Shown here one piece after another: positions 1-64,000 of a stretch of DNA of 64,000 bases. Position numbers and translations under genes: made by a program. The DNA comes from a virus: the IMG/VR virus record IMGVR_UViG_3300032242_002717, positions 23,402 to 87,401 of that record. One strand, 5' to 3'. The notes under the pieces were generated by a model. The model was not told the DNA's origin. It was given only the letters and a program-made list of their open reading frames with translations, and did not search any database. The stretch's first letter is position 1, and the number at the start of each line of letters is the position of its first letter.

Positions 1-1
1 T

Positions 2-1453
2 CGCAGGGAAAGAACTCCGGTCCCAATTTATGTGCAAAGATCTGTTGAGAAGCATCTTAGCCGAATCTATGCGCAGGAAGTCGGAAGAGACGGTCCTGAT
101 AACATAAAACTCTGGTGGAAGAATGTCGATGGATGCGGATCAAACATCGATCATTGGATGGCGAACGAATTCGCTCCAATGTTCCTTGTTTTGGGGCAAC
201 TAGACTTAGTATTCGATCATCCTCAAGCTCCTGCTGGAGTAAAAATCAGAACTAAGGCCGATGAGAAGAAGTACGGGTTAGACAAGTGTGTAGTTTCTTA
301 CTACTTGCCTGAGAACGTGCTTTGGTGGAAGCTTTATCCAAATCGACAATATCAGGAAGTGGTTGTAAGGGAGCTTGTTGATCAAGATGCTACGATTCAG
401 CAGTCGTATGTAAGGCTGCAATTCAAGTGGAATTATCGACATTGGAGAGAAGACGGATGGACTTTGTATTCGGACGAGGGTCTTGAGCTTGATTCCGGCA
501 CATATTCCTATGGAAGACCTCCGATGGTTCGGATCTTCGATAGAAAGAAGCCAAGGTGCAAGAATGTTGGTCAAAGTAGATATGAGTCAATAGCTGAGCG
601 ACAAAGAGAAGTCTATAACTTAAGCTCAGAGTTGATTCTCGCAAATACTACGCAAGCTTTTCCCATGCTCCAGGGACCAGAAAAGTATTTGGCTGGAGAC
701 AATACGATTCCCGTTGGACCAGAACGTATACTTCCAATTTGGTCAAACAAAGATGGTAGCAACCACCACGGTTGGTCGGTTGTGGATTTTCCTAAAACTG
801 GCGTTGATTTCATACAGAAGACAATAGAAGACCAGAGAAGAGAGGCCGACCGCGAAGCGGCACTTTCTGGATCATCTGACAACGCAGTTTCTGCTGCTGC
901 AAAAGCTTTCGACTTTAGAGAAGGAAATGACTTACTGTCCAGCATTGCTGGAGTATTGGGTAAGGCAGAGCAAACAATATCGCAATATGCATTGTGGGTT
1001 CTCTCTAATGGAGAGCAGACCCCAATGGGAGATCAGGGTGAAGACGAAATCAATATCACCTACCCAAGAAAGTTTGATTTGCAGACAGCCGACCAAATTA
1101 TTCAGGTAATGAGCAGGCTTCAGCAAGTTGTCATGGGTGCTGGATGCCTTCCAAAAGCGGAAGCCGATTATCTAAAAACATCTGTAAGGCTTTCTCTTCC
1201 AGGTCGAACAGATGAAGAATACGAAGTGTTTAACAATGAGATAGACGAGTGGATTGACTACAAACACAATGTAATGCCAACAATCATTCTTCCGCCTGGA
1301 TCTCCAGGAGTAATTGGTCCAGGAGGCGGAGGCATTGCAGATAAAGGCGGAACCGATAAGCTTTTGGCACCTTCAGCACCTGCTGCACAAATACCAACAA
1401 GAAGTCTGGACATCGAAGACATTATTGATGGTCCTTCGGGTCCATCGATGTAA
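2..1453 (+). CDS. Portal protein, C-terminal part (5' end outside window)
   Basis: Forms the dodecameric DNA entry ring at one capsid vertex and binds the terminase. The frame is open to the left edge, so the gene starts before the window; a GTG at 32 is only an internal codon. The 473 residues from that codon have the portal layout: an N-terminal alpha/beta region, a middle part with FIQKTIEDQRREADREAAL leading into a long helix, and a Gly/Pro-rich tail. The scaffold and capsid genes follow directly, the usual order in tailed phages. The assignment rests on position and overall character, since portals share little sequence. It could also be described as a head-neck connector. Confidence 0.72.
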   Translation, partial: RRERTPVPIYVQRSVEKHLSRIYAQEVGRDGPDNIKLWWKNVDGCGSNIDHWMANEFAPMFLVLGQLDLVFDHPQAPAGVKIRTKADEKKYGLDKCVVSYYLPENVLWWKLYPNRQYQEVVVRELVDQDATIQQSYVRLQFKWNYRHWREDGWTLYSDEGLELDSGTYSYGRPPMVRIFDRKKPRCKNVGQSRYESIAERQREVYNLSSELILANTTQAFPMLQGPEKYLAGDNTIPVGPERILPIWSNKDGSNHHGWSVVDFPKTGVDFIQKTIEDQRREADREAALSGSSDNAVSAAAKAFDFREGNDLLSSIAGVLGKAEQTISQYALWVLSNGEQTPMGDQGEDEINITYPRKFDLQTADQIIQVMSRLQQVVMGAGCLPKAEADYLKTSVRLSLPGRTDEEYEVFNNEIDEWIDYKHNVMPTIILPPGSPGVIGPGGGGIADKGGTDKLLAPSAPAAQIPTRSLDIEDIIDGPSGPSM

Positions 1454-1538
1454 TGTTCCGTTTTGAGTTCACTGTCGATGGCGAGGTTCTGTTACCACGC
1501 CATTCCTTTTTCGTTATGTTTAACATGTGAGGATAGCC

Positions 1539-2354
1539 TTGACAACCGGCGAAACAAAGCAAAATATGCCAGAACAACCTTCTCAGACGGCAACCGCAAG
1601 TCAGTCCGCACCGACTTTTGAAACGAATACAAACACTGGAGGAACTCAGCTTAAAGCCGAGTTTGATCCGGTGCAAATTGCGAAGCTTGCTCAAGAAAAC
1701 AAGATGTTGCAGGAGCAAATCGCAAAATTCGAGTCCGAGAAGGCTGTTGCAATTGAGCGAGAACGCAAGTCTGCTCTTGAACAGATCGCTGCAAAAGATG
1801 GTGCCGCCAAGGCAATTGAAGAGCAGTTCCGAGTGTTCAAGGAAGAGCAAGAAAACAACAAAGTTAAGATGGAAGAGATTCTTCGCAAGGCTCAAGAAGA
1901 GTCTACTGCGAAGTGGAAAACCGAAGCTGAGCGTGCCGACAAGATTGAGCAAGTTTACCTTTCTGAAAAGAAGGAAAACGTCATCAATCGAGCGATTGAC
2001 GGGAAAGAGTTTGTTTCCGCTGCTGCCGAACGGCAGGTTCGCAAGCTTCTTGAAGACAGGTTTGATGTATCGCGCGATGATAAGGGTTCTGTGACCGTCA
2101 GAGACAGGGTCAATGGAAAATACGCATCAGACGTAATTCCAGAACTTCTTGCCACGGAAGATTTTGAACATTTCTTGAAGCCATCGACTCGCGGTGGTGC
2201 CGGTGTCTCCAACAATGGGGCCGGTAGAGAGCCTTCCAATTCGGCGTCTTACGCGAAAGATGATCCGCTGGCTTCCTTGTGGGAAGCAGCTAGAGAATCG
2301 ATGAATCGCACTGACAGCGCAATTGGCTTTGGTTTTAGGCCGAAGGCAAATTGA
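1539..2354 (+). CDS. Capsid scaffolding protein
   Basis: Probable internal scaffold that guides procapsid assembly and is then lost. The 271-residue product is highly charged. A long coiled coil (about residues 40-150, rich in Glu, Gln, Lys and Ala) is followed by a small globular region and a Gly/Ser-rich C-terminus. Position between portal and major capsid is classical for scaffolds. I place the start at TTG 1539 because GAGGA lies 5 bases upstream; ATG 1566 (MPEQP) is the alternative. A capsid protease domain is not visible, so this is a scaffold alone. Confidence 0.75.
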   Translation: MTTGETKQNMPEQPSQTATASQSAPTFETNTNTGGTQLKAEFDPVQIAKLAQENKMLQEQIAKFESEKAVAIERERKSALEQIAAKDGAAKAIEEQFRVFKEEQENNKVKMEEILRKAQEESTAKWKTEAERADKIEQVYLSEKKENVINRAIDGKEFVSAAAERQVRKLLEDRFDVSRDDKGSVTVRDRVNGKYASDVIPELLATEDFEHFLKPSTRGGAGVSNNGAGREPSNSASYAKDDPLASLWEAARESMNRTDSAIGFGFRPKAN

Positions 2355-2394
2355 TTTGCCTGTAATGTCGGATATTTCAAACAGGAGACTTTAA

Positions 2395-3531
2395 ATGGCT
2401 GTTGCTTATCAGGGTCTATTTGGACCCGTTGGGTTTGGGACTGAAACCCAAACCGTGCTGCACCCCTTCTTGCGTGAAATTTTCATTCAAGAAGCACCAC
2501 TCGTGAATCGCTTGCCTCGGCTACAGTCCGAAGGCGAAGTTTTCCAGATGATCACTTATGACGTTCGCCAGCGAACAGGCATGACGCTGACGACCGCACT
2601 GAGTGACACTACTACCACCACGCTGGTCTTGAACGACGACAGTCGTCTCTTGACTGGCGACGTACTCATGATCGACTCTGAGCGATTTGAGGTCACTAGC
2701 ATCACGGCAAACGGTACCAACGTGACTGTGGTTCGTGGTGCTGAAAGCACCACCGCTGCCACGCACAGTTCCGGTGCCCCAGTTACTCTGCTCTACAATA
2801 GCCGAACTGGTGCTGAAGTTAATCAGGACACCACTCGAAGTCTGAGAAGCGTTACTGAGCAGTACGTCCAGACCTTCCAGTTCCCAGTGCAGATCTCTGG
2901 CAAGGCAAACGCAGTGACGGCAGTGCGTCTTCCTCAAGGCGTGCCAGACATTCTGACTTACGAGCAGAGGACCAAGGCAATCGAGATGCTCCGTGATATG
3001 GAGTATGCTTGCTATTATGCCGGTGGCCAGAAGCCATATAACATTGGCGACCGAGCAAAAATGAAGGGTCTCAAGACCCTGATCGACTCCGGCAATGTGA
3101 CCACAAACACGGTGTCGAGCTACACGAAGTTCAACTTTATCTCTGATACGTTGAACAAAGCTTTCGCTGGTGGTGGCAACCCAGACATTCTCATCGTTTC
3201 TTCGGACTTTATGACCGGAGTTGCGACCTGGGGATATCCAGTTCAGTTGGACATGAATTATACGCCCACTCTCGGAATTGCATTCAATCAGATTGCTGTT
3301 CCTTTCCTTGGTGCGCCGGTCATGATGATTCCCAGTTACCAGCTTAAGTCTGGTACTGCAATCGCTTTGACTTCAAGCGATGTGAAGATTCGATACCTGC
3401 GTCAAGAAACCTGGATTCCACGAGGTCGTCGCGGTGATGCTTACGAAGGCGATTGGGTAGCTGATATCGCCGTTGAAATCGGCCATCCCAAGTGGCACGC
3501 CTGGCGAGAAGGCATCTCTTCTTTTGCCTGA
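2395..3531 (+). CDS. Major capsid protein, SU10-like HK97 fold
   Basis: Main shell protein, 378 residues. After an N-terminal arm (residues 1-50) comes a beta-rich insert (about 60-125, with RLLTGDVLMIDSERFEVTSI and a TVVRGAESTTAATH stretch). An HK97-type body follows with helical segments such as YEQRTKAIEMLRDMEYACYY. This layout matches the SU10/DUF5309 major-head family as I recall it. AGGAGA stands 5 bases upstream of the ATG. A strong hairpin terminator directly follows the gene, consistent with high expression and separation from the next genes. Confidence 0.85.
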   Translation: MAVAYQGLFGPVGFGTETQTVLHPFLREIFIQEAPLVNRLPRLQSEGEVFQMITYDVRQRTGMTLTTALSDTTTTTLVLNDDSRLLTGDVLMIDSERFEVTSITANGTNVTVVRGAESTTAATHSSGAPVTLLYNSRTGAEVNQDTTRSLRSVTEQYVQTFQFPVQISGKANAVTAVRLPQGVPDILTYEQRTKAIEMLRDMEYACYYAGGQKPYNIGDRAKMKGLKTLIDSGNVTTNTVSSYTKFNFISDTLNKAFAGGGNPDILIVSSDFMTGVATWGYPVQLDMNYTPTLGIAFNQIAVPFLGAPVMMIPSYQLKSGTAIALTSSDVKIRYLRQETWIPRGRRGDAYEGDWVADIAVEIGHPKWHAWREGISSFA

Positions 3532-3537
3532 TTTACA

Positions 3538-3577
3538 AAGCACGCAGGAGTATTTCTCCTGCGTGCTTATCTTTTAC
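3538..3577 (+). terminator. Rho-independent terminator after the capsid gene
   Basis: Perfect 11-bp GC-rich stem GCACGCAGGAG (3540-3550) and CTCCTGCGTGC (3556-3566) with loop TATTT, extended by two A-T pairs and followed by a T-rich tail. It lies 9 bases after the capsid stop codon. Confidence 0.85.
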
Positions 3578-3589
3578 TTTTGGAATACT

Positions 3590-3982
3590 ATGATCGATCC
3601 AGATAAAGTGTACGACAACGAATTAGTGAATCCTCTCTGGGATTCATTTTTTGTTCCACAAGACTACGATCACAGGCCAGAAGCATTTGCAATGATGCAG
3701 CATCTGGACGTAATCAAAAAAGTTAAAGTTAATCTATCGACTGCAATTGGAAGAATGAATAGCGATATCGTGACCAGTAATCGCATTCATCGTGAGACAG
3801 CAGTCATGACTCAATCGGAGATTGACTCTGCTCTTGCAATCGCAGAAGCCATGAAGATAGCCGAGTATGCAATTCGTGGATGGGTTGACAAAATTGTTTC
3901 TCAACTTGACCAGAAAGATTTGCGAAACAATCAGAACTCAATTCCAGTTAAACCTGCGATTCAGGCTAAGAGAACTTCATGA
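3590..3982 (+). CDS. Small head or connector protein, unknown family
   Basis: A 130-residue mostly helical protein with many charged residues (for example MMQHLDVIKKVKVNLSTAIGRM). It lies between the capsid terminator and a likely connector gene, overlapping the latter by 4 bases. The ATG at 3590 is the first start after the terminator; no strong ribosome binding site is visible. Position suggests a head-completion or adaptor role. I do not recognise the family. Confidence 0.6.
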   Translation: MIDPDKVYDNELVNPLWDSFFVPQDYDHRPEAFAMMQHLDVIKKVKVNLSTAIGRMNSDIVTSNRIHRETAVMTQSEIDSALAIAEAMKIAEYAIRGWVDKIVSQLDQKDLRNNQNSIPVKPAIQAKRTS

Positions 3983-4701
3983 GCAGCATGAATTCGGCGG
4001 GAACTACATACTGGGCAAATCCGACCCCACTGGCAGTATACAACTTTTGCCTGGATGAGCATATTGCGCTAAGGGTTATGGACGATTTTGTTAGAGTTAC
4101 CCCAGACTCAAACAAGCTATCGTCTGGGTATGACGGTTTTATGACGGACTCTTCGCCTTGGACCATGACTAGCCAGTCAAATAATTTTCAGTCGCTAGGT
4201 GTTGCTTCTGGTCATGTTATCTGGCTTCAAAAGCCAACAAATATTTTTGGCGCGAATGGCGATCTGTTTGCGATTGACAGCGTATCTGGCAACACGCTTA
4301 CGATGAGGGGTATAGGTAGAAAGCTTTCGGTGGGCAAGCCTCCTTGCCCTCCTGGATCGCTTTCTGCTGTTCAGTTCATTATAAAGACATTGGACCCCCA
4401 AATCGAGGAAGTCAGCTATGAGGTAATGCAAGAATATGGAATGACAATTAACCTTCCTAATCATCAACCTAGTCAGTTGATGGATCAGAGGCAACTAAGA
4501 AAATATTGCATTGAACGTGTTTTGTACTATCGCTATTTAGATATGAGCAAGCAGGCAGATTCCAACGATCTCTGGCTGCATAAGAGTAAGGTTTATGGCG
4601 AGTTTGCGGAAGAGACCGTGCGAAAGATTGAGGTAAGGTGGGGTCCAGAGGGCAACGATGAACCTCCGACCGGAAAGTATATTGGTCGCTTATCCAGGTA
4701 G
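3979..4701 (+). CDS. Probable head-tail connector or head-completion protein
   Basis: A 240-residue protein starting in the last codons of the previous gene. The N-terminal two thirds look beta-rich (VIWLQKPTNIFGANGDLF, then a Gly/Pro-rich loop). The C-terminal part is helical and charged, with RKYCIERVLYYRYLDMSK and a VYGEFAEETVRKIEVRWG ending. Genes between capsid and tail tube commonly encode adaptor, stopper and neck proteins, and this one fits by place and size. No catalytic motif is visible. Confidence 0.5.
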   Translation: MSSMNSAGTTYWANPTPLAVYNFCLDEHIALRVMDDFVRVTPDSNKLSSGYDGFMTDSSPWTMTSQSNNFQSLGVASGHVIWLQKPTNIFGANGDLFAIDSVSGNTLTMRGIGRKLSVGKPPCPPGSLSAVQFIIKTLDPQIEEVSYEVMQEYGMTINLPNHQPSQLMDQRQLRKYCIERVLYYRYLDMSKQADSNDLWLHKSKVYGEFAEETVRKIEVRWGPEGNDEPPTGKYIGRLSR

Positions 4702-5005
4702 AAGGTACAATCCATTGAAAGATAGTGCCAGATTCGATTCTTTGAATAGCAACCTTGATTTCTCTGAATCCTTTCTTGTCGAGTCTAGGCTTTTCCCGTT
4801 CCATAACAAACATGTCGTTGGATTGATTTTTAAGGATATTGAGACTTCAGTCGAGCGAGCTATCCACATTTCAGTAGAAGAAGCTGGACGTGTTGTAGAG
4901 TTGCTATCCGTCCTGACAGGAAACAAGCATTTGTCAAGCACAAAAGACTTGAAAATCAATAAGTCGTGCTGCGGATCTGGCCCTGACTGCAATGAGTGCA
5001 ATTAG
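4658..5005 (+). CDS. Hypothetical protein with Cys-rich C-terminus
   Basis: A 115-residue protein whose start overlaps the previous gene by 44 bases; AGAGGGC lies just upstream of the ATG at 4658. The middle is alpha/beta (HVVGLIFKDIETSVERAIH). The last 13 residues hold four cysteines (CCGSGPDCNECN), which could bind a metal. Function unknown; the head-module setting suggests a virion or morphogenesis role. Confidence 0.5.
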   Translation: MNLRPESILVAYPGRRYNPLKDSARFDSLNSNLDFSESFLVESRLFPFHNKHVVGLIFKDIETSVERAIHISVEEAGRVVELLSVLTGNKHLSSTKDLKINKSCCGSGPDCNECN

Positions 5006-5040
5006 TCTTTGATTGATTACGCATGTCTTCGCAAAACTTC

Positions 5041-5050
5041 TCCGCGCGGA
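5041..5050. repeat. Degenerate copy of the GTCTCCGCGCGGAGAC palindrome
   Basis: TCCGCGCGGA is the core of the 16-bp palindrome found intact at 12927, 28943 and 45393. Here the outer arms are lost. It ends 20 bases upstream of the ATG at 5071, the same kind of position as the intact copies. Confidence 0.6.
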
Positions 5051-5070
5051 TACCTTTACGGAGGATTGTC

Positions 5071-5382
5071 ATGTCAGCATCCAAATCGAGCGGTGGCAAC
5101 CCTGTACCTAAAAGCAAAAAACATGCGAACGTAGACGCCAGGTCAAAAACTTCTCCTGCTCCATTCCACAGACGAGTTCCTTACGTTCAGCAAACCGAGC
5201 GATTAGAGGTTCTGTCGAATTTTGTTTCTGCGTTTGCTCCTGCCTTTCTTGAAGACATGCCAGCTTCCCTGGAGTGCCTTGATCCGCTTCTGGTTGTTGA
5301 CGACGATGATGTCACATCGGCCAGAAATCTCGCGTTGATTGAAGCCTTCAAGGCAATTCAAAAGATTTCGGAAGACCGATAA
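5071..5382 (+). CDS. Small hypothetical protein
   Basis: A 103-residue protein. I choose ATG 5071 because GGAGG precedes it by 6 bases; a longer form from 5023 would run across the TCCGCGCGGA repeat. The N-terminal 35 residues are basic and Ser/Pro-rich. The rest is helical and acidic (ECLDPLLVVDDDDVTSARNLALIEAFKAI, read in parts). Unknown function; it lies just before the metallophosphoesterase gene. Confidence 0.55.
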   Translation: MSASKSSGGNPVPKSKKHANVDARSKTSPAPFHRRVPYVQQTERLEVLSNFVSAFAPAFLEDMPASLECLDPLLVVDDDDVTSARNLALIEAFKAIQKISEDR

Positions 5383-5386
5383 TCTT

Positions 5387-6694
5387 ATGAGGCAACAACT
5401 GACTGAGCAGCAGAAAAAGTCGATCATAGAAGCTGTCGAGAAGTTTGACGGAAACAAGACGCATGCCGCAAAGCATCTTGGACTTCACAGGCAGGTAATA
5501 ATAGATGTTTGCAAAGAATTGGGACAGTATTGCGAAAAATGCAACATGAAGTCAGAGTGCGATGTCTCGGAGAATGGCGACAATCGCACCGTTAGTTATG
5601 TTTCGGATAAGATAATAAGGACCGAAAAGGAAGCAATAGAATACGCTGAAGTTGATTTGTCCATATGGCATGTCGAGAAGTGGGAGTGTAGCGGGTGGAC
5701 CGTCCCCATGAAAATAAGCATGGGGTTTGACAAAAATGGAAAGAAAAGACCGGACAAGCCAATAGTAAAACAGCAATGGAAGGTCAAGCTTTATCTCAAA
5801 AGGATTTTTCCTAAAGCTTTCATTGAAGCATCCCAGATTCTTTTTGACAGGCTTTCAAAAAAGTCGCCCAGATATCAAACTCCGGCTTTTTCTATAAGCA
5901 AAAACCACATGATGGTTTTTGATCCTTATGACGTTCATTTCGGCAAGCTTGCCTGGGCACCAGAGACTAGCAGCGAATACAATATTGGGATTGCAAGAGA
6001 ATCCTTGATTAGCTCCGCCAAAACATTTGTGGATAGGTGTAAGGCTTTCCCTCTAGATATGGTTGTAATATTTATAGGACAGGATTTCTTTCACGTTGAC
6101 AACAATTTCAATACGACCACGGCAGGAACTCCGCAAGATGTTGATGGTAGGTACGCTCAAATAATCGTTGCTGGCGAAGAAGCAATGATTGAGTCCGTAG
6201 AAATATTCAGAAAGATATCGCTCGTCAAATTGTATACAATTCCTGGAAACCATGACTGTTTATCGAGTTTCCATTTGACAAGAACCCTGAAGGCTTATTT
6301 CAGAAATTCGGAGAATGTCATAGTAGATGATTCTCCTTGTCCTAGAAAATATGTCAGATATGGAACAAACTTGATTGGCTGCACTCATGGTAATGAAGAA
6401 AAGCATTCAGACCTACCGATCATTATGGCTGTAGAAAGAAATGATTTCGGCTCAGCGACATGTCGAGAATGGCATCTTGGTCATTTGCACAAAAGCAAAA
6501 GAACACAGACTACTAATGTGGATCAATTCAACGGCGTAACAGTAAGGATACTTCAATCCCTCTCTGGTACTGACGCCTGGCATCACAGAAAAGGATATGT
6601 TGGCGGAACCAGAGCGGCGGAAGCTCTCGTGTACAGCAAAGATGGCGGACACGAAGCAACATTTGTGGCAAGAGCAAAAGATTTTAGGTCTTAG
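5387..6694 (+). CDS. HTH-metallophosphoesterase fusion protein
   Basis: A 435-residue two-part protein. Residues 1-45 hold a Fis-type helix-turn-helix (AVEKFDGNKTHAAKHLGLHR). From about residue 180 there is a calcineurin-like metallophosphoesterase domain. Its motifs are visible in order: DxH in DPYDVHFGK, GQDFFH near 230 in the GDxxx position, GNHD near 286, and GHLHKSK near 364. Family members cleave phosphoester bonds with two metal ions, and nuclease relatives act on DNA. A CxxC pair (CEKCNMKSEC) follows the HTH. The ATG overlaps no gene and lies 4 bases after the previous stop. DNA-directed nuclease or phosphatase activity is an inference from the HTH fusion. Confidence 0.75.
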   Translation: MRQQLTEQQKKSIIEAVEKFDGNKTHAAKHLGLHRQVIIDVCKELGQYCEKCNMKSECDVSENGDNRTVSYVSDKIIRTEKEAIEYAEVDLSIWHVEKWECSGWTVPMKISMGFDKNGKKRPDKPIVKQQWKVKLYLKRIFPKAFIEASQILFDRLSKKSPRYQTPAFSISKNHMMVFDPYDVHFGKLAWAPETSSEYNIGIARESLISSAKTFVDRCKAFPLDMVVIFIGQDFFHVDNNFNTTTAGTPQDVDGRYAQIIVAGEEAMIESVEIFRKISLVKLYTIPGNHDCLSSFHLTRTLKAYFRNSENVIVDDSPCPRKYVRYGTNLIGCTHGNEEKHSDLPIIMAVERNDFGSATCREWHLGHLHKSKRTQTTNVDQFNGVTVRILQSLSGTDAWHHRKGYVGGTRAAEALVYSKDGGHEATFVARAKDFRS

Positions 6695-6712
6695 ATATAA
6701 GGAAAATGATCA

Positions 6713-7129
6713 ATGGCTCTCTTGTCTCCTCAGCAGGGCGAACAGCAGTTGATGAATGACCTGCTTTCGTCTGGCGAGAACTGGATTTTGAAGCTTTACA
6801 CTAGCGGACAAACTCCAAGTTCAACCGATACTCCGGCTACATATACTGAAGTTAATTCCACCACAAACTCATGGTACTCCTCGAAAACCATAACCAGAAC
6901 TGTCACGGCTTCCACTTGGAGCAGCCCGACACTGGCAACGCCATCTGTTTCTTATTACAACTCGGGGTCTGGGGTTGTGTGGAGCGCGACCACTGCTGTG
7001 ACTTTGACTGGGTATTTTGTGGTCGGAAACACAAGCGGAAAGCTGATTTTTGCTGAAAAGTTTGCAAGCAGCATTGGGCTTGTTAATCCTTCAACTTTTA
7101 CTCTCTATCCACAGTTCTCTTTGACTTGA
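6713..7129 (+). CDS. Small virion structural protein, beta-rich
   Basis: A 138-residue Ser/Thr/Tyr-rich protein with an N-terminal amphipathic helix (QQLMNDLLSSGENWILKLYT) and beta strands after it (SKTITRTVTASTWSSP, GYFVVGNTSGKLIFAEKF). Similar small proteins of the pattern LKLYT..TP...DT...YTE occur among phage structural genes, as I recall them. The stop overlaps the region where the next gene begins. A fibre-base or decoration role is likely but unproven. Confidence 0.55.
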   Translation: MALLSPQQGEQQLMNDLLSSGENWILKLYTSGQTPSSTDTPATYTEVNSTTNSWYSSKTITRTVTASTWSSPTLATPSVSYYNSGSGVVWSATTAVTLTGYFVVGNTSGKLIFAEKFASSIGLVNPSTFTLYPQFSLT

Positions 7130-7137
7130 GGCTTGAC

Positions 7138-7440
7138 ATGCGTCTTAAATCTGGCGACTGGGTTTCTTTTCTTCCTCCCATGGAAGGATCTCACGTTGTT
7201 GACGGAAGGACAGTAGGCATTTACGTCCATGGATACACAGATTCTCTTGGGCAAGAAGTTCAAGAGCATGTCCAGGTGGTTCAGGACGATGGAACAGACC
7301 TTGTTGTTCTTAAAGAAAAACGTGCTGTGTCTGTTGCAGTCAGAGTCGAAGACGCCATCGACCTTCAGATGGTTACTGACATTAAGTTTGTTCCAGAGCC
7401 AAGGCGACCTGCTGCTGATTTTGTTTTTCGTTCAGTCTGA
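7138..7440 (+). CDS. Hypothetical beta-barrel-like small protein
   Basis: A 100-residue protein opening with LKSGDWVSFLPPMEGS. Repeated Val-rich strands follow (EHVQVVQDDGTDLVVLKEK). This resembles small beta-barrel folds, but no family is recognised. ATG 7138 is preceded by GAGG with 6 bases of spacing; an upstream TTG at 7126 overlaps the previous stop and is less likely. Confidence 0.5.
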   Translation: MRLKSGDWVSFLPPMEGSHVVDGRTVGIYVHGYTDSLGQEVQEHVQVVQDDGTDLVVLKEKRAVSVAVRVEDAIDLQMVTDIKFVPEPRRPAADFVFRSV

Positions 7441-7537
7441 CATTTCACTTTCACACCAAAAGATGTGTTGCGATTTGGTTTGACATCTAGCCGCTGCTGA
7501 CCAAGCCACAGGATGTCGCAAAATTAAGGAGAGCGAA

Positions 7538-7879
7538 GTGGCAGATGCAGTTAATCCGCAACTTGTGACGTGGGCGAACGGCAGGGTCAGAACCCTCGCG
7601 GACGCACTTAAGTCTTTAGAACTGACCATAGCGTCATATCAGGCTGATTACAACTCCCAGGGCCTGGCCGCTGTCATTACGGCAGCAGGGCCAGCCAACA
7701 ACATCGCCGATGGCTACACCGTCGATGGGCGGCAACCTATCACCGGAAATCAAATTTTGAGTTTTAACGCTTGTCTGACTCAAATCCAGACAGCGATTAC
7801 AACGACCGTGGTTTCAGGCGTAGGAAGTCCGCCTTCTCCAATTGTGTCGGCAATTCAGGTTAATGGAAGCAAGAGGTGA
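7538..7879 (+). CDS. Small structural protein of unknown function
   Basis: A 113-residue product from GTG 7538, with AAGGAGAG upstream. The N-terminal half is helical (NGRVRTLADALKSLELTIAS) and the rest is Gly/Thr/Val-rich. It has no Cys or His cluster that would suggest an enzyme. The next gene follows 7 bases later, so they are probably translated together. Confidence 0.5.
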   Translation: MADAVNPQLVTWANGRVRTLADALKSLELTIASYQADYNSQGLAAVITAAGPANNIADGYTVDGRQPITGNQILSFNACLTQIQTAITTTVVSGVGSPPSPIVSAIQVNGSKR

Positions 7880-7886
7880 CATCTAG

Positions 7887-9245
7887 ATGGCCTACCTCGA
7901 CCTCTACGTTCGCACCGGTGGCAGCAACCTGAACGCCGGGACCACGGACACAGACAGCCCCAGCATCACGGCCACGTGTACCTACAATGACTCCGGCTCT
8001 GGCCAGGTGACGTTTACGGCCAGCAGTGGTACGCCGTTTAGCGGGGCATCCGTGGGCCAATGGGCGTCGATCCTGAGCGGGGGCGAAACACTCCCAAGCG
8101 GCACCTCGTTTATCAGCCAAATATCCGCAATTGGTGGCAGCGGCGCATCAATTACCGTTTATACCGAAAACGGCCAAAGCGCGGTTAAGACATTTTTCGG
8201 TCAGTTTTCTAACACCAATAACGGAGTCTTCGGGCCATCCGGCACCGTCACAGTGCGAGTGGGCGGGGCGTGGGGTTCAATTGTGCCGCTAACCACAGGA
8301 GCGAGTGGCGGCAGTACAGGCCCCAACACGCTCTCCTACGCCGGATCTATCTACAGCATTCGCGTGAACGTCAAGAGCGGGACGTACAGCAGCTCGACAT
8401 CGCTCACGCTGGCGACACCTCCCACCGCTGGCAAGCCTCTGTTCATTCGTGGCTACGCCACCACAGCGGGCGACCTCGACAACGTCGCCAACCCTGGCAC
8501 GCATCCAGTCCTATCATTCAGCAGCACGGCAAATCTAACCATTCCAAACTACACACGATTAGAAAATATCGATATCACGGCAACTGGCACGGCAAATCCT
8601 TTGATATCTGTGACTTCGTTAGGCGTAATGATGACTCGCTGTCGAGTCACAGCGACCGGTGCGGCACTTACAATATCGGGCACTGCTCCTGGCTTTAATG
8701 CGTGGGCCTGTTATTTTACTACTACATCAACAACAGTGGCTCTAGTCAACTGTAACACCAATAATAATCTTCCGACATTTAATCAGTGTGTGTTCCAAGG
8801 CGGTTTGTATAACGTATCTATGGCTTACAACGGAAGCTTCAATGAATGCTTGTTTAGAAACTCGTCTTCGCATCTGGTGTATTGCACTCAAATTGGAATG
8901 ATATCTCAGTTCTACAGATGTACGTTCTATAACAGCGGAGCATCGTCTGATGCCATCAATTTGGGCGGAACAAATGCTCAGTATCTTACAGTTGCGTATT
9001 GTATATTTGCCAATATTTCACGTTACGCAATAAACGTAACGGACACGGCTTTTGTGGGATGTCGGATCATAGGCCCAGACTATTACAGTATTACAAGCGG
9101 TCAGCTTAATGGAGTCTACGAAAGCTACCAGCACGCTGCCACTACCGAAACCGCAAGCCCGTTTACTTCTGCCAGCGGAAACGACTTTACGCTTGTGACT
9201 AATTCCTCTGCTGCCTCGCAGAGCTTTACGTTCGAGATGCCATAA
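7887..9245 (+). CDS. Right-handed beta-helix virion protein (tail-spike-like)
   Basis: A 452-residue Ser/Thr/Gly/Asn-rich protein. From about residue 180 it shows the recurring short strands of parallel beta-helix proteins (RLENIDITATGTANPLISV, then rungs with CVFQGGLYNVSMAYNGSFNE and CTFYNSGASSD). Such folds are found in phage tail spikes and polysaccharide lyases. No catalytic acid pair can be assigned by eye. The first 600 bases are visibly richer in G+C than the rest, which hints at a mosaic origin. Host-surface binding or glycan degradation is an inference. Confidence 0.65.
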   Translation: MAYLDLYVRTGGSNLNAGTTDTDSPSITATCTYNDSGSGQVTFTASSGTPFSGASVGQWASILSGGETLPSGTSFISQISAIGGSGASITVYTENGQSAVKTFFGQFSNTNNGVFGPSGTVTVRVGGAWGSIVPLTTGASGGSTGPNTLSYAGSIYSIRVNVKSGTYSSSTSLTLATPPTAGKPLFIRGYATTAGDLDNVANPGTHPVLSFSSTANLTIPNYTRLENIDITATGTANPLISVTSLGVMMTRCRVTATGAALTISGTAPGFNAWACYFTTTSTTVALVNCNTNNNLPTFNQCVFQGGLYNVSMAYNGSFNECLFRNSSSHLVYCTQIGMISQFYRCTFYNSGASSDAINLGGTNAQYLTVAYCIFANISRYAINVTDTAFVGCRIIGPDYYSITSGQLNGVYESYQHAATTETASPFTSASGNDFTLVTNSSAASQSFTFEMP

Positions 9246-10721
9246 GTGCCAACGCTGACAAGCTATCGATCTTCTGGTTGCTTTCAGCTTGGTTCAAGCT
9301 CAAGGATGCGTGTTTCCTACGCGAGTCCAGGGCCAATACAGCCAGCAATAGTTTTGGCTTTTAGTGCAAACGCGAGCGGTGGCATTTCCGTGTCTGGTTC
9401 CGCGAGTGGACTTCTTGGCCTAAGCGTAGCCGGGACCGGAGGCGTAGTATCTAGTGGCTTGGCTTCGACTTCTTTTGGTTTTATCGTAAGCGCAACTGGC
9501 GGACTGCAAGCATCAGGATTGTCTTCTTATTTGTTCGATGCTAGCGTGTCGAGTGTCGGAGGATTGACGACCGGAGGATCGAGTTCGACGCTATTCGGAA
9601 TTATCGCAAACTCAAGCGGTGGCGTGCAAGTATCCGGTTCTTCTAATGCTATCTTGGGTCTTGCTTACTCGACGACCGGAGGATTAACCACTGGGGGGTC
9701 TTCTTCATATTTTGCGACGTTCATCGCAAACTCAAGCGGTGGCGTGCAAGTATCCGGTTCTAGCACAGGCATTTTTGGAATTGCTTACTCGGGAGTTGGT
9801 GGAGTAACAGCCGGAGGATTATCGGCAGCGATTGCGGTTATTGGGTACACTGGAATCGGCGGATTAAAGGTCTCGGGTTCTTCTGGTTACTCAATCCAGT
9901 TAGCGGCAATCTCATCTGGAGGCGTATCGGCATCAGGAACTGCATCCTACTTGGTAACTTTTTCATTTCTTGCTACTGGAAATTTGACGGTTTCTGGATA
10001 TGGAATACCATTATTGTCGTTTTATCAAAGTTGCGGAGGAGGGGTTTACGTCTCTGGTTCTGCAAACAACTCTATAGGATTTAAAAACTACTCAACGGGA
10101 TCTATTGTAGTATCTGGTACGAGCAAAGCATTTTCCGCAAATCTGTATTTCCAGTATTATTCTTCGTACGCAAAACCTGCTGTCGGAGGCATTCCATTGG
10201 TCCGTAGAAATCAACAGATAACAAACCTGCCAATTGGCAGGTTTATATCGACATCGACTGGACAAGAGGTGACTGCCGGAGTTGTCGCCGCGACATTTTA
10301 TTCTGGAGGCAACTCTGGACCGATCACCGGCCTGGCTTCTTACAATTCAAGCGGTGGGACATGGGTGTGGAACACTATTGATGCGTCAGTTATGAACTCT
10401 GAATTAGTTGGTCTTTCATTTACACTTCAAGGCTGCATCCCAATTTTCCATTTGCTTTCTACAGAAGTAAATACTTATGTTTCGTCACAAGTGTCATCTG
10501 GATTGATAAATACTACCTCATTTGCAGGCGACTCTCTGCTTTCAACGCAGGCGGGCTTCTACGCAGGATCTGTTTTGCTCTTTACGAGCGGGAATCTTTC
10601 AGGAATATCTAGACGAATTACAAATTACGATGGGATAACAAAGACTTTTACCTTTGCAACATCTTGGCCTTCAATTCCCTCATTGCAAGACCAATTTATT
10701 ATAATGGGGCGAATAGAATGA
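9246..10721 (+). CDS. Gly-rich repeat fibre protein with tail-type C-terminal domain
   Basis: A 491-residue protein from GTG 9246, directly after the previous stop. Residues 40-310 contain about 13 tandem repeats of roughly 20 residues, each starting near GG(L/V)..SG.S and ending in an alternating hydrophobic strand. This is typical of elongated beta-fibre shafts. The last 170 residues form a separate domain with FTSGNLSGISRRITNYDGITKTFTF. It is clearly related to the C-terminus of the gene at 11258. Likely a tail or neck fibre. The next gene overlaps by 4 bases. Confidence 0.65.
   Translation: MPTLTSYRSSGCFQLGSSSRMRVSYASPGPIQPAIVLAFSANASGGISVSGSASGLLGLSVAGTGGVVSSGLASTSFGFIVSATGGLQASGLSSYLFDASVSSVGGLTTGGSSSTLFGIIANSSGGVQVSGSSNAILGLAYSTTGGLTTGGSSSYFATFIANSSGGVQVSGSSTGIFGIAYSGVGGVTAGGLSAAIAVIGYTGIGGLKVSGSSGYSIQLAAISSGGVSASGTASYLVTFSFLATGNLTVSGYGIPLLSFYQSCGGGVYVSGSANNSIGFKNYSTGSIVVSGTSKAFSANLYFQYYSSYAKPAVGGIPLVRRNQQITNLPIGRFISTSTGQEVTAGVVAATFYSGGNSGPITGLASYNSSGGTWVWNTIDASVMNSELVGLSFTLQGCIPIFHLLSTEVNTYVSSQVSSGLINTTSFAGDSLLSTQAGFYAGSVLLFTSGNLSGISRRITNYDGITKTFTFATSWPSIPSLQDQFIIMGRIE
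9603..9761 (+). repeat. Near-identical internal DNA repeats in the fibre gene
   Basis: A 39-base stretch at 9603-9641 recurs exactly at 9723-9761, an offset of 120 bases or two protein repeats. It encodes IANSSGGVQVSGS. Less exact copies continue through 9360-10130. Such identity can support unequal recombination and change of fibre length. Confidence 0.8.
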
Positions 10722-11248
10722 TAAGGCCGACAAACCCAAACTTTTGGAATATTTCCAGGAAATTGAAGGGGCCGTTTAAAGACACCGATGCTTTTTATGG
10801 CACTGACTATGGGTTTGGTTTGGTTGAGTTGTTGAGCCTAACTGGAGAGTTCGATTCTATTGCAGTAGGAAGAAAAGAGCAGCAGTCTTGGCTGTCTTCG
10901 GAGCATCGCATTTCTGCCGTGTTTGAAATCAAAGGTTGTTCTTATCGAAATGACGGTAGTCAAGACACAAGAATACGAGTTGTTCCTTATTCGTTAGCAA
11001 TAGAGTATCACGAGAATTGGCAGGATGCCGCTTACAGGAAACTGGATATGCTGGAAAGTTTGGTAATGAACATACTTATGGACAAATCAAACAGATCTTA
11101 TGGCGGATTCACATTGGAGTGGATGTCAAGAATTGGCAGCGGGAAACAAATAAGATATTCGGTTCCATCGAAAATAAGACAGTTGGATGGCGAGTTTGGC
11201 TATAGAGTACCAAAAACAATTTCGGAAGTGTCGTTGTCATACTCTTGA
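10718..11248 (+). CDS. Minor tail or neck protein, copy 1 of a duplicated gene
   Basis: A 176-residue alpha/beta protein starting in an ATGA overlap with the fibre gene. It is a paralogue of the gene at 11812. Both share DAFYGTD.G.G....L.LTG.FD near residue 30 and SYGGFT..W.S near the C-terminus. I recognise no named family. Size and place before a terminator-like gene and the tail tube suggest a tail-completion or neck role. Confidence 0.55.
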   Translation: MIRPTNPNFWNISRKLKGPFKDTDAFYGTDYGFGLVELLSLTGEFDSIAVGRKEQQSWLSSEHRISAVFEIKGCSYRNDGSQDTRIRVVPYSLAIEYHENWQDAAYRKLDMLESLVMNILMDKSNRSYGGFTLEWMSRIGSGKQIRYSVPSKIRQLDGEFGYRVPKTISEVSLSYS

Positions 11249-11257
11249 GAGGTGAAA

Positions 11258-11797
11258 ATGTCTCTTTACAGGAATGTAGCAGGCCAGATGGCGGTCGTTT
11301 ACGCTTCAGACAGTTCTGGGCCAAAGCTTGGCGACGCTGCAAACATTTCGCTCTATATTAGCAAGGATGCGGGAGTTCCTCAGCTTGCTTCGACTCCATC
11401 TCCGACCGAGATCGGTGGCGGCTACTACGCACTAACTTTTAGTCAAAACGAGAGTAACGCATCTATTGTGGTTTTTTATGGCTCATCAACAACTTCTGGC
11501 GTTAAAGTGCAGGGCGGCAAAGAATACACAGTTGATCCCATATCTCCAATCTCTGGAACCATATCGACATCATCAATAAGCACTTTTAGCTTTTGTGGAA
11601 ACTCTGGACTTCAGCAGATAGATCAATTTTATCAGGGAATGTGCCTTGTGTTTACTTCTGGACTTTTGGCTGGAGTCGCAAGAAGGATTACGGCATACGC
11701 TGGACTCACAAGGACGTTCACGTTCGCAAAGCCTTGGCCAGCAACAGCCTCGCCTGGAGATTCTTTTGCTATTGTCGGACTGATAGACTTGCCATAA
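11258..11797 (+). CDS. Small tail protein sharing the C-terminal domain of the fibre gene
   Basis: A 179-residue beta-rich protein. Its C-terminal 60 residues (GMCLVFTSGLLAGVARRITA) closely follow those of the gene at 9246 (GSVLLFTSGNLSGISRRITN). It lacks the Gly-rich repeat shaft. ATG 11258 is preceded by GAGAGG; a GTG at 11252 is the weaker alternative. With the following gene it forms the second copy of a duplicated two-gene unit. Confidence 0.55.
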   Translation: MSLYRNVAGQMAVVYASDSSGPKLGDAANISLYISKDAGVPQLASTPSPTEIGGGYYALTFSQNESNASIVVFYGSSTTSGVKVQGGKEYTVDPISPISGTISTSSISTFSFCGNSGLQQIDQFYQGMCLVFTSGLLAGVARRITAYAGLTRTFTFAKPWPATASPGDSFAIVGLIDLP

Positions 11798-11811
11798 TAA
11801 AGAGCAATTCA

Positions 11812-12423
11812 ATGCTTTACGGAACGAACAAGTCGTTGCTATGGTTCTTAGGAAGGCAGTCGTCTCCATTGCCTTCCAAGGTTGATGCTAGGTGGTTATT
11901 TAAGTCTTGCTGGTACTACGGAAAACACCCGTCTTCTCTTCAATGGAAATACTCAGATAGAGACGCATTCTATGGGACAGACATTGGACTTGGCATTATA
12001 AAGATTCTGGAACTTACTGGCCAATTTGATGAAGTGATTCTTACGCCAAAGCCAGTAGTGTCTCGTTCGACATTGGACAATTATGTTGTCGCAATGGTAA
12101 TACCTATGCCTGTGAAACAAGTACAAGACGGATCTCCTCAAGTTTCTCTAAGATCTGTTTCGTATTCAATTGTAATTGAAGCGATAATTCCTACTCCAGA
12201 AGATTCTGCACAAGAGCTTGATAGACTTGAGAGTGTTGTCCTGAATTCTTTGCTTGGAGGTATTTCTTATGGAGGATTTACTTACTCTTGGAAATCTACA
12301 ATTCAAAGAAACGACTATGCTTCGGGATTAGATCCAGCCAGGCAAAGATGGCTATCTGGTGTTTTTTCTTATACTTATTATTCTAAAGAAGGGCAATCTG
12401 AGAAAATAACATGGCAACGCTAA
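11812..12423 (+). CDS. Minor tail or neck protein, copy 2 of a duplicated gene
   Basis: A 203-residue paralogue of the gene at 10718. It has an extra 45-residue N-terminus and the shared blocks DRDAFYGTDIGLGIIKILEL and SYGGFTYSWKS. It overlaps the next gene by 13 bases. A different binding surface from copy 1 is likely, because the middle regions have diverged strongly. Confidence 0.55.
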   Translation: MLYGTNKSLLWFLGRQSSPLPSKVDARWLFKSCWYYGKHPSSLQWKYSDRDAFYGTDIGLGIIKILELTGQFDEVILTPKPVVSRSTLDNYVVAMVIPMPVKQVQDGSPQVSLRSVSYSIVIEAIIPTPEDSAQELDRLESVVLNSLLGGISYGGFTYSWKSTIQRNDYASGLDPARQRWLSGVFSYTYYSKEGQSEKITWQR

Positions 12424-12917
12424 ACGAACTCCCTGTGGCACCAGAAGAGACTGTATTCAACGGTTTGCTGTCAATCTTAAGAAGCAACCCAGATTTACAG
12501 AAAGCAAACGTAAAGATATTTTCTCTTTCTAATGGAGCAGAGAATACTCCTGCTGTTCAGCCGATCCCGTCTCCAGACCTAATGCCGGTGATTCGAGTTC
12601 GATGCGGCTCTTATCCAATGGCACAATGGACCGAACACCAGCATCGTGGCGTATGGACAATTTACCTTGAAATGTTTGTTGCGGGATTGGATGAAACGGA
12701 CATGCTTAGGCTGTTCAGTGCAGTGAGGCACGCATTAAGGCCAGCCGTAAAGTACGGAACCGATGACGTTAGGCCAAGAATGGACCCAAATTCCAGCATT
12801 GTTCAACATGCTGAATTCGGCGGAGGCAGCAACGATATCGTTGCAGTCGGAGAGGGTGTTTATGCGATCAAATCGATTGCAACCTTCAGGATAAAGATTC
12901 AAGTCAATGCGGCTTGA
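12411..12917 (+). CDS. Probable tail terminator or tail-completion protein
   Basis: A 168-residue protein with an N-terminal helix (ETVFNGLLSILRSNPDLQ), central strands (DLMPVIRVRCGSYPMAQW) and a helix-strand C-terminus. This size and alpha/beta pattern, directly before the tail tube gene, fits tail terminator proteins that cap the tube. The assignment rests on synteny more than sequence. Confidence 0.5.
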   Translation: MATLNELPVAPEETVFNGLLSILRSNPDLQKANVKIFSLSNGAENTPAVQPIPSPDLMPVIRVRCGSYPMAQWTEHQHRGVWTIYLEMFVAGLDETDMLRLFSAVRHALRPAVKYGTDDVRPRMDPNSSIVQHAEFGGGSNDIVAVGEGVYAIKSIATFRIKIQVNAA

Positions 12918-12926
12918 TTTTAAGCT

Positions 12927-12942
12927 GTCTCCGCGCGGAGAC
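12927..12942. promoter_or_regulatory. 16-bp perfect palindrome GTCTCCGCGCGGAGAC upstream of the tail tube gene
   Basis: A perfect palindrome 17 bases upstream of the tail tube ATG and just upstream of its AAGGAGA site. The same 16 bases recur at 28943 and 45393. It could be a protein operator or, in RNA, a GC-rich hairpin near the ribosome binding site. Confidence 0.65.
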
Positions 12943-12959
12943 CTTCAAGGAGATTTAAA

Positions 12960-13883
12960 ATGGCAGTTGTAGGAAGTTGCATTTATGCGAGGTGGTATCT
13001 TGAGGGTGCTTCTTACTGGGGTTCGTATCCAAGCCCAGTGACATCTTCATTCTATACGGTGTTCACTGAAGCCGGTTCAATGACGATGGATACAAACCCA
13101 CAGCCTTTTACAATCAATACGGCAGGCTGTGGCATTTTAACTCACAAGTGGAAAAAGTTTGTCAAGCGAAAGTCCGTTGCAGGTTCGCTAAAAACTCCCA
13201 TTTGGCCGAGCCAGTCTCAATTGATCGCGTTTGCTACTACTCCACAGTTAGTTGGTGGTCGCTATCAGCTTCCTTCCTATACTGTTGACATGTTTGACGG
13301 ATTTGAGATTCGTCGTTTTACTGGCGTTAGAGTAACAAGTGCTACTTTTACGTCTGACGACTCGTCAGACATGCTAATGGGTTCATTTACCTTGATTGGA
13401 AAGCAGGAAGTGACACCTCCTGGAACCTTGACGGCTCCCAACCCAGGCACGGATTTCCCTATTGAGATCCCATACACGCATTATGACTCGTCTGGCTACA
13501 TTACAGTGGGCGGCACTGTGATTAGCGGATACAAGAGCGTAGAACTAAAGGTTGACAACACGCTCCATATGCCCTTTCTTGATGGCGTGTGGATCAATCG
13601 AGCCAATCTAGCGCAGAGGGCAACGTCATGGCAAGTCGTGCTTTCAAAAGAAAACACGACTTATCGTCAAGCGTTTACAAACCAGACTGTCACCGCATCT
13701 TGCCTTCTGAAGTACACTCATCCGAACGGCACAAATAGTGTCACGTTCAACCTTCAGAACGCAGATTACCTCGAAAGTTATTCTGTTGATCGAAACTGGG
13801 ACAGCGACCAGTATGAAACGCTTTCGTTCCAAAGCTTCCTTGACCCGACCTCGGCTACAGATCTTGCCGTTACTATCGTTTGA
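12960..13883 (+). CDS. Major tail tube protein
   Basis: A 307-residue beta-rich protein placed between the tail-completion gene and the tape measure, the usual tail tube position. Strands such as MLMGSFTLIGKQEV and a YITVGGTVISGYKSVELKVD segment fit tail tube folds, and the length is in the usual range. AAGGAGATTTAAA gives a strong ribosome binding site, as expected of an abundant protein. A hairpin terminator follows. Confidence 0.75.
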   Translation: MAVVGSCIYARWYLEGASYWGSYPSPVTSSFYTVFTEAGSMTMDTNPQPFTINTAGCGILTHKWKKFVKRKSVAGSLKTPIWPSQSQLIAFATTPQLVGGRYQLPSYTVDMFDGFEIRRFTGVRVTSATFTSDDSSDMLMGSFTLIGKQEVTPPGTLTAPNPGTDFPIEIPYTHYDSSGYITVGGTVISGYKSVELKVDNTLHMPFLDGVWINRANLAQRATSWQVVLSKENTTYRQAFTNQTVTASCLLKYTHPNGTNSVTFNLQNADYLESYSVDRNWDSDQYETLSFQSFLDPTSATDLAVTIV

Positions 13884-13911
13884 CGGTGGATTCTCGCAAT
13901 AGCATTCCTTC

Positions 13912-13963
13912 GCGGGGTTCTTTGGGGTCTTTGGCCAGAACCCAAGGAACCCCGCTTTATTTT
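13912..13963 (+). terminator. Hairpin terminator after the tail tube gene
   Basis: GCGGGGTTC (13912-13920) pairs with GAACCCCGC (13947-13955). The inner part can pair imperfectly as well (CTTTGGGGTCT against AGAACCCAAG). A TTTATTTT tail follows. Partial read-through to the tape measure genes is likely, since no new promoter is obvious. Confidence 0.8.
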
Positions 13964-13976
13964 AAGGAGGTGCAAA

Positions 13977-14531
13977 TTGATAAATTTCAGTCTTCATTAC
14001 GACAAGCAATTGTCTGCTCTGTCTGTTGGAATAGCTAGTGCTGACTTTGATCTGTTGTCGCTTGCTAACAAGCTTGCAGTAATCATGATAGAGGAAAACA
14101 AAAACGCAAGACTTGCAAGTATAGACAAAGATGGAAATCCTCTTAGTGAAATTGTTTTATCCACGATTGCCAGAAGAAAAAGAGCCAACAAAGGCAACGG
14201 TCCTCCTTTGATACCTGATTACATGAAGTCTAGGCTAATAGATACTGCCGAACCTGAAATCAATTTAATTTCAGATGACCATATTCAAATAATACTGCAT
14301 TGGCCTGGAGCGGAACCTTGGCTAAAATACCATAAGACCGAATGTAAGACTCGAAATGGTATTCCATTTAAATCTGGCCAGCCAAGACCAGTTAGAGATA
14401 TTGTCGGCATGGACAAAGGGTGGATCGAAAAGATTCGCCAAGAGGCCATCAAAGAAATTCAAAGCAGTGCCGCCAGCGGTTCTCCCGCACACGCCGGACT
14501 TCCTAATGGGCTGATCGAGGAGTTGATTTAA
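13977..14531 (+). CDS. Tail-completion or virion morphogenesis protein (gpG-like)
   Basis: A 184-residue protein from TTG 13977, chosen because AAGGAGG lies 6 bases upstream. The order of motifs (ANKLAVIMIEENKNARLA, then HWPGAEPWLKYHKTECKTR, then RPVRDIVGMDKGWIEKIR) resembles Mu gpG-type virion morphogenesis proteins, which end in a PARP-FLG-like helix. In this setting a tail assembly factor for the tape measure is also possible. It overlaps the tape measure start by one base (TAATG). Confidence 0.5.
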   Translation: MINFSLHYDKQLSALSVGIASADFDLLSLANKLAVIMIEENKNARLASIDKDGNPLSEIVLSTIARRKRANKGNGPPLIPDYMKSRLIDTAEPEINLISDDHIQIILHWPGAEPWLKYHKTECKTRNGIPFKSGQPRPVRDIVGMDKGWIEKIRQEAIKEIQSSAASGSPAHAGLPNGLIEELI

Positions 14532-17500
14532 TGTCTATACGCGAAGAGATCGTCCTTGATATTCAAAGGCAAGGCGGGGACATACTCAATGAGATGATTG
14601 CCGAGTTGGCAAAAGCAAAAGACGAGATGAATGTATTGACAGGATCTTTCTCTGGAGGAAAAAAGAATTTAGACGATTGGGTCAAGGCTCTTAACGAAGC
14701 AATCAAAAAAACAAAAGATTATAGCACCGTAGTCGAGGCAGCAAAAAAAATAGAAGACGATGCAAGAAGGAAAAGAGAAAAGGATGCGGCAAAACTTAAA
14801 GCTGATCAAAAAGAAGCCGAAAGAATAAACAACGCATTGATTAAAGATGCGAAAGCTTTGGCAGATGCTGAATCGCAAAAAGCTTCCGCAGTCGTAAAAT
14901 CCGAATCTGATATTGCTAAGGCGAAAAATGCCGCTGCGTCTGGAGATTTAGCGACAACGAAAAAGCTTTTAGATCAAGCAAAGAACGAAAAGCTTAAGAT
15001 CGAAGCTGAAATTAAAGCAAACAAGATAGCATCAAATTCAATTTCTTCGGGGTCTTCTGGAAACCCTTCCAATGCTAGCCAGCAGGCTCAGAATGAATTG
15101 GCCAGGAAGGCGATAGAGCTTCATAACAAACTCTTAGACGCTAAATTGAAGCTGACGGAGATTGAAGACGAACACACTCGTGCGATGGCTGCCAACGCTG
15201 TAACTACCGATCAAGCTATTAAAAAATCCGAAGAGTTGGCAACAAAAGAAGAGAATCTTAAAAAGGCTGTCATAGAACACGAGAAAGCAAAAGCGGAATA
15301 TGCAAAAGACCCTAGTGCTGCAAACAAGTCAGCAGTAGACAGTGCCTACAAGGTCAAGATAGCTGAAGCCAGAGAGTATAAGAAGACACGCGATGAATTA
15401 GAGGAAATCGCAAGGAAGGCGATAGCCACGGACAACGAAGAGGCTCAGGTTGTATTAGAGAATGGTACAAAGCGAAAGAACTCAAACACGGTAGCAAAAG
15501 AAGCGGTAATAGGAAACAACAAGCAAATTGCCGAGAGCGCGAAAGCAAAAGCTAAAGCAGATCAAGAAGCATTGGATGAACAAAAAAGAATCGAGAAAGA
15601 GGCAGCACAGGCAGCTGCCGAATCTGTTCAGCAAAAAAAGAAAGAAGAAGCAGATCTTGAATCTTTAGTCTCAGCAAGGGCCGGAAATGTAAAACGCGCG
15701 CAGAAAGAAATGGATGATGCAAAGCGAAAGTCTGCTTCGATTGAAAAAGAAATAAATTTGATTGATGATGCTCTGTATGAGGAAAGAGCAAAGCTTGGAA
15801 ATGCTGATCTCGAAAAGATTAAAGCACTCCAGGGAGAAAAAAAGAAGCTTGCCACAAGCTATATTGAGCAACAAAAGGAAGTAGCTAGAACAACCGACAA
15901 TGTTGCGACAGCAGAAAAAAATGCAGTCGTTACAACCCGTTCAATAATGGAAGCTGTAAAAGAGCTAAACCTTGCCAGAAAAGAGCAGCAGCAAAAACTA
16001 AAAGATCTCGCTAATGCGCAAGATCAATATAACAAAAACAGCACTCCAGAAAACGAAAAGAAACTCGAAAGTGCGTATAACGCAGTAGCGGCTTCTGTCG
16101 AGAGAATGAAAAATGCAACCAATGGCATGAATGATTTGAACGACAGAGCCGGAGGCTCTTTGTCTGGAGTTGCCGATGCCGCATTTAAAACTGGCGAAGG
16201 ACTTGAAAATGTTTCTTTGCGTTCAGGGCACTTGTCTAGGGCTATATATTATACGGCACAAGCGGCACAAGATTTAAATTATGGGTTTGTCGCAATTATC
16301 AACAATCTTCCACTCATTACTGAGGCTTTCGCAAAAGCGGCTGGAGCGGATCACCAGAAGGCTATGGCGTGGGCGGCTGGAGTTGGGTTTGTTACAGCGG
16401 CCTTTCAAGCACTTATAACACTCGGTCCAAAGGTATACGATTTCTTTAAGGCTATAGACCTGACAACGCTTGAAGGTCAAATGACGAGCGTTAAAAATGA
16501 GCTAACAATTCTCAACGGAATGAGCTATGTGTTTAATGTCGATCAAAGTCAGCTTTTTAAGCTTGAGTCAAAGCTTAAGGATCTTGAGGACAGGGAAAAA
16601 CTTTTAAAGGCTAACCTTGAAAAGAAAAGCGTTGACGAAGTCGCAGCGGAGGAAGCCGCATCCAAAGTGCTTTCTGAGCATGGAGGTGAAAGGACTATCG
16701 TTGATAAAGACGGAAAGAAAGTACAGGTAAAGGGTGGAGAAAACATTAAAAATGTCTTGATGTCTGACGATTCTTTTTTGACTAAAAATGAAAAAGAAGA
16801 AGTAGAACAGCTAAGATTAAAACTTGAGAAAGCAAAGGAAATGCTTGATGAGATGCATGAGAATGGCGATCATTCATACACCCTGGCAAACTTAACAATA
16901 CCCTACATCGAAAGTCAAATCAAAGGGATTGAAGGTAAACGAGCAAAAAGAGTCGATGAAAAACTTGGAAATTTTTCTGGAGCAGTGCCAGGATCGGAAG
17001 CCGAATTTTCTGATATTGTCAAAAGGAACAGAAAGGCACTTGAGGAGTCTGGAGTCGATGTAGACAAAATTCTTAAGTATGCTCCCGAGGTAAATAAGGA
17101 AAAGGCCAAGCAACATAGGTTGGATGGCACTAAACCTCAGTACGAGCAAGACGAGGAGATTGAGCAGGAGGTTAGGAAATCTCTAGACCCAGAAGGCGCA
17201 AGAAAGATTGCCAAAAACTCATTGAATCCACTTCAGGACGTTCAGAAGTTTAACAAGAACCTTAAAGAGAAGGCTGATAAAGAAGAGAAAGCTCCAGAGC
17301 AAGTCGAAAAGGCAATCGAAAACAGATCGGTGTCAAAGACTTTACAGGAAGCCAAAAAAGAGCTTGATAAGTTTTCCGAAGAAATGGTGACTGATGCCAA
17401 AGGAAGCGATCACGCTACCGCATATAAGAAAATGACAGAAAAAGTAAATGCCTTAATAAATAACGCAGTTACAAACAACAAGTCGATACCTGATAATCTT

Positions 17501-18439
17501 AAGTCAAAAGTTGCAGAAGATGTAATCGATAAAGCTATTTCAAGCGTAGAGTCCGACTACGTTGGAGGCGGAGCAGATGAAAGAATAGCCAAAGCAGAGG
17601 CGAAATCTAAGGCTAGGCAGGACAGAGAGAAAAGAATTGAAGATAACAAAGATAAGAGAATCGCGCAGAGTCATGAGAAGGCATTAGCTCCGCAGTTAGA
17701 CATGATGGTGACAGAAAGCCTTCTGAATGGAAAAAGTGAAGAAGACATGGCCAAAGAGATTGGGCCTAAGATTGAGCAATATTTGCAAGGCATTGGAATG
17801 CAAGACCAAGAAGCCATAGAAAAAGAAGTTGCCGCAATTATCGATATTGCTATTCAAGACAATGAAAAAAGAGGCATGGCCAAGCCTGGCGGTCTTCAAG
17901 AACATCTTCAGGATGTATCGAAGATTGCCAACAAAAAGCAAATCGAAGAGCAGAAGGCAGCACAAAGCCAGGCCAATAGCCAGATGAGTCATTATCAAAG
18001 CCAGGTCGAAAAGCATGCCAACGAACTCGACCGTTCCTTTGGTGGACAAATTCACGCAAGCGTAGCCAGAGGAAGAATAAATGGCATGGATGAGGCATCG
18101 ATCATGCAAAATCTAATGCCTCATGTGTATCAATCGGCCAGGCAGTCATTGAACGAAAACTACTCCGATCAAGACGCGATGGCGATTGCGCAGAGGATGA
18201 TTGGCAAGCACCTGGACCAAAACAGGGCCTCCTCTGTTGCGCACGGGGCTAGAAACGATCTGAATCAAGCATTGATTAACAATTCAAACGCACAAGCTAA
18301 TTATGCAGAAAACAACCAGAAGGTCCAGGAAATCAACGGCCAGAGGCTGAACCAGAATACAAAGAATCTTAAGAGAGCTACTAGGGGCCTTCGTAATGGC
18401 GTGACTCAGATGCAGACATTCTATCCGGGAATAAACTGA
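14531..18439 (+). CDS. Tail tape measure protein
   Basis: At 1302 residues this is the longest gene. It is almost entirely charged coiled coil (Ala/Lys/Glu-rich heptads over residues 1-560 and 660-1290). A single hydrophobic block lies near residues 571-640 (YGFVAIINNLPLITEAF and WAAGVGFVTAAFQALITL). This layout is diagnostic for tape measure proteins, which set tail length and can insert into the host membrane during DNA entry. No lysozyme or peptidase domain is visible. It overlaps the next gene by one base (TGATG). Confidence 0.9.
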   Translation: MSIREEIVLDIQRQGGDILNEMIAELAKAKDEMNVLTGSFSGGKKNLDDWVKALNEAIKKTKDYSTVVEAAKKIEDDARRKREKDAAKLKADQKEAERINNALIKDAKALADAESQKASAVVKSESDIAKAKNAAASGDLATTKKLLDQAKNEKLKIEAEIKANKIASNSISSGSSGNPSNASQQAQNELARKAIELHNKLLDAKLKLTEIEDEHTRAMAANAVTTDQAIKKSEELATKEENLKKAVIEHEKAKAEYAKDPSAANKSAVDSAYKVKIAEAREYKKTRDELEEIARKAIATDNEEAQVVLENGTKRKNSNTVAKEAVIGNNKQIAESAKAKAKADQEALDEQKRIEKEAAQAAAESVQQKKKEEADLESLVSARAGNVKRAQKEMDDAKRKSASIEKEINLIDDALYEERAKLGNADLEKIKALQGEKKKLATSYIEQQKEVARTTDNVATAEKNAVVTTRSIMEAVKELNLARKEQQQKLKDLANAQDQYNKNSTPENEKKLESAYNAVAASVERMKNATNGMNDLNDRAGGSLSGVADAAFKTGEGLENVSLRSGHLSRAIYYTAQAAQDLNYGFVAIINNLPLITEAFAKAAGADHQKAMAWAAGVGFVTAAFQALITLGPKVYDFFKAIDLTTLEGQMTSVKNELTILNGMSYVFNVDQSQLFKLESKLKDLEDREKLLKANLEKKSVDEVAAEEAASKVLSEHGGERTIVDKDGKKVQVKGGENIKNVLMSDDSFLTKNEKEEVEQLRLKLEKAKEMLDEMHENGDHSYTLANLTIPYIESQIKGIEGKRAKRVDEKLGNFSGAVPGSEAEFSDIVKRNRKALEESGVDVDKILKYAPEVNKEKAKQHRLDGTKPQYEQDEEIEQEVRKSLDPEGARKIAKNSLNPLQDVQKFNKNLKEKADKEEKAPEQVEKAIENRSVSKTLQEAKKELDKFSEEMVTDAKGSDHATAYKKMTEKVNALINNAVTNNKSIPDNLKSKVAEDVIDKAISSVESDYVGGGADERIAKAEAKSKARQDREKRIEDNKDKRIAQSHEKALAPQLDMMVTESLLNGKSEEDMAKEIGPKIEQYLQGIGMQDQEAIEKEVAAIIDIAIQDNEKRGMAKPGGLQEHLQDVSKIANKKQIEEQKAAQSQANSQMSHYQSQVEKHANELDRSFGGQIHASVARGRINGMDEASIMQNLMPHVYQSARQSLNENYSDQDAMAIAQRMIGKHLDQNRASSVAHGARNDLNQALINNSNAQANYAENNQKVQEINGQRLNQNTKNLKRATRGLRNGVTQMQTFYPGIN

Positions 18440-21405
18440 TGAGATTTTCTATACAGGTGAACGGCCAGGCTATAGACTTATCGTCTGGCTACAGTTCATT
18501 TCTTCCTGCATTTCTTGAATACACAACGGACGAATTTGACACGTTTGTATTCAGCGAGATAAACACTTGCCCTCCCGGATCTTATTCTTTTGGTATGCCA
18601 GTAAAGCTTTTTCTAGATTCAAATCAATACCCATGCTTTGTTGGCAAGATATCTGATATCAGTTACGATTACTCGGAGGACATGCAATGGACTGTGAGCT
18701 ATACGGTTCATGGTCTGAAATATTGGTTAAATTTTATTCCTGTTATCAGCAATTACGATACTGCTGACTACAACTTCAATCTTCCATCTAACGATCCAGG
18801 GTACAATCCTTATTTCTCTGGATTGACAGTCGGCCAAATGTTCAAGATTGTCCTCGACAATCACATGTCAAAACTTGTTGCTGCTGGCATCACAGGCTAT
18901 GTCCAGTCTGATCTTGATGCAATGACGATAGTACCGCCAGCTCCAGTCAATATTGGTGGACCAAAAATACTTGACGCTCTTCAAGGCGTATTGAGTTCGT
19001 GGCAAGCCAGGTACTGCATTCGTGTCAAATATGATACAACGAATGGACTTGCTTATTTGCGATTTGAGAATCCGTTTAATTATTCGTCGAGTACACTTAC
19101 TTTCGGAGTTGACCCAATAGATCCTTCCTCTTTTTCATGCAAGCCCGATAGCAAAGATTGCTATGGAAGAGTTGAGTATAGGGGATATGCCAAGGTCGAG
19201 GCGGCAATTCTTTCGGTAAAAGAAGGTACTTTGCTTCAAAGCTGGACAAGCACTCAGCAGACAAACTGGAACTGGAACCAGTTTGCTAATCCTAGCGGAA
19301 TGATTTCGATTGGTACTGTTTCGAATCTTTCTACGGTTGATTGTTATTGCAAGCCAGATAATCCTTCAGAGACATGGACTGCTAACCAGTGGAACGCAAC
19401 GGGAACGTGGATCTACCTTCAGTATGCAGCTGGAACAAATGCAGGCAACATAACATTTGCCGAGTACAGAAGGCTCAACTCAAATCAAGCACTTACCGCA
19501 GGAGGGACCGCAAACGTCTCCTGGGCGGGTGATATTCCTGTGACTGGAACAAACTACAACAGGTATCGAATTGTTGGATCAAATAGCTCGACTTCTGACG
19601 TTTGGAGAAAATACACGATAGCAAATAGCTATGTGGCAACTCATCTCGTGAATAGCTTTCCTATTCCAGTGCCTTGGGCTGTATCTACAACCGTCTCTCT
19701 TATCAAGTATCCATCGGCACTCGTTTTTTGGGGTAATGCTGGTTCCACATACGGAAACAACACATACAATGTCGCTTGTGGTCCAGTTCTCTTCGAGATT
19801 GACAAGATCAATGGGGTTATTCGATTCAGAGAACCGACCGTCAAGCCATTTAATACTCAGGCGAACTTGAATACTGGCGGGTCCAGTGTGACGCCTCCTT
19901 GGGATGTTCAAATCATTGTGCCATACAGTCTGGGTACGCTTGTCGCTTCCTATCCTCCTGACTCATACGGCAACCAAAATTATTCCGGTACGTTTTATAC
20001 TGCTACGGGAATTCAAAGAACTTTGACGTTCACCGACGATAATTGGATCGACCCTCGGCAGGCAAGCCAATATCAAAACGTATGTCAAATGCTTCAGGAG
20101 TGCTACAAGGACGTGAAGTACGATGGCGAGGTTTCGTACATGGGCCTTTATACGTCCGCACTTTATCCTCAATTCAAATTGAATTTTGCCGTCAATGAAC
20201 TTGTTGGCGTATCTCAAAGTTTGGGTCTTGAAGGGATTAACTGCCCTGTGCGAGTTGCTAGAATAACCTGGAATGCGAACGGAGGTGCGGACGATTTCAC
20301 GACAACGCTTCAGTTCAACAATCGCAAGCAGCCAGTGACCGGCCAGAACTATTTCATTCACCCTGCCTTCGCAAGCGTCGAGAATGCCTTCCACGCGACT
20401 TCTGTCGAGCAAGCCCTGTCTTCTATGTCTGGGTCTTCTCCGTTCAATGAGGGGGCATTTAACGGCACTGGAGTGGGCTTCCTGGGCATGAACACCGGAG
20501 AAGGAATCAATGTCGATCAGGGCGGCAATCTTCCTGTTCCTAAAATGGGATTTGAGTCTGGTCTTGGCATGGGCGTCGATCCATCGCTAGGTGGTGACGC
20601 ACGGGGTTTAGCAGATCAGTTGTTTGCGCCGGATGGCTTTAGCGGAGCAGATAGATTCCAAGGGAATGGCAATCGTGGCAATCTTCCAAAAGCTGAAGAC
20701 ATGGAAGGATTCGTGGGTCCACCAAGGCCCAAGCCAGAAGACATGGAAGCGGCACAGGGACCACAGAACCCTAACGATATTGCAAAGCCTATGGGTATGG
20801 TCGGTCCTCCTCGACCGGCTGTTGGGCCAATGGGAGAATACTTGCCAACCGAACCCAGGAAATCCACGTTTGTTCCAGAGACTCCGGCCTCAAAGTTCGT
20901 TGGGCCACCAGACCCAAGGACCGCATTACAGAGAACTGGGAGGTCTGGCGAAGACTCGTCTTCAAAGCCGTCCTCTCAAGACGTATTGAAAGACAGGAAT
21001 TCTAGACTTGTTGAACAGGGAAAGATTTTCCCAACAACAGAAGCACAAACAAACAGAAAAAGCACTCCTAAGCAAAGCACTGAAGACATTCTTGATAAGC
21101 GAGACGCGAGAATCGCAAGGGACGGAGACAATAAAAAAGAACAGTCTGTGGAGATGGGCAGAGGTCTTGGTGGAAGGGAGTATATGACTACACCATCCAA
21201 AACTAATGCCTATTCGCCTATTCAGTACTCATCTCCCATGGTCGGACCTCCTGACATGAGATCTCAGGATCGCAAGAGGGAAGATCAAAAAGATAGTGAT
21301 CTTGATAGGTTTCCTGGACCAAGTACTGAAGATTATGAGAATGTCAAGAAGCTAAAATCGACGTACAATTACTTGCCGCCTTCGATTGGCCAGTACGGCC
21401 AATAG
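18439..21405 (+). CDS. Tail hub or distal tail protein with disordered C-terminus
   Basis: A 988-residue protein directly after the tape measure, the usual position of distal tail and hub proteins. Residues 1-640 are beta-rich, with many Tyr, Trp and Asn. The N-terminal 120 residues (SIQVNGQAIDLSSGYSSFLP, CFVGKISDISYDY) look like a tail-tip or gp27-type domain. Residues 650-988 are low-complexity, rich in Gly, Pro, Ser and charged residues, with four VGPP(R/D) repeats. The tail is probably flexible and surface-exposed. Confidence 0.65.
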   Translation: MRFSIQVNGQAIDLSSGYSSFLPAFLEYTTDEFDTFVFSEINTCPPGSYSFGMPVKLFLDSNQYPCFVGKISDISYDYSEDMQWTVSYTVHGLKYWLNFIPVISNYDTADYNFNLPSNDPGYNPYFSGLTVGQMFKIVLDNHMSKLVAAGITGYVQSDLDAMTIVPPAPVNIGGPKILDALQGVLSSWQARYCIRVKYDTTNGLAYLRFENPFNYSSSTLTFGVDPIDPSSFSCKPDSKDCYGRVEYRGYAKVEAAILSVKEGTLLQSWTSTQQTNWNWNQFANPSGMISIGTVSNLSTVDCYCKPDNPSETWTANQWNATGTWIYLQYAAGTNAGNITFAEYRRLNSNQALTAGGTANVSWAGDIPVTGTNYNRYRIVGSNSSTSDVWRKYTIANSYVATHLVNSFPIPVPWAVSTTVSLIKYPSALVFWGNAGSTYGNNTYNVACGPVLFEIDKINGVIRFREPTVKPFNTQANLNTGGSSVTPPWDVQIIVPYSLGTLVASYPPDSYGNQNYSGTFYTATGIQRTLTFTDDNWIDPRQASQYQNVCQMLQECYKDVKYDGEVSYMGLYTSALYPQFKLNFAVNELVGVSQSLGLEGINCPVRVARITWNANGGADDFTTTLQFNNRKQPVTGQNYFIHPAFASVENAFHATSVEQALSSMSGSSPFNEGAFNGTGVGFLGMNTGEGINVDQGGNLPVPKMGFESGLGMGVDPSLGGDARGLADQLFAPDGFSGADRFQGNGNRGNLPKAEDMEGFVGPPRPKPEDMEAAQGPQNPNDIAKPMGMVGPPRPAVGPMGEYLPTEPRKSTFVPETPASKFVGPPDPRTALQRTGRSGEDSSSKPSSQDVLKDRNSRLVEQGKIFPTTEAQTNRKSTPKQSTEDILDKRDARIARDGDNKKEQSVEMGRGLGGREYMTTPSKTNAYSPIQYSSPMVGPPDMRSQDRKREDQKDSDLDRFPGPSTEDYENVKKLKSTYNYLPPSIGQYGQ

Positions 21406-21425
21406 AAAATGAGAGGTTTTGAATC

Positions 21426-21575
21426 ATGGTATCAGACATTGAGGCGAGACTTAGATTCCTTGAGCAAAAGCTTGCCAGGATCGAGAATCTTCTTAAGAGC
21501 CTACAGTCTCAGCACGAGCAGGCTAACACCATGCTTCAAATGACAACTTCGGTCAATCAGAGCAGCGCATCATGA
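21426..21575 (+). CDS. 49-residue coiled-coil protein
   Basis: A short gene between the tail hub and fibre genes. ATG 21426 is preceded by GAGAGG, and its stop overlaps the next start (ATGA). The product begins DIEARLRFLEQKLARIENLL, a clear heptad repeat, then turns Gln/Ser-rich. The next protein begins with the same DIEARLRFLEQK, so the two may co-assemble or derive from each other. Confidence 0.65.
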   Translation: MVSDIEARLRFLEQKLARIENLLKSLQSQHEQANTMLQMTTSVNQSSAS

Positions 21576-24319
21576 TTAACGATATTGAAGCCAGGTTAAG
21601 ATTTCTGGAACAGAAGTCGTTTGGGATTCAGAGAAAATCCGACTTGCTAAAAGGGGAAATAGGCAAGTTCGCGCAGGATGTCATGATGACATTAAGTGGA
21701 TTTCAAAACGGAGGAAACGGAAAAGTAGATTTTATTATTTTATTGACAGGTTGCAATGGGTTGCCTTTGGATAACGAATACATTTCCGTTGTTCCAGTTT
21801 TAGATAATCGATATACCTCTGGATGGCCAACAGACGATTATGCGATACTTTACATCGATTCAACTCACGTTCAAAAGACCGATAGGAATGGATACGCTAA
21901 GTTCAGCCTAAGTTGGCCTATGTACTACGATAGGGACGGAAACGGATTTGACATTTCGAGCGGAAATTCCTGTCATTTTATAAAAAATTCTGATGGTTTT
22001 TGGGTAATAGATAAAACTCAGTCTAGCCAAACCACTGGCATTATAAAATACTTTGCATCGGTAGTTATGAATAAAGTATTTTCTTATTACTTAGATACCA
22101 ATGAAATTAGAAACTATTACTGGATTTTTAATGATTTCTTATCTGTAACTCCTAAGGTAAACACAAACTCGGACACAAGTGATCGTCCAGGTTTTTTCGT
22201 TTCTACTACACAATGGTCGAGTGCAATAGCAAATAGCCCCAGGCCAAGGAAATTAAGAAAAGTTATTATTCCTGACGGAAACGGAAATAACGCAATTATT
22301 GATTATGACTATTTGGATAACCCGGAAATATGGGGAGATACTCTTAGGTATGGGCTAGTATACACAGACATTTACAAAGAAACAACCGCCTACGGATTAT
22401 ATGCCATTCAGTGGGTCATTCAATCGGACAGTTATCAGCAAAGGTCGTCTGTTTCGAGATTGACTGCTAGAGTTCCGTCCTACACGTCAAGATCCGGCGG
22501 ATTAACCCTTCCGGTTGCCTATGGAGTTCAAACTACATCGTGTGACAGCGGTGCGGCAACGGCATCATTTTCAGGAAATCCCATTCAGGTTAAATTCGAC
22601 TTTTCATCGACCCGTATTTATTCTTTGACTGGAATAGACCATGTAACAATGGAGGATTGCGGAGATCCTCCGTACGCTTATTTTGCATATCAGTACTATA
22701 ATGCAAACAATTTATCTAATCCATGGATTGACAAAAATGGGTATTACGCATATCTATCGGACAGCAACACCTTATCTTACGGATATGTCAACGTCAGCAG
22801 GCGTCTTGACCTAACTTTTTCTTATGATAGAACGATAGTTTACCCTGGAGCAAGTGATTACATTATTAGCAAGACCAAATTGCAAACAGTTTCATTTAGT
22901 TTTCAGTCAAATCCTGGGTCTTATGTTTTAAATAAAACACCTACTGGAGTTACCTATTGGTATAATTTTTCTTTTGATATTTTTAACCAAAAGCCAACAT
23001 TAACTGTGAACGCAAAAACTGTTAATGGATTCTATATATACGGAGGATATTATAAAACAAGTCAGACTGTTGTAGACGTTCAAGAGTCGGCTGTATCTTA
23101 CATTGGGACAGGGTACGGTCAATCGTTTGAATTTATTTTTAATGGCAACCTTTCTAAAGACCTTGGCGTAGGAAGCGTCTCTATAATTTTTAAGGAATTT
23201 GACGCAGCAAGACTTTTTTCTACCACTGGGAAAAGAGTATTGTCTAGCGTGATGGACCCGATCATAATCACGGACAACAATAATGTTATAAGTTCTTCAC
23301 TTGTGGCATTGAGGTACGATTACTACAAGACCAATACCAACAGAAAGTTTTTTGTTAGCTCAAAGATTCAGCCTTGCATGGCTTATAATCAAAGCAAGGA
23401 TGTTTTTGAAAAAGTAATGGGATACCCTGTTTATTGGTATCAATCATATTATGCTTACGATGAATTTCTTAACTCGCAAAATGCATGTAGCTTGCAAATA
23501 ATCTACAGGACGATATACGGTCTTCCGCAATGCGCATCATCAAATGGTAACACCTTTCCTTGTGGAAACATATATGGAAAAGAAAATAATGGTCAAATCT
23601 TCGATTCCGTGTATGGAAATGATTCTGGGGTAAGGCAAAGCTTAACTTTCGTTTCGCATAATAATTCCACGCACACTGATACTTATTCTGTTCCAACTTC
23701 TGTGTCCGACTTATTGGGAATAACATCGGTAACTATATCGCACGGAGATCGAAAAGATTATTTAATTTTTGATGTGAGTTTCGGGTTCGACAACAACAGC
23801 CAAGGGTGGTATGGATATCCGAGCTACAGTGCGTCCAGAGGTGCATTTTGGGACAATTCGCATGGATCTGCTGTCGGATGCCTTTCGGGGTTTGCAAGCA
23901 CAGGATATGGTGGCGACCTGCCTTTTTCTTTCACTTATTCTGGGACTTGGCAAAGCTTAGGGGTTCCAGCAAATGCCATGGTTCAGTCGATTGGTCTTCA
24001 TTTGAAGGAAAACGGACGAGGCGGAGTTACTTCAAGTACTTTTGGGCCGCATGTTCTCGCCGACGCGAATGGCGCGACTCGTGAAATAATGAGGATGCCT
24101 GAGCAGATCCAGCCTGTATTCCCAGACTCTTGGAGGCAGGTTGTTTGCGAAAATGTCGTGGTTCCTCTTGATATGCAATCGTCATCATCTTCAATCAAAT
24201 TGATCTTGAATGGTGTTGCTGCCGGAGGAGACACCAGCGACACATATGTAAGTTTTGACGATGTAGTTTTTACGATATTCTACAAAGCTCAATCAAATAA
24301 CGGTCCACCGCTTTCATGA
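21572..24319 (+). CDS. Large tail fibre or spike protein
   Basis: A 915-residue beta-rich protein, rich in Tyr, Asn, Ser and Gly, as in receptor-binding proteins. The first 35 residues repeat the coiled-coil start of the upstream mini-gene. No enzyme motif stands out. A carbohydrate-binding-like Trp/Tyr pattern is visible near the C-terminus (FGFDNNSQGWYGYPSYSASR) but is not diagnostic. Likely part of the host-recognition apparatus. The next gene overlaps by 4 bases. Confidence 0.6.
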   Translation: MINDIEARLRFLEQKSFGIQRKSDLLKGEIGKFAQDVMMTLSGFQNGGNGKVDFIILLTGCNGLPLDNEYISVVPVLDNRYTSGWPTDDYAILYIDSTHVQKTDRNGYAKFSLSWPMYYDRDGNGFDISSGNSCHFIKNSDGFWVIDKTQSSQTTGIIKYFASVVMNKVFSYYLDTNEIRNYYWIFNDFLSVTPKVNTNSDTSDRPGFFVSTTQWSSAIANSPRPRKLRKVIIPDGNGNNAIIDYDYLDNPEIWGDTLRYGLVYTDIYKETTAYGLYAIQWVIQSDSYQQRSSVSRLTARVPSYTSRSGGLTLPVAYGVQTTSCDSGAATASFSGNPIQVKFDFSSTRIYSLTGIDHVTMEDCGDPPYAYFAYQYYNANNLSNPWIDKNGYYAYLSDSNTLSYGYVNVSRRLDLTFSYDRTIVYPGASDYIISKTKLQTVSFSFQSNPGSYVLNKTPTGVTYWYNFSFDIFNQKPTLTVNAKTVNGFYIYGGYYKTSQTVVDVQESAVSYIGTGYGQSFEFIFNGNLSKDLGVGSVSIIFKEFDAARLFSTTGKRVLSSVMDPIIITDNNNVISSSLVALRYDYYKTNTNRKFFVSSKIQPCMAYNQSKDVFEKVMGYPVYWYQSYYAYDEFLNSQNACSLQIIYRTIYGLPQCASSNGNTFPCGNIYGKENNGQIFDSVYGNDSGVRQSLTFVSHNNSTHTDTYSVPTSVSDLLGITSVTISHGDRKDYLIFDVSFGFDNNSQGWYGYPSYSASRGAFWDNSHGSAVGCLSGFASTGYGGDLPFSFTYSGTWQSLGVPANAMVQSIGLHLKENGRGGVTSSTFGPHVLADANGATREIMRMPEQIQPVFPDSWRQVVCENVVVPLDMQSSSSSIKLILNGVAAGGDTSDTYVSFDDVVFTIFYKAQSNNGPPLS

Positions 24320-24930
24320 TCAATCAATTGCAGGCAAACTCGATAAAAGTTGAATTTGAAGTGCTGCGAAAGCATCATATGGCGGCTTTCGATATGGACG
24401 GAGTTTTGTGTGAAGAGCCAACTCCGGGAACATTTGATCCATCAAATGCCGTTCCTTTCTACATTCCCGACCACCCTATTCATCTGATAATTACAGCCAG
24501 AAATGAAAAATATAGACAGCAAACCCTGGATTGGCTCGCTAAGCACTCCGTCACGGCCTACCGAGTCGCCATGCCGACCTGGGAAGAATATCCAGGATTG
24601 GAAGCGGTCGCCCGATGGAAGGCCGAGGAGTACCGAAAGAGCCGACTTCCGATGTTTGTTGAGTCAAACATCGACATAGCCAGGATCGTCGCCAGGGAGG
24701 CTTGTATGCCTGTCTATTGCCCATCGGCCAGAAAGACTATAGAGCCTGAAAGTCCAGTTCTTGGAAACTCGGACGCCATAGGGAGAAGGGTCAGGGTTTG
24801 CCCTCATCGCCTCGACCTGTGTTGCGGGTCAGCGAGATGTGCAAAAAGGGATCATGTCATTGTCTATCGTGACGATTGCCGTTCTTGCCCGGACTTGCCT
24901 TTGCCTGAATACGCGACTGTACATGGCTAA
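24316..24930 (+). CDS. HAD-superfamily phosphatase with Cys-rich tail
   Basis: A 204-residue protein with HAD motif I DMDGVL (Asp26 and Asp28) and motif II in IITARNEKY near residue 58. A later LPMFVESNIDIARIVA segment fits the C-terminal acidic region. HAD enzymes remove phosphate through an aspartyl intermediate. The last 45 residues carry seven cysteines (CPHRLDLCCGSARCAKRD and CRSCP), which could bind a metal. It overlaps the fibre gene and precedes a glycosyltransferase, so it may act on sugar phosphates. That substrate is inferred only from context. Confidence 0.7.
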   Translation: MINQLQANSIKVEFEVLRKHHMAAFDMDGVLCEEPTPGTFDPSNAVPFYIPDHPIHLIITARNEKYRQQTLDWLAKHSVTAYRVAMPTWEEYPGLEAVARWKAEEYRKSRLPMFVESNIDIARIVAREACMPVYCPSARKTIEPESPVLGNSDAIGRRVRVCPHRLDLCCGSARCAKRDHVIVYRDDCRSCPDLPLPEYATVHG

Positions 24931-24946
24931 TTTTTTTTGCTATAAT
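24918..24946 (+). promoter_or_regulatory. Promoter for the glycosyltransferase-sigma operon
   Basis: A perfect -10 TATAAT (24941-24946) lies 17 bases from a fair -35 TGTACA (24918-24923). The start point falls in AGTGTACA, a motif also seen at the 45.66 kb promoter. A run of eight T lies within the spacer. Confidence 0.75.
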
Positions 24947-24983
24947 AGTGTACATTTGAATATTACTTTTCAAAGGAAGATTT

Positions 24984-26171
24984 ATGGACTCGCATGACCC
25001 AAGAAGCCCAAACAGGATAGCCTGGCTTCAGAGCCTGAACCAATGCGCGGATCGCAGAGATAACCCGGTCCCAGTCGGCGGAATCGTAAGTCGATATCAG
25101 ACGCCAAATAAGAGAATTGTGATCAGAGCTAACCTGTATGGTCACGGCGGCTACGGGCAGCTTGCAGAATGGACTGGCAGGGAACTTGAGTCGCATGGAA
25201 TCCCTGTAGCGTACGACCCGATAGCAGTTATCGAAGAATTTATTCCTTTGCAAGCTTTTGTGCGAGACCGACTTATCGTTTCGCCGGTCGATAATTGGGA
25301 GCTTTTGCTCTCTACGCCATCAACCAAACCTATGCCCAACAAAAATAGCGTGTTTTTTTCAATGTGGGAGACTACTGGCATAAATCGGACATCTGTGTCC
25401 AATTTAAATCAGTCAAAGTTTGTTATTGTGCCATGCAAATTCAACAGAGACACCTTTTTTGATTGTGGAGTGAATGTTCCTATCGATATCGTGCCTTTGG
25501 GAGTCGATGGAGATAAATGGACTTGCACGGACATGCCAAGGTATCCGTCTGGAGACACGGTGTTTGTGACAGCCGCGAGGCATTCCCATGGTGGCGTAAG
25601 AAAAAATACTATTGATATGGCGAGAGCGTTTTGCGAGGCATTCCCTAAAGGTGACGAGCCTGTTCAATTCAGAATCAAGTGCTTTACGGACTGTCAATCG
25701 CATCTTGATAATCTGCCAAGAGATAAAAGAATCAGAGTCTACAAAAACACCATGACCGATGACCAGTTAGTCGATTGGTGCAAAGAATCCACGGTTGGAG
25801 TTTTTTGTTCAAGGGGAGAGGGTTGGGGCATGCACATACACCAATTCCTTTCAATTGGGAGGCCGGTGATTACATGCTTTGGTTCGGCGATGAACGATTA
25901 TTGCAACCGCGATGTTGCTTTCCCTGTTGAGTTCAAGTGGGAAAAAGCGAGAGACTGTTATGAAGACAGTGGATCTTGGATGGTCCCATTGAGGGAAAGC
26001 ATGATAAGCACTTTTCAATATGTATTTAATAATAGATGCGAGGTTCAGAAAATGTCTGGTTTATGCGCGGTGAAAGCGAGGGAGTTTACCTGGAAAACAA
26101 TGGGAAACAAGCTTGTAGAAACACTGAAGATGCGTGGACTACTAAAAGAAATTGGATTTCCAGATGTATAA
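24984..26171 (+). CDS. GT-B glycosyltransferase (GT4-like)
   Basis: A 395-residue enzyme predicted to transfer a sugar from a nucleotide-sugar donor. The N-terminal half has a Gly-rich GHGGYGQLAEWTGRELESHG segment. The C-terminal half has the GT4-type motif GVFCSRGEGWGMHIHQFLSI (near residues 272-292), with the acidic and His residues of the donor site. A helix-rich end follows. AAGGAAGA lies upstream of the ATG. Position between fibre and sigma genes suggests modification of virion, host surface or DNA; the acceptor cannot be told. Confidence 0.75.
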   Translation: MDSHDPRSPNRIAWLQSLNQCADRRDNPVPVGGIVSRYQTPNKRIVIRANLYGHGGYGQLAEWTGRELESHGIPVAYDPIAVIEEFIPLQAFVRDRLIVSPVDNWELLLSTPSTKPMPNKNSVFFSMWETTGINRTSVSNLNQSKFVIVPCKFNRDTFFDCGVNVPIDIVPLGVDGDKWTCTDMPRYPSGDTVFVTAARHSHGGVRKNTIDMARAFCEAFPKGDEPVQFRIKCFTDCQSHLDNLPRDKRIRVYKNTMTDDQLVDWCKESTVGVFCSRGEGWGMHIHQFLSIGRPVITCFGSAMNDYCNRDVAFPVEFKWEKARDCYEDSGSWMVPLRESMISTFQYVFNNRCEVQKMSGLCAVKAREFTWKTMGNKLVETLKMRGLLKEIGFPDV

Positions 26172-26865
26172 TAACGACGAAAAAAACAGAGAAATGATTG
26201 CCGAGATTCAACTTGGCGATAATCAGGCTCTGGAAGAACTTATCAACTTGAACATGCCGATGGTAAAGGCAGTTGTTAGAGACGTTCTGAAAGGGTGGTC
26301 CAAGTCAAGAAGGTCGAATTTCTCAAGCGATCTGCAACAAGAAGGCGTGATAGCCCTTATTGAGTCATCTCGCAAGTTCAACCTTGAGTCAAAGACTATT
26401 TTTTATTCTTATGCAAAGAAAGCGATATATCGACGGGTTGTCAGAAAAACGAGAGACATGCTGATAGTCTCGATTCCAAGCACTGTACTCGATTGCAATA
26501 TGGAAGCATCGAAAGCCGCATTTAGTCTTGAGGCGATAGGCAATAGCAATGGTGGCTTCGAGGGAATGATCGAGAGAGAATGTTGCTTGACGAGCGATGG
26601 TGGAATGAGTCAGATTGAAAACGTAGAAGACATGGAATTTGTGGACTCAATATCAGACATGGTCGATGCTATGCCAGAGATGCTCGCCAGGTGCGTCAAG
26701 CTCAGGCACGGTTACGAGAAAGGCAAATGGTGCTGCGAGAACAGCATGTCTTATCGAGAGATGGGCCATGAGCTAGGAATCTCTCATGTGTGGGCAAGGG
26801 TTGTTTATACTCTCGCCCAACAAGAGTTAAAAATGATGGTTTGCGACATGAGGAACAAAATTTAG
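26164..26865 (+). CDS. Sigma-70 family RNA polymerase sigma factor, copy 1
   Basis: A 233-residue sigma factor. Region 2 is clear (LQQEGVIALIESSRKFNLES, then YSYAKKAIYRRVVRK). A region 4 HTH is at the end (SYREMGHELGISHVWARVVY). The insert between them is longer and more acidic than usual. It starts within the last codons of the glycosyltransferase gene. It likely redirects host RNA polymerase to phage genes; which promoters it reads is unknown. A second, different sigma gene is at 41801. Confidence 0.8.
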   Translation: MYNNDEKNREMIAEIQLGDNQALEELINLNMPMVKAVVRDVLKGWSKSRRSNFSSDLQQEGVIALIESSRKFNLESKTIFYSYAKKAIYRRVVRKTRDMLIVSIPSTVLDCNMEASKAAFSLEAIGNSNGGFEGMIERECCLTSDGGMSQIENVEDMEFVDSISDMVDAMPEMLARCVKLRHGYEKGKWCCENSMSYREMGHELGISHVWARVVYTLAQQELKMMVCDMRNKI

Positions 26866-27161
26866 GAACAGACAGAAATTCGATAAATGGCGACGTTGTC
26901 CTCAAACTGAATTAGTTCTGCTTCAATGCGAATTACATCCCCATCGCTAGGTGGATGGAATGGGCACACTGAGTACTCGTAAACTAACCCGATCACTTTT
27001 AGTCCGGCGACATCGATATTGACGATGTCATATTCGACCGAATACTTGAGTTTTGAGTGGTTTCTTTCTTTGACCTGATGAGCCACTAAAGAAGTAGCCT
27101 CTATCAGCTTGTCTTTAATTAAATGCGTATCATTTATGATCTCGCTGATTTCTGTTGTCAT
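26862..27161 (-). CDS. Hypothetical protein, last gene of a minus-strand operon
   Basis: A 99-residue protein with a helical N-terminus and a beta-rich second half (EYDIVNIDVAGLKVIGLVY). It overlaps the upstream gene by 4 bases (ATGA) and ends 4 bases inside the convergent sigma gene. No family recognised. Confidence 0.5.
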   Translation of the reverse strand: MTTEISEIINDTHLIKDKLIEATSLVAHQVKERNHSKLKYSVEYDIVNIDVAGLKVIGLVYEYSVCPFHPPSDGDVIRIEAELIQFEDNVAIYRISVCS

Positions 27162-27358
27162 CTTGCGTTGTGACCTTCTTCGGAAATGATGACAAAAATG
27201 CCTTTTTCTCGAAGAGATTTAAGTTCTTCTAAAGCCTTTGTTCCTTCGTCCATGAACGGTTTCAACGGTTTTTTCTTTTTCCATGATTCGATCATGCCAG
27301 ACAATGAGAGTTCCATCGAAATCATTGCATTCTTGTACCGTTCCATATCAGCTTGCAT
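27158..27358 (-). CDS. Small helical protein
   Basis: A 66-residue, mostly helical and charged protein (ESWKKKKPLKPFMDEGTKAL). AGGAG precedes the ATG at 27358. It is coupled by overlaps to both neighbours in the operon read from 28923 leftwards. Function unknown. Confidence 0.55.
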   Translation of the reverse strand: MQADMERYKNAMISMELSLSGMIESWKKKKPLKPFMDEGTKALEELKSLREKGIFVIISEEGHNAR

Positions 27359-27590
27359 AAATTGGCTCCTCGCACTTTAGCACTATTTCTCGGATCTCTT
27401 TGATTGCGTCCGTAAAGTTTTGCAACTCTTCTTCCGTATCAACCCTGCAAACAAGCTTTTTGGCAACATCATACAAATCCACGGCATTTGCTATGATTTG
27501 CGAGTCGAAAGGATCGGGAAGCCTGTCTCCCAATGCCTTGGATTTTTGCAGAAGATCGTAAATCTCGGTTGCACTCACTTTGACTGGCAA
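27348..27590 (-). CDS. Small hypothetical protein, TTG start
   Basis: An 80-residue acidic helical protein. I choose TTG at 27590 because AAGGAG lies 6 bases upstream; an ATG at 27620 would lie before that site. It overlaps the end of the resolvase gene by 16 bases. No family recognised. Confidence 0.55.
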   Translation of the reverse strand: MPVKVSATEIYDLLQKSKALGDRLPDPFDSQIIANAVDLYDVAKKLVCRVDTEEELQNFTDAIKEIREIVLKCEEPIYAS

Positions 27591-28123
27591 AGTATTCTCC
27601 TTCCGTATTCGGCCATGCACAGAGCGTCTGCAATTCCATCGTGAGACTTTCTTGATCTTTCGGTGGCCTTTAAATCAAATCCCGGCCACCGCCGATTGCA
27701 ATATGCGATAGAGTCGTTCTTGTCCTTATTTGCAAATCCATCAAGCACGACCTTCTTCCATCTTTGCGGTGTCACGAACTGATAGGGAAGGCCAAGCGTT
27801 CCAACGACTCCTTCGATAATTCCAAGAGATCTTCCGAACGAAAACACGGAAGCCACTCCTTGTTTTGGCATACTGTGAACTTGTTCTATGATGACAAGTA
27901 AAACAACATATACTTTTTCATCGCAAACATATCCCCCATCGTATTGAGAGAGCAAAGACGCTAGGCCGTTGGGATCAATCGAGTTCTTTTTTGATTTTGT
28001 TACTGGCATCGGTTTGCCAGATATTGGAATTCCTGTGTCTTTGTCAATTACGCTTATGCCGCCACTGATCCCAGGATCAATTCCAATCACTACGTCTTTT
28101 GCAAATTCATTTCTGTAAAGCAT
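27575..28123 (-). CDS. RuvC-like Holliday junction resolvase
   Basis: A 182-residue nuclease of the RuvC/RNase H fold, predicted to cut four-way junctions or branched DNA in recombination and packaging. Visible motifs are IGIDPGISGGISV with the first catalytic Asp, IIEQVHSMPKQG with the Glu, PQRWKKVVLD, and a C-terminal HDGIADALCMAEYG with the last Asp. It starts in a one-base overlap (TAATG) with the pentapeptide gene. Length is normal for phage RuvC proteins. Confidence 0.85.
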   Translation of the reverse strand: MLYRNEFAKDVVIGIDPGISGGISVIDKDTGIPISGKPMPVTKSKKNSIDPNGLASLLSQYDGGYVCDEKVYVVLLVIIEQVHSMPKQGVASVFSFGRSLGIIEGVVGTLGLPYQFVTPQRWKKVVLDGFANKDKNDSIAYCNRRWPGFDLKATERSRKSHDGIADALCMAEYGRRILCQSK

Positions 28124-28923
28124 TAGATTTGCTCATCCTGTTCTTCCCACAAGAAAGCCAAGGCTTCTTCTTTGGTCAAGAAAAAACTGACACCTGGACC
28201 TTCGTCGCTCTTGTCTTCCGAGAACTCTTCGCTCGAAATACAATCTCCCGGCTTGAATTGCTTCCCGTCCGTCAGGCGCTCGTAAACTGCCTCCCCTGGG
28301 TTCGACGGAGACAGAAGGACTTCTGAGGCTCGGCACCATCTAAATGGCCCGTTGGTGCGTTTAGCGTAGTCAGGAACAACGATCAGGCCGACCACTCCGT
28401 TTCTGAACGCCTTGAAGGCAACGAAAGATCCAGATTGAGGGACGATAGACTGAGACGCGATGGCTACCTCAATTCCTCGGCATTCGTCAGCGTGGCTGTT
28501 CGCAGTAGAGCATCCTGACATGATAGCCTTAAAAAAATCAGATCTTACAAAAACAGACTCAGACCACGACGACATGGAGAAGTCGGCAAACCCGAACTGA
28601 GAGTCAAAGACCATGCCGTTTATCTGAGAGTATCCAAAATCTGCACCGTAGAACTTGGTGTTTTTGATGAGTGTATCGGACAGGTCAGCGAAAAGAAAAA
28701 GCGAGTCAGAGAAGTCGCACCCTATGAAGGTCGATCCAGTAAAGTCGGCATGACAAAAGTCTGACCTTTTAAGATCGGCTTTATACAGCTTCGAGCCTCT
28801 CAAGTTTGCGTAGGAAAGGCTAATACCTCTCTCGGTCGCCATCTCCAGGGCTTCACGTCTTGTATTTGCTTCAGGAATCTCGCAGATGCATGTTCCATGC
28901 ACGCTCATAATTGTGATGGCCAT
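28123..28923 (-). CDS. Pentapeptide-repeat protein with extra C-terminal domain
   Basis: A 266-residue protein, first gene of the minus-strand operon. Residues 30-150 contain pentapeptide repeats of the A(D/N)Lxx type (SYANLRGSKLYKADLKRSDF), which fold as a quadrilateral beta-helix. Some relatives mimic DNA or protect gyrase. The C-terminal 110 residues form a separate domain (FVAFKAFRNGVVGLIVVPDY) like that of other phage pentapeptide proteins. ATG 28923 is chosen, with AAAGG upstream. The 16-bp palindrome lies 20 bases upstream. Confidence 0.75.
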   Translation of the reverse strand: MAITIMSVHGTCICEIPEANTRREALEMATERGISLSYANLRGSKLYKADLKRSDFCHADFTGSTFIGCDFSDSLFLFADLSDTLIKNTKFYGADFGYSQINGMVFDSQFGFADFSMSSWSESVFVRSDFFKAIMSGCSTANSHADECRGIEVAIASQSIVPQSGSFVAFKAFRNGVVGLIVVPDYAKRTNGPFRWCRASEVLLSPSNPGEAVYERLTDGKQFKPGDCISSEEFSEDKSDEGPGVSFFLTKEEALAFLWEEQDEQI

Positions 28924-28942
28924 GATTTGACCTTTCTTTTTG

Positions 28943-28958
28943 GTCTCCGCGCGGAGAC
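28943..28958. promoter_or_regulatory. 16-bp perfect palindrome upstream of the pentapeptide gene
   Basis: GTCTCCGCGCGGAGAC, identical to copies at 12927 and 45393, lies 19 bases upstream of the minus-strand ATG at 28923. It sits in the region between two divergent transcription units. Confidence 0.65.
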
Positions 28959-28998
28959 AAGTCTTCTCTTGTGCCGACACATTCTAGGTTTGCTCTCG

Positions 28999-29027
28999 TT
29001 GCCTGGCAACCTTATGGCAACTAGAAT
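28999..29027 (+). promoter_or_regulatory. Possible promoter at the start of the YpsA-like gene
   Basis: TTGCCT (28999-29004) and TAGAAT (29022-29027) are 17 bases apart. Transcription would begin almost at the ATG at 29033, implying a leaderless message. GGCAAC repeats also occur here, so the match could be chance. Confidence 0.35.
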
Positions 29028-29032
29028 ACGGC

Positions 29033-29839
29033 ATGGCAACCACTTGCTTAAAGAAGGTCATCAATTCAGGCAGGCCGGGAGCTTGCCAAGAGGTGATTGT
29101 TGCTGCGCGTCGGTATGGACTAGAGACGGGGGGATGGAGTCGTCCCTTTTTTTGGAATGGGCATTGGGGTGCTGTCTGGCTGAGAGCATACGGACTGAAG
29201 GAACTCCAAAGAGGCCCAGGCAAAATGTTTTTTCGAGTGCCTTTTGCCAACGTAAGGGATTCGGATGGGACCGCATGGTTTGGCAGCGTTAAGAATGATG
29301 GTTGCGTCAGAGTAAGAGAGGCGATACATCGTTTTCGCAGGCCGATTATGTTTGTGACTCAGTCAAAGAAAATTGGAGATGATCCCAAAAGGATGGCCGA
29401 TTGGATAGAAAAAAATGCAATCGAGGTTCTGAACGTCGAGTCTTACGCCGGTACTGACATGGGTCTGGGCATGCCTTACTTCGCAAAAAGGTTTATGGTC
29501 AAGGTTTTTCTGGAGCTTGGGCTGAAGGCGTTGCAGGTAGAACATGATTTTTGGACTCCAACTCACTTCTTGCATAGCGAGTGCTGGTGCAATTACGGCC
29601 CCCAGCGCAATCTTAATAACAATGTTCATCATAAAATTGAATTTTTGACTTTGGACGTTTCGAGTTATGAGAAACTCAAATCCCTAAATCATTTTCAGCG
29701 TTCACACTCTTGTCATTCAAGTGACGAAATCGTTGATTTCAAAGAAGTTCCAGAATATCCCTCAATGCCTTTCGTGAGGCATTGGGGCGTGTACAAAGAA
29801 GGTCGAATGGGCATCCAAGCAATCGAGTGGATCAAATGA
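29033..29839 (+). CDS. YpsA/SLOG-like protein (putative molybdenum-carrier family)
   Basis: A 268-residue protein whose first 150 residues follow the phage-bacterial YpsA-like Rossmannoid family. Matching parts are VINSGRPGACQEVIVAARRYG in the place of the usual SGGQTGxDxxAL loop, LETGGW, NVRDSDGTAWFGSV, RRPIMFVT, and IEVLNVESYAG at the end. The family name 'molybdenum carrier' is historical; SLOG domains bind nucleotide-like ligands. The usual GGQTG glycine loop is altered here. About 110 extra C-terminal residues, rich in His, are unexplained. Confidence 0.6.
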   Translation: MATTCLKKVINSGRPGACQEVIVAARRYGLETGGWSRPFFWNGHWGAVWLRAYGLKELQRGPGKMFFRVPFANVRDSDGTAWFGSVKNDGCVRVREAIHRFRRPIMFVTQSKKIGDDPKRMADWIEKNAIEVLNVESYAGTDMGLGMPYFAKRFMVKVFLELGLKALQVEHDFWTPTHFLHSECWCNYGPQRNLNNNVHHKIEFLTLDVSSYEKLKSLNHFQRSHSCHSSDEIVDFKEVPEYPSMPFVRHWGVYKEGRMGIQAIEWIK

Positions 29840-30510
29840 AAAATGCTTCTGCGGTCGCTGTTAGTCTTACTGCAAATATCTTCCCGATTGTATCCAGATG
29901 CACGCGCGTCGATTCCGATGACAAGAGCGACGAAAAGACCAAAACGGAAATTGTTGCGGTCAGGCTGTTTGATGGCGAACCTGCGGAAGAAATCGTCCTT
30001 TCAGAAGTTTCTGACGATGTTGCAATGGCGTGCCTTTCCTTGCATCATCAATTTGAACTGAAGTGCCTTCGTGACATCGACCTTAATCTTGGTCGAGCGA
30101 TCCCTAAAGACGGCAATACTTTTTGGGATGTCTTACGCGAAGTTGTCGATGATAACCCTTTAATTGACACTGTGATTTTGCCAGCGACGTTCCTTAGTAT
30201 TTATCCTCGCTCGCTAGTTACTCAAACTGAAAATAAGACTCTTATGGGCGAGGAGGTCTTGTATTTCAGATCTGCCGAATTTCCAGAGCTATTTTTTTCT
30301 ATCGACGCAGCACTTAGCGGACAAGCAATATGTATGGTTTCTAGTGATTTTCGGATCAAGATAATTTGCTGCGAGACACTTCTGGACGATGCTTGTTTTA
30401 TGTCGGCTTGGATCGAAATTGCAAGTGTGCAAAGTGGGATCGTCATAATGATTCCAGAAGATCCGGGCAGCATATGGGGTGAAGAAAAGGAGTCAGCCGA
30501 TGACGAGTGA
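29836..30510 (+). CDS. Hypothetical acidic protein
   Basis: A 224-residue protein beginning in an ATGA overlap with the YpsA-like gene. It is alpha/beta, acidic at the C-terminus, with alternating hydrophobic strands (SSDFRIKIICCETLLDD). No motif that I recognise. Tight coupling suggests it works with, or is at least expressed with, its upstream neighbour. Confidence 0.5.
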   Translation: MKNASAVAVSLTANIFPIVSRCTRVDSDDKSDEKTKTEIVAVRLFDGEPAEEIVLSEVSDDVAMACLSLHHQFELKCLRDIDLNLGRAIPKDGNTFWDVLREVVDDNPLIDTVILPATFLSIYPRSLVTQTENKTLMGEEVLYFRSAEFPELFFSIDAALSGQAICMVSSDFRIKIICCETLLDDACFMSAWIEIASVQSGIVIMIPEDPGSIWGEEKESADDE

Positions 30511-30949
30511 TGTCGTTTCTGATCCTCCCTGGGTTGAATATGCGAGATGGCTGATTCTTAACAAGTACGAATCTGCGTACACTCGTTTTTGCGAAAGAGC
30601 ATGGGCTATCTATCTTTCTCAACCCGAGAAGATAAGATCCCTGGAGTACTCGTATACGCAAGCGTGGATCGAGCTTCGTCTTGTCAGTCCCGAATGCAAT
30701 TATCAACCTCAAGGCGTTGCAAGCAACTCACACGAAAACATACGGCCAGGCAAGCCAACTTTTGGATACACGAAATCTGGTCATTTGATAAGTATAGAAG
30801 AAGGGAGGAGCGAGTCAGATCAAGAATCTGATCCGGTTTTGATGGTCAGTGGAGAAGGATGGCTTTTTTGGGATGCGTGCAAGAAACATGACATCCTTGT
30901 GAAAAAATCAGCAAGGTCAAAAGTCAAACAGAAGTCGGTTTATTCTTAA
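30500..30949 (+). CDS. Hypothetical protein
   Basis: A 149-residue protein. ATG 30500 is preceded by AAGGAG inside the end of the previous gene. The first 70 residues are helical with many aromatic residues (EYARWLILNKYESAYTRF). The end is basic (KSARSKVKQKSV). No family recognised. Confidence 0.5.
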   Translation: MTSDVVSDPPWVEYARWLILNKYESAYTRFCERAWAIYLSQPEKIRSLEYSYTQAWIELRLVSPECNYQPQGVASNSHENIRPGKPTFGYTKSGHLISIEEGRSESDQESDPVLMVSGEGWLFWDACKKHDILVKKSARSKVKQKSVYS

Positions 30950-30959
30950 GGAGCATGAA

Positions 30960-31121
30960 ATGCCAAGCAAGAGCAAGAAGCAGCACGACATGATGGAAGG
31001 CGCATCTCACGACAAGAAATACGCCAAAGAGATGGGAGTTCCTCAGAAGGTCGCCAAAGACTACACCGATGCCGACAAAAAGTCTGGCAAGTACAAATCA
31101 AAGAAAAACAAGTCCAAGTGA
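30960..31121 (+). CDS. 53-residue basic protein, DUF3008-like
   Basis: A short Lys-rich protein starting MPSKSKKQ and containing AKEMGVPQKVAKDYTDADK. This pattern is common in small phage and plasmid proteins of the DUF3008 kind, as I recall them. AAGGAG precedes the ATG. The next gene has its own GGAG site 18 bases later. Role unknown; nucleic-acid binding is plausible from the charge. Confidence 0.6.
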   Translation: MPSKSKKQHDMMEGASHDKKYAKEMGVPQKVAKDYTDADKKSGKYKSKKNKSK

Positions 31122-31138
31122 AGTCAACAGGAGTTTAA

Positions 31139-31636
31139 ATGCTTAAGCTTTATGAGATTCCTGAAGAATATAGAAAGCTCATGGCTCAGGTGGACGAGGC
31201 CAACGGCGAGCTAACTTCAGAGATGGAAGAATCGCTCAATGCAATTGAGGCGAACATTGAAGCCAAGGTTGACGGTGTCGTCACGCTGATAAAGGAAGCT
31301 GAAGGGGAATCTGCTTCATTCGCTGCCGAAATCAAGAGACTGCAAGAGCGAAAAAAGGCTTGCGACAACAGAGCCAAAAACCTGGCTTCCTATGTGATCA
31401 AAACCATGGATCAGATAGGCATGGACAAGGTCAAGACAACACGCTTCACAGTCGCTCCTCAATTCGCAGGCAGGCCGTCCATTTCTTGGACAGGACTACC
31501 GGAAGAGATTCCAGATGAGTTCAAGCGAACAAAGCACGAACTTGATGGCAATGCCGCTTTTGAAGCGTGGAAACTAGGCGTTCTGAATTCAGAGCGTTTT
31601 GAAGTTCAAAAAAGCCGATTCCTATCAATCCGATAG
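31139..31636 (+). CDS. Siphovirus Gp157 family protein
   Basis: A 165-residue protein with the Gp157 layout. A long charged helix fills residues 20-95 (EIKRLQERKKACDNRAKNL). Then come SYVIKTMDQIGMDKVKTTRF and a compact end with IPDEFKRTKHELDGNAAFEAW. In streptococcal phages the family is linked to phage resistance or recombination functions, but its activity is not established. GGAG lies upstream of the ATG. Confidence 0.75.
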   Translation: MLKLYEIPEEYRKLMAQVDEANGELTSEMEESLNAIEANIEAKVDGVVTLIKEAEGESASFAAEIKRLQERKKACDNRAKNLASYVIKTMDQIGMDKVKTTRFTVAPQFAGRPSISWTGLPEEIPDEFKRTKHELDGNAAFEAWKLGVLNSERFEVQKSRFLSIR

Positions 31637-31644
31637 GATTTATC

Positions 31645-31863
31645 ATGCCAAGCCTAGAATTCAATAAAACGCTGCAAGAAATTGCGTTTTCCTACGATCA
31701 AATCCTCAATGCAATCGATATGCTTGCCGTTCGGCCCGTCTGTCGAGGTTGTGGCACTGACATACTTCCGACAATCGAGGCTGCGAGGTCGGCTATAGAC
31801 AAGTTCTTGTCAACACCAAATCCTTGCGATAGTCCTGGGATGTGTCCAAGAAGACTTTGGTGA
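31645..31863 (+). CDS. Small Cys-containing protein
   Basis: A 72-residue protein with a helical start and five cysteines (CRGCG near residue 33, then PCDSPGMCP). It closes the rightward operon before the lysogeny module. The cysteine spacing could hold a zinc ion. Unknown function. Confidence 0.5.
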   Translation: MPSLEFNKTLQEIAFSYDQILNAIDMLAVRPVCRGCGTDILPTIEAARSAIDKFLSTPNPCDSPGMCPRRLW

Positions 31864-31889
31864 GAACTTGGGATTGACAAACAGGTAAA

Positions 31890-31929
31890 CACTAACGGCC
31901 ACTCTGGTTTCCCAGAGTGGCCGTTAGTG
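31890..31929. terminator. 18-bp perfect inverted repeat beside the integrase
   Basis: CACTAACGGCCACTCTGG (31890-31907) pairs perfectly with 31912-31929 across loop TTTC. Read leftwards it is followed by a loose U-rich stretch, so it may end the integrase message or work in both directions. Because it lies just beyond the integrase gene it is also a candidate part of the attachment site. Confidence 0.65.
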
Positions 31930-32020
31930 CCACCACAAACAAGAGACTGCTTGCACAATGTATTGCGAGGCGGAATCCGTTCCGCCTTCAACATAATCAT
32001 AGGCAGTAGTGTACGGATGG

Positions 32021-33112
32021 TCAAGACTGTCTATCAATTGCAACTTTGCACGCAAGGTCCAAGTCAGGCTCCGGCTTTGCGTAATTCAAGGTCGTGGTAA
32101 CGTCGGAATGGCCCAACACGGCCCTGGCGGCATCGACGCCATATTTCCTCCTGATCTCTGTCGCGGCCAGGTGACGAAGGGCATGCGGCGACCAGATTGG
32201 GATCTTGTTTTTTTGGCATGCAAACCTGATGACTCCGCGATAATTTTCAGGCGTGTATTTTGTCCTGTACTGGTTCTGAAAGATCTCCTGACTGTCAAGT
32301 CGCATGGGAAGGTATTTGCTTATTATGGCTTTTGCCTTTTCTCCTAGAGCGACTTTCCTGATTTTATTTCGATGGGAAGTTTTGTTGAATTCGGGCGGGA
32401 CAACGTACACCCAGATTTCGTTTGAGCGGTCAATGTCTTGAGGTCGCATCGCGCAAATCTCACACGACCTCATGCCGGTCATGATCTGAAGATCGATCAT
32501 GTCTTTGACTCTTTCGCAGGTATACTCGCGTACAGTCTGAATGTCTTCTGAAGGCGGAGGTTTTCTTTCTGGCCTGTCTGGAGCTTTTGACCTTCCAATT
32601 CTTTGGGTATCAACAATTTTTGATTTCATCCATGCGTCAACCTGGCAATAACCTCTGACTCCGGCCCAACGCAAGAACACCGTAGTTATCCTGTGCCTAT
32701 CATTTACTGAACGCCTGACCAGTCCATCGTTGATCCACTTTTCAATGAGCATCAGAAGACTTTTGGGTTGAAACTGATCCATCGGCAGTGAGCCAAATAG
32801 CTCAACAAGATCCTCAAGTGCCGCCTTGATGTTTTTGACCTGCGAGGTCGGCTTTCCTCTCTTCACATAGTAGATGGAGCAATAGTCCAGGTATTGCTTG
32901 ACAGTCCATTCAATCGTCGACTTTGTGTCCGATGATTCATAGACGGTTGTTCGTCCTTTGGCTTCCCACTGGCCAATCAGTTCCCCGTATTTTTGTTTGG
33001 CCGCTTTGAGATCGTGGCCGAGGTAATGGTCAAATCCCGAAAGCCGAACAACATACTGTCCGCTAGCATGCGTTCTCAACATCGGTATTTTGTTTTTAGT
33101 AAGCCGAGGCAT
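32021..33112 (-). CDS. int: Tyrosine-family phage integrase
   Basis: A 363-residue site-specific recombinase that joins phage and host attachment sites. An N-terminal arm-binding part and a SAM-like core-binding region (about residues 70-170) come before the catalytic domain. Catalytic residues are visible: Arg in TGMRSCEI, HALRH with the His and second Arg, LGHSDVTTT with His, and the Tyr in LNYAKP. ATG 33112 is chosen because GGGGAGA lies 5 bases upstream. The ALRHLAATEIRRKYG part resembles integrases of Planctomycetota. Confidence 0.9.
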   Translation of the reverse strand: MPRLTKNKIPMLRTHASGQYVVRLSGFDHYLGHDLKAAKQKYGELIGQWEAKGRTTVYESSDTKSTIEWTVKQYLDYCSIYYVKRGKPTSQVKNIKAALEDLVELFGSLPMDQFQPKSLLMLIEKWINDGLVRRSVNDRHRITTVFLRWAGVRGYCQVDAWMKSKIVDTQRIGRSKAPDRPERKPPPSEDIQTVREYTCERVKDMIDLQIMTGMRSCEICAMRPQDIDRSNEIWVYVVPPEFNKTSHRNKIRKVALGEKAKAIISKYLPMRLDSQEIFQNQYRTKYTPENYRGVIRFACQKNKIPIWSPHALRHLAATEIRRKYGVDAARAVLGHSDVTTTLNYAKPEPDLDLACKVAIDRQS

Positions 33113-33519
33113 GGCGTTCTCCCCAAAAATAGTAAGTACCATTTTCAGGTTCATTGTAAACGCCTTTATTTAAGAGTCAAACACAATATGTTTGGCTCAT
33201 AGTTTCAGATTCATGTAAAAGACGCAAGGCATTGCATTGCAATAACTTGCGTCTTTGCATGTACGAACGAATACTATTTTTATAGTGGTCACAACGTGGT
33301 AATTTACTATTTTTATTATGGCAACATCTTGATCATTACTTTAAAAGTGGTATTTACTTTTTTGAGCCGACAAACAAAGATTTGACATCGTTCCGAGCCT
33401 GTTTTATTGAGAACAACATGGAAAACGAACAAAAGCTCAAAGTTCCTGTAAAGCTTGAATCTTTGAGGCAGGTATCCGTGCGAGTTGGGAAAAACTTGGC
33501 TCCTGAAACGGCACGGAGG
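33113..33519. other. 407-base non-coding gap between integrase and repressor
   Basis: A+T-rich and without a convincing gene. It holds an 11-bp hairpin at 33217-33255 and could contain the integrase promoter and the attachment site. A plus-strand reading frame at 33418-33666 runs into the repressor gene on the other strand and is not supported. Confidence 0.5.
33217..33255 (-). terminator. Hairpin between repressor and integrase genes
   Basis: AAAGACGCAAG (33217-33227) pairs with CTTGCGTCTTT (33245-33255) over a 17-base loop. On the minus strand the stem ends in TTTT, so it could terminate the repressor message. Confidence 0.5.
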
Positions 33520-34044
33520 TCATGGCATCTTCGTCTCAGTGATGGGCAGATTGTTGAACTGAGCATCGTCTTCGCAAGGCGAAGCGTTTGGTTCAATCGA
33601 GTTCTCGATAGAGACTGGACTACCTGGGGCGTTGGGCCTTTTGTGATTGCGTTTCGACTCAGGTAAATTTTTCTCAAGGTGGGTTTCGTCTCTAGATCGG
33701 ATGACCTTTGCAACCTCGCTTTTCTTGGTTTGCGTTGTCTCGGAATTGAGAAGTATTCTCAAAGATTCTCGTTCGCCGATTCGCTCGATTTCAATATTGA
33801 GTGTTTGCCGAATTGCAGACGCTCCCTCGACCGGCAAAGAGTCGTTCAGAACAAAACCGACATCAAGATCCGCTAGAGAGCATAGTGTCAGAAGCGTGTC
33901 ATAGTCTGGCTGATTAGCTCCACTGAGCCATTTGCTAACCGCGCCATGCGAACACCCCAAATGCTTCGCAATAAATTGCAGCGATATGTTTTTGAGAAGA
34001 ATCGCTCTCTTAATCTTGGCGTGCCAGAGATTGGTTGTTGTCAT
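33520..34044 (-). CDS. XRE-family repressor (lysogeny regulator), copy 1
   Basis: A 174-residue protein with an N-terminal XRE helix-turn-helix (IAKHLGCSHGAVSKWLSGAN, residues 25-44) and an Asp/Leu-rich end of the DNA-binding domain. The rest is basic and polar, likely disordered, without a LexA-type protease domain. It is divergent from a small gene at 34172, with promoter and palindrome between them, as in phage immunity regions. Confidence 0.75.
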   Translation of the reverse strand: MTTTNLWHAKIKRAILLKNISLQFIAKHLGCSHGAVSKWLSGANQPDYDTLLTLCSLADLDVGFVLNDSLPVEGASAIRQTLNIEIERIGERESLRILLNSETTQTKKSEVAKVIRSRDETHLEKNLPESKRNHKRPNAPGSPVSIENSIEPNASPCEDDAQFNNLPITETKMP

Positions 34045-34091
34045 TTCTCGTTCTATTGACCGTTACTTGGGTCTAAATGTTGATTTCCAAA

Positions 34092-34126
34092 AAGTACTTG
34101 ATTGTCCTTTAATGGAACGATATTCT
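34092..34126 (+). promoter_or_regulatory. Promoter and palindrome in the immunity region
   Basis: TTGATT (34098-34103) and TATTCT (34121-34126) are 17 bases apart and face the gene at 34172. The 8-bp palindrome AAGTACTT (34092-34099) overlaps the -35 and is a candidate repressor site. Confidence 0.5.
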
Positions 34127-34171
34127 TTTTCTCATCAGGATGAGTGCCGACAGGTTCACCGAGGTGGCTCA

Positions 34172-34393
34172 ATGAAAATTGTCAAACCGGATCACACAAA
34201 TAATAGGGAACGAGTCAAAATAAGGATTTCAGAAGACGCATATCTTTTAGCCACAATAAGCGAAACCAGACACCTGGATAAATCTCAAATGTCTGGTTTT
34301 ATAATCTCTGGAAGATTTGCGATAGGCGAGATGGAATTGGTTTCGGCTCAAGAAGAACGTCGAGACACTTTGTCTCTGCGTTTGTTTTCGTAG
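34172..34393 (+). CDS. Small regulator-like protein, divergent from the repressor
   Basis: A 73-residue protein. The strand-helix pattern RVKIRISEDAYLLATISETR resembles ribbon-helix-helix DNA-binding proteins but is not conclusive. GAGGTGG lies upstream of the ATG. It ends 46 bases inside the convergent repressor gene. The place suggests a Cro-like or accessory regulator. Confidence 0.45.
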   Translation: MKIVKPDHTNNRERVKIRISEDAYLLATISETRHLDKSQMSGFIISGRFAIGEMELVSAQEERRDTLSLRLFS

Positions 34394-34809
34394 GGATCAA
34401 TCGGTCCAGGCTGGACTGCCAGACCGACCAGCCGTTTCATCGCAGTAGATAGTTCTGAGGGATCGTCGTCCGAGGAGGACACGGCGCGGGCCACCATCAA
34501 TAGACGCTCCTCGACTTCAGATAACTGAGGCTTCAGCTCTTCGCCTTTGGCTGGCGGCAACAGTCCAGGTCCGTTAATCAGCCAGTCGACGGTCGTGTTC
34601 ATCCCCGCCGCAAGCCTATCGACAACATTTAGACTGACCAGAAATTTTGGATTGGTTCCGACGATTGCAGATATTCGCTCTTTGCCAAGACCGCAGAGTT
34701 GAGCGAAATCGATTTGTTTAATTTTTTTCTGTTTGAGGTATTCTCGGCACACGTCCCTGATTCTGGACCTGTATGCGTCCATGTAAGGATCTTCTGACCG
34801 AAACGTCAT
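34348..34809 (-). CDS. XRE-family repressor, copy 2
   Basis: A 153-residue protein with an N-terminal HTH (IDFAQLCGLGKERISAIVGT) and the following NTTVDWLINGP end typical of CI-like repressors, here about residue 70. The C-terminal half is acidic and short, so no self-cleaving domain is present. It faces a small excisionase-like gene across an operator-like repeat. Confidence 0.75.
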   Translation of the reverse strand: MTFRSEDPYMDAYRSRIRDVCREYLKQKKIKQIDFAQLCGLGKERISAIVGTNPKFLVSLNVVDRLAAGMNTTVDWLINGPGLLPPAKGEELKPQLSEVEERLLMVARAVSSSDDDPSELSTAMKRLVGLAVQPGPIDPYENKRRDKVSRRSS

Positions 34810-34825
34810 TTGCTTTTTCCTAAAC

Positions 34826-34854
34826 TTGACCTCTAGTCAAAGTGTTGCCACAAT
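34826..34854 (+). promoter_or_regulatory. Operator-like repeat and promoter between repressor 2 and the excisionase-like gene
   Basis: TTGAC-CTCTA-GTCAA (34826-34840) is an inverted repeat. It also supplies the -35 TTGACC, with CACAAT (34849-34854) 17 bases on as a fair -10. A repressor bound here would block the rightward promoter. Confidence 0.45.
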
Positions 34855-34886
34855 GTTGCGGACACCTTGCCACGGAGCGAGATGCT

Positions 34887-35081
34887 ATGGACGAGACAAA
34901 GTACACGTTTACCCAGGCTGCCAGCGAAATCGGTGTTGACCGAAGGTTTTTTGGGGCATTGGTCAATGCGGCCAAAATTCCCCACGAAGACCTTGGGACT
35001 CTGAAGTTAATTGGGAAAGCCCAATTGCAGAGAATCCGCACCGTATTGCTTATGTTGTCGGCAGAAGGGAATCACAACTGA
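34887..35081 (+). CDS. Excisionase-like or Cro-like small DNA-binding protein
   Basis: A 64-residue protein with a MerR/excisionase-type helix-turn-helix (FTQAASEIGVDRRFFGALVN), directed away from repressor 2. Small proteins of this kind act as excisionase or Cro in temperate phages. GGAG lies 10 bases upstream of the ATG. Which of the two roles it has cannot be told. Confidence 0.55.
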   Translation: MDETKYTFTQAASEIGVDRRFFGALVNAAKIPHEDLGTLKLIGKAQLQRIRTVLLMLSAEGNHN

Positions 35082-35096
35082 AACGTAGTACACAGG

Positions 35097-35119
35097 TTGC
35101 ACTTGGCAACTTTGTGCAA
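35097..35119. promoter_or_regulatory. Inverted repeat upstream of the annealing-protein gene
   Basis: TTGCAC (35097-35102) and GTGCAA (35114-35119) form a 6-bp dyad with 11 bases between. It lies about 70 bases before the replication operon and may be an operator. Confidence 0.4.
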
Positions 35120-35187
35120 ATTTATTGCAAACGGCTCTTGGTGTCAAACTGTCCGTTTGTTCATTTCACTCAGATGGAGATGATCTT

Positions 35188-36228
35188 TTGGCCACTAAAT
35201 TTGACAAGGTTTTTCAGGCATTAAGTGAACCTTTCTCTCCAGACCAGATCAAGTATCGTCCCATATTCAGCAAAGGCCAGCGGGCCATGGACGCTGCGTA
35301 TGTCGATGCTAGGAGCTACGAGAACCGGCTGGACCTTGTGTTGGGTCCAGAGAATTGGTGGACCTCGTTTGAGATCCATGAGCGCGGTGTGATCTGCAAG
35401 TTTACGATGCAGCTTGATCAGTCAACCGTAGTGCAAAAAAGTGGATTCGGAGAATACACGGCTGTCGCATCTTGGAAGGGGGCCAGCACTGATGCGTTCA
35501 AACGCGCGGTAAGTCACGCTACCGGCCTTGGTCGGCATCTATACGATCAGGGGATCGTTGATTATGAGGCGGGCGGCATCTGGTATGAAGACGATCAGAA
35601 CCAGCAGCAAGGTCCACCGCCATCGCGTCATGAGTACGCAGAAAATCAAAAATCGAGTCATTCTCCTGCTCCATCCTCGTCAAGTCCCCAGTCGCGTTCT
35701 GCTCAGTCAGGCAACGATAGGCATCCAGACTACGGAAACCTGCCCTCTGCTGGCGGTCCTCTGTTTGGGTGGTGCAAAGACATGAACGCAAAATTCAATT
35801 GCGATCTAACAAAATACATTTCTACTCAAGGCCAGGTGGCTGGCTACCCGCGCAAATGGGGCGAGTGGAATTCCGAGCAAGTCGGAAGTATGGTGAAATT
35901 GGCATGTGCAAAGCTTGATGAGTTGAGGGGTGTCGAGCCAGATTATCAGTCTAAGGTTTCGCCCAACACTCAGTTAAATACTCCATCTACGCAAAAAGCC
36001 GAAGAGTTTGCATTGAAAGCGCAGAAGGATCGTCTGAGGTCAGTCATCAATGAGTGGGCAAGGATGAGAGGGGTCGCTACCAAGGAAGGATGTCTTGCCC
36101 TTATGGACGAGACCGGAAAGGCTTGCGGTCGAATGATTGACAGCCTTGATTCCGAGACAGATTCTGCACTGCTTGCCAAGTACATCGAGTACGCAACACT
36201 TCAAGCAACTGAGGCACCACCCTTCTGA
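35188..36228 (+). CDS. Rad52-family single-strand annealing protein
   Basis: A 346-residue recombination protein. The first 135 residues carry Rad52/Rad22-type motifs: FQALSEPFSPDQIKYRP, DAAYVDARSYENRLDLVLGP, NWWTSFEI, and KGASTDAFKRAVSHATGLGR. Family members anneal complementary single strands. A Ser/Pro/Gln-rich linker (residues 155-195) leads to a helical C-terminal domain, which may bind other replication proteins. TTG 35188 is preceded by GGAGATGA; the longer TTG at 35125 has no such site. It opens the replication operon. Confidence 0.8.
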   Translation: MATKFDKVFQALSEPFSPDQIKYRPIFSKGQRAMDAAYVDARSYENRLDLVLGPENWWTSFEIHERGVICKFTMQLDQSTVVQKSGFGEYTAVASWKGASTDAFKRAVSHATGLGRHLYDQGIVDYEAGGIWYEDDQNQQQGPPPSRHEYAENQKSSHSPAPSSSSPQSRSAQSGNDRHPDYGNLPSAGGPLFGWCKDMNAKFNCDLTKYISTQGQVAGYPRKWGEWNSEQVGSMVKLACAKLDELRGVEPDYQSKVSPNTQLNTPSTQKAEEFALKAQKDRLRSVINEWARMRGVATKEGCLALMDETGKACGRMIDSLDSETDSALLAKYIEYATLQATEAPPF

Positions 36229-36240
36229 CGAGGAAGCACG

Positions 36241-37197
36241 ATGCTATCAATTGAAGATTGTGTCAGCAGTGCTGACACAATCAGATCTCTTGGCTACAAC
36301 CCAATCGCCTCTTGTCCGGTACACAATCACCCATGCTACGGCTACAAGCAAGACAAACAAGAGGGGCAACCTAAAAGCAAGTTTGATTCGCTTGCGAAAA
36401 GGGCAATGCCTTGCGGCGAAAAGCAAACCAATATTCAGGTAGCAACAGGGCTAGCATGGAAGCTAGTCGTGCTTGACCTGGATGGACCTTCGTCGCTTGC
36501 TATCTGGAAGTATTGGCTTGCCCTGGATGGTCGAATCGACCTATTGACATGGGTTGTCCAGACTCCAAGGGGAGGCCAGCAGTGGTGGTTTCACTGTGAG
36601 GAGTCAGTCCCTTACTCAATAATCTGGAAAGATGAGGAAGGGGGACATTCCTTGATTGAAGTCTTGGGCGAAGACCGACTGGCAAAAATACCGCCAAGCG
36701 TCAAAGAGGTCAACGGAGAGTTTGTTCCATACAAATGGGTGGTTGGTCCTGAAGACACTCCGAGGCCAGCGCAGATGCCTTCATGGTTAATAAGTAAAGC
36801 TATGTCAAGCTTTGCGGCAAAAAAACCTGAAAAGCCTGCATTGTTAGTTCGGAAAGAAGGGCCAATGAAAACATCGAACTTCAGGTATGAGTGGAGGTCG
36901 GTCCTTGACGCAATACCCAGTTCCGAGCGGCTCTCGTTGGCCATGTCTTGGGGATTAAAAACGGCTACAAGTACTGCAAACAGTAGTGGTTTTGTCAAAT
37001 GCCATTCTTTTTGTAGAGAGGACTCTAATCCGAGTGCATATCTAAACTTGAACACTGGGTACTACTCAGATTTTGGGAGCGAAGGGCATAGACTGACGTT
37101 GTTTGAACTTGGCGCGGCACTTGGAGTGTATGCGTCTTGGATGGATGCGGTGAACGACCTGGGACACGTTTACAATGCCGTTGGAGCAAACGCATGA
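36241..37197 (+). CDS. Prim-pol type DNA primase with zinc finger
   Basis: A 318-residue primase-polymerase of the AEP superfamily. Motifs are VVLDLDG with the catalytic acidic pair (near residue 78), TPRGGQQWWFHC with the His motif (near 108), and VLGEDRLAKIPPSV. Near residue 260 a CHC2-like finger is visible (CHSFCREDSNPSAYLNLNTG). It likely makes primers for phage replication. It starts 12 bases after the annealing gene. Confidence 0.75.
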   Translation: MLSIEDCVSSADTIRSLGYNPIASCPVHNHPCYGYKQDKQEGQPKSKFDSLAKRAMPCGEKQTNIQVATGLAWKLVVLDLDGPSSLAIWKYWLALDGRIDLLTWVVQTPRGGQQWWFHCEESVPYSIIWKDEEGGHSLIEVLGEDRLAKIPPSVKEVNGEFVPYKWVVGPEDTPRPAQMPSWLISKAMSSFAAKKPEKPALLVRKEGPMKTSNFRYEWRSVLDAIPSSERLSLAMSWGLKTATSTANSSGFVKCHSFCREDSNPSAYLNLNTGYYSDFGSEGHRLTLFELGAALGVYASWMDAVNDLGHVYNAVGANA

Positions 37198-38138
37198 GCA
37201 TTGCAGAAATAAGGGAAACGCAAGAGGTTCTAACTCACGGCGAGATGGTCACGCTGGAGAGCCTTGAGCAATTCATTACTCTTAACATGAGTACGGCACT
37301 TCAGGTTGCCGAAGCTCTAAAGAAGATTCACGACGAAAAACTTTATCGGGGAACGCACTCGTCCTTTAATCAATATGTTAAGGACAGGTTCGGAATCCAG
37401 AAGGCACATGCCTATCGCATGATTTATGCCGGTCGAACAATCGAAGACCTGTCTGGGCATCCCGTTGCTCCAGAAAGCGAATTTCAGATTCGCCCACTCG
37501 CAAACCTAGACCCTGGACTCAAGGTTGAGATCTGGGATCAGGCTGTTGCCGAGGCGGGTGGAGAACAGCCCAAACCGGCAGACATTAAAAAGAAAGTCGA
37601 GGAGATCAAAAACAAGAAGCCTACGGCACTTTCGCCTTCTCATGTAGATGCGGCAATAGCTGGCGACGACGACGAGCGTGCGGCTATTAGTGCCGAAGGT
37701 TCCATGTCCGATCCTGTGGTCACAGATGTTGTCGGCGAAGAAGAAAACGAAGAACTCGATATGCATGCGGTATTAGCTTCAATACCAGTCAGGGAAAAGC
37801 TTTCAAGGCGATGCAGGGAAGGTTTTGATATTGACGTACTTGCATATCTTAAGTTCAACGAGACTTCTTCGTCCTCGATCAGAAAGATCTTTCTTGAATC
37901 TGACAAGTCGAGACCAACAGGAGTCAAGCAGGGAGTGTTTGTTGGCAGGCTCTACTCTATTCATCGATTCCCTCATCCAAGGCCAGGAATCAATTCGGCT
38001 GGAAGGCAAGAGAGTGGCTGGCTTGCATGTCTTGATTGCCTTGATAGGCTTGAGCAGGTAAGCACTGGCTACATGCGTGGGACCACTAATGACTGCTTGA
38101 GTTGCAGAGGTCGCGGATACACGATCCCCGGAGCTTGA
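37194..38138 (+). CDS. Putative DNA-binding protein with C-terminal CxxC pairs
   Basis: A 314-residue protein starting in an ATGA overlap with the primase. The N-terminal 90 residues are helical, with SSFNQYVKDRFGIQKAHAYR, a ParB/KorB-like or phage DNA-binding pattern. A charged linker follows. The C-terminal region holds CLDCLDRL and CLSCRGRGY, likely a zinc site. Helicase follows two bases later, so a replication-initiation or loader role is plausible but unproven. Confidence 0.5.
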   Translation: MSIAEIRETQEVLTHGEMVTLESLEQFITLNMSTALQVAEALKKIHDEKLYRGTHSSFNQYVKDRFGIQKAHAYRMIYAGRTIEDLSGHPVAPESEFQIRPLANLDPGLKVEIWDQAVAEAGGEQPKPADIKKKVEEIKNKKPTALSPSHVDAAIAGDDDERAAISAEGSMSDPVVTDVVGEEENEELDMHAVLASIPVREKLSRRCREGFDIDVLAYLKFNETSSSSIRKIFLESDKSRPTGVKQGVFVGRLYSIHRFPHPRPGINSAGRQESGWLACLDCLDRLEQVSTGYMRGTTNDCLSCRGRGYTIPGA

Positions 38139-38139
38139 A

Positions 38140-39828
38140 ATGAAAACCAACCCAACAAGAGACGACATTCAAGCCGAGATGGTTCAGTCGGTGATACGAG
38201 AGTGGCAATCTGGCAAGAAGACGATCATTCACGCTGCCACCGGAACAGGAAAGACTATTACGGCTGCAAAGCTAGTCAAGGAGACCAACAGTCTCGGCAA
38301 GTGCCTTTTTATTGCGGACATGAGAAGGCTTGTGGAGCAAACTGAGGACAAATTTCACCGATGGGGTGTTGTCACAGCTGTCGAAATGGGAGATAGGAAC
38401 GCAAAGGACTCCATGGCCCTATTGGGTGGAGTCGATGCGGTCATCGCCACAAGACAAACTCTTTCTAGCCCAACTCGGCTTGCGAAATGGAACCCTCATG
38501 AATTTACTCGTGGGATTATCGATGAATGTCAGATGTCTTCATCTGATAGCATTCGCCTTATCATGTCTTATTTCAAAGGCATCACGAACTGGGTGGGACT
38601 ATCGGCAACTCCATACAGGTCTGATGGCAAAGCCCTTGTTCCCGACATATTTGATTCCATCGCCTACCACTATCCACTCAAAGACTATCCTGACGGCAGG
38701 CCGGGAGCTATCTCGAACGGACATCTCGCGCCCGTGAAAATGGTCGAGTGCAATGTTGGAATCAATTTAAAAGGTCTCAAGAAGACCATGACAAAATACG
38801 GAAAGGACTACAGCCAACAAGAGCTTGAAGACAGAATCTCAAAACATGTCGATAAAATGGCAAATGCCGCAAGAATGGAGATCAAACGCCTGGGAATCAG
38901 GAAGGCACTCCACTTCACCCCAGACGTTAAGACGGCGTTGGCCTTTGAATCGGCTTACACTGCCATCGGGTTGCGTGCAAAGGCTATCTACGGCGACCAC
39001 AAGGAGCCTGAAGAGATATTCAGGCAGTTCGACGAGGACGAACTCGATGTACTGGTGGGATGTCAGATGTTCAACGTGGGAGTGGATTTCCCTTCGTGTG
39101 ACTGCGTAATCATGGGTAGGCCAACCAAAAGTCACGTTCTGGCCTGGCAGCAACTTGGTCGAGTCACAAGGGTGTCGCCCGAGACCGGCAAGCAGGTGGG
39201 ATATTGCATTGGTTTTGGTTGGGACTGTGATGACGAGGGTCCGGTATCCACCCTTGATTTGTTTTTTGAAGATGAGCCAGATCCACGACTTGGAGAGATT
39301 GGACGGCAGATCGCCAGGGGCATGGAAGATTTTGACCCTCTGCAAGTTCTTGAACAGGCAAAAAAGATAAGAGAAAAGGAACTAGAGGACGAGGAGCGAA
39401 AGGCAAAGGCGAGAGAAGCAAAGGAAAAGGCTCAAGAAGAAAACCGCATTAAGCTCAGGATCGCCGCGAGAGAAAGGTCAGTGTCTTACCGCAGAAGGGA
39501 GCTAGACCCTCTTGGTGTCGCACTTTCATCAGCTGTTCAACAACCTGCAAACATGGCACCGAGGGAATCTATCGATGGGTCAGTCAAAAAAGTCTTGGAG
39601 CAGTTTGGCATCCATGACACTCGTTCTCTTTCTCCTAGCCAAGCCATGCACGCGATAGAATTTTGGAGTGATAGAGAATTTCGCAAAATGGCCACCTACG
39701 GTCAGGTCAAGTTCCTGATGAAACAGGGATATAGCGAAAAAGAAGTATTGAAGATGTCTCGTCAAGAAGCCGACCGCGCGGTCGGCATGCGGTTCGCAAA
39801 GTTCAAACAAGATAGGAGCGTTTCGTGA
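38140..39828 (+). CDS. SF2 DEAD/DEAH-type helicase
   Basis: A 562-residue ATP-driven helicase. Walker A ATGTGKT (residues 34-40), the DECQ box in GIIDECQMS, SATP (motif III) and QLGRVTR (motif VI) are all visible. The C-terminal 170 residues are a charged helical region and a small extra domain. It is most like phage Ssl2/UvsW-type helicases in overall size and order. It lies between the prim-pol group and the sliding clamp. Confidence 0.85.
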   Translation: MKTNPTRDDIQAEMVQSVIREWQSGKKTIIHAATGTGKTITAAKLVKETNSLGKCLFIADMRRLVEQTEDKFHRWGVVTAVEMGDRNAKDSMALLGGVDAVIATRQTLSSPTRLAKWNPHEFTRGIIDECQMSSSDSIRLIMSYFKGITNWVGLSATPYRSDGKALVPDIFDSIAYHYPLKDYPDGRPGAISNGHLAPVKMVECNVGINLKGLKKTMTKYGKDYSQQELEDRISKHVDKMANAARMEIKRLGIRKALHFTPDVKTALAFESAYTAIGLRAKAIYGDHKEPEEIFRQFDEDELDVLVGCQMFNVGVDFPSCDCVIMGRPTKSHVLAWQQLGRVTRVSPETGKQVGYCIGFGWDCDDEGPVSTLDLFFEDEPDPRLGEIGRQIARGMEDFDPLQVLEQAKKIREKELEDEERKAKAREAKEKAQEENRIKLRIAARERSVSYRRRELDPLGVALSSAVQQPANMAPRESIDGSVKKVLEQFGIHDTRSLSPSQAMHAIEFWSDREFRKMATYGQVKFLMKQGYSEKEVLKMSRQEADRAVGMRFAKFKQDRSVS

Positions 39829-40934
39829 GGATTTCTGTTGCCAGGAAACTTTTTGAGGAAGCGTTGTCTTCTTCTGGGATGGTAGTCTCTAAGAGTTCGC
39901 CAAGGGTAAGCATTCAGTGTGTCCTGATTGAATGCGAAGATTCATGCATGACGATTACTGGTACAAATTTGAATTACTGGGTAGAAAAAACCATTCCCGC
40001 TGAATGCGAAAATGGGTCATTTCTTGTTCAGCACGATAGGTTACTGGCCGCTGTCAGATCAATAAAGAGTGGGGACGTTGTCACATTAGAATATGACAAC
40101 GATTTACAGTTGCTCAAAGTCAAATGCGGGAAAGCCAAGTGGGAGTTTGCGTGCGTTGACCCTTCCGAGTTTCCCAGGCCAAAACGAATCAACGATGAAG
40201 GGGTTTTTGTTTTAAGCTCGGAGTATCGAAACGCTATCAAGAAAACAGCGTTTGCAGCAGAAATCGAAACGACACAATACGCACTTCAGGCAGTGGCTCA
40301 TTTTGCGGACCATTTTGGAGTCTCTCTTGTCGCCACAGACGGGAGAAGGCTTAGTAAATGCTTTGCAACTTGCGGGTGGAAAACCGAATCACAGGTTCCA
40401 GTTCTTGTCCCGGCTTCAGTAATGAAGACCATAGAAAAGATCTCAGCTTCGATAGACGGATCAGATTTGATATGCGTCTCTTTTGATGCGTCAACAGTAT
40501 GTTTTTCTTTTGCAAGCACCAAGGTAACAAGCAGAACACAGGAAGGAAAGTTTCCGCAAAACTGGAGCCTGATCCTTCCAGGTTCTGATCCGATTGCAAA
40601 GGTTTCCGTGCCTGCCGATGAGCTAAAGGCGAGCCTTGACGCAACCAGAGTCACGACCGACAAGCTCTCCAGTGCCGTAGACTTTACAGTTGGAGAGCAT
40701 ATCGAGATATCATCTAAAGATGAGACAGGGTCTTCCGCAATAGCCCTGACCTGCGATGTCGAATGGCAAGTTGAGAAAACACCATTCGTTATTAGGGTTT
40801 CTCCAAGCTATATGTCCGATATCGCGTCCGTTTTCCCTGGAGAGATGATTGAAATAGCATTCTATGGAAGCGATAAGCAAGTCGTTGTCAACGGAGCAAA
40901 CGGATTTGTCGGCGTTGTGATGCCTCTCGGATAG
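39825..40934 (+). CDS. dnaN: DNA polymerase III sliding clamp (beta subunit)
   Basis: A 369-residue clamp that would encircle DNA and tether a polymerase. The three-domain pattern is visible. Domain 1 carries FLVQHDRLLAAVRSIKSGDV. Domain 2 carries FAAEIETTQYALQAVAHF and LVATDGRRLSKC. The last domain ends in ANGFVGVVMPLG in place of the usual VMPM(R/L). Length equals cellular DnaN. GTG 39825 overlaps the helicase stop. No DNA polymerase gene is present in the window, so the clamp probably serves the host polymerase or one encoded outside. Confidence 0.88.
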   Translation: MRISVARKLFEEALSSSGMVVSKSSPRVSIQCVLIECEDSCMTITGTNLNYWVEKTIPAECENGSFLVQHDRLLAAVRSIKSGDVVTLEYDNDLQLLKVKCGKAKWEFACVDPSEFPRPKRINDEGVFVLSSEYRNAIKKTAFAAEIETTQYALQAVAHFADHFGVSLVATDGRRLSKCFATCGWKTESQVPVLVPASVMKTIEKISASIDGSDLICVSFDASTVCFSFASTKVTSRTQEGKFPQNWSLILPGSDPIAKVSVPADELKASLDATRVTTDKLSSAVDFTVGEHIEISSKDETGSSAIALTCDVEWQVEKTPFVIRVSPSYMSDIASVFPGEMIEIAFYGSDKQVVVNGANGFVGVVMPLG

Positions 40935-40962
40935 CGTAATATTTCAGTAAATCCTATGAAAT

Positions 40963-40994
40963 AAAAAAAGCAAGCGGATTCGCTTGCTTTTTTT
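40963..40994. terminator. Bidirectional rho-independent terminator after dnaN
   Basis: A perfect 14-bp stem A7-GCAAGCG (40963-40976), loop GATT, then CGCTTGC-T7 (40981-40994). It has T-runs on both strands and lies 28 bases after the clamp stop. Confidence 0.9.
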
Positions 40995-41076
40995 ATTTGG
41001 TTGCTATTGTGTTGCTGGCAACTTCGTGATAACTTTATTCATGTCGTTTAAATCAAACTCTTCAGCAGGACGCAAA

Positions 41077-41349
41077 ATGGAGACAAGGCATAGACTCAGT
41101 TTTCAGGAGGTTTTTGATCGTTTTGGGTTTGAGTTTGGCAGTTTGGTGGCATCGTGTTGGTTTGTGATCCAAGACATGATTACTCAAGCCCAATCAGACG
41201 GATTAGGCGACGACAAAATTCATGAGCTTATCGAACAAGAGATTGCTTACCATCGATCTGTTTTTCCGAAAGATTCAGAGCGGTCTGCGTCCGCCTTCTC
41301 TTTAATTACAGAAGATGTTTTACCTGATCTTCGCAAAAGAAAAAAATAA
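41077..41349 (+). CDS. Small helical hypothetical protein
   Basis: A 90-residue protein, first gene after the terminator. ATG 41077 follows a CAGGA site; ATG 41041 is an alternative. It is helical and acidic, with SFQEVFDRFGFEFGSLVASC at its start. It overlaps the nuclease gene by one base. No family recognised. Confidence 0.5.
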   Translation: METRHRLSFQEVFDRFGFEFGSLVASCWFVIQDMITQAQSDGLGDDKIHELIEQEIAYHRSVFPKDSERSASAFSLITEDVLPDLRKRKK

Positions 41350-41804
41350 TGGGCCGATCAAGAATATCAAGGAAAGAAGCGGATCGACTGATTGCTGGCC
41401 AAGATGTTCCTGCTCAGACCGTGTTTCCAACTGTCGCTGGAATGGACTCGCAGTCGGCACAATACTCTCTGATTTTATCAGCCAGAAAGAAAAGAGGTGA
41501 AATTCAAAGCTTTGAATACGAAACGCACTTGATCTTGCTTTCCTCGAAGTTCAATTGCCATTACAGGCCGGATTTCGTTGTCAGGCTTGCAAATGGAGAA
41601 ATTGAATATCACGAATGCAAATCAAGGCCAAACAGTCACGGCCTTGTCAAGACATTCTGGGCGGCGGAACTCTTCGACGGGCACACATGGGTCATTGCGA
41701 CACCCAAAAAAGGCAAAAAAAAGGGCCAGGTTTCCTTTCTGACCAAAAGGTTCCAGGCAAACCCATCGGGTAGAAAGCATGTTCAAAGAGGAGAGAACAA
41801 ATGA
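41349..41804 (+). CDS. DUF1064-like PD-(D/E)XK nuclease
   Basis: A 151-residue protein. The core FEYETHLILL and YRPDFVVRLANGEIEYHECK has the acidic-ExK spacing of PD-(D/E)XK nucleases, as in DUF1064 phage proteins. These probably cut branched DNA in recombination. The C-terminus is very basic. It overlaps both neighbours by a few bases. The substrate is inferred from the family. Confidence 0.65.
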   Translation: MGRSRISRKEADRLIAGQDVPAQTVFPTVAGMDSQSAQYSLILSARKKRGEIQSFEYETHLILLSSKFNCHYRPDFVVRLANGEIEYHECKSRPNSHGLVKTFWAAELFDGHTWVIATPKKGKKKGQVSFLTKRFQANPSGRKHVQRGENK

Positions 41805-42430
41805 GCCTGACCGGCGAAAGACGCGAAAACAAGAACTTGCAACTCATCAGAGATTTCCAGTCTGGAAATGAAGATGCTCTTGAGGAGTTCATCGAAATTA
41901 ACATGCCCGCAATACTTAGGCGAGTTAAGAACACCTCATGGTTTTACAATAGATCAAGCCATGACAAGCGGGAGATTGTCGAGGGTGCAAAAATCGGTTT
42001 ATGGAAAACCATGCGAGATTTTCGATTCGATGCCGGGGCCAAAGTTTCGACGTTTATGGTTTGGAAGATTCGTGGCGAGATTAGCCATGTCCGACCGGGT
42101 AGGACAATTGTAATCCCCGTCAAGTCCAAGACCAGCATAACCGAGGTCTCAATCGAATCCGCCAAGCACCTTGAGTTCCTGGCGATAGATCAGGACTACC
42201 AAGACATTGAGAGAAAAGAGGCAGTGTCTATGGTTCTTGCAAAACTTCGCTCCAAGGACAGGCACGTCTTGGCTCTTCGGTTTGGCCTTGATGGCAAAGG
42301 CGAGAGGACACTCCTACAGATTGCCAATCACTATGGTGTCAGTAAGGAGAGAGCCAGGCAGATTACAAAAAACGCGCTGTCTAATGCAAGAGATGCGATG
42401 GAACTGATTGGAGGTGTCGCATGCGTTTGA
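41801..42430 (+). CDS. Sigma-70 family sigma factor, copy 2
   Basis: A 209-residue sigma factor. Region 2 shows EIVEGAKIGLWKTMRDFRFD and KVSTFMVWKIRGEISH. Region 4 is typical (VLALRFGLDGKG, then LLQIANHYGVSKERARQITK). No region 1 or long region 3 is present. It differs clearly from the sigma at 26164 and is located in the early or replication operon, so it may serve a different time in the infection. Confidence 0.8.
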   Translation: MSLTGERRENKNLQLIRDFQSGNEDALEEFIEINMPAILRRVKNTSWFYNRSSHDKREIVEGAKIGLWKTMRDFRFDAGAKVSTFMVWKIRGEISHVRPGRTIVIPVKSKTSITEVSIESAKHLEFLAIDQDYQDIERKEAVSMVLAKLRSKDRHVLALRFGLDGKGERTLLQIANHYGVSKERARQITKNALSNARDAMELIGGVACV

Positions 42431-42933
42431 CCAACCTGGATCTCAAGATTTTCTATGCGTTCAAAGACGAGTACGAAGCGAACACTCTCCAGTATCCGAG
42501 AATAGCGGTACTGGAAAATAAAACCAAAATGTCATACGAGGAAATAGAAAAAAGACTTTCTTTTTTCAGGACAAGCGGCGTGATCGACGAATCGTCGCTT
42601 CAGCTTTCCAGGCAAGACAAGGGAGGCTCAATTTCATCTGGAACCATTGGGTTTAACCTTCCCGAGCTTCCGAAGTTTGATGTTCCTTCTAGCGCCACAA
42701 AGGATGAGATCAAGGTTCTGAGGTGCGCTCAGTTGCTGTACCCTTACGGTGGCCCCTGCGATTACTCGAAAATCATGGAAAGAAGTAAGCTTTCTTTTTC
42801 AAGGTTTGAGTCTGCACGCCTTTCGCTTGGAGACAAGCGATTATGGATTTGGTGCAAGCCACGGCAAAAGCATTTTGTGCCAGAGTGGAATTACTCGCCG
42901 ACAGTTCACAAGCGAGTGGTCGAAAAATCATGA
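42421..42933 (+). CDS. Hypothetical protein with possible winged helix
   Basis: A 170-residue protein overlapping the sigma gene by 10 bases. The first 60 residues (NKTKMSYEEIEKRLSFFRTS) and the segment near 120 (YSKIMERSKLSFSRFESARL) look like two winged-helix-type units. It may be a transcription or replication factor, but no family is recognised. Confidence 0.5.
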   Translation: MRLTNLDLKIFYAFKDEYEANTLQYPRIAVLENKTKMSYEEIEKRLSFFRTSGVIDESSLQLSRQDKGGSISSGTIGFNLPELPKFDVPSSATKDEIKVLRCAQLLYPYGGPCDYSKIMERSKLSFSRFESARLSLGDKRLWIWCKPRQKHFVPEWNYSPTVHKRVVEKS

Positions 42934-43793
42934 GTAAACACATGCTTGCCCGAGGGGATGCCGTAAGGCTTCCTCTCGGGGATCGGTCGGTTGATCTGGT
43001 GATAGGGTCTCCGCCTTATCTCGCTGCTCGTCTTTACCTTGAAAACGGGAAAGATCTTGGAATTGCCCGCGACTGCGAAAGCTGGATCGCCTGGATGCTG
43101 CAAGTCACAAAAGAGTCTCTTCGGGTCAGCAGGGGAGCAGTAATCTGGGTCGTCGCCTCAAGCACGATCAACAGATGCTATCAACCCGCGCCTGAAGGTC
43201 TTCTTTATAGGTGGTGGCAAGAGTCTGGTTCTCTTTACCGTCCTGTGATTTGGAAGCGAAACGGCATTCCAGGTTCGGGCGGAGATCAGTGGTTTCGAGG
43301 AGACACAGAATACTGCCTCTGCTTTAAACGAGATGGAAAGCTTCCATGGTCGGACAATACATCTTGTGGCAAGCCGCCAAAGCACCGACCTGGCGGCAAG
43401 GTCAGTCACAGGCTCAAAGATGGATCGCGTGCCTATGAGAAAGGCACGGTTTGGAGACAGCCCGCAATTTCCAACCCTGGAAACCTCCTGGACACAGGAG
43501 CTACAGGAGGAGGGCATCTTGGCCATCCTCTGGCCCACGAAAACGAAGCTCCGTATCCAGTTGAAGTTCCTGACTTCTTTATACGATCTCTATGCCCGCC
43601 AGGAGGCGTGGTGCTTGACCCGTTCAGCGGTTCAGCGACAACAGTTGATGCGGCGAACAGGGCTGGCAGGAACGGAATTGGCTTGGATTTGCGGCAAAGC
43701 CAATGTCTTCTAGGAACCAAAAGGATTGAAAACCCGATTCAAGTTAAGTCGTCCAGGCCAAGGACACTGATGGAGATTTTTGAAAATGAGTGA
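42930..43793 (+). CDS. N4-cytosine or N6-adenine DNA methyltransferase
   Basis: A 287-residue methylase of the beta class: catalytic motif IV SPPY (residues 30-33) precedes the SAM-binding motif VLDPFSGSATT near residue 243. Modification of phage DNA against host restriction is the likely role. No restriction enzyme gene is adjacent. It starts in an ATGA overlap. Confidence 0.85.
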   Translation: MSKHMLARGDAVRLPLGDRSVDLVIGSPPYLAARLYLENGKDLGIARDCESWIAWMLQVTKESLRVSRGAVIWVVASSTINRCYQPAPEGLLYRWWQESGSLYRPVIWKRNGIPGSGGDQWFRGDTEYCLCFKRDGKLPWSDNTSCGKPPKHRPGGKVSHRLKDGSRAYEKGTVWRQPAISNPGNLLDTGATGGGHLGHPLAHENEAPYPVEVPDFFIRSLCPPGGVVLDPFSGSATTVDAANRAGRNGIGLDLRQSQCLLGTKRIENPIQVKSSRPRTLMEIFENE

Positions 43794-44361
43794 ATGCCTC
43801 AAGGACATATTTATCGAGACCACGTCTGGTCAGACATTTTATCTGTTTGATCCAGACCCTTCCTCCATCGACCTTGAAGACATTGTTACCTCGCTTGAAA
43901 GAATCCCGAGATATTGCGGACACGGAAAAGTGGCATGGTCCGTACTCGCTCATAGCGTCTGTGTGGCAAAAATGGTTCCGCAACAATACAAGATGACCGC
44001 TTTGTTGCATGACGCTACAGAGGCTTACATTCACGATATTTCCAGGCCCCTTAAAAGCACCAAGATGTTCGATAATTACAGAAAACTTGAGCATAAGATC
44101 TGGTTGACCATAGCGAAAAAGTTTGGTTGCCACGAGGTTATTCCCGAGTGTGTGCATGCAGCAGACAACGCAATTACTTGGTACGAGGTTCAGATGCTAA
44201 TGCATCGACCTCTTGGCCCTTGGTGGAACAAATACAAACACTACGCCGACATGTTTGCCAAGCCTGAAGCGATGGAAAGCCTGGCTGGAAACTCGGGATT
44301 AGCAAGAGAGGCTTTTATGATTGAGTTTTCTCGATTACAGGCAATATCGGGGGCCTTATGA
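43786..44361 (+). CDS. HD-domain phosphohydrolase (YfbR-like)
   Basis: A 191-residue enzyme with the HD pattern: RYCGHGKVAWSVLAHSVCVA, then ALLHDATEAYIHDISRPLK and a final Asp near AADNAI. Relatives remove phosphate from deoxynucleoside monophosphates. It stands beside dNMP kinase and dUTPase genes, supporting a role in nucleotide pools. ATG 43786 has GGAG upstream. Confidence 0.75.
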   Translation: MSECLKDIFIETTSGQTFYLFDPDPSSIDLEDIVTSLERIPRYCGHGKVAWSVLAHSVCVAKMVPQQYKMTALLHDATEAYIHDISRPLKSTKMFDNYRKLEHKIWLTIAKKFGCHEVIPECVHAADNAITWYEVQMLMHRPLGPWWNKYKHYADMFAKPEAMESLAGNSGLAREAFMIEFSRLQAISGAL

Positions 44362-45035
44362 GTGACGACAGATTGATCATAGTCGGAGTCTGCGGAAGCG
44401 TTTATTTGGAAGACGGTCTTAGATTGGGATCTGCTGGAAGCGGAAAGGATGCGTTTGCAGATCAGGCTTGCATTGAATTTGGTTTCATGAAGATCGGACT
44501 TGGTGATGGCGTCAAGTCGTCTTTTGACGATATCGATCAACGCGAAAGAAGTTTGACTAAAGAACTGGGCGAAAATGGCATTTCCACAAGGAACGCCTGG
44601 CAGGTTCTTGGTACGGAATGCAGGCATCGAAGTCAAAACAAGACGCTATGGAGTTCTCTTGCTATCGCCAAGATTTCCTACCTGGCTTTTCAGCACCCCG
44701 TCCGCCGAACTCGATTCATCATTCCAGACATGAGGTTTCTGGAGGAGCAGCAAGAGTTTTTGAGGTGGTGCGCTCTTGAGAACGCAGTTTTTTGCCTAGT
44801 TGAAGTAAGAAGAACTTTGAAGAATGCGTCTCGTTCCTACAATGTCAAGGAAGGGATGCACTCTAGTGAGACCGAAACAAAAAAACTCAAGCCAACGATT
44901 GTCGTTGAAAACATTGGCGGACTTTCGGAATTACACAGGCTTTCCTCTACAGTCATTTCAGGCTTAATTCACGATCCCTCCGAATGCGAAAGGTGGATGC
45001 AGGTTGCTAGTCAAAGTGAAGAAACTAAGTCATGA
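44358..45035 (+). CDS. Deoxynucleoside monophosphate kinase-like P-loop protein
   Basis: A 225-residue protein with Walker A GSAGSGKD near residues 24-31, then FGFMKIGLGDGVK, and RFIIPDMRFLEEQ with the acidic pair. This matches phage dNMP kinases that raise dNTP supply. The P-loop strand carries an insertion before the loop (VCGSVYLEDGLRLGS). It overlaps the neighbours at both ends. Confidence 0.7.
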   Translation: MSDDRLIIVGVCGSVYLEDGLRLGSAGSGKDAFADQACIEFGFMKIGLGDGVKSSFDDIDQRERSLTKELGENGISTRNAWQVLGTECRHRSQNKTLWSSLAIAKISYLAFQHPVRRTRFIIPDMRFLEEQQEFLRWCALENAVFCLVEVRRTLKNASRSYNVKEGMHSSETETKKLKPTIVVENIGGLSELHRLSSTVISGLIHDPSECERWMQVASQSEETKS

Positions 45036-45435
45036 TGCCAAGACTCCAACAAAGGCAAATCATGACGACCTCGGAATTGATTTCTATTCTATTGGCGAGC
45101 ATACGGTCGAGCCTCAACATTCGAGTGTGATCCCAACTGGAATCTGCCTGGAGTTGGTCTCGGGAACAAAAAACGTCTATGGGATAGTCCTTAAGACAAG
45201 AAGCAGTCATGCTTGCAAAGGTCTTATGGTCGGTGGGGGAGTGATCGATCCAGGGTACAGAGGTGAAATCAAGGTAATTTTGACAAACTTTACCAGCCTC
45301 CCGATGGTAATTCCTGGCGGAACAAAGATCGCTCAAGGTGTTATCACAAAAATGATTGATTCGGAGATTGTCGAGTGCGAAGACCTTGCTGAGTCTCCGC
45401 GCGGAGACTCTGGTTTTGGAAGCAGCGGACTATGA
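45004..45435 (+). CDS. dut: dUTPase
   Basis: A 143-residue trimeric dUTPase that converts dUTP to dUMP. All five motifs are visible: DDLGIDFYS, TRSSHACKG, GVIDPGYRGEIKV, TKIAQGVI and the C-terminal RGDSGFGSSG. The TTG start at 45004 lies inside the kinase gene, with AGGTGGA upstream. Motif V is encoded by a 20-bp perfect palindrome that contains the 16-bp repeat found elsewhere. Confidence 0.9.
   Translation: MLVKVKKLSHDAKTPTKANHDDLGIDFYSIGEHTVEPQHSSVIPTGICLELVSGTKNVYGIVLKTRSSHACKGLMVGGGVIDPGYRGEIKVILTNFTSLPMVIPGGTKIAQGVITKMIDSEIVECEDLAESPRGDSGFGSSGL
45391..45410. promoter_or_regulatory. 20-bp palindrome GAGTCTCCGCGCGGAGACTC inside dut
   Basis: Contains the 16-bp repeat (45393-45408) and extends it by two bases each side. 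It is within the dut coding end and 21 bases upstream of the ATG at 45432. Confidence 0.65.
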
Positions 45436-45626
45436 GTTACAAGTCAGTTAATAATACCAATGTGGAGCTTGAGCATATCAGATGCTCAAGTCCATATTTG
45501 TATGTGGCAATTCAAGTTTGTGCGTTTCTTATAGCCGCATTTATTACTTTTGTGGCTATTGCCGGAATCTTATTTTTTGGCACGCTAGATCTCTTTAAAG
45601 GGCTTATTAGAAAATACAATAAGTAG
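45432..45626 (+). CDS. Small single-span membrane protein
   Basis: A 64-residue protein with one strong transmembrane helix (residues 27-50, VAIQVCAFLIAAFITFVAIA) and a basic C-terminus. It starts in an ATGA overlap with dut. A holin or membrane-regulator role is possible but not shown. Confidence 0.6.
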   Translation: MSYKSVNNTNVELEHIRCSSPYLYVAIQVCAFLIAAFITFVAIAGILFFGTLDLFKGLIRKYNK

Positions 45627-45637
45627 CGTACGGCATG

Positions 45638-45666
45638 TTGCCTCAGCATTGACAACTTGTTATGAT
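45638..45666 (+). promoter_or_regulatory. Promoter of the 45.7-49.8 kb operon
   Basis: TTGCCT (45638-45643) and TATGAT (45661-45666) with 17-base spacing. The start region reads ATAGTGTACA, like the promoter at 24.9 kb. TTGACA also occurs at 45649 but has no -10 at a proper distance. Confidence 0.6.
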
Positions 45667-45702
45667 ATAGTGTACAAATAATCAGTCGCAGAGATCTTCT
45701 TT

Positions 45703-45972
45703 GTGAAAACCGGAAAAAAAGTAGCACTTGAAGACGGTAATTGGGACATAGAAGATACCGGCTCAAGATCAACTCCTGGGCATAACAGAGAAAGACTCAG
45801 CTGCACTGACAAAAGATTTATACAATCTCAGGCGATAGCCTTGCTGTGGAGGCTCGGCTGGAGTTGCAAGCATGTTTCGATTGCGACCGGCCTCCACCCC
45901 GGAACTATATCCAGGAAATTTGCACTTTTCAGGCGAATAAAAAAAGAGGGCGAAAATGTCGATGCCTTCTGA
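45703..45972 (+). CDS. Small HTH protein
   Basis: An 89-residue basic protein from GTG 45703. The segment AIALLWRLGWSCKHVSIATG then LHPGTISRKF is a helix-turn-helix of the homeodomain-like or sigma-4 kind. As first gene of the late-side operon it may regulate it. Confidence 0.6.
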   Translation: MKTGKKVALEDGNWDIEDTGSRSTPGHNRERLSCTDKRFIQSQAIALLWRLGWSCKHVSIATGLHPGTISRKFALFRRIKKEGENVDAF

Positions 45973-46357
45973 TTTTGAGAGAGTCCTGAAAACGATGAGA
46001 ACACCAGAAAAATCTTTTGCTTTTTTTGGTTCGAACCCTTCGTGGACACCAGACAGAGAAAAAAACACGAAGGCACCAGTGCCGGGCAGTCAGGCTGGTC
46101 GCACTGAAATCCCAGATTCTTGTAAGGTTTGTGGTGGCCTTCAGGCTGAGGGTAGCAATGATGACCCTCTTTATTCATCAAGTATCCATGTGACCGTATG
46201 TGCTTCTTGCATGCGGACTCCAATTCGTCACAGAGGATCTGAAAAAGGATCTGTTTTTGCAGCCGATCCCAAAAGACTAGGAAGGTTGGTCGCAAAGGCT
46301 TGCCGCAAAGAAGACAAGGCTGTTGCCGCCAAAATCAAAAAAGGTGCGTTAGCTTGA
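45956..46357 (+). CDS. Small zinc-finger-like protein
   Basis: A 133-residue protein with CKVCGG and CASC spaced by about 28 residues, a likely zinc site, and a basic C-terminus rich in Lys and Arg. AAGAGGG precedes the ATG within the end of the HTH gene. Nucleic-acid binding is plausible. Confidence 0.5.
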   Translation: MSMPSDFERVLKTMRTPEKSFAFFGSNPSWTPDREKNTKAPVPGSQAGRTEIPDSCKVCGGLQAEGSNDDPLYSSSIHVTVCASCMRTPIRHRGSEKGSVFAADPKRLGRLVAKACRKEDKAVAAKIKKGALA

Positions 46358-46443
46358 TTGATGCTGTTTTTGTGATTGTGGTTTTTTCTCTTGTCGGCAT
46401 TTATGAGTCTATAAAGCTCAGGATTTACAGGCGTCTTAAGTAA
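46354..46443 (+). CDS. 29-residue membrane peptide
   Basis: A TTG-started mini-gene overlapping the previous stop (TTGA). The product has one hydrophobic span (AVFVIVVFSLVGIYESI) followed by a basic tail (KLRIYRRLK). AAGGTG lies 10 bases upstream. The size and topology fit small phage membrane peptides; it could be chance. Confidence 0.4.
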   Translation: MIDAVFVIVVFSLVGIYESIKLRIYRRLK

Positions 46444-46471
46444 TTGCTTTGATATTATTGGGGGAGCGCAG

Positions 46472-47230
46472 ATGCGTTTTTCGGCTGTTTCTGCCTTGTG
46501 CTTTTTGCTTTCTTCGCAGTTTGCGCGATCCAATTCGATGGACGCGACAATCGATTGCCCATCGGCAAGCCCACCGTACAGGCTAATCAAGGGTTCTGTG
46601 TCTGGTATCACGGTCGAGGATACGGAATGGGAGATCATCTCGATTAGCAATCCAGCCGTGACCGTTGATGTTCAGGAGCTTGACGCGAAAGGGTCTGCAA
46701 TTGTTTGGACTGCCCCGCCAGGGCAGTACCGAATGACTTCCTGGGTTGTTTCTGATGGAAGGCTTCATCGCGCGATGCGACTTGTGAGTGTTCGAGAAGA
46801 CGCATTCCCGTCCCCTCCATCGCCTCCCCCCGCGCCCAACCCTGCTCCTCCTGGGCCTCCGTCTCCTGCCCCTTTGCCTCCGCCAAGCCCCAATCCGCCA
46901 TCTCCTCCATCTCCATCAAAATATGGATTTACGGAAATTGTTGAGGCTTCTGCTGTGGCCAACAGCCTAACAATCGATCAGAGAATGCAGCTTGCCGCTA
47001 TGATGAAAGACGTTGGTCAATCAGGAATTGATGGAAAGTTCGCATCTGTTGGTGATTTCATGTCTGCTCACGCGACAAAACTCCATGCAATTCCAGGATG
47101 GGATCTGTTTGCCAAAAAGATCATGGACTCAATCCAGCCAAGAATCGTGGAGCTTTGGAAAGTTCCTTCCAATAGAGATCCAAAGATTCTCGGAGAATGG
47201 TGGGTCGAGTGCGCTGGAGGACTTCAGTGA
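46472..47230 (+). CDS. Secreted protein with Pro-rich linker
   Basis: A 252-residue protein with a signal peptide (MRFSAVSALCFLLSSQFARS). A beta-sandwich-like domain (residues 40-108) resembles extracellular bacterial domains. A Pro/Ser linker (about 113-148) and a helical C-terminal region follow. GGGGGAG precedes the ATG. It is coupled to the peptidase gene by a 4-base overlap. Export across the inner membrane is likely; a lysis or envelope role is an inference. Confidence 0.6.
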   Translation: MRFSAVSALCFLLSSQFARSNSMDATIDCPSASPPYRLIKGSVSGITVEDTEWEIISISNPAVTVDVQELDAKGSAIVWTAPPGQYRMTSWVVSDGRLHRAMRLVSVREDAFPSPPSPPPAPNPAPPGPPSPAPLPPPSPNPPSPPSPSKYGFTEIVEASAVANSLTIDQRMQLAAMMKDVGQSGIDGKFASVGDFMSAHATKLHAIPGWDLFAKKIMDSIQPRIVELWKVPSNRDPKILGEWWVECAGGLQ

Positions 47231-48120
47231 TCGAAAATTTTGGATGGATTGCGATGCCGGGAGAATCCGAACGGATCGCAGCGTCTCAACCGATTCCGAC
47301 GATGTCGGATGTCACATGGCTTAAAGATGCCGGAAAAGGGAAAACAGTTCTTCTTTACCAGTGTCTTGAAAAAGTCACTGGTAAACCTTGGCCGATTCGC
47401 AATCAGGGTTCTGCGGGGACATGCGTAAGCTTTGGTGCGGCCCAGTGCATGGACTGCCTGATTGGCGTTCAGATTGTGATGGGCAACGAAAGCCTTCGAT
47501 TTGACGCAGAGTCGGCAACAGAACCTATCTATGGTGGAAGTCGTGTGGAGATAGGCGGAGGTAAGATCTGGGGCGATGGAAGTGTTGGCGCGTGGGCGGC
47601 ACAATGGCTAAACCAGTATGGGAATATACCTAGATCAAAGTACGGGAAATACGATTTGTCTCAATATTCAATTGAGACATCAAGAAATTGGGGAAGAAAT
47701 GGTGTCCCGGACGATCTTGAGCCTACAATAAGGCAGTTTCCAGTCAAAGCTTTCACGATGATTAAAACCTACGAGGAGGCTCGTGATGCAATTGCCTCTG
47801 GCTATCCAATTACGGTGGCCAGCAATTACGGATTCACGATGAACAGGGACTCTCAAGGGTTTTGTTCACCAAGGGGCAGGTGGGGACATCAGATGTGCGT
47901 TTTGGGCGTCGATGACGACTCAAAGAGACCTGGGGTTCTTTTGTTTAACTCCTGGGGTCCATATCTGGGTTCTTCCCCTAAAGGCAAGTTCCCTATCCCA
48001 GACGGTTCGTTTTGGGTGGAAGCTGAAGTGTTCACGTCGATGGCATCACAGGGAGACACGTTTGCGTTTGCGCATGCGGTTGGACTCCCTGCAACGGACT
48101 TTAATTTTCCGCTTTATTGA
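47227..48120 (+). CDS. Papain-like (C1) cysteine peptidase
   Basis: A 297-residue protein with the papain catalytic set. IRNQGSAGTCVSFGAAQ holds the oxyanion Gln and the Cys, RWGHQMCVLGVDD holds the His, and LLFNSWGPY holds the Asn. No signal peptide is visible. GTG 47227 has GGAGGA upstream and overlaps the secreted-protein stop. It could be a lysin, a maturation protease or an effector; the substrate is unknown. Confidence 0.75.
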   Translation: MIENFGWIAMPGESERIAASQPIPTMSDVTWLKDAGKGKTVLLYQCLEKVTGKPWPIRNQGSAGTCVSFGAAQCMDCLIGVQIVMGNESLRFDAESATEPIYGGSRVEIGGGKIWGDGSVGAWAAQWLNQYGNIPRSKYGKYDLSQYSIETSRNWGRNGVPDDLEPTIRQFPVKAFTMIKTYEEARDAIASGYPITVASNYGFTMNRDSQGFCSPRGRWGHQMCVLGVDDDSKRPGVLLFNSWGPYLGSSPKGKFPIPDGSFWVEAEVFTSMASQGDTFAFAHAVGLPATDFNFPLY

Positions 48121-48131
48121 GGAGGCAGTCT

Positions 48132-48521
48132 TTGTCTTACAGAGATCTAAAGTATCCAGAAAATCTGGATTTTTCCGCCTTGAACGACATTATCAAAGGC
48201 GACAATGCCGCAAAGGCAAAAGCCGAGTATCACGTTCAGGGATTTCTGTTTGGCCGAATCCTGGGAGAGCCTAATCCTCCTGCTCCAATGGTCTCTGGCC
48301 AATCTGAAAATGACGATACCACGGTATTTTCGCCCGCGCTGATCCATCCAGCAGAAATTGAATCAGCAAAGCCTTTCTCAACTGAAGAAATTTCAGTTAT
48401 GAAGCCGGTTTCTGCCGGTCCTATTGCCGATGTGATCTTGGTGATTCGCCTAATTGCCACGATCCGCAAATACGCTCCGGCATTTTATGACTTTTTAAAG
48501 CAGTACATCGTATCTCGATGA
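48132..48521 (+). CDS. Hypothetical protein with hydrophobic C-terminus
   Basis: A 129-residue protein. TTG 48132 is chosen because GAGGAGG lies 6 bases upstream. The C-terminal 35 residues (GPIADVILVIRLIATIRKYA) are amphipathic and hydrophobic and could sit on a membrane. No family recognised. Confidence 0.5.
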   Translation: MSYRDLKYPENLDFSALNDIIKGDNAAKAKAEYHVQGFLFGRILGEPNPPAPMVSGQSENDDTTVFSPALIHPAEIESAKPFSTEEISVMKPVSAGPIADVILVIRLIATIRKYAPAFYDFLKQYIVSR

Positions 48522-48556
48522 TGCTTTGAATTGTCTATGTTTTATTGGAGACACGC

Positions 48557-48778
48557 ATGCATAGTTTGGTTTTTGTTGCTTCGATTGTTTTGGGCCAATG
48601 TCCAGGCGGAACATGCCCAATCCCCCTTGCAAGGCCAGCGGCACAAGTGTTTAGCTCAAGCCCTGTCATTGTAAACAAGTCAGCACCTGTCTATGTGACT
48701 TCCAGCCAGCCTGTCTATGCGGCGCGTAGCCGCAAAGCCAGGAAGTCTGTTTTCGGCATCTTTGGCAAATGCCGATAA
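48557..48778 (+). CDS. Small secreted protein, planctomycete-like
   Basis: A 73-residue protein with a short signal peptide (MHSLVFVASIVLGQ), then CPGGTCPIP and a basic tail. The QCPGG..CPIP pattern is known to me from small secreted proteins of Planctomycetota. GGAG precedes the ATG. Confidence 0.55.
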   Translation: MHSLVFVASIVLGQCPGGTCPIPLARPAAQVFSSSPVIVNKSAPVYVTSSQPVYAARSRKARKSVFGIFGKCR

Positions 48779-48853
48779 AAGAGCTTTCTTATGAAGCTCG
48801 ATATTCGGGTCAGTCACTCGATTGACCTTTCACGTTCAGCCAAGGAGTTTATC

Positions 48854-49063
48854 ATGTCGGTACTTAGCGAAAAAGAAGACGCGCTGAAGGTTGCCGTCGA
48901 GACGGCAGTAACCCTGATCAAAACCCTTTCGGAAAAGGTGACTCAGCTTCAGGTTCAGGTGGGCCAGGCCCCAACGGCTGAAGAACTTGCTGTGATCGAT
49001 CAGGTCACTGCAAATCTCAACGCCGCTGTTGCCCCTGCTCCTGTTCCTGCTCCTGCTTCCTGA
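48854..49063 (+). CDS. Small coiled-coil protein
   Basis: A 69-residue helical protein (VTLIKTLSEKVTQLQVQV) with an Ala/Pro-rich end. ATG 48854 has AAGGAG upstream with good spacing; ATG 48791 would add 21 residues. A hairpin terminator follows. Confidence 0.5.
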   Translation: MSVLSEKEDALKVAVETAVTLIKTLSEKVTQLQVQVGQAPTAEELAVIDQVTANLNAAVAPAPVPAPAS

Positions 49064-49092
49064 TTTCACTCAGGACTGCTTACGCTAAACTT

Positions 49093-49150
49093 TTCTCCGT
49101 CGTGTTCAGCGTCAGTTGGGCGCGGCGGAGAATTTTATTTTGCCTGAATC
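49093..49150 (+). terminator. Hairpin terminator
   Basis: TTCTCCGTCG (49093-49102) pairs with CGGCGGAGAA (49133-49142) with one G-U pair, followed by TTTTATTTT. Confidence 0.75.
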
Positions 49151-49179
49151 GCTGTTTGTTCGGTTTGTTTGGAGTTGAG

Positions 49180-49794
49180 ATGCTAGGTGAAATCCAAGGC
49201 GACATCGAGTCCGGTTCTGCCACTCTGCCAGATGGTCACACCTTATGCTGGAAGGCCAATGGTGTAGGAGGACGCATCTATTACTCCACGGAAGTTGGTG
49301 GGGGCGTTTTAGCGTGGGATACTAGCTTGGTGTATCCAACAACTCTTATTTCTGCGATTGCCGTAGAGAATCTTTTGCTAAGCCAACGGATCAATATGAG
49401 ATCCCTTGAAGCTCAGGGCGAAATCGAGGACAGCTACGAAGAAGAGCTTGAAGACGACACTTTGCCTTCCGAACCCGAAGTCACTCAAGATGAATACGAT
49501 ACAATCGTTCAGCAAGAAGCACGAAAAATAATCGAGCAGGCCAGAAATACCATAGAGAATGCCACTCAGAAACTCAATTTTCGTCAAATGGTAATCGGAT
49601 GCAACTGGGTTGACGCTCAAAAAACTTTGTCTGAAATCGGCGTTCGTCCTATGTTCTTTACGCAAGACAAAGAATTTCTCCCCACTCCAGGATCGCAAAA
49701 AAGCGAATACCTTGAGCCTAACGACATGGTTTTATTTTTAGACAAAAGCCTAACCGTTGTCGACGTTGAATTTCCTGATAATTTTCGAGATTGA
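49180..49794 (+). CDS. Acidic hypothetical protein
   Basis: A 204-residue protein with GGAG upstream of ATG 49180. The N-terminal part is beta-rich and Gly-rich (GVGGRIYYSTEVGGGVLAWD). The middle is very acidic (EDSYEEELEDDTLPSEPE) and helical. It is the last gene of the rightward block. No family recognised. Confidence 0.5.
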   Translation: MLGEIQGDIESGSATLPDGHTLCWKANGVGGRIYYSTEVGGGVLAWDTSLVYPTTLISAIAVENLLLSQRINMRSLEAQGEIEDSYEEELEDDTLPSEPEVTQDEYDTIVQQEARKIIEQARNTIENATQKLNFRQMVIGCNWVDAQKTLSEIGVRPMFFTQDKEFLPTPGSQKSEYLEPNDMVLFLDKSLTVVDVEFPDNFRD

Positions 49795-50040
49795 CTGCTC
49801 AGAAAAAGCTGATAGCATCTATTCCGATCACATCTCTCCTCTCGGTTTCAGGCGTGTACGCCTGGAGGTGTGGTTTCCGCCCGGCAGGTGGTCAGACCTG
49901 CCGGGCACTTTCGTTTCCCGCCAAAGGGAATTGAAAGCCTAGCCCGACAGGCAATATTGACCTACGGCGCGTCTGTGCTGTCAGACGGTAGATAGTTCGA
50001 GATTTCCGACAGAGGTCGATCCTTGCCTCGTTTGCGCTCG
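49795..50040. other. 246-base gap between convergent transcription units
   Basis: No gene seen. It holds two hairpins: CAGGCG-TGTA-CGCCTG (49849-49864) and a strong one at 49879-49906. The pair probably isolates the two convergent operons. Confidence 0.6.
49879..49906. terminator. Strong GC-rich hairpin at the operon junction
   Basis: GCCCGGCAGGT (49879-49889) pairs perfectly with ACCTGCCGGGC (49896-49906), loop GGTCAG. A T-containing tail follows on the + strand. Confidence 0.75.
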
Positions 50041-50286
50041 CTATAGCGAAAGCTTAGACTCGGGCGACTGAACCGAATCTACATGGCTCTGTTTTTCGGT
50101 CTTAGCTTGGTCTTGCTGGCAAGGCTTTGCGTGCGACTGGAATGAAATTTCGGCGTTAACTTTATCGGATGAGTCTGGATGCCCTTCGTATCTTAATGAT
50201 ACGGTCGTGTCCCACTGTCTCGTGTACTGGTCTGGCCTGCACCCTGAAGCGCAAAGAGAAACACAGATAATAGCCAGGCTTCGCAT
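50041..50286 (-). CDS. Small putative lipoprotein
   Basis: An 81-residue protein with a short lipoprotein-like signal (MRSLAIICVSLCASGC) ending at a lipid-box-like Cys, followed by a polar tail. GAGAGGAT precedes the ATG within a leader shared with the serine recombinase gene. The size resembles outer-membrane spanins of lysis modules, but the lipobox is imperfect. Confidence 0.5.
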   Translation of the reverse strand: MRSLAIICVSLCASGCRPDQYTRQWDTTVSLRYEGHPDSSDKVNAEISFQSHAKPCQQDQAKTEKQSHVDSVQSPESKLSL

Positions 50287-50338
50287 CGTGCTATCCTCTC
50301 GGTTTTGCCGTGGTCAGCGGCGTTAGGAAGTTCCTGTA

Positions 50339-50872
50339 TTATATTTGGCAGTCACGGTTGTTTTTCTTTAGACTTCTTTTTTTCCTTTTGCGTTTTTCGA
50401 CTTTGAATTCTGCCAGTTTCACCCACGTCTCGCTGCTTTTGTCCCAGGCAAAAGCCTTTGATATTTGCCGAGTGTGGCGAATGTGATACTTCTGATTGTC
50501 TGACGACCAAGGAAAATCAGAAATATCACGAAATGATTTTTTGTCAAAAATACTGAATTCCGATTTTATCTTGGACGGGTTTATCACACGACCTTCCCGA
50601 GAAAAAGCGGGTCTATCGTAGACGTAACCTGTTTTTATGGAGGTCTTGATTGTTTTTGATCCGTCTTTGACTCGGCAGTTGTAGTACTTGTTTCCGTCAT
50701 ATGAAAAAATGTTTACATGACGTATTTTGCGTGGCTTTGTGAGGTATTTTAGCCAAAACACGCATTTGAGGGTTTTCTTGCTTTGCAAGCGAAAACGAAA
50801 TACGCCTAGCGCTCTATTGCGGACATAGTGGTCTCCAAACTCTATGATCGGGTAATCGGTCCATCCGTTCAT
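50339..50872 (-). CDS. Basic hypothetical protein
   Basis: A 177-residue, very basic and aromatic protein (RLQSKKTLKCVFWLKYLTKP) ending in a Lys/Arg run. No membrane span or catalytic motif is visible. It is one of a series of unknown minus-strand genes. Confidence 0.45.
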   Translation of the reverse strand: MNGWTDYPIIEFGDHYVRNRALGVFRFRLQSKKTLKCVFWLKYLTKPRKIRHVNIFSYDGNKYYNCRVKDGSKTIKTSIKTGYVYDRPAFSREGRVINPSKIKSEFSIFDKKSFRDISDFPWSSDNQKYHIRHTRQISKAFAWDKSSETWVKLAEFKVEKRKRKKRSLKKNNRDCQI

Positions 50873-50892
50873 CGTTCATGTCTCCCGTTTAT

Positions 50893-51180
50893 TTAATTGA
50901 AGCTTTTCCAGCTTCGGATTACTCTCCGGCCAGAAGGGACGTTGACGTAAATTCCAAGGTCTTCTAATGGGACAGGGCATCCTCTTCTTTTTTCGTAAGG
51001 CACTATTTCCACCCCTGTGGAATCGATCTCGCTTTCGTAGCGATCCATTGCCCACGCAACAGCGTGAGCAAGAGCTTCGTCGGAAGTGTCAAACTTGACG
51101 GACAGCCCCCATGGTTTCCATGACCATTTTTTGCTGCTTGTCTGGAAGACTTTCACCCAGTTCCTGAGTCGAAACGGCAT
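50893..51180 (-). CDS. Small hypothetical protein
   Basis: A 95-residue Trp-rich alpha/beta protein (SSKKWSWKPWGLSVKFDTSD, then ALAHAVAWAMDRYE). A compact single domain is likely. No family recognised. Confidence 0.45.
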   Translation of the reverse strand: MPFRLRNWVKVFQTSSKKWSWKPWGLSVKFDTSDEALAHAVAWAMDRYESEIDSTGVEIVPYEKRRGCPVPLEDLGIYVNVPSGRRVIRSWKSFN

Positions 51181-51189
51181 GGAATGTTC

Positions 51190-51480
51190 CTACCTTGTCG
51201 CTTGTGTTTTGTGTTCGGCACTGACAATCAGCCCGCCGATGCCCGTAGGTTCAGTTCCTGATGGACCAAGATAATTAGACATCGCGTCTTCTATATTCTT
51301 GTCCAACAGTTGCTCGGCGATGGATTGAGCTTCGTCCAAATTGCTTGCCGCGATTGTCGATCCATCAAGTTTTGATATGATTTCTCTGCAAATTTCAAGA
51401 TGCCCATGTCCATCCGTGGACTCACAGGACACTAGAAATGAATTAGATTCTTCTGGCGAAGCTTTTTTGTCATTCGTCAT
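51190..51480 (-). CDS. Small acidic hypothetical protein
   Basis: A 96-residue protein from ATG 51480, with GGAGA upstream inside the preceding gene, which it overlaps by 11 bases. Acidic and helical (NLDEAQSIAEQLLDKNIEDA). Unknown function. Confidence 0.45.
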   Translation of the reverse strand: MTNDKKASPEESNSFLVSCESTDGHGHLEICREIISKLDGSTIAASNLDEAQSIAEQLLDKNIEDAMSNYLGPSGTEPTGIGGLIVSAEHKTQATR

Positions 51481-51697
51481 TACTGGCAATCTCCTGTCCT
51501 TTTTCAGTCACTTCAAGAGTCCAGTACTGTTGGTCGTATTGAATTCCTGTTGGCTCGTGAACAGGACGATTTATCTTAATCCACCCGGACGACTCCATCG
51601 CCTCAAGATCTTCCGAACTGTACAGGCTTGTGAAATGAACGCCGGACTCAGTGCGTGTTGTTATCCTTTTCAAAATATCTTCGAGGGCTTTATTCAT
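51470..51697 (-). CDS. Small hypothetical protein, possible winged helix
   Basis: A 75-residue protein with an N-terminal helix and a strand pair near the end (YDQQYWTLEVTEKGQEIA), recalling small winged-helix proteins. It overlaps the previous gene by 4 bases. Confidence 0.45.
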   Translation of the reverse strand: MNKALEDILKRITTRTESGVHFTSLYSSEDLEAMESSGWIKINRPVHEPTGIQYDQQYWTLEVTEKGQEIASNDE

Positions 51698-52209
51698 TTC
51701 TGTTCTCCTGCATGTGGATGCAAAACGGACTCAATCAGTTCTCTGACTACCGGCTCAAAGCTGCGATCTTTTATTTCCCATCGGAAATCACCTGACTTTG
51801 TGGGATCGAAAGCATGAAAATGCTTCCATTCTGACTCAGTGTTTGCAAAAAACGAAATAAAGTCTCCATAGTATGTTGCTACCGCCCGAATCCTGGCAAT
51901 AGGCGTTCCCGACTTGATTGTCTTTCCGTTGTTGTGCGGCTTCGACTCTCCAATTTCCATAAGCTCCAGATCAACCGGAAGCGTCACGATTTCCGCTTGC
52001 TCAATGCCTTTCCCTGTGTAAATAGCCTCTCTTTCGTTAAGGTGGCGGCAAGCCTTTGCTGCCTCTTCAATCGTGTCGAGGCATTCATGCATGTTGCCTC
52101 GGTCGTCCTGAATATAGTATCCGTCAGATTTCTTGGAGATCGTGAATTTTGCCACGGCTACAAGTCCTACTTGGGTTTGATTGAGGGACATAATTAAAGA
52201 GTGCGGCAT
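51694..52209 (-). CDS. Hypothetical protein behind A6-G7 element 1
   Basis: A protein of about 171 residues. None of the possible starts (TTG 52227, ATG 52209, ATG 52191) has a clear ribosome binding site; I give 52209. The N-terminal region reads like a small beta domain (DGYYIQDDRGNMHECLDTIEEAA in parts). The element at 52223 lies 14 bases upstream. Confidence 0.45.
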   Translation of the reverse strand: MPHSLIMSLNQTQVGLVAVAKFTISKKSDGYYIQDDRGNMHECLDTIEEAAKACRHLNEREAIYTGKGIEQAEIVTLPVDLELMEIGESKPHNNGKTIKSGTPIARIRAVATYYGDFISFFANTESEWKHFHAFDPTKSGDFRWEIKDRSFEPVVRELIESVLHPHAGEQK

Positions 52210-52222
52210 CGGTCGGTTAAGG

Positions 52223-52245
52223 TTCAAAAAATTTTTTAGGGGGGG
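52223..52245. promoter_or_regulatory. A6/G-run element, copy 1 (diverged)
   Basis: TTCAAAAAA, a T-rich middle in place of TCGTTCA, then seven G. Upstream of the minus-strand gene at 52209. Confidence 0.55.
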
Positions 52246-52308
52246 CGTTTGGTTTTTAGGTTTAATGCTATTAGGCTGACGGAACGACCGGCAGCCAGCT
52301 AATGTTGA

Positions 52309-52998
52309 CTAACTGGCAGCACACTCGATTTCGCTGCCTTTCAGCTTCGCGCCAGCCTGGAAAACCTGAATCGGCCTTCCCGCATCTGTGACAATCTGAG
52401 TTCTGGGGGTTTCATCTTCTGGGTAAGCCGCCCATCCGAACGTGCGTTCGCTTTCACCATGGCCAAGTTCCGCCTCTTCCCAAGACCTGTATTCGGAGAC
52501 CCGGAACCCCACATGACCTTTGGCGTTCACTGTCCATTCGGCATGAACACACTCTCGGTCCACCCCAAGCGGAGAGATGCCTCCGCCTGGGGTCATGGTG
52601 GCAGTCTTGTCTAACCACATTTTTTTAACCATCGAATCATAGTCGAGATAATGACATGACCCCTTTGGTGCCACAAATCGGCATAGGTCTTTCGCCATGT
52701 CGATGCAGGTAAATGCGTGCTTCTGAGGAACTACTATGTATACTCCACCCTTCTCGTCAACGCAAATCCCATCGAAAGACTCGGCGGCTTCCCTAGCGAA
52801 TCGCCGGTAATTCTGCCTGTGCCTCCATGTTTGGTGTTCGTCCTCAGGAATCAGGGGAATCATGGCCATTTGACCGATTAACACGACCGATTGATTCTCT
52901 AGGACAACCTTCCAGATTGGCGTCTCGTCTCTTGCGAAGTCCCCAAAGATTGGGGACTTGCCAGACTTTGGAGTGTAGATAAAGAGCTTGGTGATCAC
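52309..52998 (-). CDS. Hypothetical protein behind element 2
   Basis: A 229-residue protein. GTG 52998 is preceded by AAAGGA with seven bases spacing; ATG 53070, next to the repeat element, is the alternative. It is alpha/beta with Trp-rich segments (AAESFDGICVDEKGGVYIVV). No family recognised. A hairpin separates it from the gene at 53169. Confidence 0.5.
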   Translation of the reverse strand: MITKLFIYTPKSGKSPIFGDFARDETPIWKVVLENQSVVLIGQMAMIPLIPEDEHQTWRHRQNYRRFAREAAESFDGICVDEKGGVYIVVPQKHAFTCIDMAKDLCRFVAPKGSCHYLDYDSMVKKMWLDKTATMTPGGGISPLGVDRECVHAEWTVNAKGHVGFRVSEYRSWEEAELGHGESERTFGWAAYPEDETPRTQIVTDAGRPIQVFQAGAKLKGSEIECAAS

Positions 52999-53074
52999 AG
53001 GAGTGTCCTTTGTGAAAACAGTTCTGATTGTGACGTAATAAGTTCGCAGGCAGTACCGCAGCAATGACATCGAT

Positions 53075-53098
53075 TTCAAAAAATCGTTCAGGGGGGGG
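53075..53098. promoter_or_regulatory. A6/G-run element, copy 2
   Basis: TTCAAAAAATCGTTCA followed by eight G. Upstream of the minus-strand gene ending at 52309. Confidence 0.65.
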
Positions 53099-53137
53099 CG
53101 GGATAGGAAGATAGTTATTTAGCCAAGGGGCATGCGA

Positions 53138-53157
53138 GGGGTTGCACTCGCAGCCCC
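53138..53157. terminator. GC-rich hairpin, copy 1 of a pair
   Basis: GGGGTTGC-ACTC-GCAGCCCC lies 12 bases after the stop of the gene at 53169. A near-identical hairpin is at 53543. Confidence 0.6.
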
Positions 53158-53168
53158 TATGGCAGCGA

Positions 53169-53516
53169 TCACAGACTTGGGGATGTAATGCGTCCCCGGT
53201 CGAAATCCTCGGGTGAACCCGACCGATAGTTGTACACGAAGGTCACACCATCTGGTGTGACGTAAATCTTGCGACCGTCACGGTCCTTTGCCCCGGTGGC
53301 GCGGCAATTAATCGTCAGCGTACCCTTAAACGCATTGCCGTTTCTTACCGTGTTATACGCAAACTCCGAGTGTGCGTAGAGGGGAACAATTCCCGGCACT
53401 TGTACTCGCACGGGGCCGCCTGAGTTCGTGCTAAAGGTTATTGCGGACATTCCTTCACCAGCGGCATTGATTTCGAGGATTTTGCGAGCCTCATCCTTCA
53501 GTTCTTCCAGAGTCAT
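53169..53516 (-). CDS. Small hypothetical protein
   Basis: A 115-residue protein from ATG 53516, with CAGGAG upstream. A helical N-terminus (TLEELKDEARKILEIN) precedes beta-rich sequence (GKDRDGRKIYVTPDGVTFV, approximately). G+C content is above that of the left arm. No family recognised. Confidence 0.5.
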   Translation of the reverse strand: MTLEELKDEARKILEINAAGEGMSAITFSTNSGGPVRVQVPGIVPLYAHSEFAYNTVRNGNAFKGTLTINCRATGAKDRDGRKIYVTPDGVTFVYNYRSGSPEDFDRGRITSPSL

Positions 53517-53542
53517 CGTCTTGCTCCTGCGTTCGGGGTTAT

Positions 53543-53562
53543 GGGGCTGCACTCGCAGCCCC
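53543..53562. terminator. GC-rich hairpin, copy 2 of a pair
   Basis: GGGGCTGC-ACTC-GCAGCCCC lies 15 bases after the stop of the gene at 53577 and differs from the 53138 copy by one base in the stem. Confidence 0.6.
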
Positions 53563-53576
53563 AAGAGGGTGGTCAA

Positions 53577-54308
53577 TTAGTCTGTTTGCTCACCATTGTC
53601 TTCCGGCTCTTGATCCAACAAATCTTTTTGGCAAGGCTCGCAATAGCAAGGGGAGTCAATGCTTACTCCGCACCCTTCGCACTCGCAATCTGATCCCGTC
53701 TCGGAGTCTTTTGACTCGTCAAGCTCGTCCAGAGCCGAGCTTGCGCGATCCATGTCTTCGCAACGAACAAAAAACATATGTAGCAAGAATTCTCCGTCAT
53801 AGTCCATTTCCTGGTACTCTCTGTATGGAACACCATGCGATTGCAAAATTTCCTGAATGCTCTCGATGTCATCATACTCGTGAGTGTCTCCAGCTTGACC
53901 GCAAGTATCGCTGGAGATTGCGGCGATGTTCTGCCACCCCGGCTTGGATTCGGGCCAAGGCATGTCGTCATCCTCGTCACGATGACAGAATTCCAGATCC
54001 ACCTTGCGTGCCAAGGCGTGAAGCTCCCGAGGCAGGGCTTTTCTTCGTAGACACCCGACATAGACTTTGTGGTCGTCGATGTCGAACAAGTCGATTGAGA
54101 GGTAGTCGCTGTCGCAATCGTCAACCTCCCAATCTCCGACGACAATGTCAGACTCCACGAATCCAAGAGATTTAAGGAGAGATTTAAGGATTAGTGTAGC
54201 TTGGTCGAGAGCGTCATTGTCGCTTTCGGCCTCAAATTCTTGGTCGCGGTCCAACGACATGTCTCTGGGTTTGATGGACGATGTGGCGGACAGGTGATAT
54301 TCACTCAT
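53577..54308 (-). CDS. Acidic protein with Cys-rich end, behind element 3
   Basis: A 243-residue acidic protein (many Asp and Glu) from ATG 54308, with GAAGGA upstream. The C-terminal 40 residues hold CECEGCG and CYCEPC, a probable zinc site. The main domain is alpha/beta. No family recognised. The repeat element lies 12 bases upstream. Confidence 0.5.
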   Translation of the reverse strand: MSEYHLSATSSIKPRDMSLDRDQEFEAESDNDALDQATLILKSLLKSLGFVESDIVVGDWEVDDCDSDYLSIDLFDIDDHKVYVGCLRRKALPRELHALARKVDLEFCHRDEDDDMPWPESKPGWQNIAAISSDTCGQAGDTHEYDDIESIQEILQSHGVPYREYQEMDYDGEFLLHMFFVRCEDMDRASSALDELDESKDSETGSDCECEGCGVSIDSPCYCEPCQKDLLDQEPEDNGEQTD

Positions 54309-54320
54309 GGCTGCGTTCCT

Positions 54321-54344
54321 TCTCAAAAAATCGTTCAGGGGGGG
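54321..54344. promoter_or_regulatory. A6/G-run element, copy 3
   Basis: TCTCAAAAAATCGTTCA followed by seven G. Twelve bases upstream of the ATG at 54308. Confidence 0.65.
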
Positions 54345-54382
54345 GACTGAGGTATTCTATCTCTACCTCGTGCGAGTGATGA

Positions 54383-54784
54383 TTAGTTGGTGGGCTTGAA
54401 AAGATCGGCTGCGTAAGCCGCAACCCAATCCGCTTCATAAGCCTTTCGCTCGTCAGGACTCATAGCCACGATTCTCTCACATTCCGCTCGGCTGGCTCGC
54501 AATTTAGCGGCCTGATCGTGCGTCAAGACGTAGTTGTTGACGTGACCAACGCCCAGATGCGAGTCGAGCAGATCGGACAGCACCCAACCCAGTCGATCTC
54601 GATCATCTTGAGTTATTCTTGCATCGCACTGACTGATCGCAGTCCAGTCTGACGCCGCGCCCACGCCACCTGGCCAGGTTTGGTCATCCGAGTACAAGGC
54701 GAATCCCGCCTGGCCATCGTGCGGCCCTTGAACCAAAATCTCGCCATTGACGGTCACAACATAGCCAACGTGAAAATATGACAT
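54383..54784 (-). CDS. Hypothetical protein
   Basis: A 133-residue protein; CTGGAG lies 8 bases upstream of ATG 54784. It has a beta-rich start (GYVVTVNGEILVQGPHDG) and a helical end (KLRASRAECERIVAMSPDER). No family recognised. A hairpin at 54813 lies just upstream. Confidence 0.5.
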   Translation of the reverse strand: MSYFHVGYVVTVNGEILVQGPHDGQAGFALYSDDQTWPGGVGAASDWTAISQCDARITQDDRDRLGWVLSDLLDSHLGVGHVNNYVLTHDQAAKLRASRAECERIVAMSPDERKAYEADWVAAYAADLFKPTN

Positions 54785-54812
54785 TTGAGCGACTCCAGCA
54801 ATTTGAGGTAAA

Positions 54813-54837
54813 GCGAGGCCAGAACGAGTGGCCTCGC
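54813..54837. terminator. Hairpin between two minus-strand genes
   Basis: GCGAGGCC (54813-54820) pairs with GGCCTCGC (54830-54837), loop of 9 bases, 16 bases after the stop of the gene at 54853. Confidence 0.55.
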
Positions 54838-54852
54838 GTGAAGCCAGGGGAA

Positions 54853-55266
54853 TCAGGATACTAACGTCAATTTGATATTGCGGTTCGCTGCCGGATCGAT
54901 TCGAAATAGGTGGCCGTCGATGTTGATCTGATCGCCCAAGTCGGCCTTGACTAGCAGTCCCTGGCGTTCGGACTCAAGCAGGCACGCCTGAGTGCCTGCG
55001 CCGTCAGATGCGAGGATAATTGGGTTTGGCGTCACCCAAGCCCATGGGCCTGGCACAAGCTCGCCACCGCATACCTTGCGGTGAGCAAATCCTGGCGGAA
55101 CGTATCCGAAAGAGAACCCGGAGATGCATCGTTCGCCAACCATCAGCACAACCTGCTTGACTGGATCTTGCACGTCCCAGTAGTTGCGAGCGATGTAGTT
55201 TCCATCCAGGTCAAAAGACTTGGTGATTGAGATCTTATCAAGGTCTATGTCGATTGGTGCGTTCAT
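54853..55266 (-). CDS. Hypothetical protein behind element 4
   Basis: A 137-residue protein from ATG 55266, with CAGGAG upstream. A longer open frame to 55845 would run through the repeat element and the recombinase gene, so it is not used. Gly/Pro-rich and beta-rich (ISGFSFGYVPPGFAHRKV). No family recognised. Confidence 0.5.
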   Translation of the reverse strand: MNAPIDIDLDKISITKSFDLDGNYIARNYWDVQDPVKQVVLMVGERCISGFSFGYVPPGFAHRKVCGGELVPGPWAWVTPNPIILASDGAGTQACLLESERQGLLVKADLGDQINIDGHLFRIDPAANRNIKLTLVS

Positions 55267-55286
55267 TACGAACTCCTGACGTGAGG

Positions 55287-55310
55287 TCTCAAAAAATCGT
55301 CCAGGGGGGG
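55287..55310. promoter_or_regulatory. A6/G-run element, copy 4
   Basis: TCTCAAAAAATCGTCCA followed by seven G. Twenty bases upstream of ATG 55266. Confidence 0.65.
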
Positions 55311-55331
55311 CGATGCATAATATTGGGTTAT

Positions 55332-55357
55332 AGATGGTCTCCACATGGAGACCATCT
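55332..55357. terminator. Hairpin after the serine recombinase
   Basis: AGATGGTCTCC (55332-55342) and GGAGACCATCT (55347-55357), loop ACAT, a perfect 11-bp stem 35 bases beyond the recombinase stop. Confidence 0.65.
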
Positions 55358-55391
55358 GATCGTGGGTTAGCAAGAGCTTCCTGTGGAGAAA

Positions 55392-56186
55392 TCAGACGGT
55401 CACTCGACCGCCGATGCCTTCCTCGCAAGCTCGGTCGTAGAGCTGCTTGACTCTGGCGGGTTTCATTGGCCCACCGTCTCGGCAAGAGACACCAAGGGTT
55501 TCTTGCAGGATCTCGGCAATCTCGCGGTAGGACGATCCCTCCGCACGCTTCTCTCGGATGACAAGCATCACGTCCCGGTTCTTGGCCAGAGCCTTGGCGG
55601 TGCGGGCCTTGGATGCCGCCTCGCGGCCCTCCAGCATCTCTTCCTGAGTAAACCTCTTCGATCCCGGACGAGACGCGCCAAGCCTGCGTCCCTTGCTCTT
55701 GGCGACACGCAGGGCATTTCTCGTGCGCTCGGAAATCAATTTTCCCTCGAACTCGGCACACAGGGCGAGCATATGCAAGCAAAACTCGCCAGACGGGCCA
55801 ACCGGGACTTCGGGGAAATCCAGGAAGAGAACATTGACGTTCCACTCACGGACCTGATCCCGGATCTCACGGAACAGGCCAGCGTTACGCGCCAATCGGT
55901 CGAGTTTGGCTACCACCACGGTAGCACCAGTTCGCCTGGCATAGCTCAACGCTTGGCGGAGTTGTTCGCGGTCTTGTTTGCCGGTCTCATAGTCCACAAA
56001 CTCGTCACGGATGATCTCGCCACCGTCGATTCGGCCAATGTACTCCTGAATCAGCCTCCGTTGTGCCTCAAGACCCAAGCCGGACCTGGCTTGGCGCAGG
56101 GTCGAGACGCGAACGTAGGGGACGTACCGCTTTGCTGGCGGAACGTGAGCAAAAGAAGATCGGGAAGGGGAGGTCAGTGCAGACAT
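55392..56186 (-). CDS. Serine recombinase (resolvase/invertase family)
   Basis: A 264-residue recombinase that would cut and rejoin DNA via a serine. The catalytic domain shows YVPYVRVSTLRQ with the active Ser, SGLGLEAQRR, and AKLDRLARN. The end has an HTH-like AEGSSYREIAEILQETLGVS. The length is that of a small resolvase or invertase, not a large serine integrase. The region is richer in G+C than its neighbours. It has its own promoter (56261) and a leader shared with the lipoprotein gene. Its sites are unknown. Confidence 0.85.
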   Translation of the reverse strand: MSALTSPSRSSFAHVPPAKRYVPYVRVSTLRQARSGLGLEAQRRLIQEYIGRIDGGEIIRDEFVDYETGKQDREQLRQALSYARRTGATVVVAKLDRLARNAGLFREIRDQVREWNVNVLFLDFPEVPVGPSGEFCLHMLALCAEFEGKLISERTRNALRVAKSKGRRLGASRPGSKRFTQEEMLEGREAASKARTAKALAKNRDVMLVIREKRAEGSSYREIAEILQETLGVSCRDGGPMKPARVKQLYDRACEEGIGGRVTV

Positions 56187-56248
56187 TTGAAAATCCTCTC
56201 GGTTTTGAAAAAGCTTAGTCTTGGTCAGAAGAACTTAGCCTTATTGGT

Positions 56249-56293
56249 TTCGACTTATATAATGTAACACAGTACATACCGAATGTCAATAGT
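56249..56293 (-). promoter_or_regulatory. Right-arm promoter, copy 1 (45 bp identical to 61437)
   Basis: On the minus strand: -35 TTGACA (56289-56284), 17-base spacer with CGGTATGTACTG, -10 TACATT (56266-56261). It faces the recombinase gene, whose ATG is 75 bases downstream. Confidence 0.75.
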
Positions 56294-56648
56294 CTATCTT
56301 GGGTTTTTTTGTGTGGTCCAGGGAACCAGCGATCATGCTATTGACAGCGTACCTGACCATTTCGCTAACCGACTTAAAATTAAGCGGCTGAAACGCTTCG
56401 TACCATGCTGTAAGCTCGGATTCGTCGATTTTCATATTGAACCTTGCCTTTGGAACAATATTGGCGGTCCTGGCTATTTTTTGCCGTTCCTGACCAGACT
56501 TGACCTGATTGACTTCGCTCGTAATCACGAGACGCTCGTATTCTGCTTTGGCTTTCCTTAATTCGACCTCATCTATTCTCTTGCCGAGTTCGATTTTAGT
56601 CAAAACATTAGGAACGAATGAGGGGCCTTGTTTTTTATGGCTTTTCAT
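56286..56648 (-). CDS. Small DNA-binding-like protein, behind element 5
   Basis: A 120-residue, very basic protein with charged helices and a final SVSEMVRYAVNSMIAG segment like the helix of ribbon-helix-helix regulators. AAGGAAG precedes ATG 56648. Its end overlaps the -35 region of the recombinase promoter, so it could influence it. Confidence 0.5.
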   Translation of the reverse strand: MKSHKKQGPSFVPNVLTKIELGKRIDEVELRKAKAEYERLVITSEVNQVKSGQERQKIARTANIVPKARFNMKIDESELTAWYEAFQPLNFKSVSEMVRYAVNSMIAGSLDHTKKPKIDY

Positions 56649-56717
56649 TGGAATCTTCCTTGCAAACAGGGTTGAGTAAGTACTATGAAGCATACCGATA
56701 AAGTCGCAAACAGTCAA

Positions 56718-56741
56718 TTCAAAAAATCGTCTAGGGGGGGG
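56718..56741. promoter_or_regulatory. A6/G-run element, copy 5
   Basis: TTCAAAAAATCGTCTA followed by eight G. About 70 bases upstream of ATG 56648. Confidence 0.65.
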
Positions 56742-56762
56742 TCTTACAATAAAAATTGATGG

Positions 56763-57056
56763 TTACAGTCCAAGCGATTCCCGGAGACTTCTCTGCTCTC
56801 GCCACTGGGTTGCAAGCTTGCTCCTGGATTCTTCAAGCGCGGTGAGACATACGATCAAAGCATTGTGAACGGCAAGAATTTCCGAAGTCGGTTGCTTCGT
56901 ACGCATTTTGCTTACGTTCACTGTCATCAGGTATATCTTGACGCACATATCATCGACCTGACCTTCTTGATACTCTATCTCTGTCAACAACTTGTATGGA
57001 ATCAGGCTTGAACCGCTTGCTTTTTTTGCCGCAATCATCATCTTTTCTGTGATCAT
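56763..57056 (-). CDS. Small hypothetical protein, behind element 6
   Basis: A 97-residue helical protein (NALIVCLTALEESRSKLATQ) with AAGGGA upstream of ATG 57056. No family recognised. Confidence 0.45.
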   Translation of the reverse strand: MITEKMMIAAKKASGSSLIPYKLLTEIEYQEGQVDDMCVKIYLMTVNVSKMRTKQPTSEILAVHNALIVCLTALEESRSKLATQWREQRSLRESLGL

Positions 57057-57093
57057 TTGATCGTCCCTTGCAGATCTGGTAAGTGTGGGTCAA

Positions 57094-57114
57094 TTCAAAA
57101 AATCGTTTCGGGGG
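57094..57114. promoter_or_regulatory. A6/G-run element, copy 6
   Basis: TTCAAAAAATCGTTTC followed by five G. It directly abuts the stop codon of the gene at 57118. Confidence 0.6.
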
Positions 57115-57117
57115 AGG

Positions 57118-57381
57118 TCATTGGTTGATCGTGGCTATGTATATTTCTGAAAGCGAGATGTGACCTTGCTTCCAAAGTGCTTCGATATGCTTGCACGGAT
57201 CTGACTTGAGTTCTTCCCTGCGAAACGCGAAGTCTTCACAGTCGCATATCCAACCACAGAACTGAGAATCATCCTTGTCGATTCGGTGAGACCTTGAAGA
57301 GTAAGACAAGACATATCTTCCAGATATAAAATCAAGTCGATATAGCTTGCCCTTGATTTTCATAGTGACTGGATATTTCAT
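57118..57381 (-). CDS. Small SWIM-type zinc finger protein
   Basis: An 87-residue protein with the CxCx(n)CxH pattern of SWIM fingers (WICDCEDFAFR and DPCKHIEAL). SWIM domains bind DNA or protein in recombination-related proteins. It starts in an ATGA overlap with the upstream gene. A stand-alone SWIM protein is uncommon. Confidence 0.65.
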   Translation of the reverse strand: MKYPVTMKIKGKLYRLDFISGRYVLSYSSRSHRIDKDDSQFCGWICDCEDFAFRREELKSDPCKHIEALWKQGHISLSEIYIATINQ

Positions 57382-57638
57382 TTCTCAATCCAAGAACTTG
57401 GGATACAGTTCGAATCATAGTCTTTTGGAAGCAAACTCTTTACCTGCTCAAGAGCGCAGCCGAAATCGACTCCGGTTGCCATCATTGCCGAAACTGCTCC
57501 TACTATGATTCCCTTGCCGTACGCAGTGTTAATTTCCCAGTCTTCTTGTTTTGTGTTCTTGGTTGACAATGAATACAGGGCATCTTTCAAGATTATCGGC
57601 CTGGATATCTTGCTTTTTTTGACAGGGGATTTCTTCAT
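57378..57638 (-). CDS. Small hypothetical protein, behind element 7
   Basis: An 86-residue protein, basic at the N-terminus and then helical with a Gly/Ala-rich hydrophobic stretch (GIIVGAVSAMMATGVDFG). AGAGGA precedes ATG 57638. It could be membrane-associated. No family recognised. Confidence 0.45.
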   Translation of the reverse strand: MKKSPVKKSKISRPIILKDALYSLSTKNTKQEDWEINTAYGKGIIVGAVSAMMATGVDFGCALEQVKSLLPKDYDSNCIPSSWIEK

Positions 57639-57686
57639 GGTTTCCTCTTTGTCAATGAAATGGATTTCAGCGAACCGCAACAAGAC

Positions 57687-57707
57687 TCAAAAAATCGTTC
57701 AGGGGGG
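57687..57707. promoter_or_regulatory. A6/G-run element, copy 7
   Basis: TCAAAAAATCGTTCA followed by six G. 48 bases upstream of ATG 57638. Confidence 0.65.
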
Positions 57708-57739
57708 ATAGATAGTTCAGTTCGACTTGATTCAACCGA

Positions 57740-58363
57740 TCAATCGGCAAACCTGTCTAGGCTTTCCGAGATCGAACCAATTCGCATGAGTGCGATTCGG
57801 CAAGATTCTTTGCAAGCCTTGACCAAGGCCCTATCGGACGCGCTTTCAGGAAATCCTGATGACGACGATCTTCTCAAGTCACAGAAACAAATCGGAGGCA
57901 GATAGCCAAGAAGCATGTAGGAGAGGCAGATTTCATGGCTACAATCCATCCCTACGCAAGTAAGGGCTAAAGCGTAGGTCTGATCTTTCAGGACCACCAG
58001 AGTGCAATTTGGAAGCTCTAGGACTCTCTTGCCTTTCGGGTCAAAATCACTGGGCAGCGGATAGAGGCAGTTTACGATAGGTTCAATCGAGTCCATATTT
58101 TCTTGGATTGTGTCTACGCAAACATTCCTTGCCGACTCAAGGTATTCATCGTCGTCAATGTCGATGAGGCAGTCTACCCTGCCGTCAAGAGAGACTCCAT
58201 ATTCTTGCAAGAACTCTTTCATTTCCTCGATGGAGTAGTCGGCAAAATCGGGAATAACGATATCCCAAGATTCTCCATACCCTTTCGAGAAGTCAAAACC
58301 AATCGGGTTGAAATAGATTGTATCGGCGCACAGTTGGTCGATCTTGCGAACGTCAATCGGCAT
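57740..58363 (-). CDS. Hypothetical protein, behind element 8
   Basis: A 207-residue acidic protein from ATG 58363, with AGAGGA upstream. It is alpha/beta (SWDIVIPDFADYSIEEMKEF), with several cysteines in its second half (CVGMDCSHEIC and CFC). No family recognised. Confidence 0.5.
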   Translation of the reverse strand: MPIDVRKIDQLCADTIYFNPIGFDFSKGYGESWDIVIPDFADYSIEEMKEFLQEYGVSLDGRVDCLIDIDDDEYLESARNVCVDTIQENMDSIEPIVNCLYPLPSDFDPKGKRVLELPNCTLVVLKDQTYALALTCVGMDCSHEICLSYMLLGYLPPICFCDLRRSSSSGFPESASDRALVKACKESCRIALMRIGSISESLDRFAD

Positions 58364-58384
58364 CTTTGTATCCTCTTGTTTGCT

Positions 58385-58407
58385 TCTCAAAAAATCGTTC
58401 AGGGGGG
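58385..58407. promoter_or_regulatory. A6/G-run element, copy 8
   Basis: TCTCAAAAAATCGTTCA followed by six G. 21 bases upstream of ATG 58363. Confidence 0.65.
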
Positions 58408-58439
58408 ATAATCGGCAGTTTTTGCCACAGGATAAAAGC

Positions 58440-58700
58440 TCAAACTAAATCGCTACCTTTGAGGTAGAGTTTTTGCTTATTGACTATGACGTAGTGGCTT
58501 GCCGCATTGCTAAAACATACCGCATACACTCGATAGGCGACATTTCTTCCGGGGAGCCTTACCATTCTATCGGTAGCGATTTTGCTACCGTATCCGCTGG
58601 CAGACTGCCCCGGCAAGAGTTGAAGCATACCGAATCTTTTGACTGGGCTTGAGATCACCTCGAATGGTTGCTCAAGGTATTTGATTTCAGACAATTTCAT
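58440..58700 (-). CDS. Small hypothetical protein
   Basis: An 86-residue basic beta-rich protein (GRNVAYRVYAVCFSNAASHY). AAGGGAG precedes ATG 58700, which overlaps the upstream stop (ATGA). No family recognised. Confidence 0.45.
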   Translation of the reverse strand: MKLSEIKYLEQPFEVISSPVKRFGMLQLLPGQSASGYGSKIATDRMVRLPGRNVAYRVYAVCFSNAASHYVIVNKQKLYLKGSDLV

Positions 58701-59161
58701 GCTCCCTTGTTGATGACGAACTTCGGGTCCATTAAGTGGCATACTGTATCCACGTTAAGCGGGTTGACTCCGGTTCTGGGGAATTTCCTATCGACTCCAA
58801 AGTACCGGCATTTCCAGGGTTGCTCCCTACGGAAACCAGTAGATTCGTCGCCGTGTACACGCAGATTGTCGCAATCAGAGGGCACTCCATTGTTTCCGGT
58901 GAAATCGCAAGTCGGGTTATCGGAATCGATATCGTAGTCGCCTAAGTCTGACTCTGGAATATGGATGAAGTGACCGTATTCGGAGTCGCTAAATTCGTCG
59001 ATTGCATCGGACGGAGAACCGGCTTCAACCGCATAGAAGTTGGACTCGAAACCCATTGAAATCTCAATCAGCCAAGTCTTACCATGCCAACCAGAAGGAT
59101 TGACGACATCGGCTTCAATTGGCTTTCCGTAGAACTCGCCTCTTGCAATGACCTTGCTCAT
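58697..59161 (-). CDS. Hypothetical protein, behind element 9
   Basis: A 154-residue Asp-rich protein (GDYDIDSDNPTCDFTGNNGV), possibly metal-binding. GAGG precedes ATG 59161 and overlaps the repeat element. No family recognised. Confidence 0.5.
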   Translation of the reverse strand: MSKVIARGEFYGKPIEADVVNPSGWHGKTWLIEISMGFESNFYAVEAGSPSDAIDEFSDSEYGHFIHIPESDLGDYDIDSDNPTCDFTGNNGVPSDCDNLRVHGDESTGFRREQPWKCRYFGVDRKFPRTGVNPLNVDTVCHLMDPKFVINKGA

Positions 59162-59167
59162 TTTTGC

Positions 59168-59191
59168 CTCAAAAAAACTTTCAGGGGAGGG
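59168..59191. promoter_or_regulatory. A6/G-run element, copy 9 (diverged)
   Basis: CTCAAAAAAACTTTCA followed by four G, then AGGG. It lies 6 bases upstream of ATG 59161. Confidence 0.5.
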
Positions 59192-59228
59192 TGGAAGGAT
59201 TTCTTCGAAACATTCAATGTCCGCGCCA

Positions 59229-60056
59229 TCAGAATGGTATAAGACCTTGCGCGTCGAGTTCTTCGTGAATCAACTCTGCAATGGTGTAAGGGTGATCGGA
59301 ACAAAGTTTTGATATCTCGACTAGCGAATGTTCAGATAGGTCTTGAAACCCGACAATACCTAAGCTTGAAGGGGACTGGTATTCAACTTCAGAGTCGATA
59401 TCTACATCCTCTACTTCGTCATAATACTTGTCACGATACCTTGCCCAGCTGCCACTGGTGAAAGATCGGTATTCGGTCAAGCTTGAGGATTTCTTTGGAC
59501 TCACTACCGGCTTGCTAGGCAAGCAAGAAGTGTTAGATAGCCACAATTCTTCGTGATTGACTCCAAGCGACTTGTTTGCCGTCAAGATCTTGCCGTCCGA
59601 AGCGCGGACGATTACTACCTTGCTATGGCCAATCATCGATTCTAGGTACTCTTCCAGCGTTCCATCGTCAAACCATTCTGGATGCATGGCAAGCATCGGC
59701 TCTACGATACCCACGGCAAGGTGATAGGTATCGCTCTTGCCCTTCCAGCGAACCGGCATAGAGTCAATAATCCCGTTATGGATAACGCAATACTCGCCAT
59801 CCATGATAACGAACGGATGACAATTCTCGATGCTTGTTTCGCCGTGAGTTGTGATTCTCGCATGAAATACCCAAGCGTCACTACCGGCCTTCTTGACCGC
59901 GCCTAGAGCCTTCTTATTGTCCATGCTCTTTTCTACGCGAAGCCCGTTCTTGCCGAGTACCACAAGTCCCCAACCGTGAGGATTACGCGCTACCGCTTCA
60001 GAGATCATATTGTCAGAGTAGGAAGCTTTCGCGGGCCTATTTACGATAACACACAT
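59229..60056 (-). CDS. Class-II glutamine amidotransferase-like (Ntn hydrolase) protein
   Basis: A 275-residue protein. ATG 60056 puts a Cys at position 2, the nucleophile after Met removal (MCVIVNRP). The family blocks follow: NPHGWGL, WVFHARITTHG, ENCHPF and CVIHNGII near residue 92, then KSDTYHL. These fit the amidotransferase fold that splits glutamine. No synthase domain is attached, so the ammonia acceptor or true substrate is unknown. GAGA lies 7 bases upstream. Confidence 0.7.
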   Translation of the reverse strand: MCVIVNRPAKASYSDNMISEAVARNPHGWGLVVLGKNGLRVEKSMDNKKALGAVKKAGSDAWVFHARITTHGETSIENCHPFVIMDGEYCVIHNGIIDSMPVRWKGKSDTYHLAVGIVEPMLAMHPEWFDDGTLEEYLESMIGHSKVVIVRASDGKILTANKSLGVNHEELWLSNTSCLPSKPVVSPKKSSSLTEYRSFTSGSWARYRDKYYDEVEDVDIDSEVEYQSPSSLGIVGFQDLSEHSLVEISKLCSDHPYTIAELIHEELDAQGLIPF

Positions 60057-60083
60057 TGGCAATCTCGATTCTTTGGTGAGTAT

Positions 60084-60111
60084 CGCTGGCAATGCAAAAT
60101 GGTTGCCAGCG
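60084..60111. terminator. Hairpin between two minus-strand genes
   Basis: CGCTGGCAA (60084-60092) pairs with TTGCCAGCG (60103-60111), loop of 10 bases. It lacks a U-run. Confidence 0.5.
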
Positions 60112-60152
60112 TAATTGAAAGCAAAAGTCTAACAGAACCGCAATCCTAGAAA

Positions 60153-60488
60153 TCAACCGCCCGGCATGGATATGTCTTCATAGCACGATACTTTCCCACC
60201 CTCAAAAACATCTACAAAGATAGACGGCATGCAAGAGACACCGTAAATGTAAAGTTGAAATGGGAATTGAGACTCTCCGTTCTTGTTGGCAATCATCTCG
60301 CGTACTTGTTGCTTTCCGGTAGTACACACATGGCCACGATATCCTATTTCAATGGTGGTGAAGCTAAGGTCAAAAACATCCTCGATAGTGGCGAATCGAC
60401 TCAAGAACCGACATTGTTCGACCGTACCAAAAACATCGTGGCGAAACTCAGAAACCGTAGAGCTAATGTCACGAATTTTCTCGACCAT
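60153..60488 (-). CDS. Hypothetical protein
   Basis: A 111-residue protein from ATG 60488, with AGAGG upstream and a promoter about 60 bases above. Alpha/beta (FATIEDVFDLSFTTIEIGYR). No family recognised. Confidence 0.5.
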   Translation of the reverse strand: MVEKIRDISSTVSEFRHDVFGTVEQCRFLSRFATIEDVFDLSFTTIEIGYRGHVCTTGKQQVREMIANKNGESQFPFQLYIYGVSCMPSIFVDVFEGGKVSCYEDISMPGG

Positions 60489-60546
60489 TGAACTTGCCTC
60501 TTGTCTAGTGTGAAAAGAAAAGAACCGAACTAATCTCGACTTAGAT

Positions 60547-60575
60547 ACTGTACCATAATACATACCGTAAGTCAA
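60547..60575 (-). promoter_or_regulatory. Right-arm promoter, copy 3
   Basis: On the minus strand: TTGACT (60575-60570), 17-base spacer with CGGTATGTATTA, TACAGT (60552-60547). It faces the gene at 60488. Confidence 0.7.
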
Positions 60576-60591
60576 GATATTTCTTTGTTTT

Positions 60592-60969
60592 TTAGCAACC
60601 GTGAATCATTCCATCGTCGCCGATATAGAGATTAAATTCGCCGAACTTCTTACTTTCAATCGTTAACTCTTTGCCAACCATGGTTGGCCAATCGCCATCC
60701 CAGAATCCCGCGCCGTGTCCGTTCCTTGTTAGCCAGAAATCGTGTCCGATCATTCCTTCAACTGAACCCTCGAAGCGGAATGGATCTACCGATTCAATCA
60801 CGATCTTGTTTTTATCAAGAAAAGACTTGCAATCTCTTGTCATATTTTCGAGCGTGCCTTTGTGAATCGACTCTTTGGTGTATTTTTCGTCAAGAGGATT
60901 GCCGTAATCATCGGTTGATGACCAAAGCGCGGTTCGAACGTAAGACTCAAAAACAGATTCTAAATTCAT
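60592..60969 (-). CDS. Conserved-looking phage hypothetical protein
   Basis: A 125-residue protein with GHDFWLTRNGHGAGFWDGDW and FNLYIGDDGMIHGC. I recall this pattern from many phage genomes without known function. GGAGATA precedes the ATG. Confidence 0.6.
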   Translation of the reverse strand: MNLESVFESYVRTALWSSTDDYGNPLDEKYTKESIHKGTLENMTRDCKSFLDKNKIVIESVDPFRFEGSVEGMIGHDFWLTRNGHGAGFWDGDWPTMVGKELTIESKKFGEFNLYIGDDGMIHGC

Positions 60970-61017
60970 GGCTATCTCCGATTCTTGAAACTAAAGGTGA
61001 ATGGCTATCGGGCTAGA

Positions 61018-61404
61018 TTATTTAATCTGGCCCGGCAACCCGGAAATGATTCTTTCGAGATTGATTGCTTGTTCGTGATCGGAAGGGTATCCAAAAGAAA
61101 CAAGATCGAACTCAGATTCGATTTTGTTGTACTGTCTGCTTTCCCAAGTACTGAACATACCTGCCTTGATATCGGCCTTGAGAAGCTCTACGTCACCATT
61201 GTAAAGCTCTTGAAGAAGGCCCATATCCCGTATCGCCGAAACGAACAAGATCGGAACCATTACCACTTGGCCATGAAGCCTCATATGATCCAATTCGTCT
61301 TCAGTAAGGGTATCAAGATAGGGGGTCAAAGCACGGTAAATTTCTCGCTTGGGATGCTCGCTATCCCCACGGTAAAGAAAAGTCGAGCATGGAACATGAA
61401 TCAT
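61018..61404 (-). CDS. Hypothetical protein
   Basis: A 128-residue protein. ATG 61404 has GGAGA 5 bases upstream; ATG 61416 is an alternative. Helical with a hydrophobic stretch (GQVVMVPILFVSAIRDMG). First gene after promoter copy 2. Confidence 0.5.
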   Translation of the reverse strand: MIHVPCSTFLYRGDSEHPKREIYRALTPYLDTLTEDELDHMRLHGQVVMVPILFVSAIRDMGLLQELYNGDVELLKADIKAGMFSTWESRQYNKIESEFDLVSFGYPSDHEQAINLERIISGLPGQIK

Positions 61405-61436
61405 TGGAATCTCCATTGTTTGGGCCGGTTGCTTCG

Positions 61437-61481
61437 TTCGACTTATATAATGTAACACAGTACATACCGAATGTCAATAGT
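61437..61481 (-). promoter_or_regulatory. Right-arm promoter, copy 2 (45 bp identical to 56249)
   Basis: TTGACA (61477-61472), 17-base spacer, TACATT (61454-61449) on the minus strand. It faces the genes at 61404 and 60969. Confidence 0.75.
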
Positions 61482-61494
61482 TTTTTGACTGTTT

Positions 61495-61803
61495 TTATTC
61501 GATTTCCTTTCCGGTTTCCGGGTCCACTTCATAAAAGTCTTTAATCCACTCCATGGCGGACTCAATATCCTCAAAATGACACCAATCGGTTGCATCAAGA
61601 TATCCAGGTGCGCTCATGCGTGCAATGATTCCGGCATGAACCTTTATTTCCTGATCTTCGTCAGGCTTTCCGCACACAAATTGACGAAGATCTTCGAGGG
61701 TAGCTTCTGGCCCTACGCAATCGACGGGAACCACTTCCGTTCCGTCAGAAGTCTCTACTAGGTAGCAACCCTTGTCACAATATTCTGGAATCATGAATGG
61801 CAT
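61495..61803 (-). CDS. Small acidic hypothetical protein
   Basis: A 102-residue acidic protein (FEDIESAMEWIKDFYEVDPE) with AAGGGGAT upstream of ATG 61803. No family recognised. Confidence 0.5.
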   Translation of the reverse strand: MPFMIPEYCDKGCYLVETSDGTEVVPVDCVGPEATLEDLRQFVCGKPDEDQEIKVHAGIIARMSAPGYLDATDWCHFEDIESAMEWIKDFYEVDPETGKEIE

Positions 61804-61861
61804 TTAAGGAAATCCCCTTGAAAATGGGCAGCAAAGTAAGTCGGTTGGAAATGAACTAGGT

Positions 61862-62125
61862 TCAGTCTTGATAGAACACTTCATAAGAATCATCACGATA
61901 GTCCAAACTATCGTGGTAGACCGCATAGAACTGTTTGGGCTTGTATAGCTTGACGAACTCACTCCAAGCCATAACTCCCGACTTGCGCTTCTGGCTAACA
62001 TAAGTCTTTTTTGCGGACTCTTTGAATTCTTTGAGTTTTGGCCAGAACTCAATTTGTCTTCCGAATGGAAGGGTATTCCAATTGCTTGGAATACCGTCGA
62101 TCTTAATTCTTGTCTTGCTCTTCAT
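61862..62125 (-). CDS. Small hypothetical protein
   Basis: An 87-residue basic protein (WPKLKEFKESAKKTYVSQKR) with AAGGGGAA upstream of ATG 62125. No family recognised. Confidence 0.5.
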   Translation of the reverse strand: MKSKTRIKIDGIPSNWNTLPFGRQIEFWPKLKEFKESAKKTYVSQKRKSGVMAWSEFVKLYKPKQFYAVYHDSLDYRDDSYEVFYQD

Positions 62126-62136
62126 CGGATTTCCCC

Positions 62137-62544
62137 TTAGTTGTGATCGTCTTGATCTTTGGTCAAGGACTCAATTTTCGGATAATAATTTCCGTTTGAT
62201 GAATAGTAATCAACCCAGAACTGAGTGACTTCATTAGGATTGTCGGTATGCTGTTCGGCAATCCATTCTTCGCCGTACTCCGTGAGGCCGTTCATTAGAA
62301 ACGAACCGATCTTTCGACCGCTTGGAAGCGTTTCCGCCTCAAGGCAATACTCGTGGTTGCCACAATGGCAAGGCGAGTCAGATTCCCCACAATCAATCAT
62401 GAACTTCGGGAAATCTTCGGAATCGTAAGTCGATTGGTCGTACTGATTTTCAGGTACCATACGGGGTTCTTTTTTGCAGATATCGGCGATGATCGCTTCA
62501 CCACACTTGTTGCAATAGAGATCGGCTTGATAGATATAGGGCAT
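62137..62544 (-). CDS. Small protein with Cys/His-rich centre
   Basis: A 135-residue protein from ATG 62544, with GAGA upstream. Starts upstream of the promoter are excluded. YCNKCGE at residue 9 and SPCHCGNHEYC near 55 suggest a zinc site. No family recognised. Confidence 0.55.
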   Translation of the reverse strand: MPYIYQADLYCNKCGEAIIADICKKEPRMVPENQYDQSTYDSEDFPKFMIDCGESDSPCHCGNHEYCLEAETLPSGRKIGSFLMNGLTEYGEEWIAEQHTDNPNEVTQFWVDYYSSNGNYYPKIESLTKDQDDHN

Positions 62545-62593
62545 GAAAATCTCAGGGTTATTGTTTGGTTGCCGCATCGCTGCCACAGGATAT

Positions 62594-62622
62594 AATGTAT
62601 CACGGTACTTACCGATAGTCAA
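62594..62622 (-). promoter_or_regulatory. Right-arm promoter, copy 4
   Basis: TTGACT (62622-62617), 17-base spacer with the perfect dyad CGGTA-AG-TACCG, TACATT (62599-62594) on the minus strand. It is divergent from the terminase promoter. Confidence 0.7.
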
Positions 62623-62640
62623 TAACTTATTGAAAAGATT

Positions 62641-62683
62641 TTGGCAACAAGATCGGGTTTCGGTATGATTAGTATGTACTAAA
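62641..62683 (+). promoter_or_regulatory. Promoter and operator of the terminase small subunit
   Basis: TTGGCA (62641-62646) and TATGAT (62664-62669) with 17-base spacing. At the start point lies TTAGTA-TG-TACTAA (62669-62682), a perfect-arm dyad related to the GTATGTAC motif of the minus promoters. Confidence 0.7.
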
Positions 62684-62708
62684 CATCTATTTTTGAGGAA
62701 TACAAGCA

Positions 62709-63395
62709 ATGTCCGCGCCGAAAAAAATCGGTCTGACCAATACCGCGAAAAACATTCTAAGGTCACTTCCAGAGAAGGAAGTTGACTTTGTTCTTTGCTA
62801 CGCTTGCAACCCCGGCCCTTCCGGCGCAATCAAGGCAGCTGCCGAGATATCGCCAGAGGGCTTGACTAAGAGCGAATTGCGTCAAGTGGCGGCGGAAATG
62901 CTATCCAACCCGGAAGTCAAGAAGGCGATAGATAAGCTTGCCAAGTGTTTCACGACCAATCCAGGAGAAGTGCTATCGGCAATTTCCGATCAAGCTTTCC
63001 CTGATCTTGAAGCGGTTCAAGCTTGCTATATTGACCACGGAAACGGCCTGAGAACTTGGGACTGGAAGAAGGCTTTCGAGAATGGTGCAGCTGCATTCGT
63101 GAGAAAAGTGACACCCACAAAAAATGGTGATGCAGTAGAATTCCATGATCGCATACGCGCGCTGGAAACGCTTGGGAAATACCACGGATTATGGGATGAT
63201 AAACCGAACGTACAGGTCAATAATTTTGACTTGTCTAAACTTAGTGAGGACCAATTAAGGGCAATGGCAGCTGGAAAGCCTGTAAGCGACTCTTCAGCTG
63301 CCACTGAACAACAAACGATTGATGTTAGCTACCGTACTTTGTGGGAACCTGAAATCAATCATGATCCATCAGAATCTTCTTCAGATTCAGAATGA
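62709..63395 (+). CDS. Terminase small subunit
   Basis: A 228-residue protein likely to recognise the packaging site and work with the large terminase. The first half is helical with the pattern FVLCYACNPGPSGAIKAAAE, then AAEMLSNPEVKKAIDKL. A later HDRIRALETLGKYHGLWDD is typical of terminase small subunits. A Ser/Glu-rich tail closes it. The large subunit is not in the window and is probably just beyond the right edge. Confidence 0.78.
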   Translation: MSAPKKIGLTNTAKNILRSLPEKEVDFVLCYACNPGPSGAIKAAAEISPEGLTKSELRQVAAEMLSNPEVKKAIDKLAKCFTTNPGEVLSAISDQAFPDLEAVQACYIDHGNGLRTWDWKKAFENGAAAFVRKVTPTKNGDAVEFHDRIRALETLGKYHGLWDDKPNVQVNNFDLSKLSEDQLRAMAAGKPVSDSSAATEQQTIDVSYRTLWEPEINHDPSESSSDSE

Positions 63396-63705
63396 TAGGC
63401 TTCAAAATTGAGGCGGGAACCGCGCCTGAATCTCTCATTCCCTCAATGAAATCTTTAGCTTCGGACTCTGAGTTAAAGTGATATGCCTTCTTTGTTTCCC
63501 CACTCTTGACCCAAAAAACTAGGGTATTGTCAAGCTTGCGAAACATCACGCAAAAGTGTGGCGTTTCGGGAATTTCATAATCGTTGATTACTGGACTTCT
63601 TTTGAACGATTGCCCCATAAATCGATAGTCCGGCAAGTCCGTTTGCTCAAGAATCACAACCGGCAAGCCAGAATCGGAAATCTTCTCAATCACGGTATCC
63701 TCCAT
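63355..63705 (-). CDS. Hypothetical protein, behind element 10
   Basis: A 116-residue alpha/beta protein (TLVFWVKSGETKKAYHFNSE) convergent with the terminase gene, overlapping it by 41 bases. No strong ribosome binding site. No family recognised. Confidence 0.5.
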   Translation of the reverse strand: MEDTVIEKISDSGLPVVILEQTDLPDYRFMGQSFKRSPVINDYEIPETPHFCVMFRKLDNTLVFWVKSGETKKAYHFNSESEAKDFIEGMRDSGAVPASILKPIILNLKKILMDHD

Positions 63706-63768
63706 TCCAAAACTATGTTTTTCCTAATTTGATTATAGCAAGTAAATCTCCATGAAGTTGTTGAATAC

Positions 63769-63792
63769 TTCTCAAAAAATCTTTGGGGGGGG
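63769..63792. promoter_or_regulatory. A6/G-run element, copy 10
   Basis: TTCTCAAAAAATCTTT followed by eight G. 64 bases upstream of the ATG at 63705, far from the main array. Confidence 0.6.
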
Positions 63793-63918
63793 TGTTACCC
63801 ATATCTAGCTTAACACTGGCGAAACCGCCACGGTTTGCAATTTGCCTATCTTGAAAAAATCGAAAAAGCGAAAAAAGTGTACTTTTGAACAGTAAAAAGT
63901 GTATGTCTGTTCACCAGA
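63793..63918. other. Non-coding stretch before the tandem repeat
   Basis: No gene seen. It is A-rich, contains AAAAAAGTGTAC, and has a GAACAG...CTGTTC inverted repeat (63887-63892 and 63907-63912) that could be an operator. Confidence 0.45.
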
Positions 63919-64000
63919 GGACCGGACGTCCGGAGGACCGTCTAGGACCGGACGTCCGGAGGACCGTCTAGGACCGGACGTCCGGAGGACCGTCTAGGAC
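63919..64000. repeat. 26-bp GC-rich tandem repeat at the right edge
   Basis: Three exact 26-base units (63919, 63945, 63971) and the start of a fourth. Each has the 12-bp palindrome CCGGACGTCCGG. The array continues outside the window. It is much richer in G+C than the surroundings. A packaging site or replication origin is possible, given the terminase gene nearby. Confidence 0.85.

Follow-up and report, generated by a model that had tools for sequence, protein, structure and literature searches.

What does a short repeat do that stands ahead of most genes in a single accessory cluster of a phage genome? Such a repeat was found in an IMG/VR virus record of 87,401 bp, of which the final 64 kb were analyzed (the window). 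Both ends of this record lie within the same GGACCGGACGTCC-type repeat and the record may therefore be circular. The phage encodes an SU10-type major capsid protein, an intein-bearing terminase and a tyrosine integrase, the latter with weak and mixed matches to plasmids. Two HTH_3 genes (window 33520-34044 and 34348-34809) are located near the integrase, and no L5-type repressor match was found for either among solved structures. Rfam and tRNA scans were empty.

Read in gene direction, the element is CCCC-N6-GATTTTTTG, about 20 bp long with a fixed 6-bp gap, and its copies take the form CCCC(C...)-gap-GATTTTTTG[AG][AG]. The window holds ten copies, all on the same strand and restricted to one minus-strand accessory cluster (Table 1). 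An earlier sequence-only reading had placed these ten copies correctly to within a few bases. It had also described a G-run of varying length on the plus strand. This variation is apparent rather than true: the distance between CCCC and GATTTTTT is always 6 bp, and C's reach into the gap as well as upstream. The gap reads CTGAAC in four copies and CTGGAC, CTAGAC, and CGAAAC in one copy each, the other three being divergent. An independent repeat finder recovered the element as its largest repeat family. Scoring of the entire 87.4-kb record over 14 fixed positions (at least 13 matching) returned eight copies, all on the cluster strand, with none on the opposite strand and none in reversed and complemented controls. 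The strand placement is non-random, with no scatter over both strands. Throughout the record, plus-strand G-runs of seven or more are internal to elements. One C7 run is located outside the elements, at record position 3439.

Table 1. Element copies and promoter-like sequences in the window (window coordinates).
Feature	Position	Strand	Source
Element, divergent: CCCCCCC-TAAAA-AATTTTTTGAA, gap CTAAAA, AATTTTTT	52224..52245	-	
Element C8-TGAAC-GATTTTTTGAA	53076..53098	-	
Element C8-TGAAC-GATTTTTTGAG	54323..54345	-	
Element C7-TGGAC-GATTTTTTGAG; stable hairpin about 25 nt upstream	55289..55310	-	
Sigma70-like promoter TTGACT-17-TATGCT, abutting the 56719 copy downstream	56689..56717	-	sequence scan
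Element C8-TAGAC-GATTTTTTGAA	56719..56741	-	
Element CCTCCCCC-GAAAC-GATTTTTTGAA, few bp past upstream stop	57095..57117	-	
Element C6-TGAAC-GATTTTTTGAG	57687..57707	-	
Element C6-TGAAC-GATTTTTTGAG	58387..58407	-	
Element, degenerate: CCCTCCCC-TGAAA-GTTTTTTTGAGG (GTTTTTTT, TCCC)	59169..59191	-	
TATAAT hexamer, weak -35, downstream of the 63772 copy	63732..63737	-	by eye; absent from scan list
Element, cluster head, divergent: C8-AAA-GATTTTTTGAG, gap CCCAAA	63772..63792	-	

Nine of the ten copies follow a minus-strand stop and precede the next minus-strand start, 3-81 bp past the former and 7-80 bp ahead of the latter (gene starts assigned with a simple script). The sequence-only reading had stated this arrangement for every copy, at 6 to about 80 bases before the start; it does not extend to the tenth (63772), which lies ahead of a gene adjoining the repeat-filled contig end. 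Two copies stand directly upstream of promoter-like sequences, and the TATAAT hexamer is a candidate promoter for the gene at 63355-63693. The core itself forms no hairpin, as had been claimed, but several copies do have a stable hairpin immediately upstream.

At least six other viruses, mostly unrelated to this phage, carry the element. All relatives are metagenome-derived contigs; among the cultured phages of INPHARED we found no cluster nucleotide match, no capsid protein match and no element match of note. Since several relatives are fragments, the copy counts given here are lower bounds and the absence of a gene is no proof. An IMG/VR phage of 84.8 kb, with a major capsid protein 84% identical to that of our phage, contains 12 copies; all share one strand and lie in the corresponding cluster, next to the gene for the small terminase. 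The presence in related phages anticipated earlier was borne out. The T-tract and the C-run are kept in these copies while the gap differs, and the cluster head consists of three copies spaced 33-34 bp. A contig scan for CCCC-N6-GATTTTTT-RGGAG yielded nine contigs; in most of them several copies lie within a single cluster and on the same strand. At least five further phage contigs, mostly 43-51 kb, form a second phage group with 4-12 copies each on one strand of one cluster (G002, 11; G005, 4; G006, 5; G008, 12; G009, 6). G008, the one examined in detail, encodes an HK97-type capsid protein and a family A DNA polymerase. In this group we found no integrase or HTH_3 repressor above the cut-off, no sigma factor match and no serine recombinase like that of the two large phages. 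A search with the head type described below added two contigs with one or two copies each. In all phages seen, every copy is co-oriented with the genes of its cluster. The exact 19-base core of our phage was absent from the viral contigs and matched twice in 84,980 species genomes, about the chance expectation, and 42 contigs matched the loose pattern C6-N3..6-GATTTTTTGA, most of them once and by chance.

Across 38 copies from the five phages of the second group, CCCC and GATTTTTTGG are nearly invariant and the intervening six bases vary. Upstream of CCCC, the only conserved trait is an A/T preference two bases before it. The gap is phage-specific in the cluster bodies (2.82 of 6 bases shared within a phage versus 1.62 between phages; 0 of 1000 shuffles). 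It resembles that of unrelated phages at the cluster heads (2.59 between head copies versus 1.56 for head-body pairs; 0 of 500 shuffles), where the commonest form is CCCCCC-RTRG-GATTTTTTGG. All five clusters open with an element, a sigma70-like promoter (recognized by eye, e.g., TTGACA-17-TAACTT in G002 and TTGACA-17-TACACT in G009) and another element, which lies after or overlaps the promoter start, and continue with alternating elements and genes. The two head copies are spaced 95-105 bp (95 in G002, G005, and G009, 98 in G008, 105 in G006). Body copies lie between the stop and the start of successive genes, some overlapping the upstream stop, and in compact arrays the distance from stop to element is 0-9 bp. 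In the second group, the T-tract is mostly 12-14 nt from the ATG and most body copies merge into a Shine-Dalgarno GGGAG. In our phage and its relative, 7-100 nt separate the element from the start, and the ribosome-binding site is mostly elsewhere. At genes with a separate TTTCTG-type site, the element lacks GGGAG. One G002 copy lies past the last gene, just before a terminator.

The reading that we favor, at a probability of about one in three, is that the elements are orientation-dependent protein-binding sites that control both initiation and elongation in a stoperator-like manner, without a claim to membership of the L5 system. A sequence-specific regulator would bind the repeats and control the accessory or early operon as a whole, with the copies beside the head promoter acting as operators and the inter-gene copies as roadblocks to elongating RNA polymerase, so that the operon could be silenced or shut off at many points simultaneously. 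The protein would bind DNA at the elements, block transcription, and be either host-encoded or the product of an unrecognized phage gene. At the sequence level, this reading is based on the oriented array, the fixed bipartite core, the intergenic position, the bracketing of promoters in relatives, the phage-specific gap and the unrelated carriers. The RNA made from a promoter does not include a copy upstream of that promoter, which favors a role at the DNA level. Where gaps cannot accommodate a promoter, the copies suggest an effect on the passing polymerase, and the single orientation suggests that this effect is directional. If a specific protein reads the sites, the gap should be alike within a phage and among heads, as it is. 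The separability of core and ribosome-binding site also counts in favor of this reading. The earlier proposal of joint regulatory or binding sites for the gene set is partly supported and still the best reading.

Several observations weigh against it. No common regulator gene was found, and the sites are restricted to one operon, unlike those of L5. A lysogeny repressor is unlikely in the second group because neither an integrase nor an HTH_3 protein was detected above the cut-off; if our reading is right, the factor there would be a protein of the host or one for early shut-off. The 95-105 bp spacing of the head copies may simply reflect the size of a promoter module, and transcription from upstream could place the first head copy in RNA. 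In addition, the second-group body copies that run into GGGAG also suit a role in RNA. Such an RNA-level leader or start element, similar to the start-associated sequences (SAS) of mycobacteriophages, would label every cistron's 5' region in the mRNA and set translation or stability, either through cleavage or through a protein or RNA that binds it. The position between the stop and the ribosome-binding site of each gene module and the C- and U-rich, unstructured RNA fit this idea. We nevertheless regard it as rather doubtful, given the head copies upstream of a promoter, the variable distance to the start in our phage and its relative, the last G002 copy preceding only a terminator, and a core that persists beside a separate ribosome-binding site. 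An outright identity with the ribosome-binding site was rejected because the element coexists with a separate TTTCTG-purine site at several genes. Pairing of the C-run with following G's or the Shine-Dalgarno sequence was likewise discarded, the partner G's being unconserved (GAG/GAA in our phage).

An unusual promoter, whose CCCC-N6 core would be read by an alternative sigma factor of the host or by an altered form of its polymerase, with transcription starting at GA and yielding GAUUUUUUG leaders, appears unlikely. Orientation and position fit internal promoters, a purine that may serve as +1 lies 6 bp after CCCC, both our phage and its relative encode sigma-70-like proteins, and the intergenic repeats of halovirus HF2 are known to carry promoters (PMC8707807). 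The core, however, has a C-rich -10 and neither a conserved -35 nor any other conserved stretch upstream of CCCC, the second group has no sigma factor match, and a terminator-like hairpin directly follows some copies (G002 7402, G009 7529). A conserved sigma70 promoter was rejected in the absence of conserved flanking -35/-10 columns. The sequence-only reading could fit no standard -35/-10 to the copies; the 56719 copy is the only one to abut a same-strand match. A sigma32-like -10 (CCCCATNT) has no -35. The T7-type RNA polymerase family PF00940 had no match in 11 records, although it matched none of the control genomes either, and the DFDGD motif of two-barrel RNA polymerases was not found. 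A T7-type promoter is unlikely because the element is restricted to one operon.

Still less probable is a factor-dependent terminator or pause site, at which a protein would help to form RNA 3' ends at the T6 tract and insulate each gene module. The T6 tract with the C-run, the placement after stops and the somewhat structured 60 nt upstream of the elements (mean z -0.95) agree with it, and Thermus phage P23-45 offers a precedent with seven termination sites near its left genome end sharing a conserved 26-nt motif (PMC10770324). In the stretch up to the T-tract, in contrast, structure does not exceed that of shuffles (mean z +0.17), which also led us to reject an intrinsic terminator, and none of the terminator-like matches in the window scan ends at the T-tract of an element. 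The G002, G005, and G006 clusters are closed by ordinary terminators, and the early gaps of P23-45, as read here, contain ordinary stem-loops. Unconditional termination would moreover silence the compact arrays, whose short stop-to-element distances leave little room for a promoter. We also rejected a remnant of hairpin terminators, as the true terminators there carry ordinary long stems, and a hairpin with its 3' arm in the gap, for which structure calculation gave no support. Least probable of all, and very improbable in our view, is a cassette boundary, i.e., a recombination site or shared homology for swapping accessory genes. It would account for one element per gene module, the very different gene content of relatives, the occurrence of one gene family at different array places in three phages, and the serine recombinase genes inside the clusters of both large phages. 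Gene differences between close relatives, however, do not end from element to element: between G006 and G012 the break lies past the Shine-Dalgarno sequence on one side with no element on the other, and between G005 and G007 it falls inside a gene. The second group, as noted, shows no such recombinase.

The presence of the element in mostly unrelated viruses points to an undescribed control of whole gene clusters. That phages with unrelated capsids share one motif class suggests either that they converged on a host factor or that the control module is transferable. We tentatively propose, as a possibility somewhat short of the favored reading itself, an undescribed transcription-control system whose factor is host-encoded or transferable and which temperate and apparently lytic phages, unrelated to one another, have adopted for their early or accessory operons through CCCC-N6-GATTTTTTG arrays, with the head type bracketing the promoter. 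Host-takeover and anti-defence genes tend to reside in such operons, and the element provides a simple DNA search key for them in uncultured phages. Its carriers are also new systems for testing what start-associated repeats do, a role still open in a 2025 survey (PMC12699233).

The closest multi-copy, one-way control sites that we found in the literature belong to a few mycobacteriophage groups. The HF2 repeats resemble the element in their intergenic position, conserved between related viruses, but are AT-rich, 29 or 58 bp long, of proven promoter activity and from an archaeal virus. The pre-early motif of P23-45 shares the intergenic placement in an early cluster beside the small terminase gene and the C-rich stretch followed by a T-tract, but its gaps are AT-rich at the start codon, and the C-run of the element has no paired G-arm. 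The cluster K SAS, of unknown function (PMC3203893), is also asymmetric, in one orientation and ahead of many non-structural genes, and the second-group repeat comes close to it by merging with the Shine-Dalgarno sequence near the ATG. The SAS (GGGATAGGAGCCC, 13 bp) lies 3-7 bp from the ATG, whereas the element is 7-80 bp away in the window and mostly 12-14 nt away in the second group, with a core that is upstream of and separable from the Shine-Dalgarno sequence and also occurs upstream of promoters. The comparison with SAS made from the sequence alone, which already noted a differing sequence, is fair for position; the window contains no GGGATAGGAGCCC match with up to two mismatches.

The stoperators and operators of cluster A mycobacteriophages (L5, TipsytheTRex) are short asymmetric sites present in many copies per genome and in a single orientation, as are the elements. 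L5 sites lose their function on reversal (PMC9283540), the consensus of L5-type sites drifts between phages (PMC6550527), and these sites keep one orientation to transcription, lie in short intergenic gaps and are also found at promoters (PMC9283540, PMC6550527). The elements share the short intergenic gaps, the drift between phages and the association with promoters, the latter predicted by sequence. They differ in length (about 20 versus 13 bp), in their confinement to a single cluster in every phage where L5 stoperators are spread genome-wide over several transcription units, in that no counterpart was found of the L5-type immunity repressor, which binds its sites and blocks elongation, and in that some carriers look non-temperate. 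Confined to one operon and with no repressor found, the elements are not classifiable as stoperators. A stoperator-like action is nevertheless suggested because the L5 set is the known system that combines promoter copies, intergenic copies and a single orientation. The L5 stoperator is at least as close a counterpart as SAS.

Accessory proteins of one family, marked by the motif HDFWLTRNGHGAGFWDG, are encoded in the arrays of unrelated phages, with members in the window and in L027 and L065, contigs of other array-bearing phages. In the window, four promoter-operator-like units of the form TTGAC[AT]..CGGTATGTACTGTGTTACATTAT are found on the minus strand, where they precede single accessory genes, including that of the serine recombinase. 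The window holds no fifth unit, and the integrase/repressor region is therefore without a copy. The cluster also contains two intergenic copies of a 20-nt stem-loop (GGGGYTGCACTCGCAGCCCC), both without a T-tract.

Features of the window's phage and of other arrays (record, coordinates in the whole 87,401-bp record)
Feature	Location	Strand	Remark
HDFWLTRNGHGAGFWDG-motif accessory protein	window 60592-60969	-	family member
HDFWLTRNGHGAGFWDG-motif accessory protein	L027:6928-7338		family member
HDFWLTRNGHGAGFWDG-motif accessory protein	L065:9038-9424		family member
Promoter-operator-like unit	window 56259-56281	-	
Promoter-operator-like unit	window 60545-60567	-	
Promoter-operator-like unit	window 61447-61469	-	
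Promoter-operator-like unit	window 62592-62614	-	
Stem-loop	window 53138-53157		between cluster genes
Stem-loop	window 53543-53562		between cluster genes
Sigma-70-like protein	window 26164-26865	+	sequence match
Sigma-70-like protein	window 41801-42430	+	sequence match
Sigma-70-like protein	record 9241-10002	+	sequence match
Sigma-70-like protein	record about 13257-13466	+	sequence match

The window's phage encodes up to four sigma-70-like proteins, and its 84.8-kb relative likewise shows such matches in two regions. Tandem repeats of the GGACCGGACGTCCGG type occupy both contig ends (window 63913-64000 and record 1-60), which suggests that the genome is circular or terminally repeated, with the contig break falling within the repeat. 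Directly left of the window, an intein with Hint-type domains splits the large terminase (record 19989-23066).

Contigs of other array phages, analyzed whole with the array oriented +, carry a second motif besides the array element, which reads TTTCTGGG in G008 and G009 and TTTCTGAG in G002, G005, G006 and G011, followed by purines in both forms. It occurs genome-wide in these six contigs, nearly exclusively on the array strand and far more often than expected under a Markov model, with most copies lying antisense within genes of the opposite strand. Related sequences make up the RBS region of the array genes. The motif may be Chi-like or regulatory.
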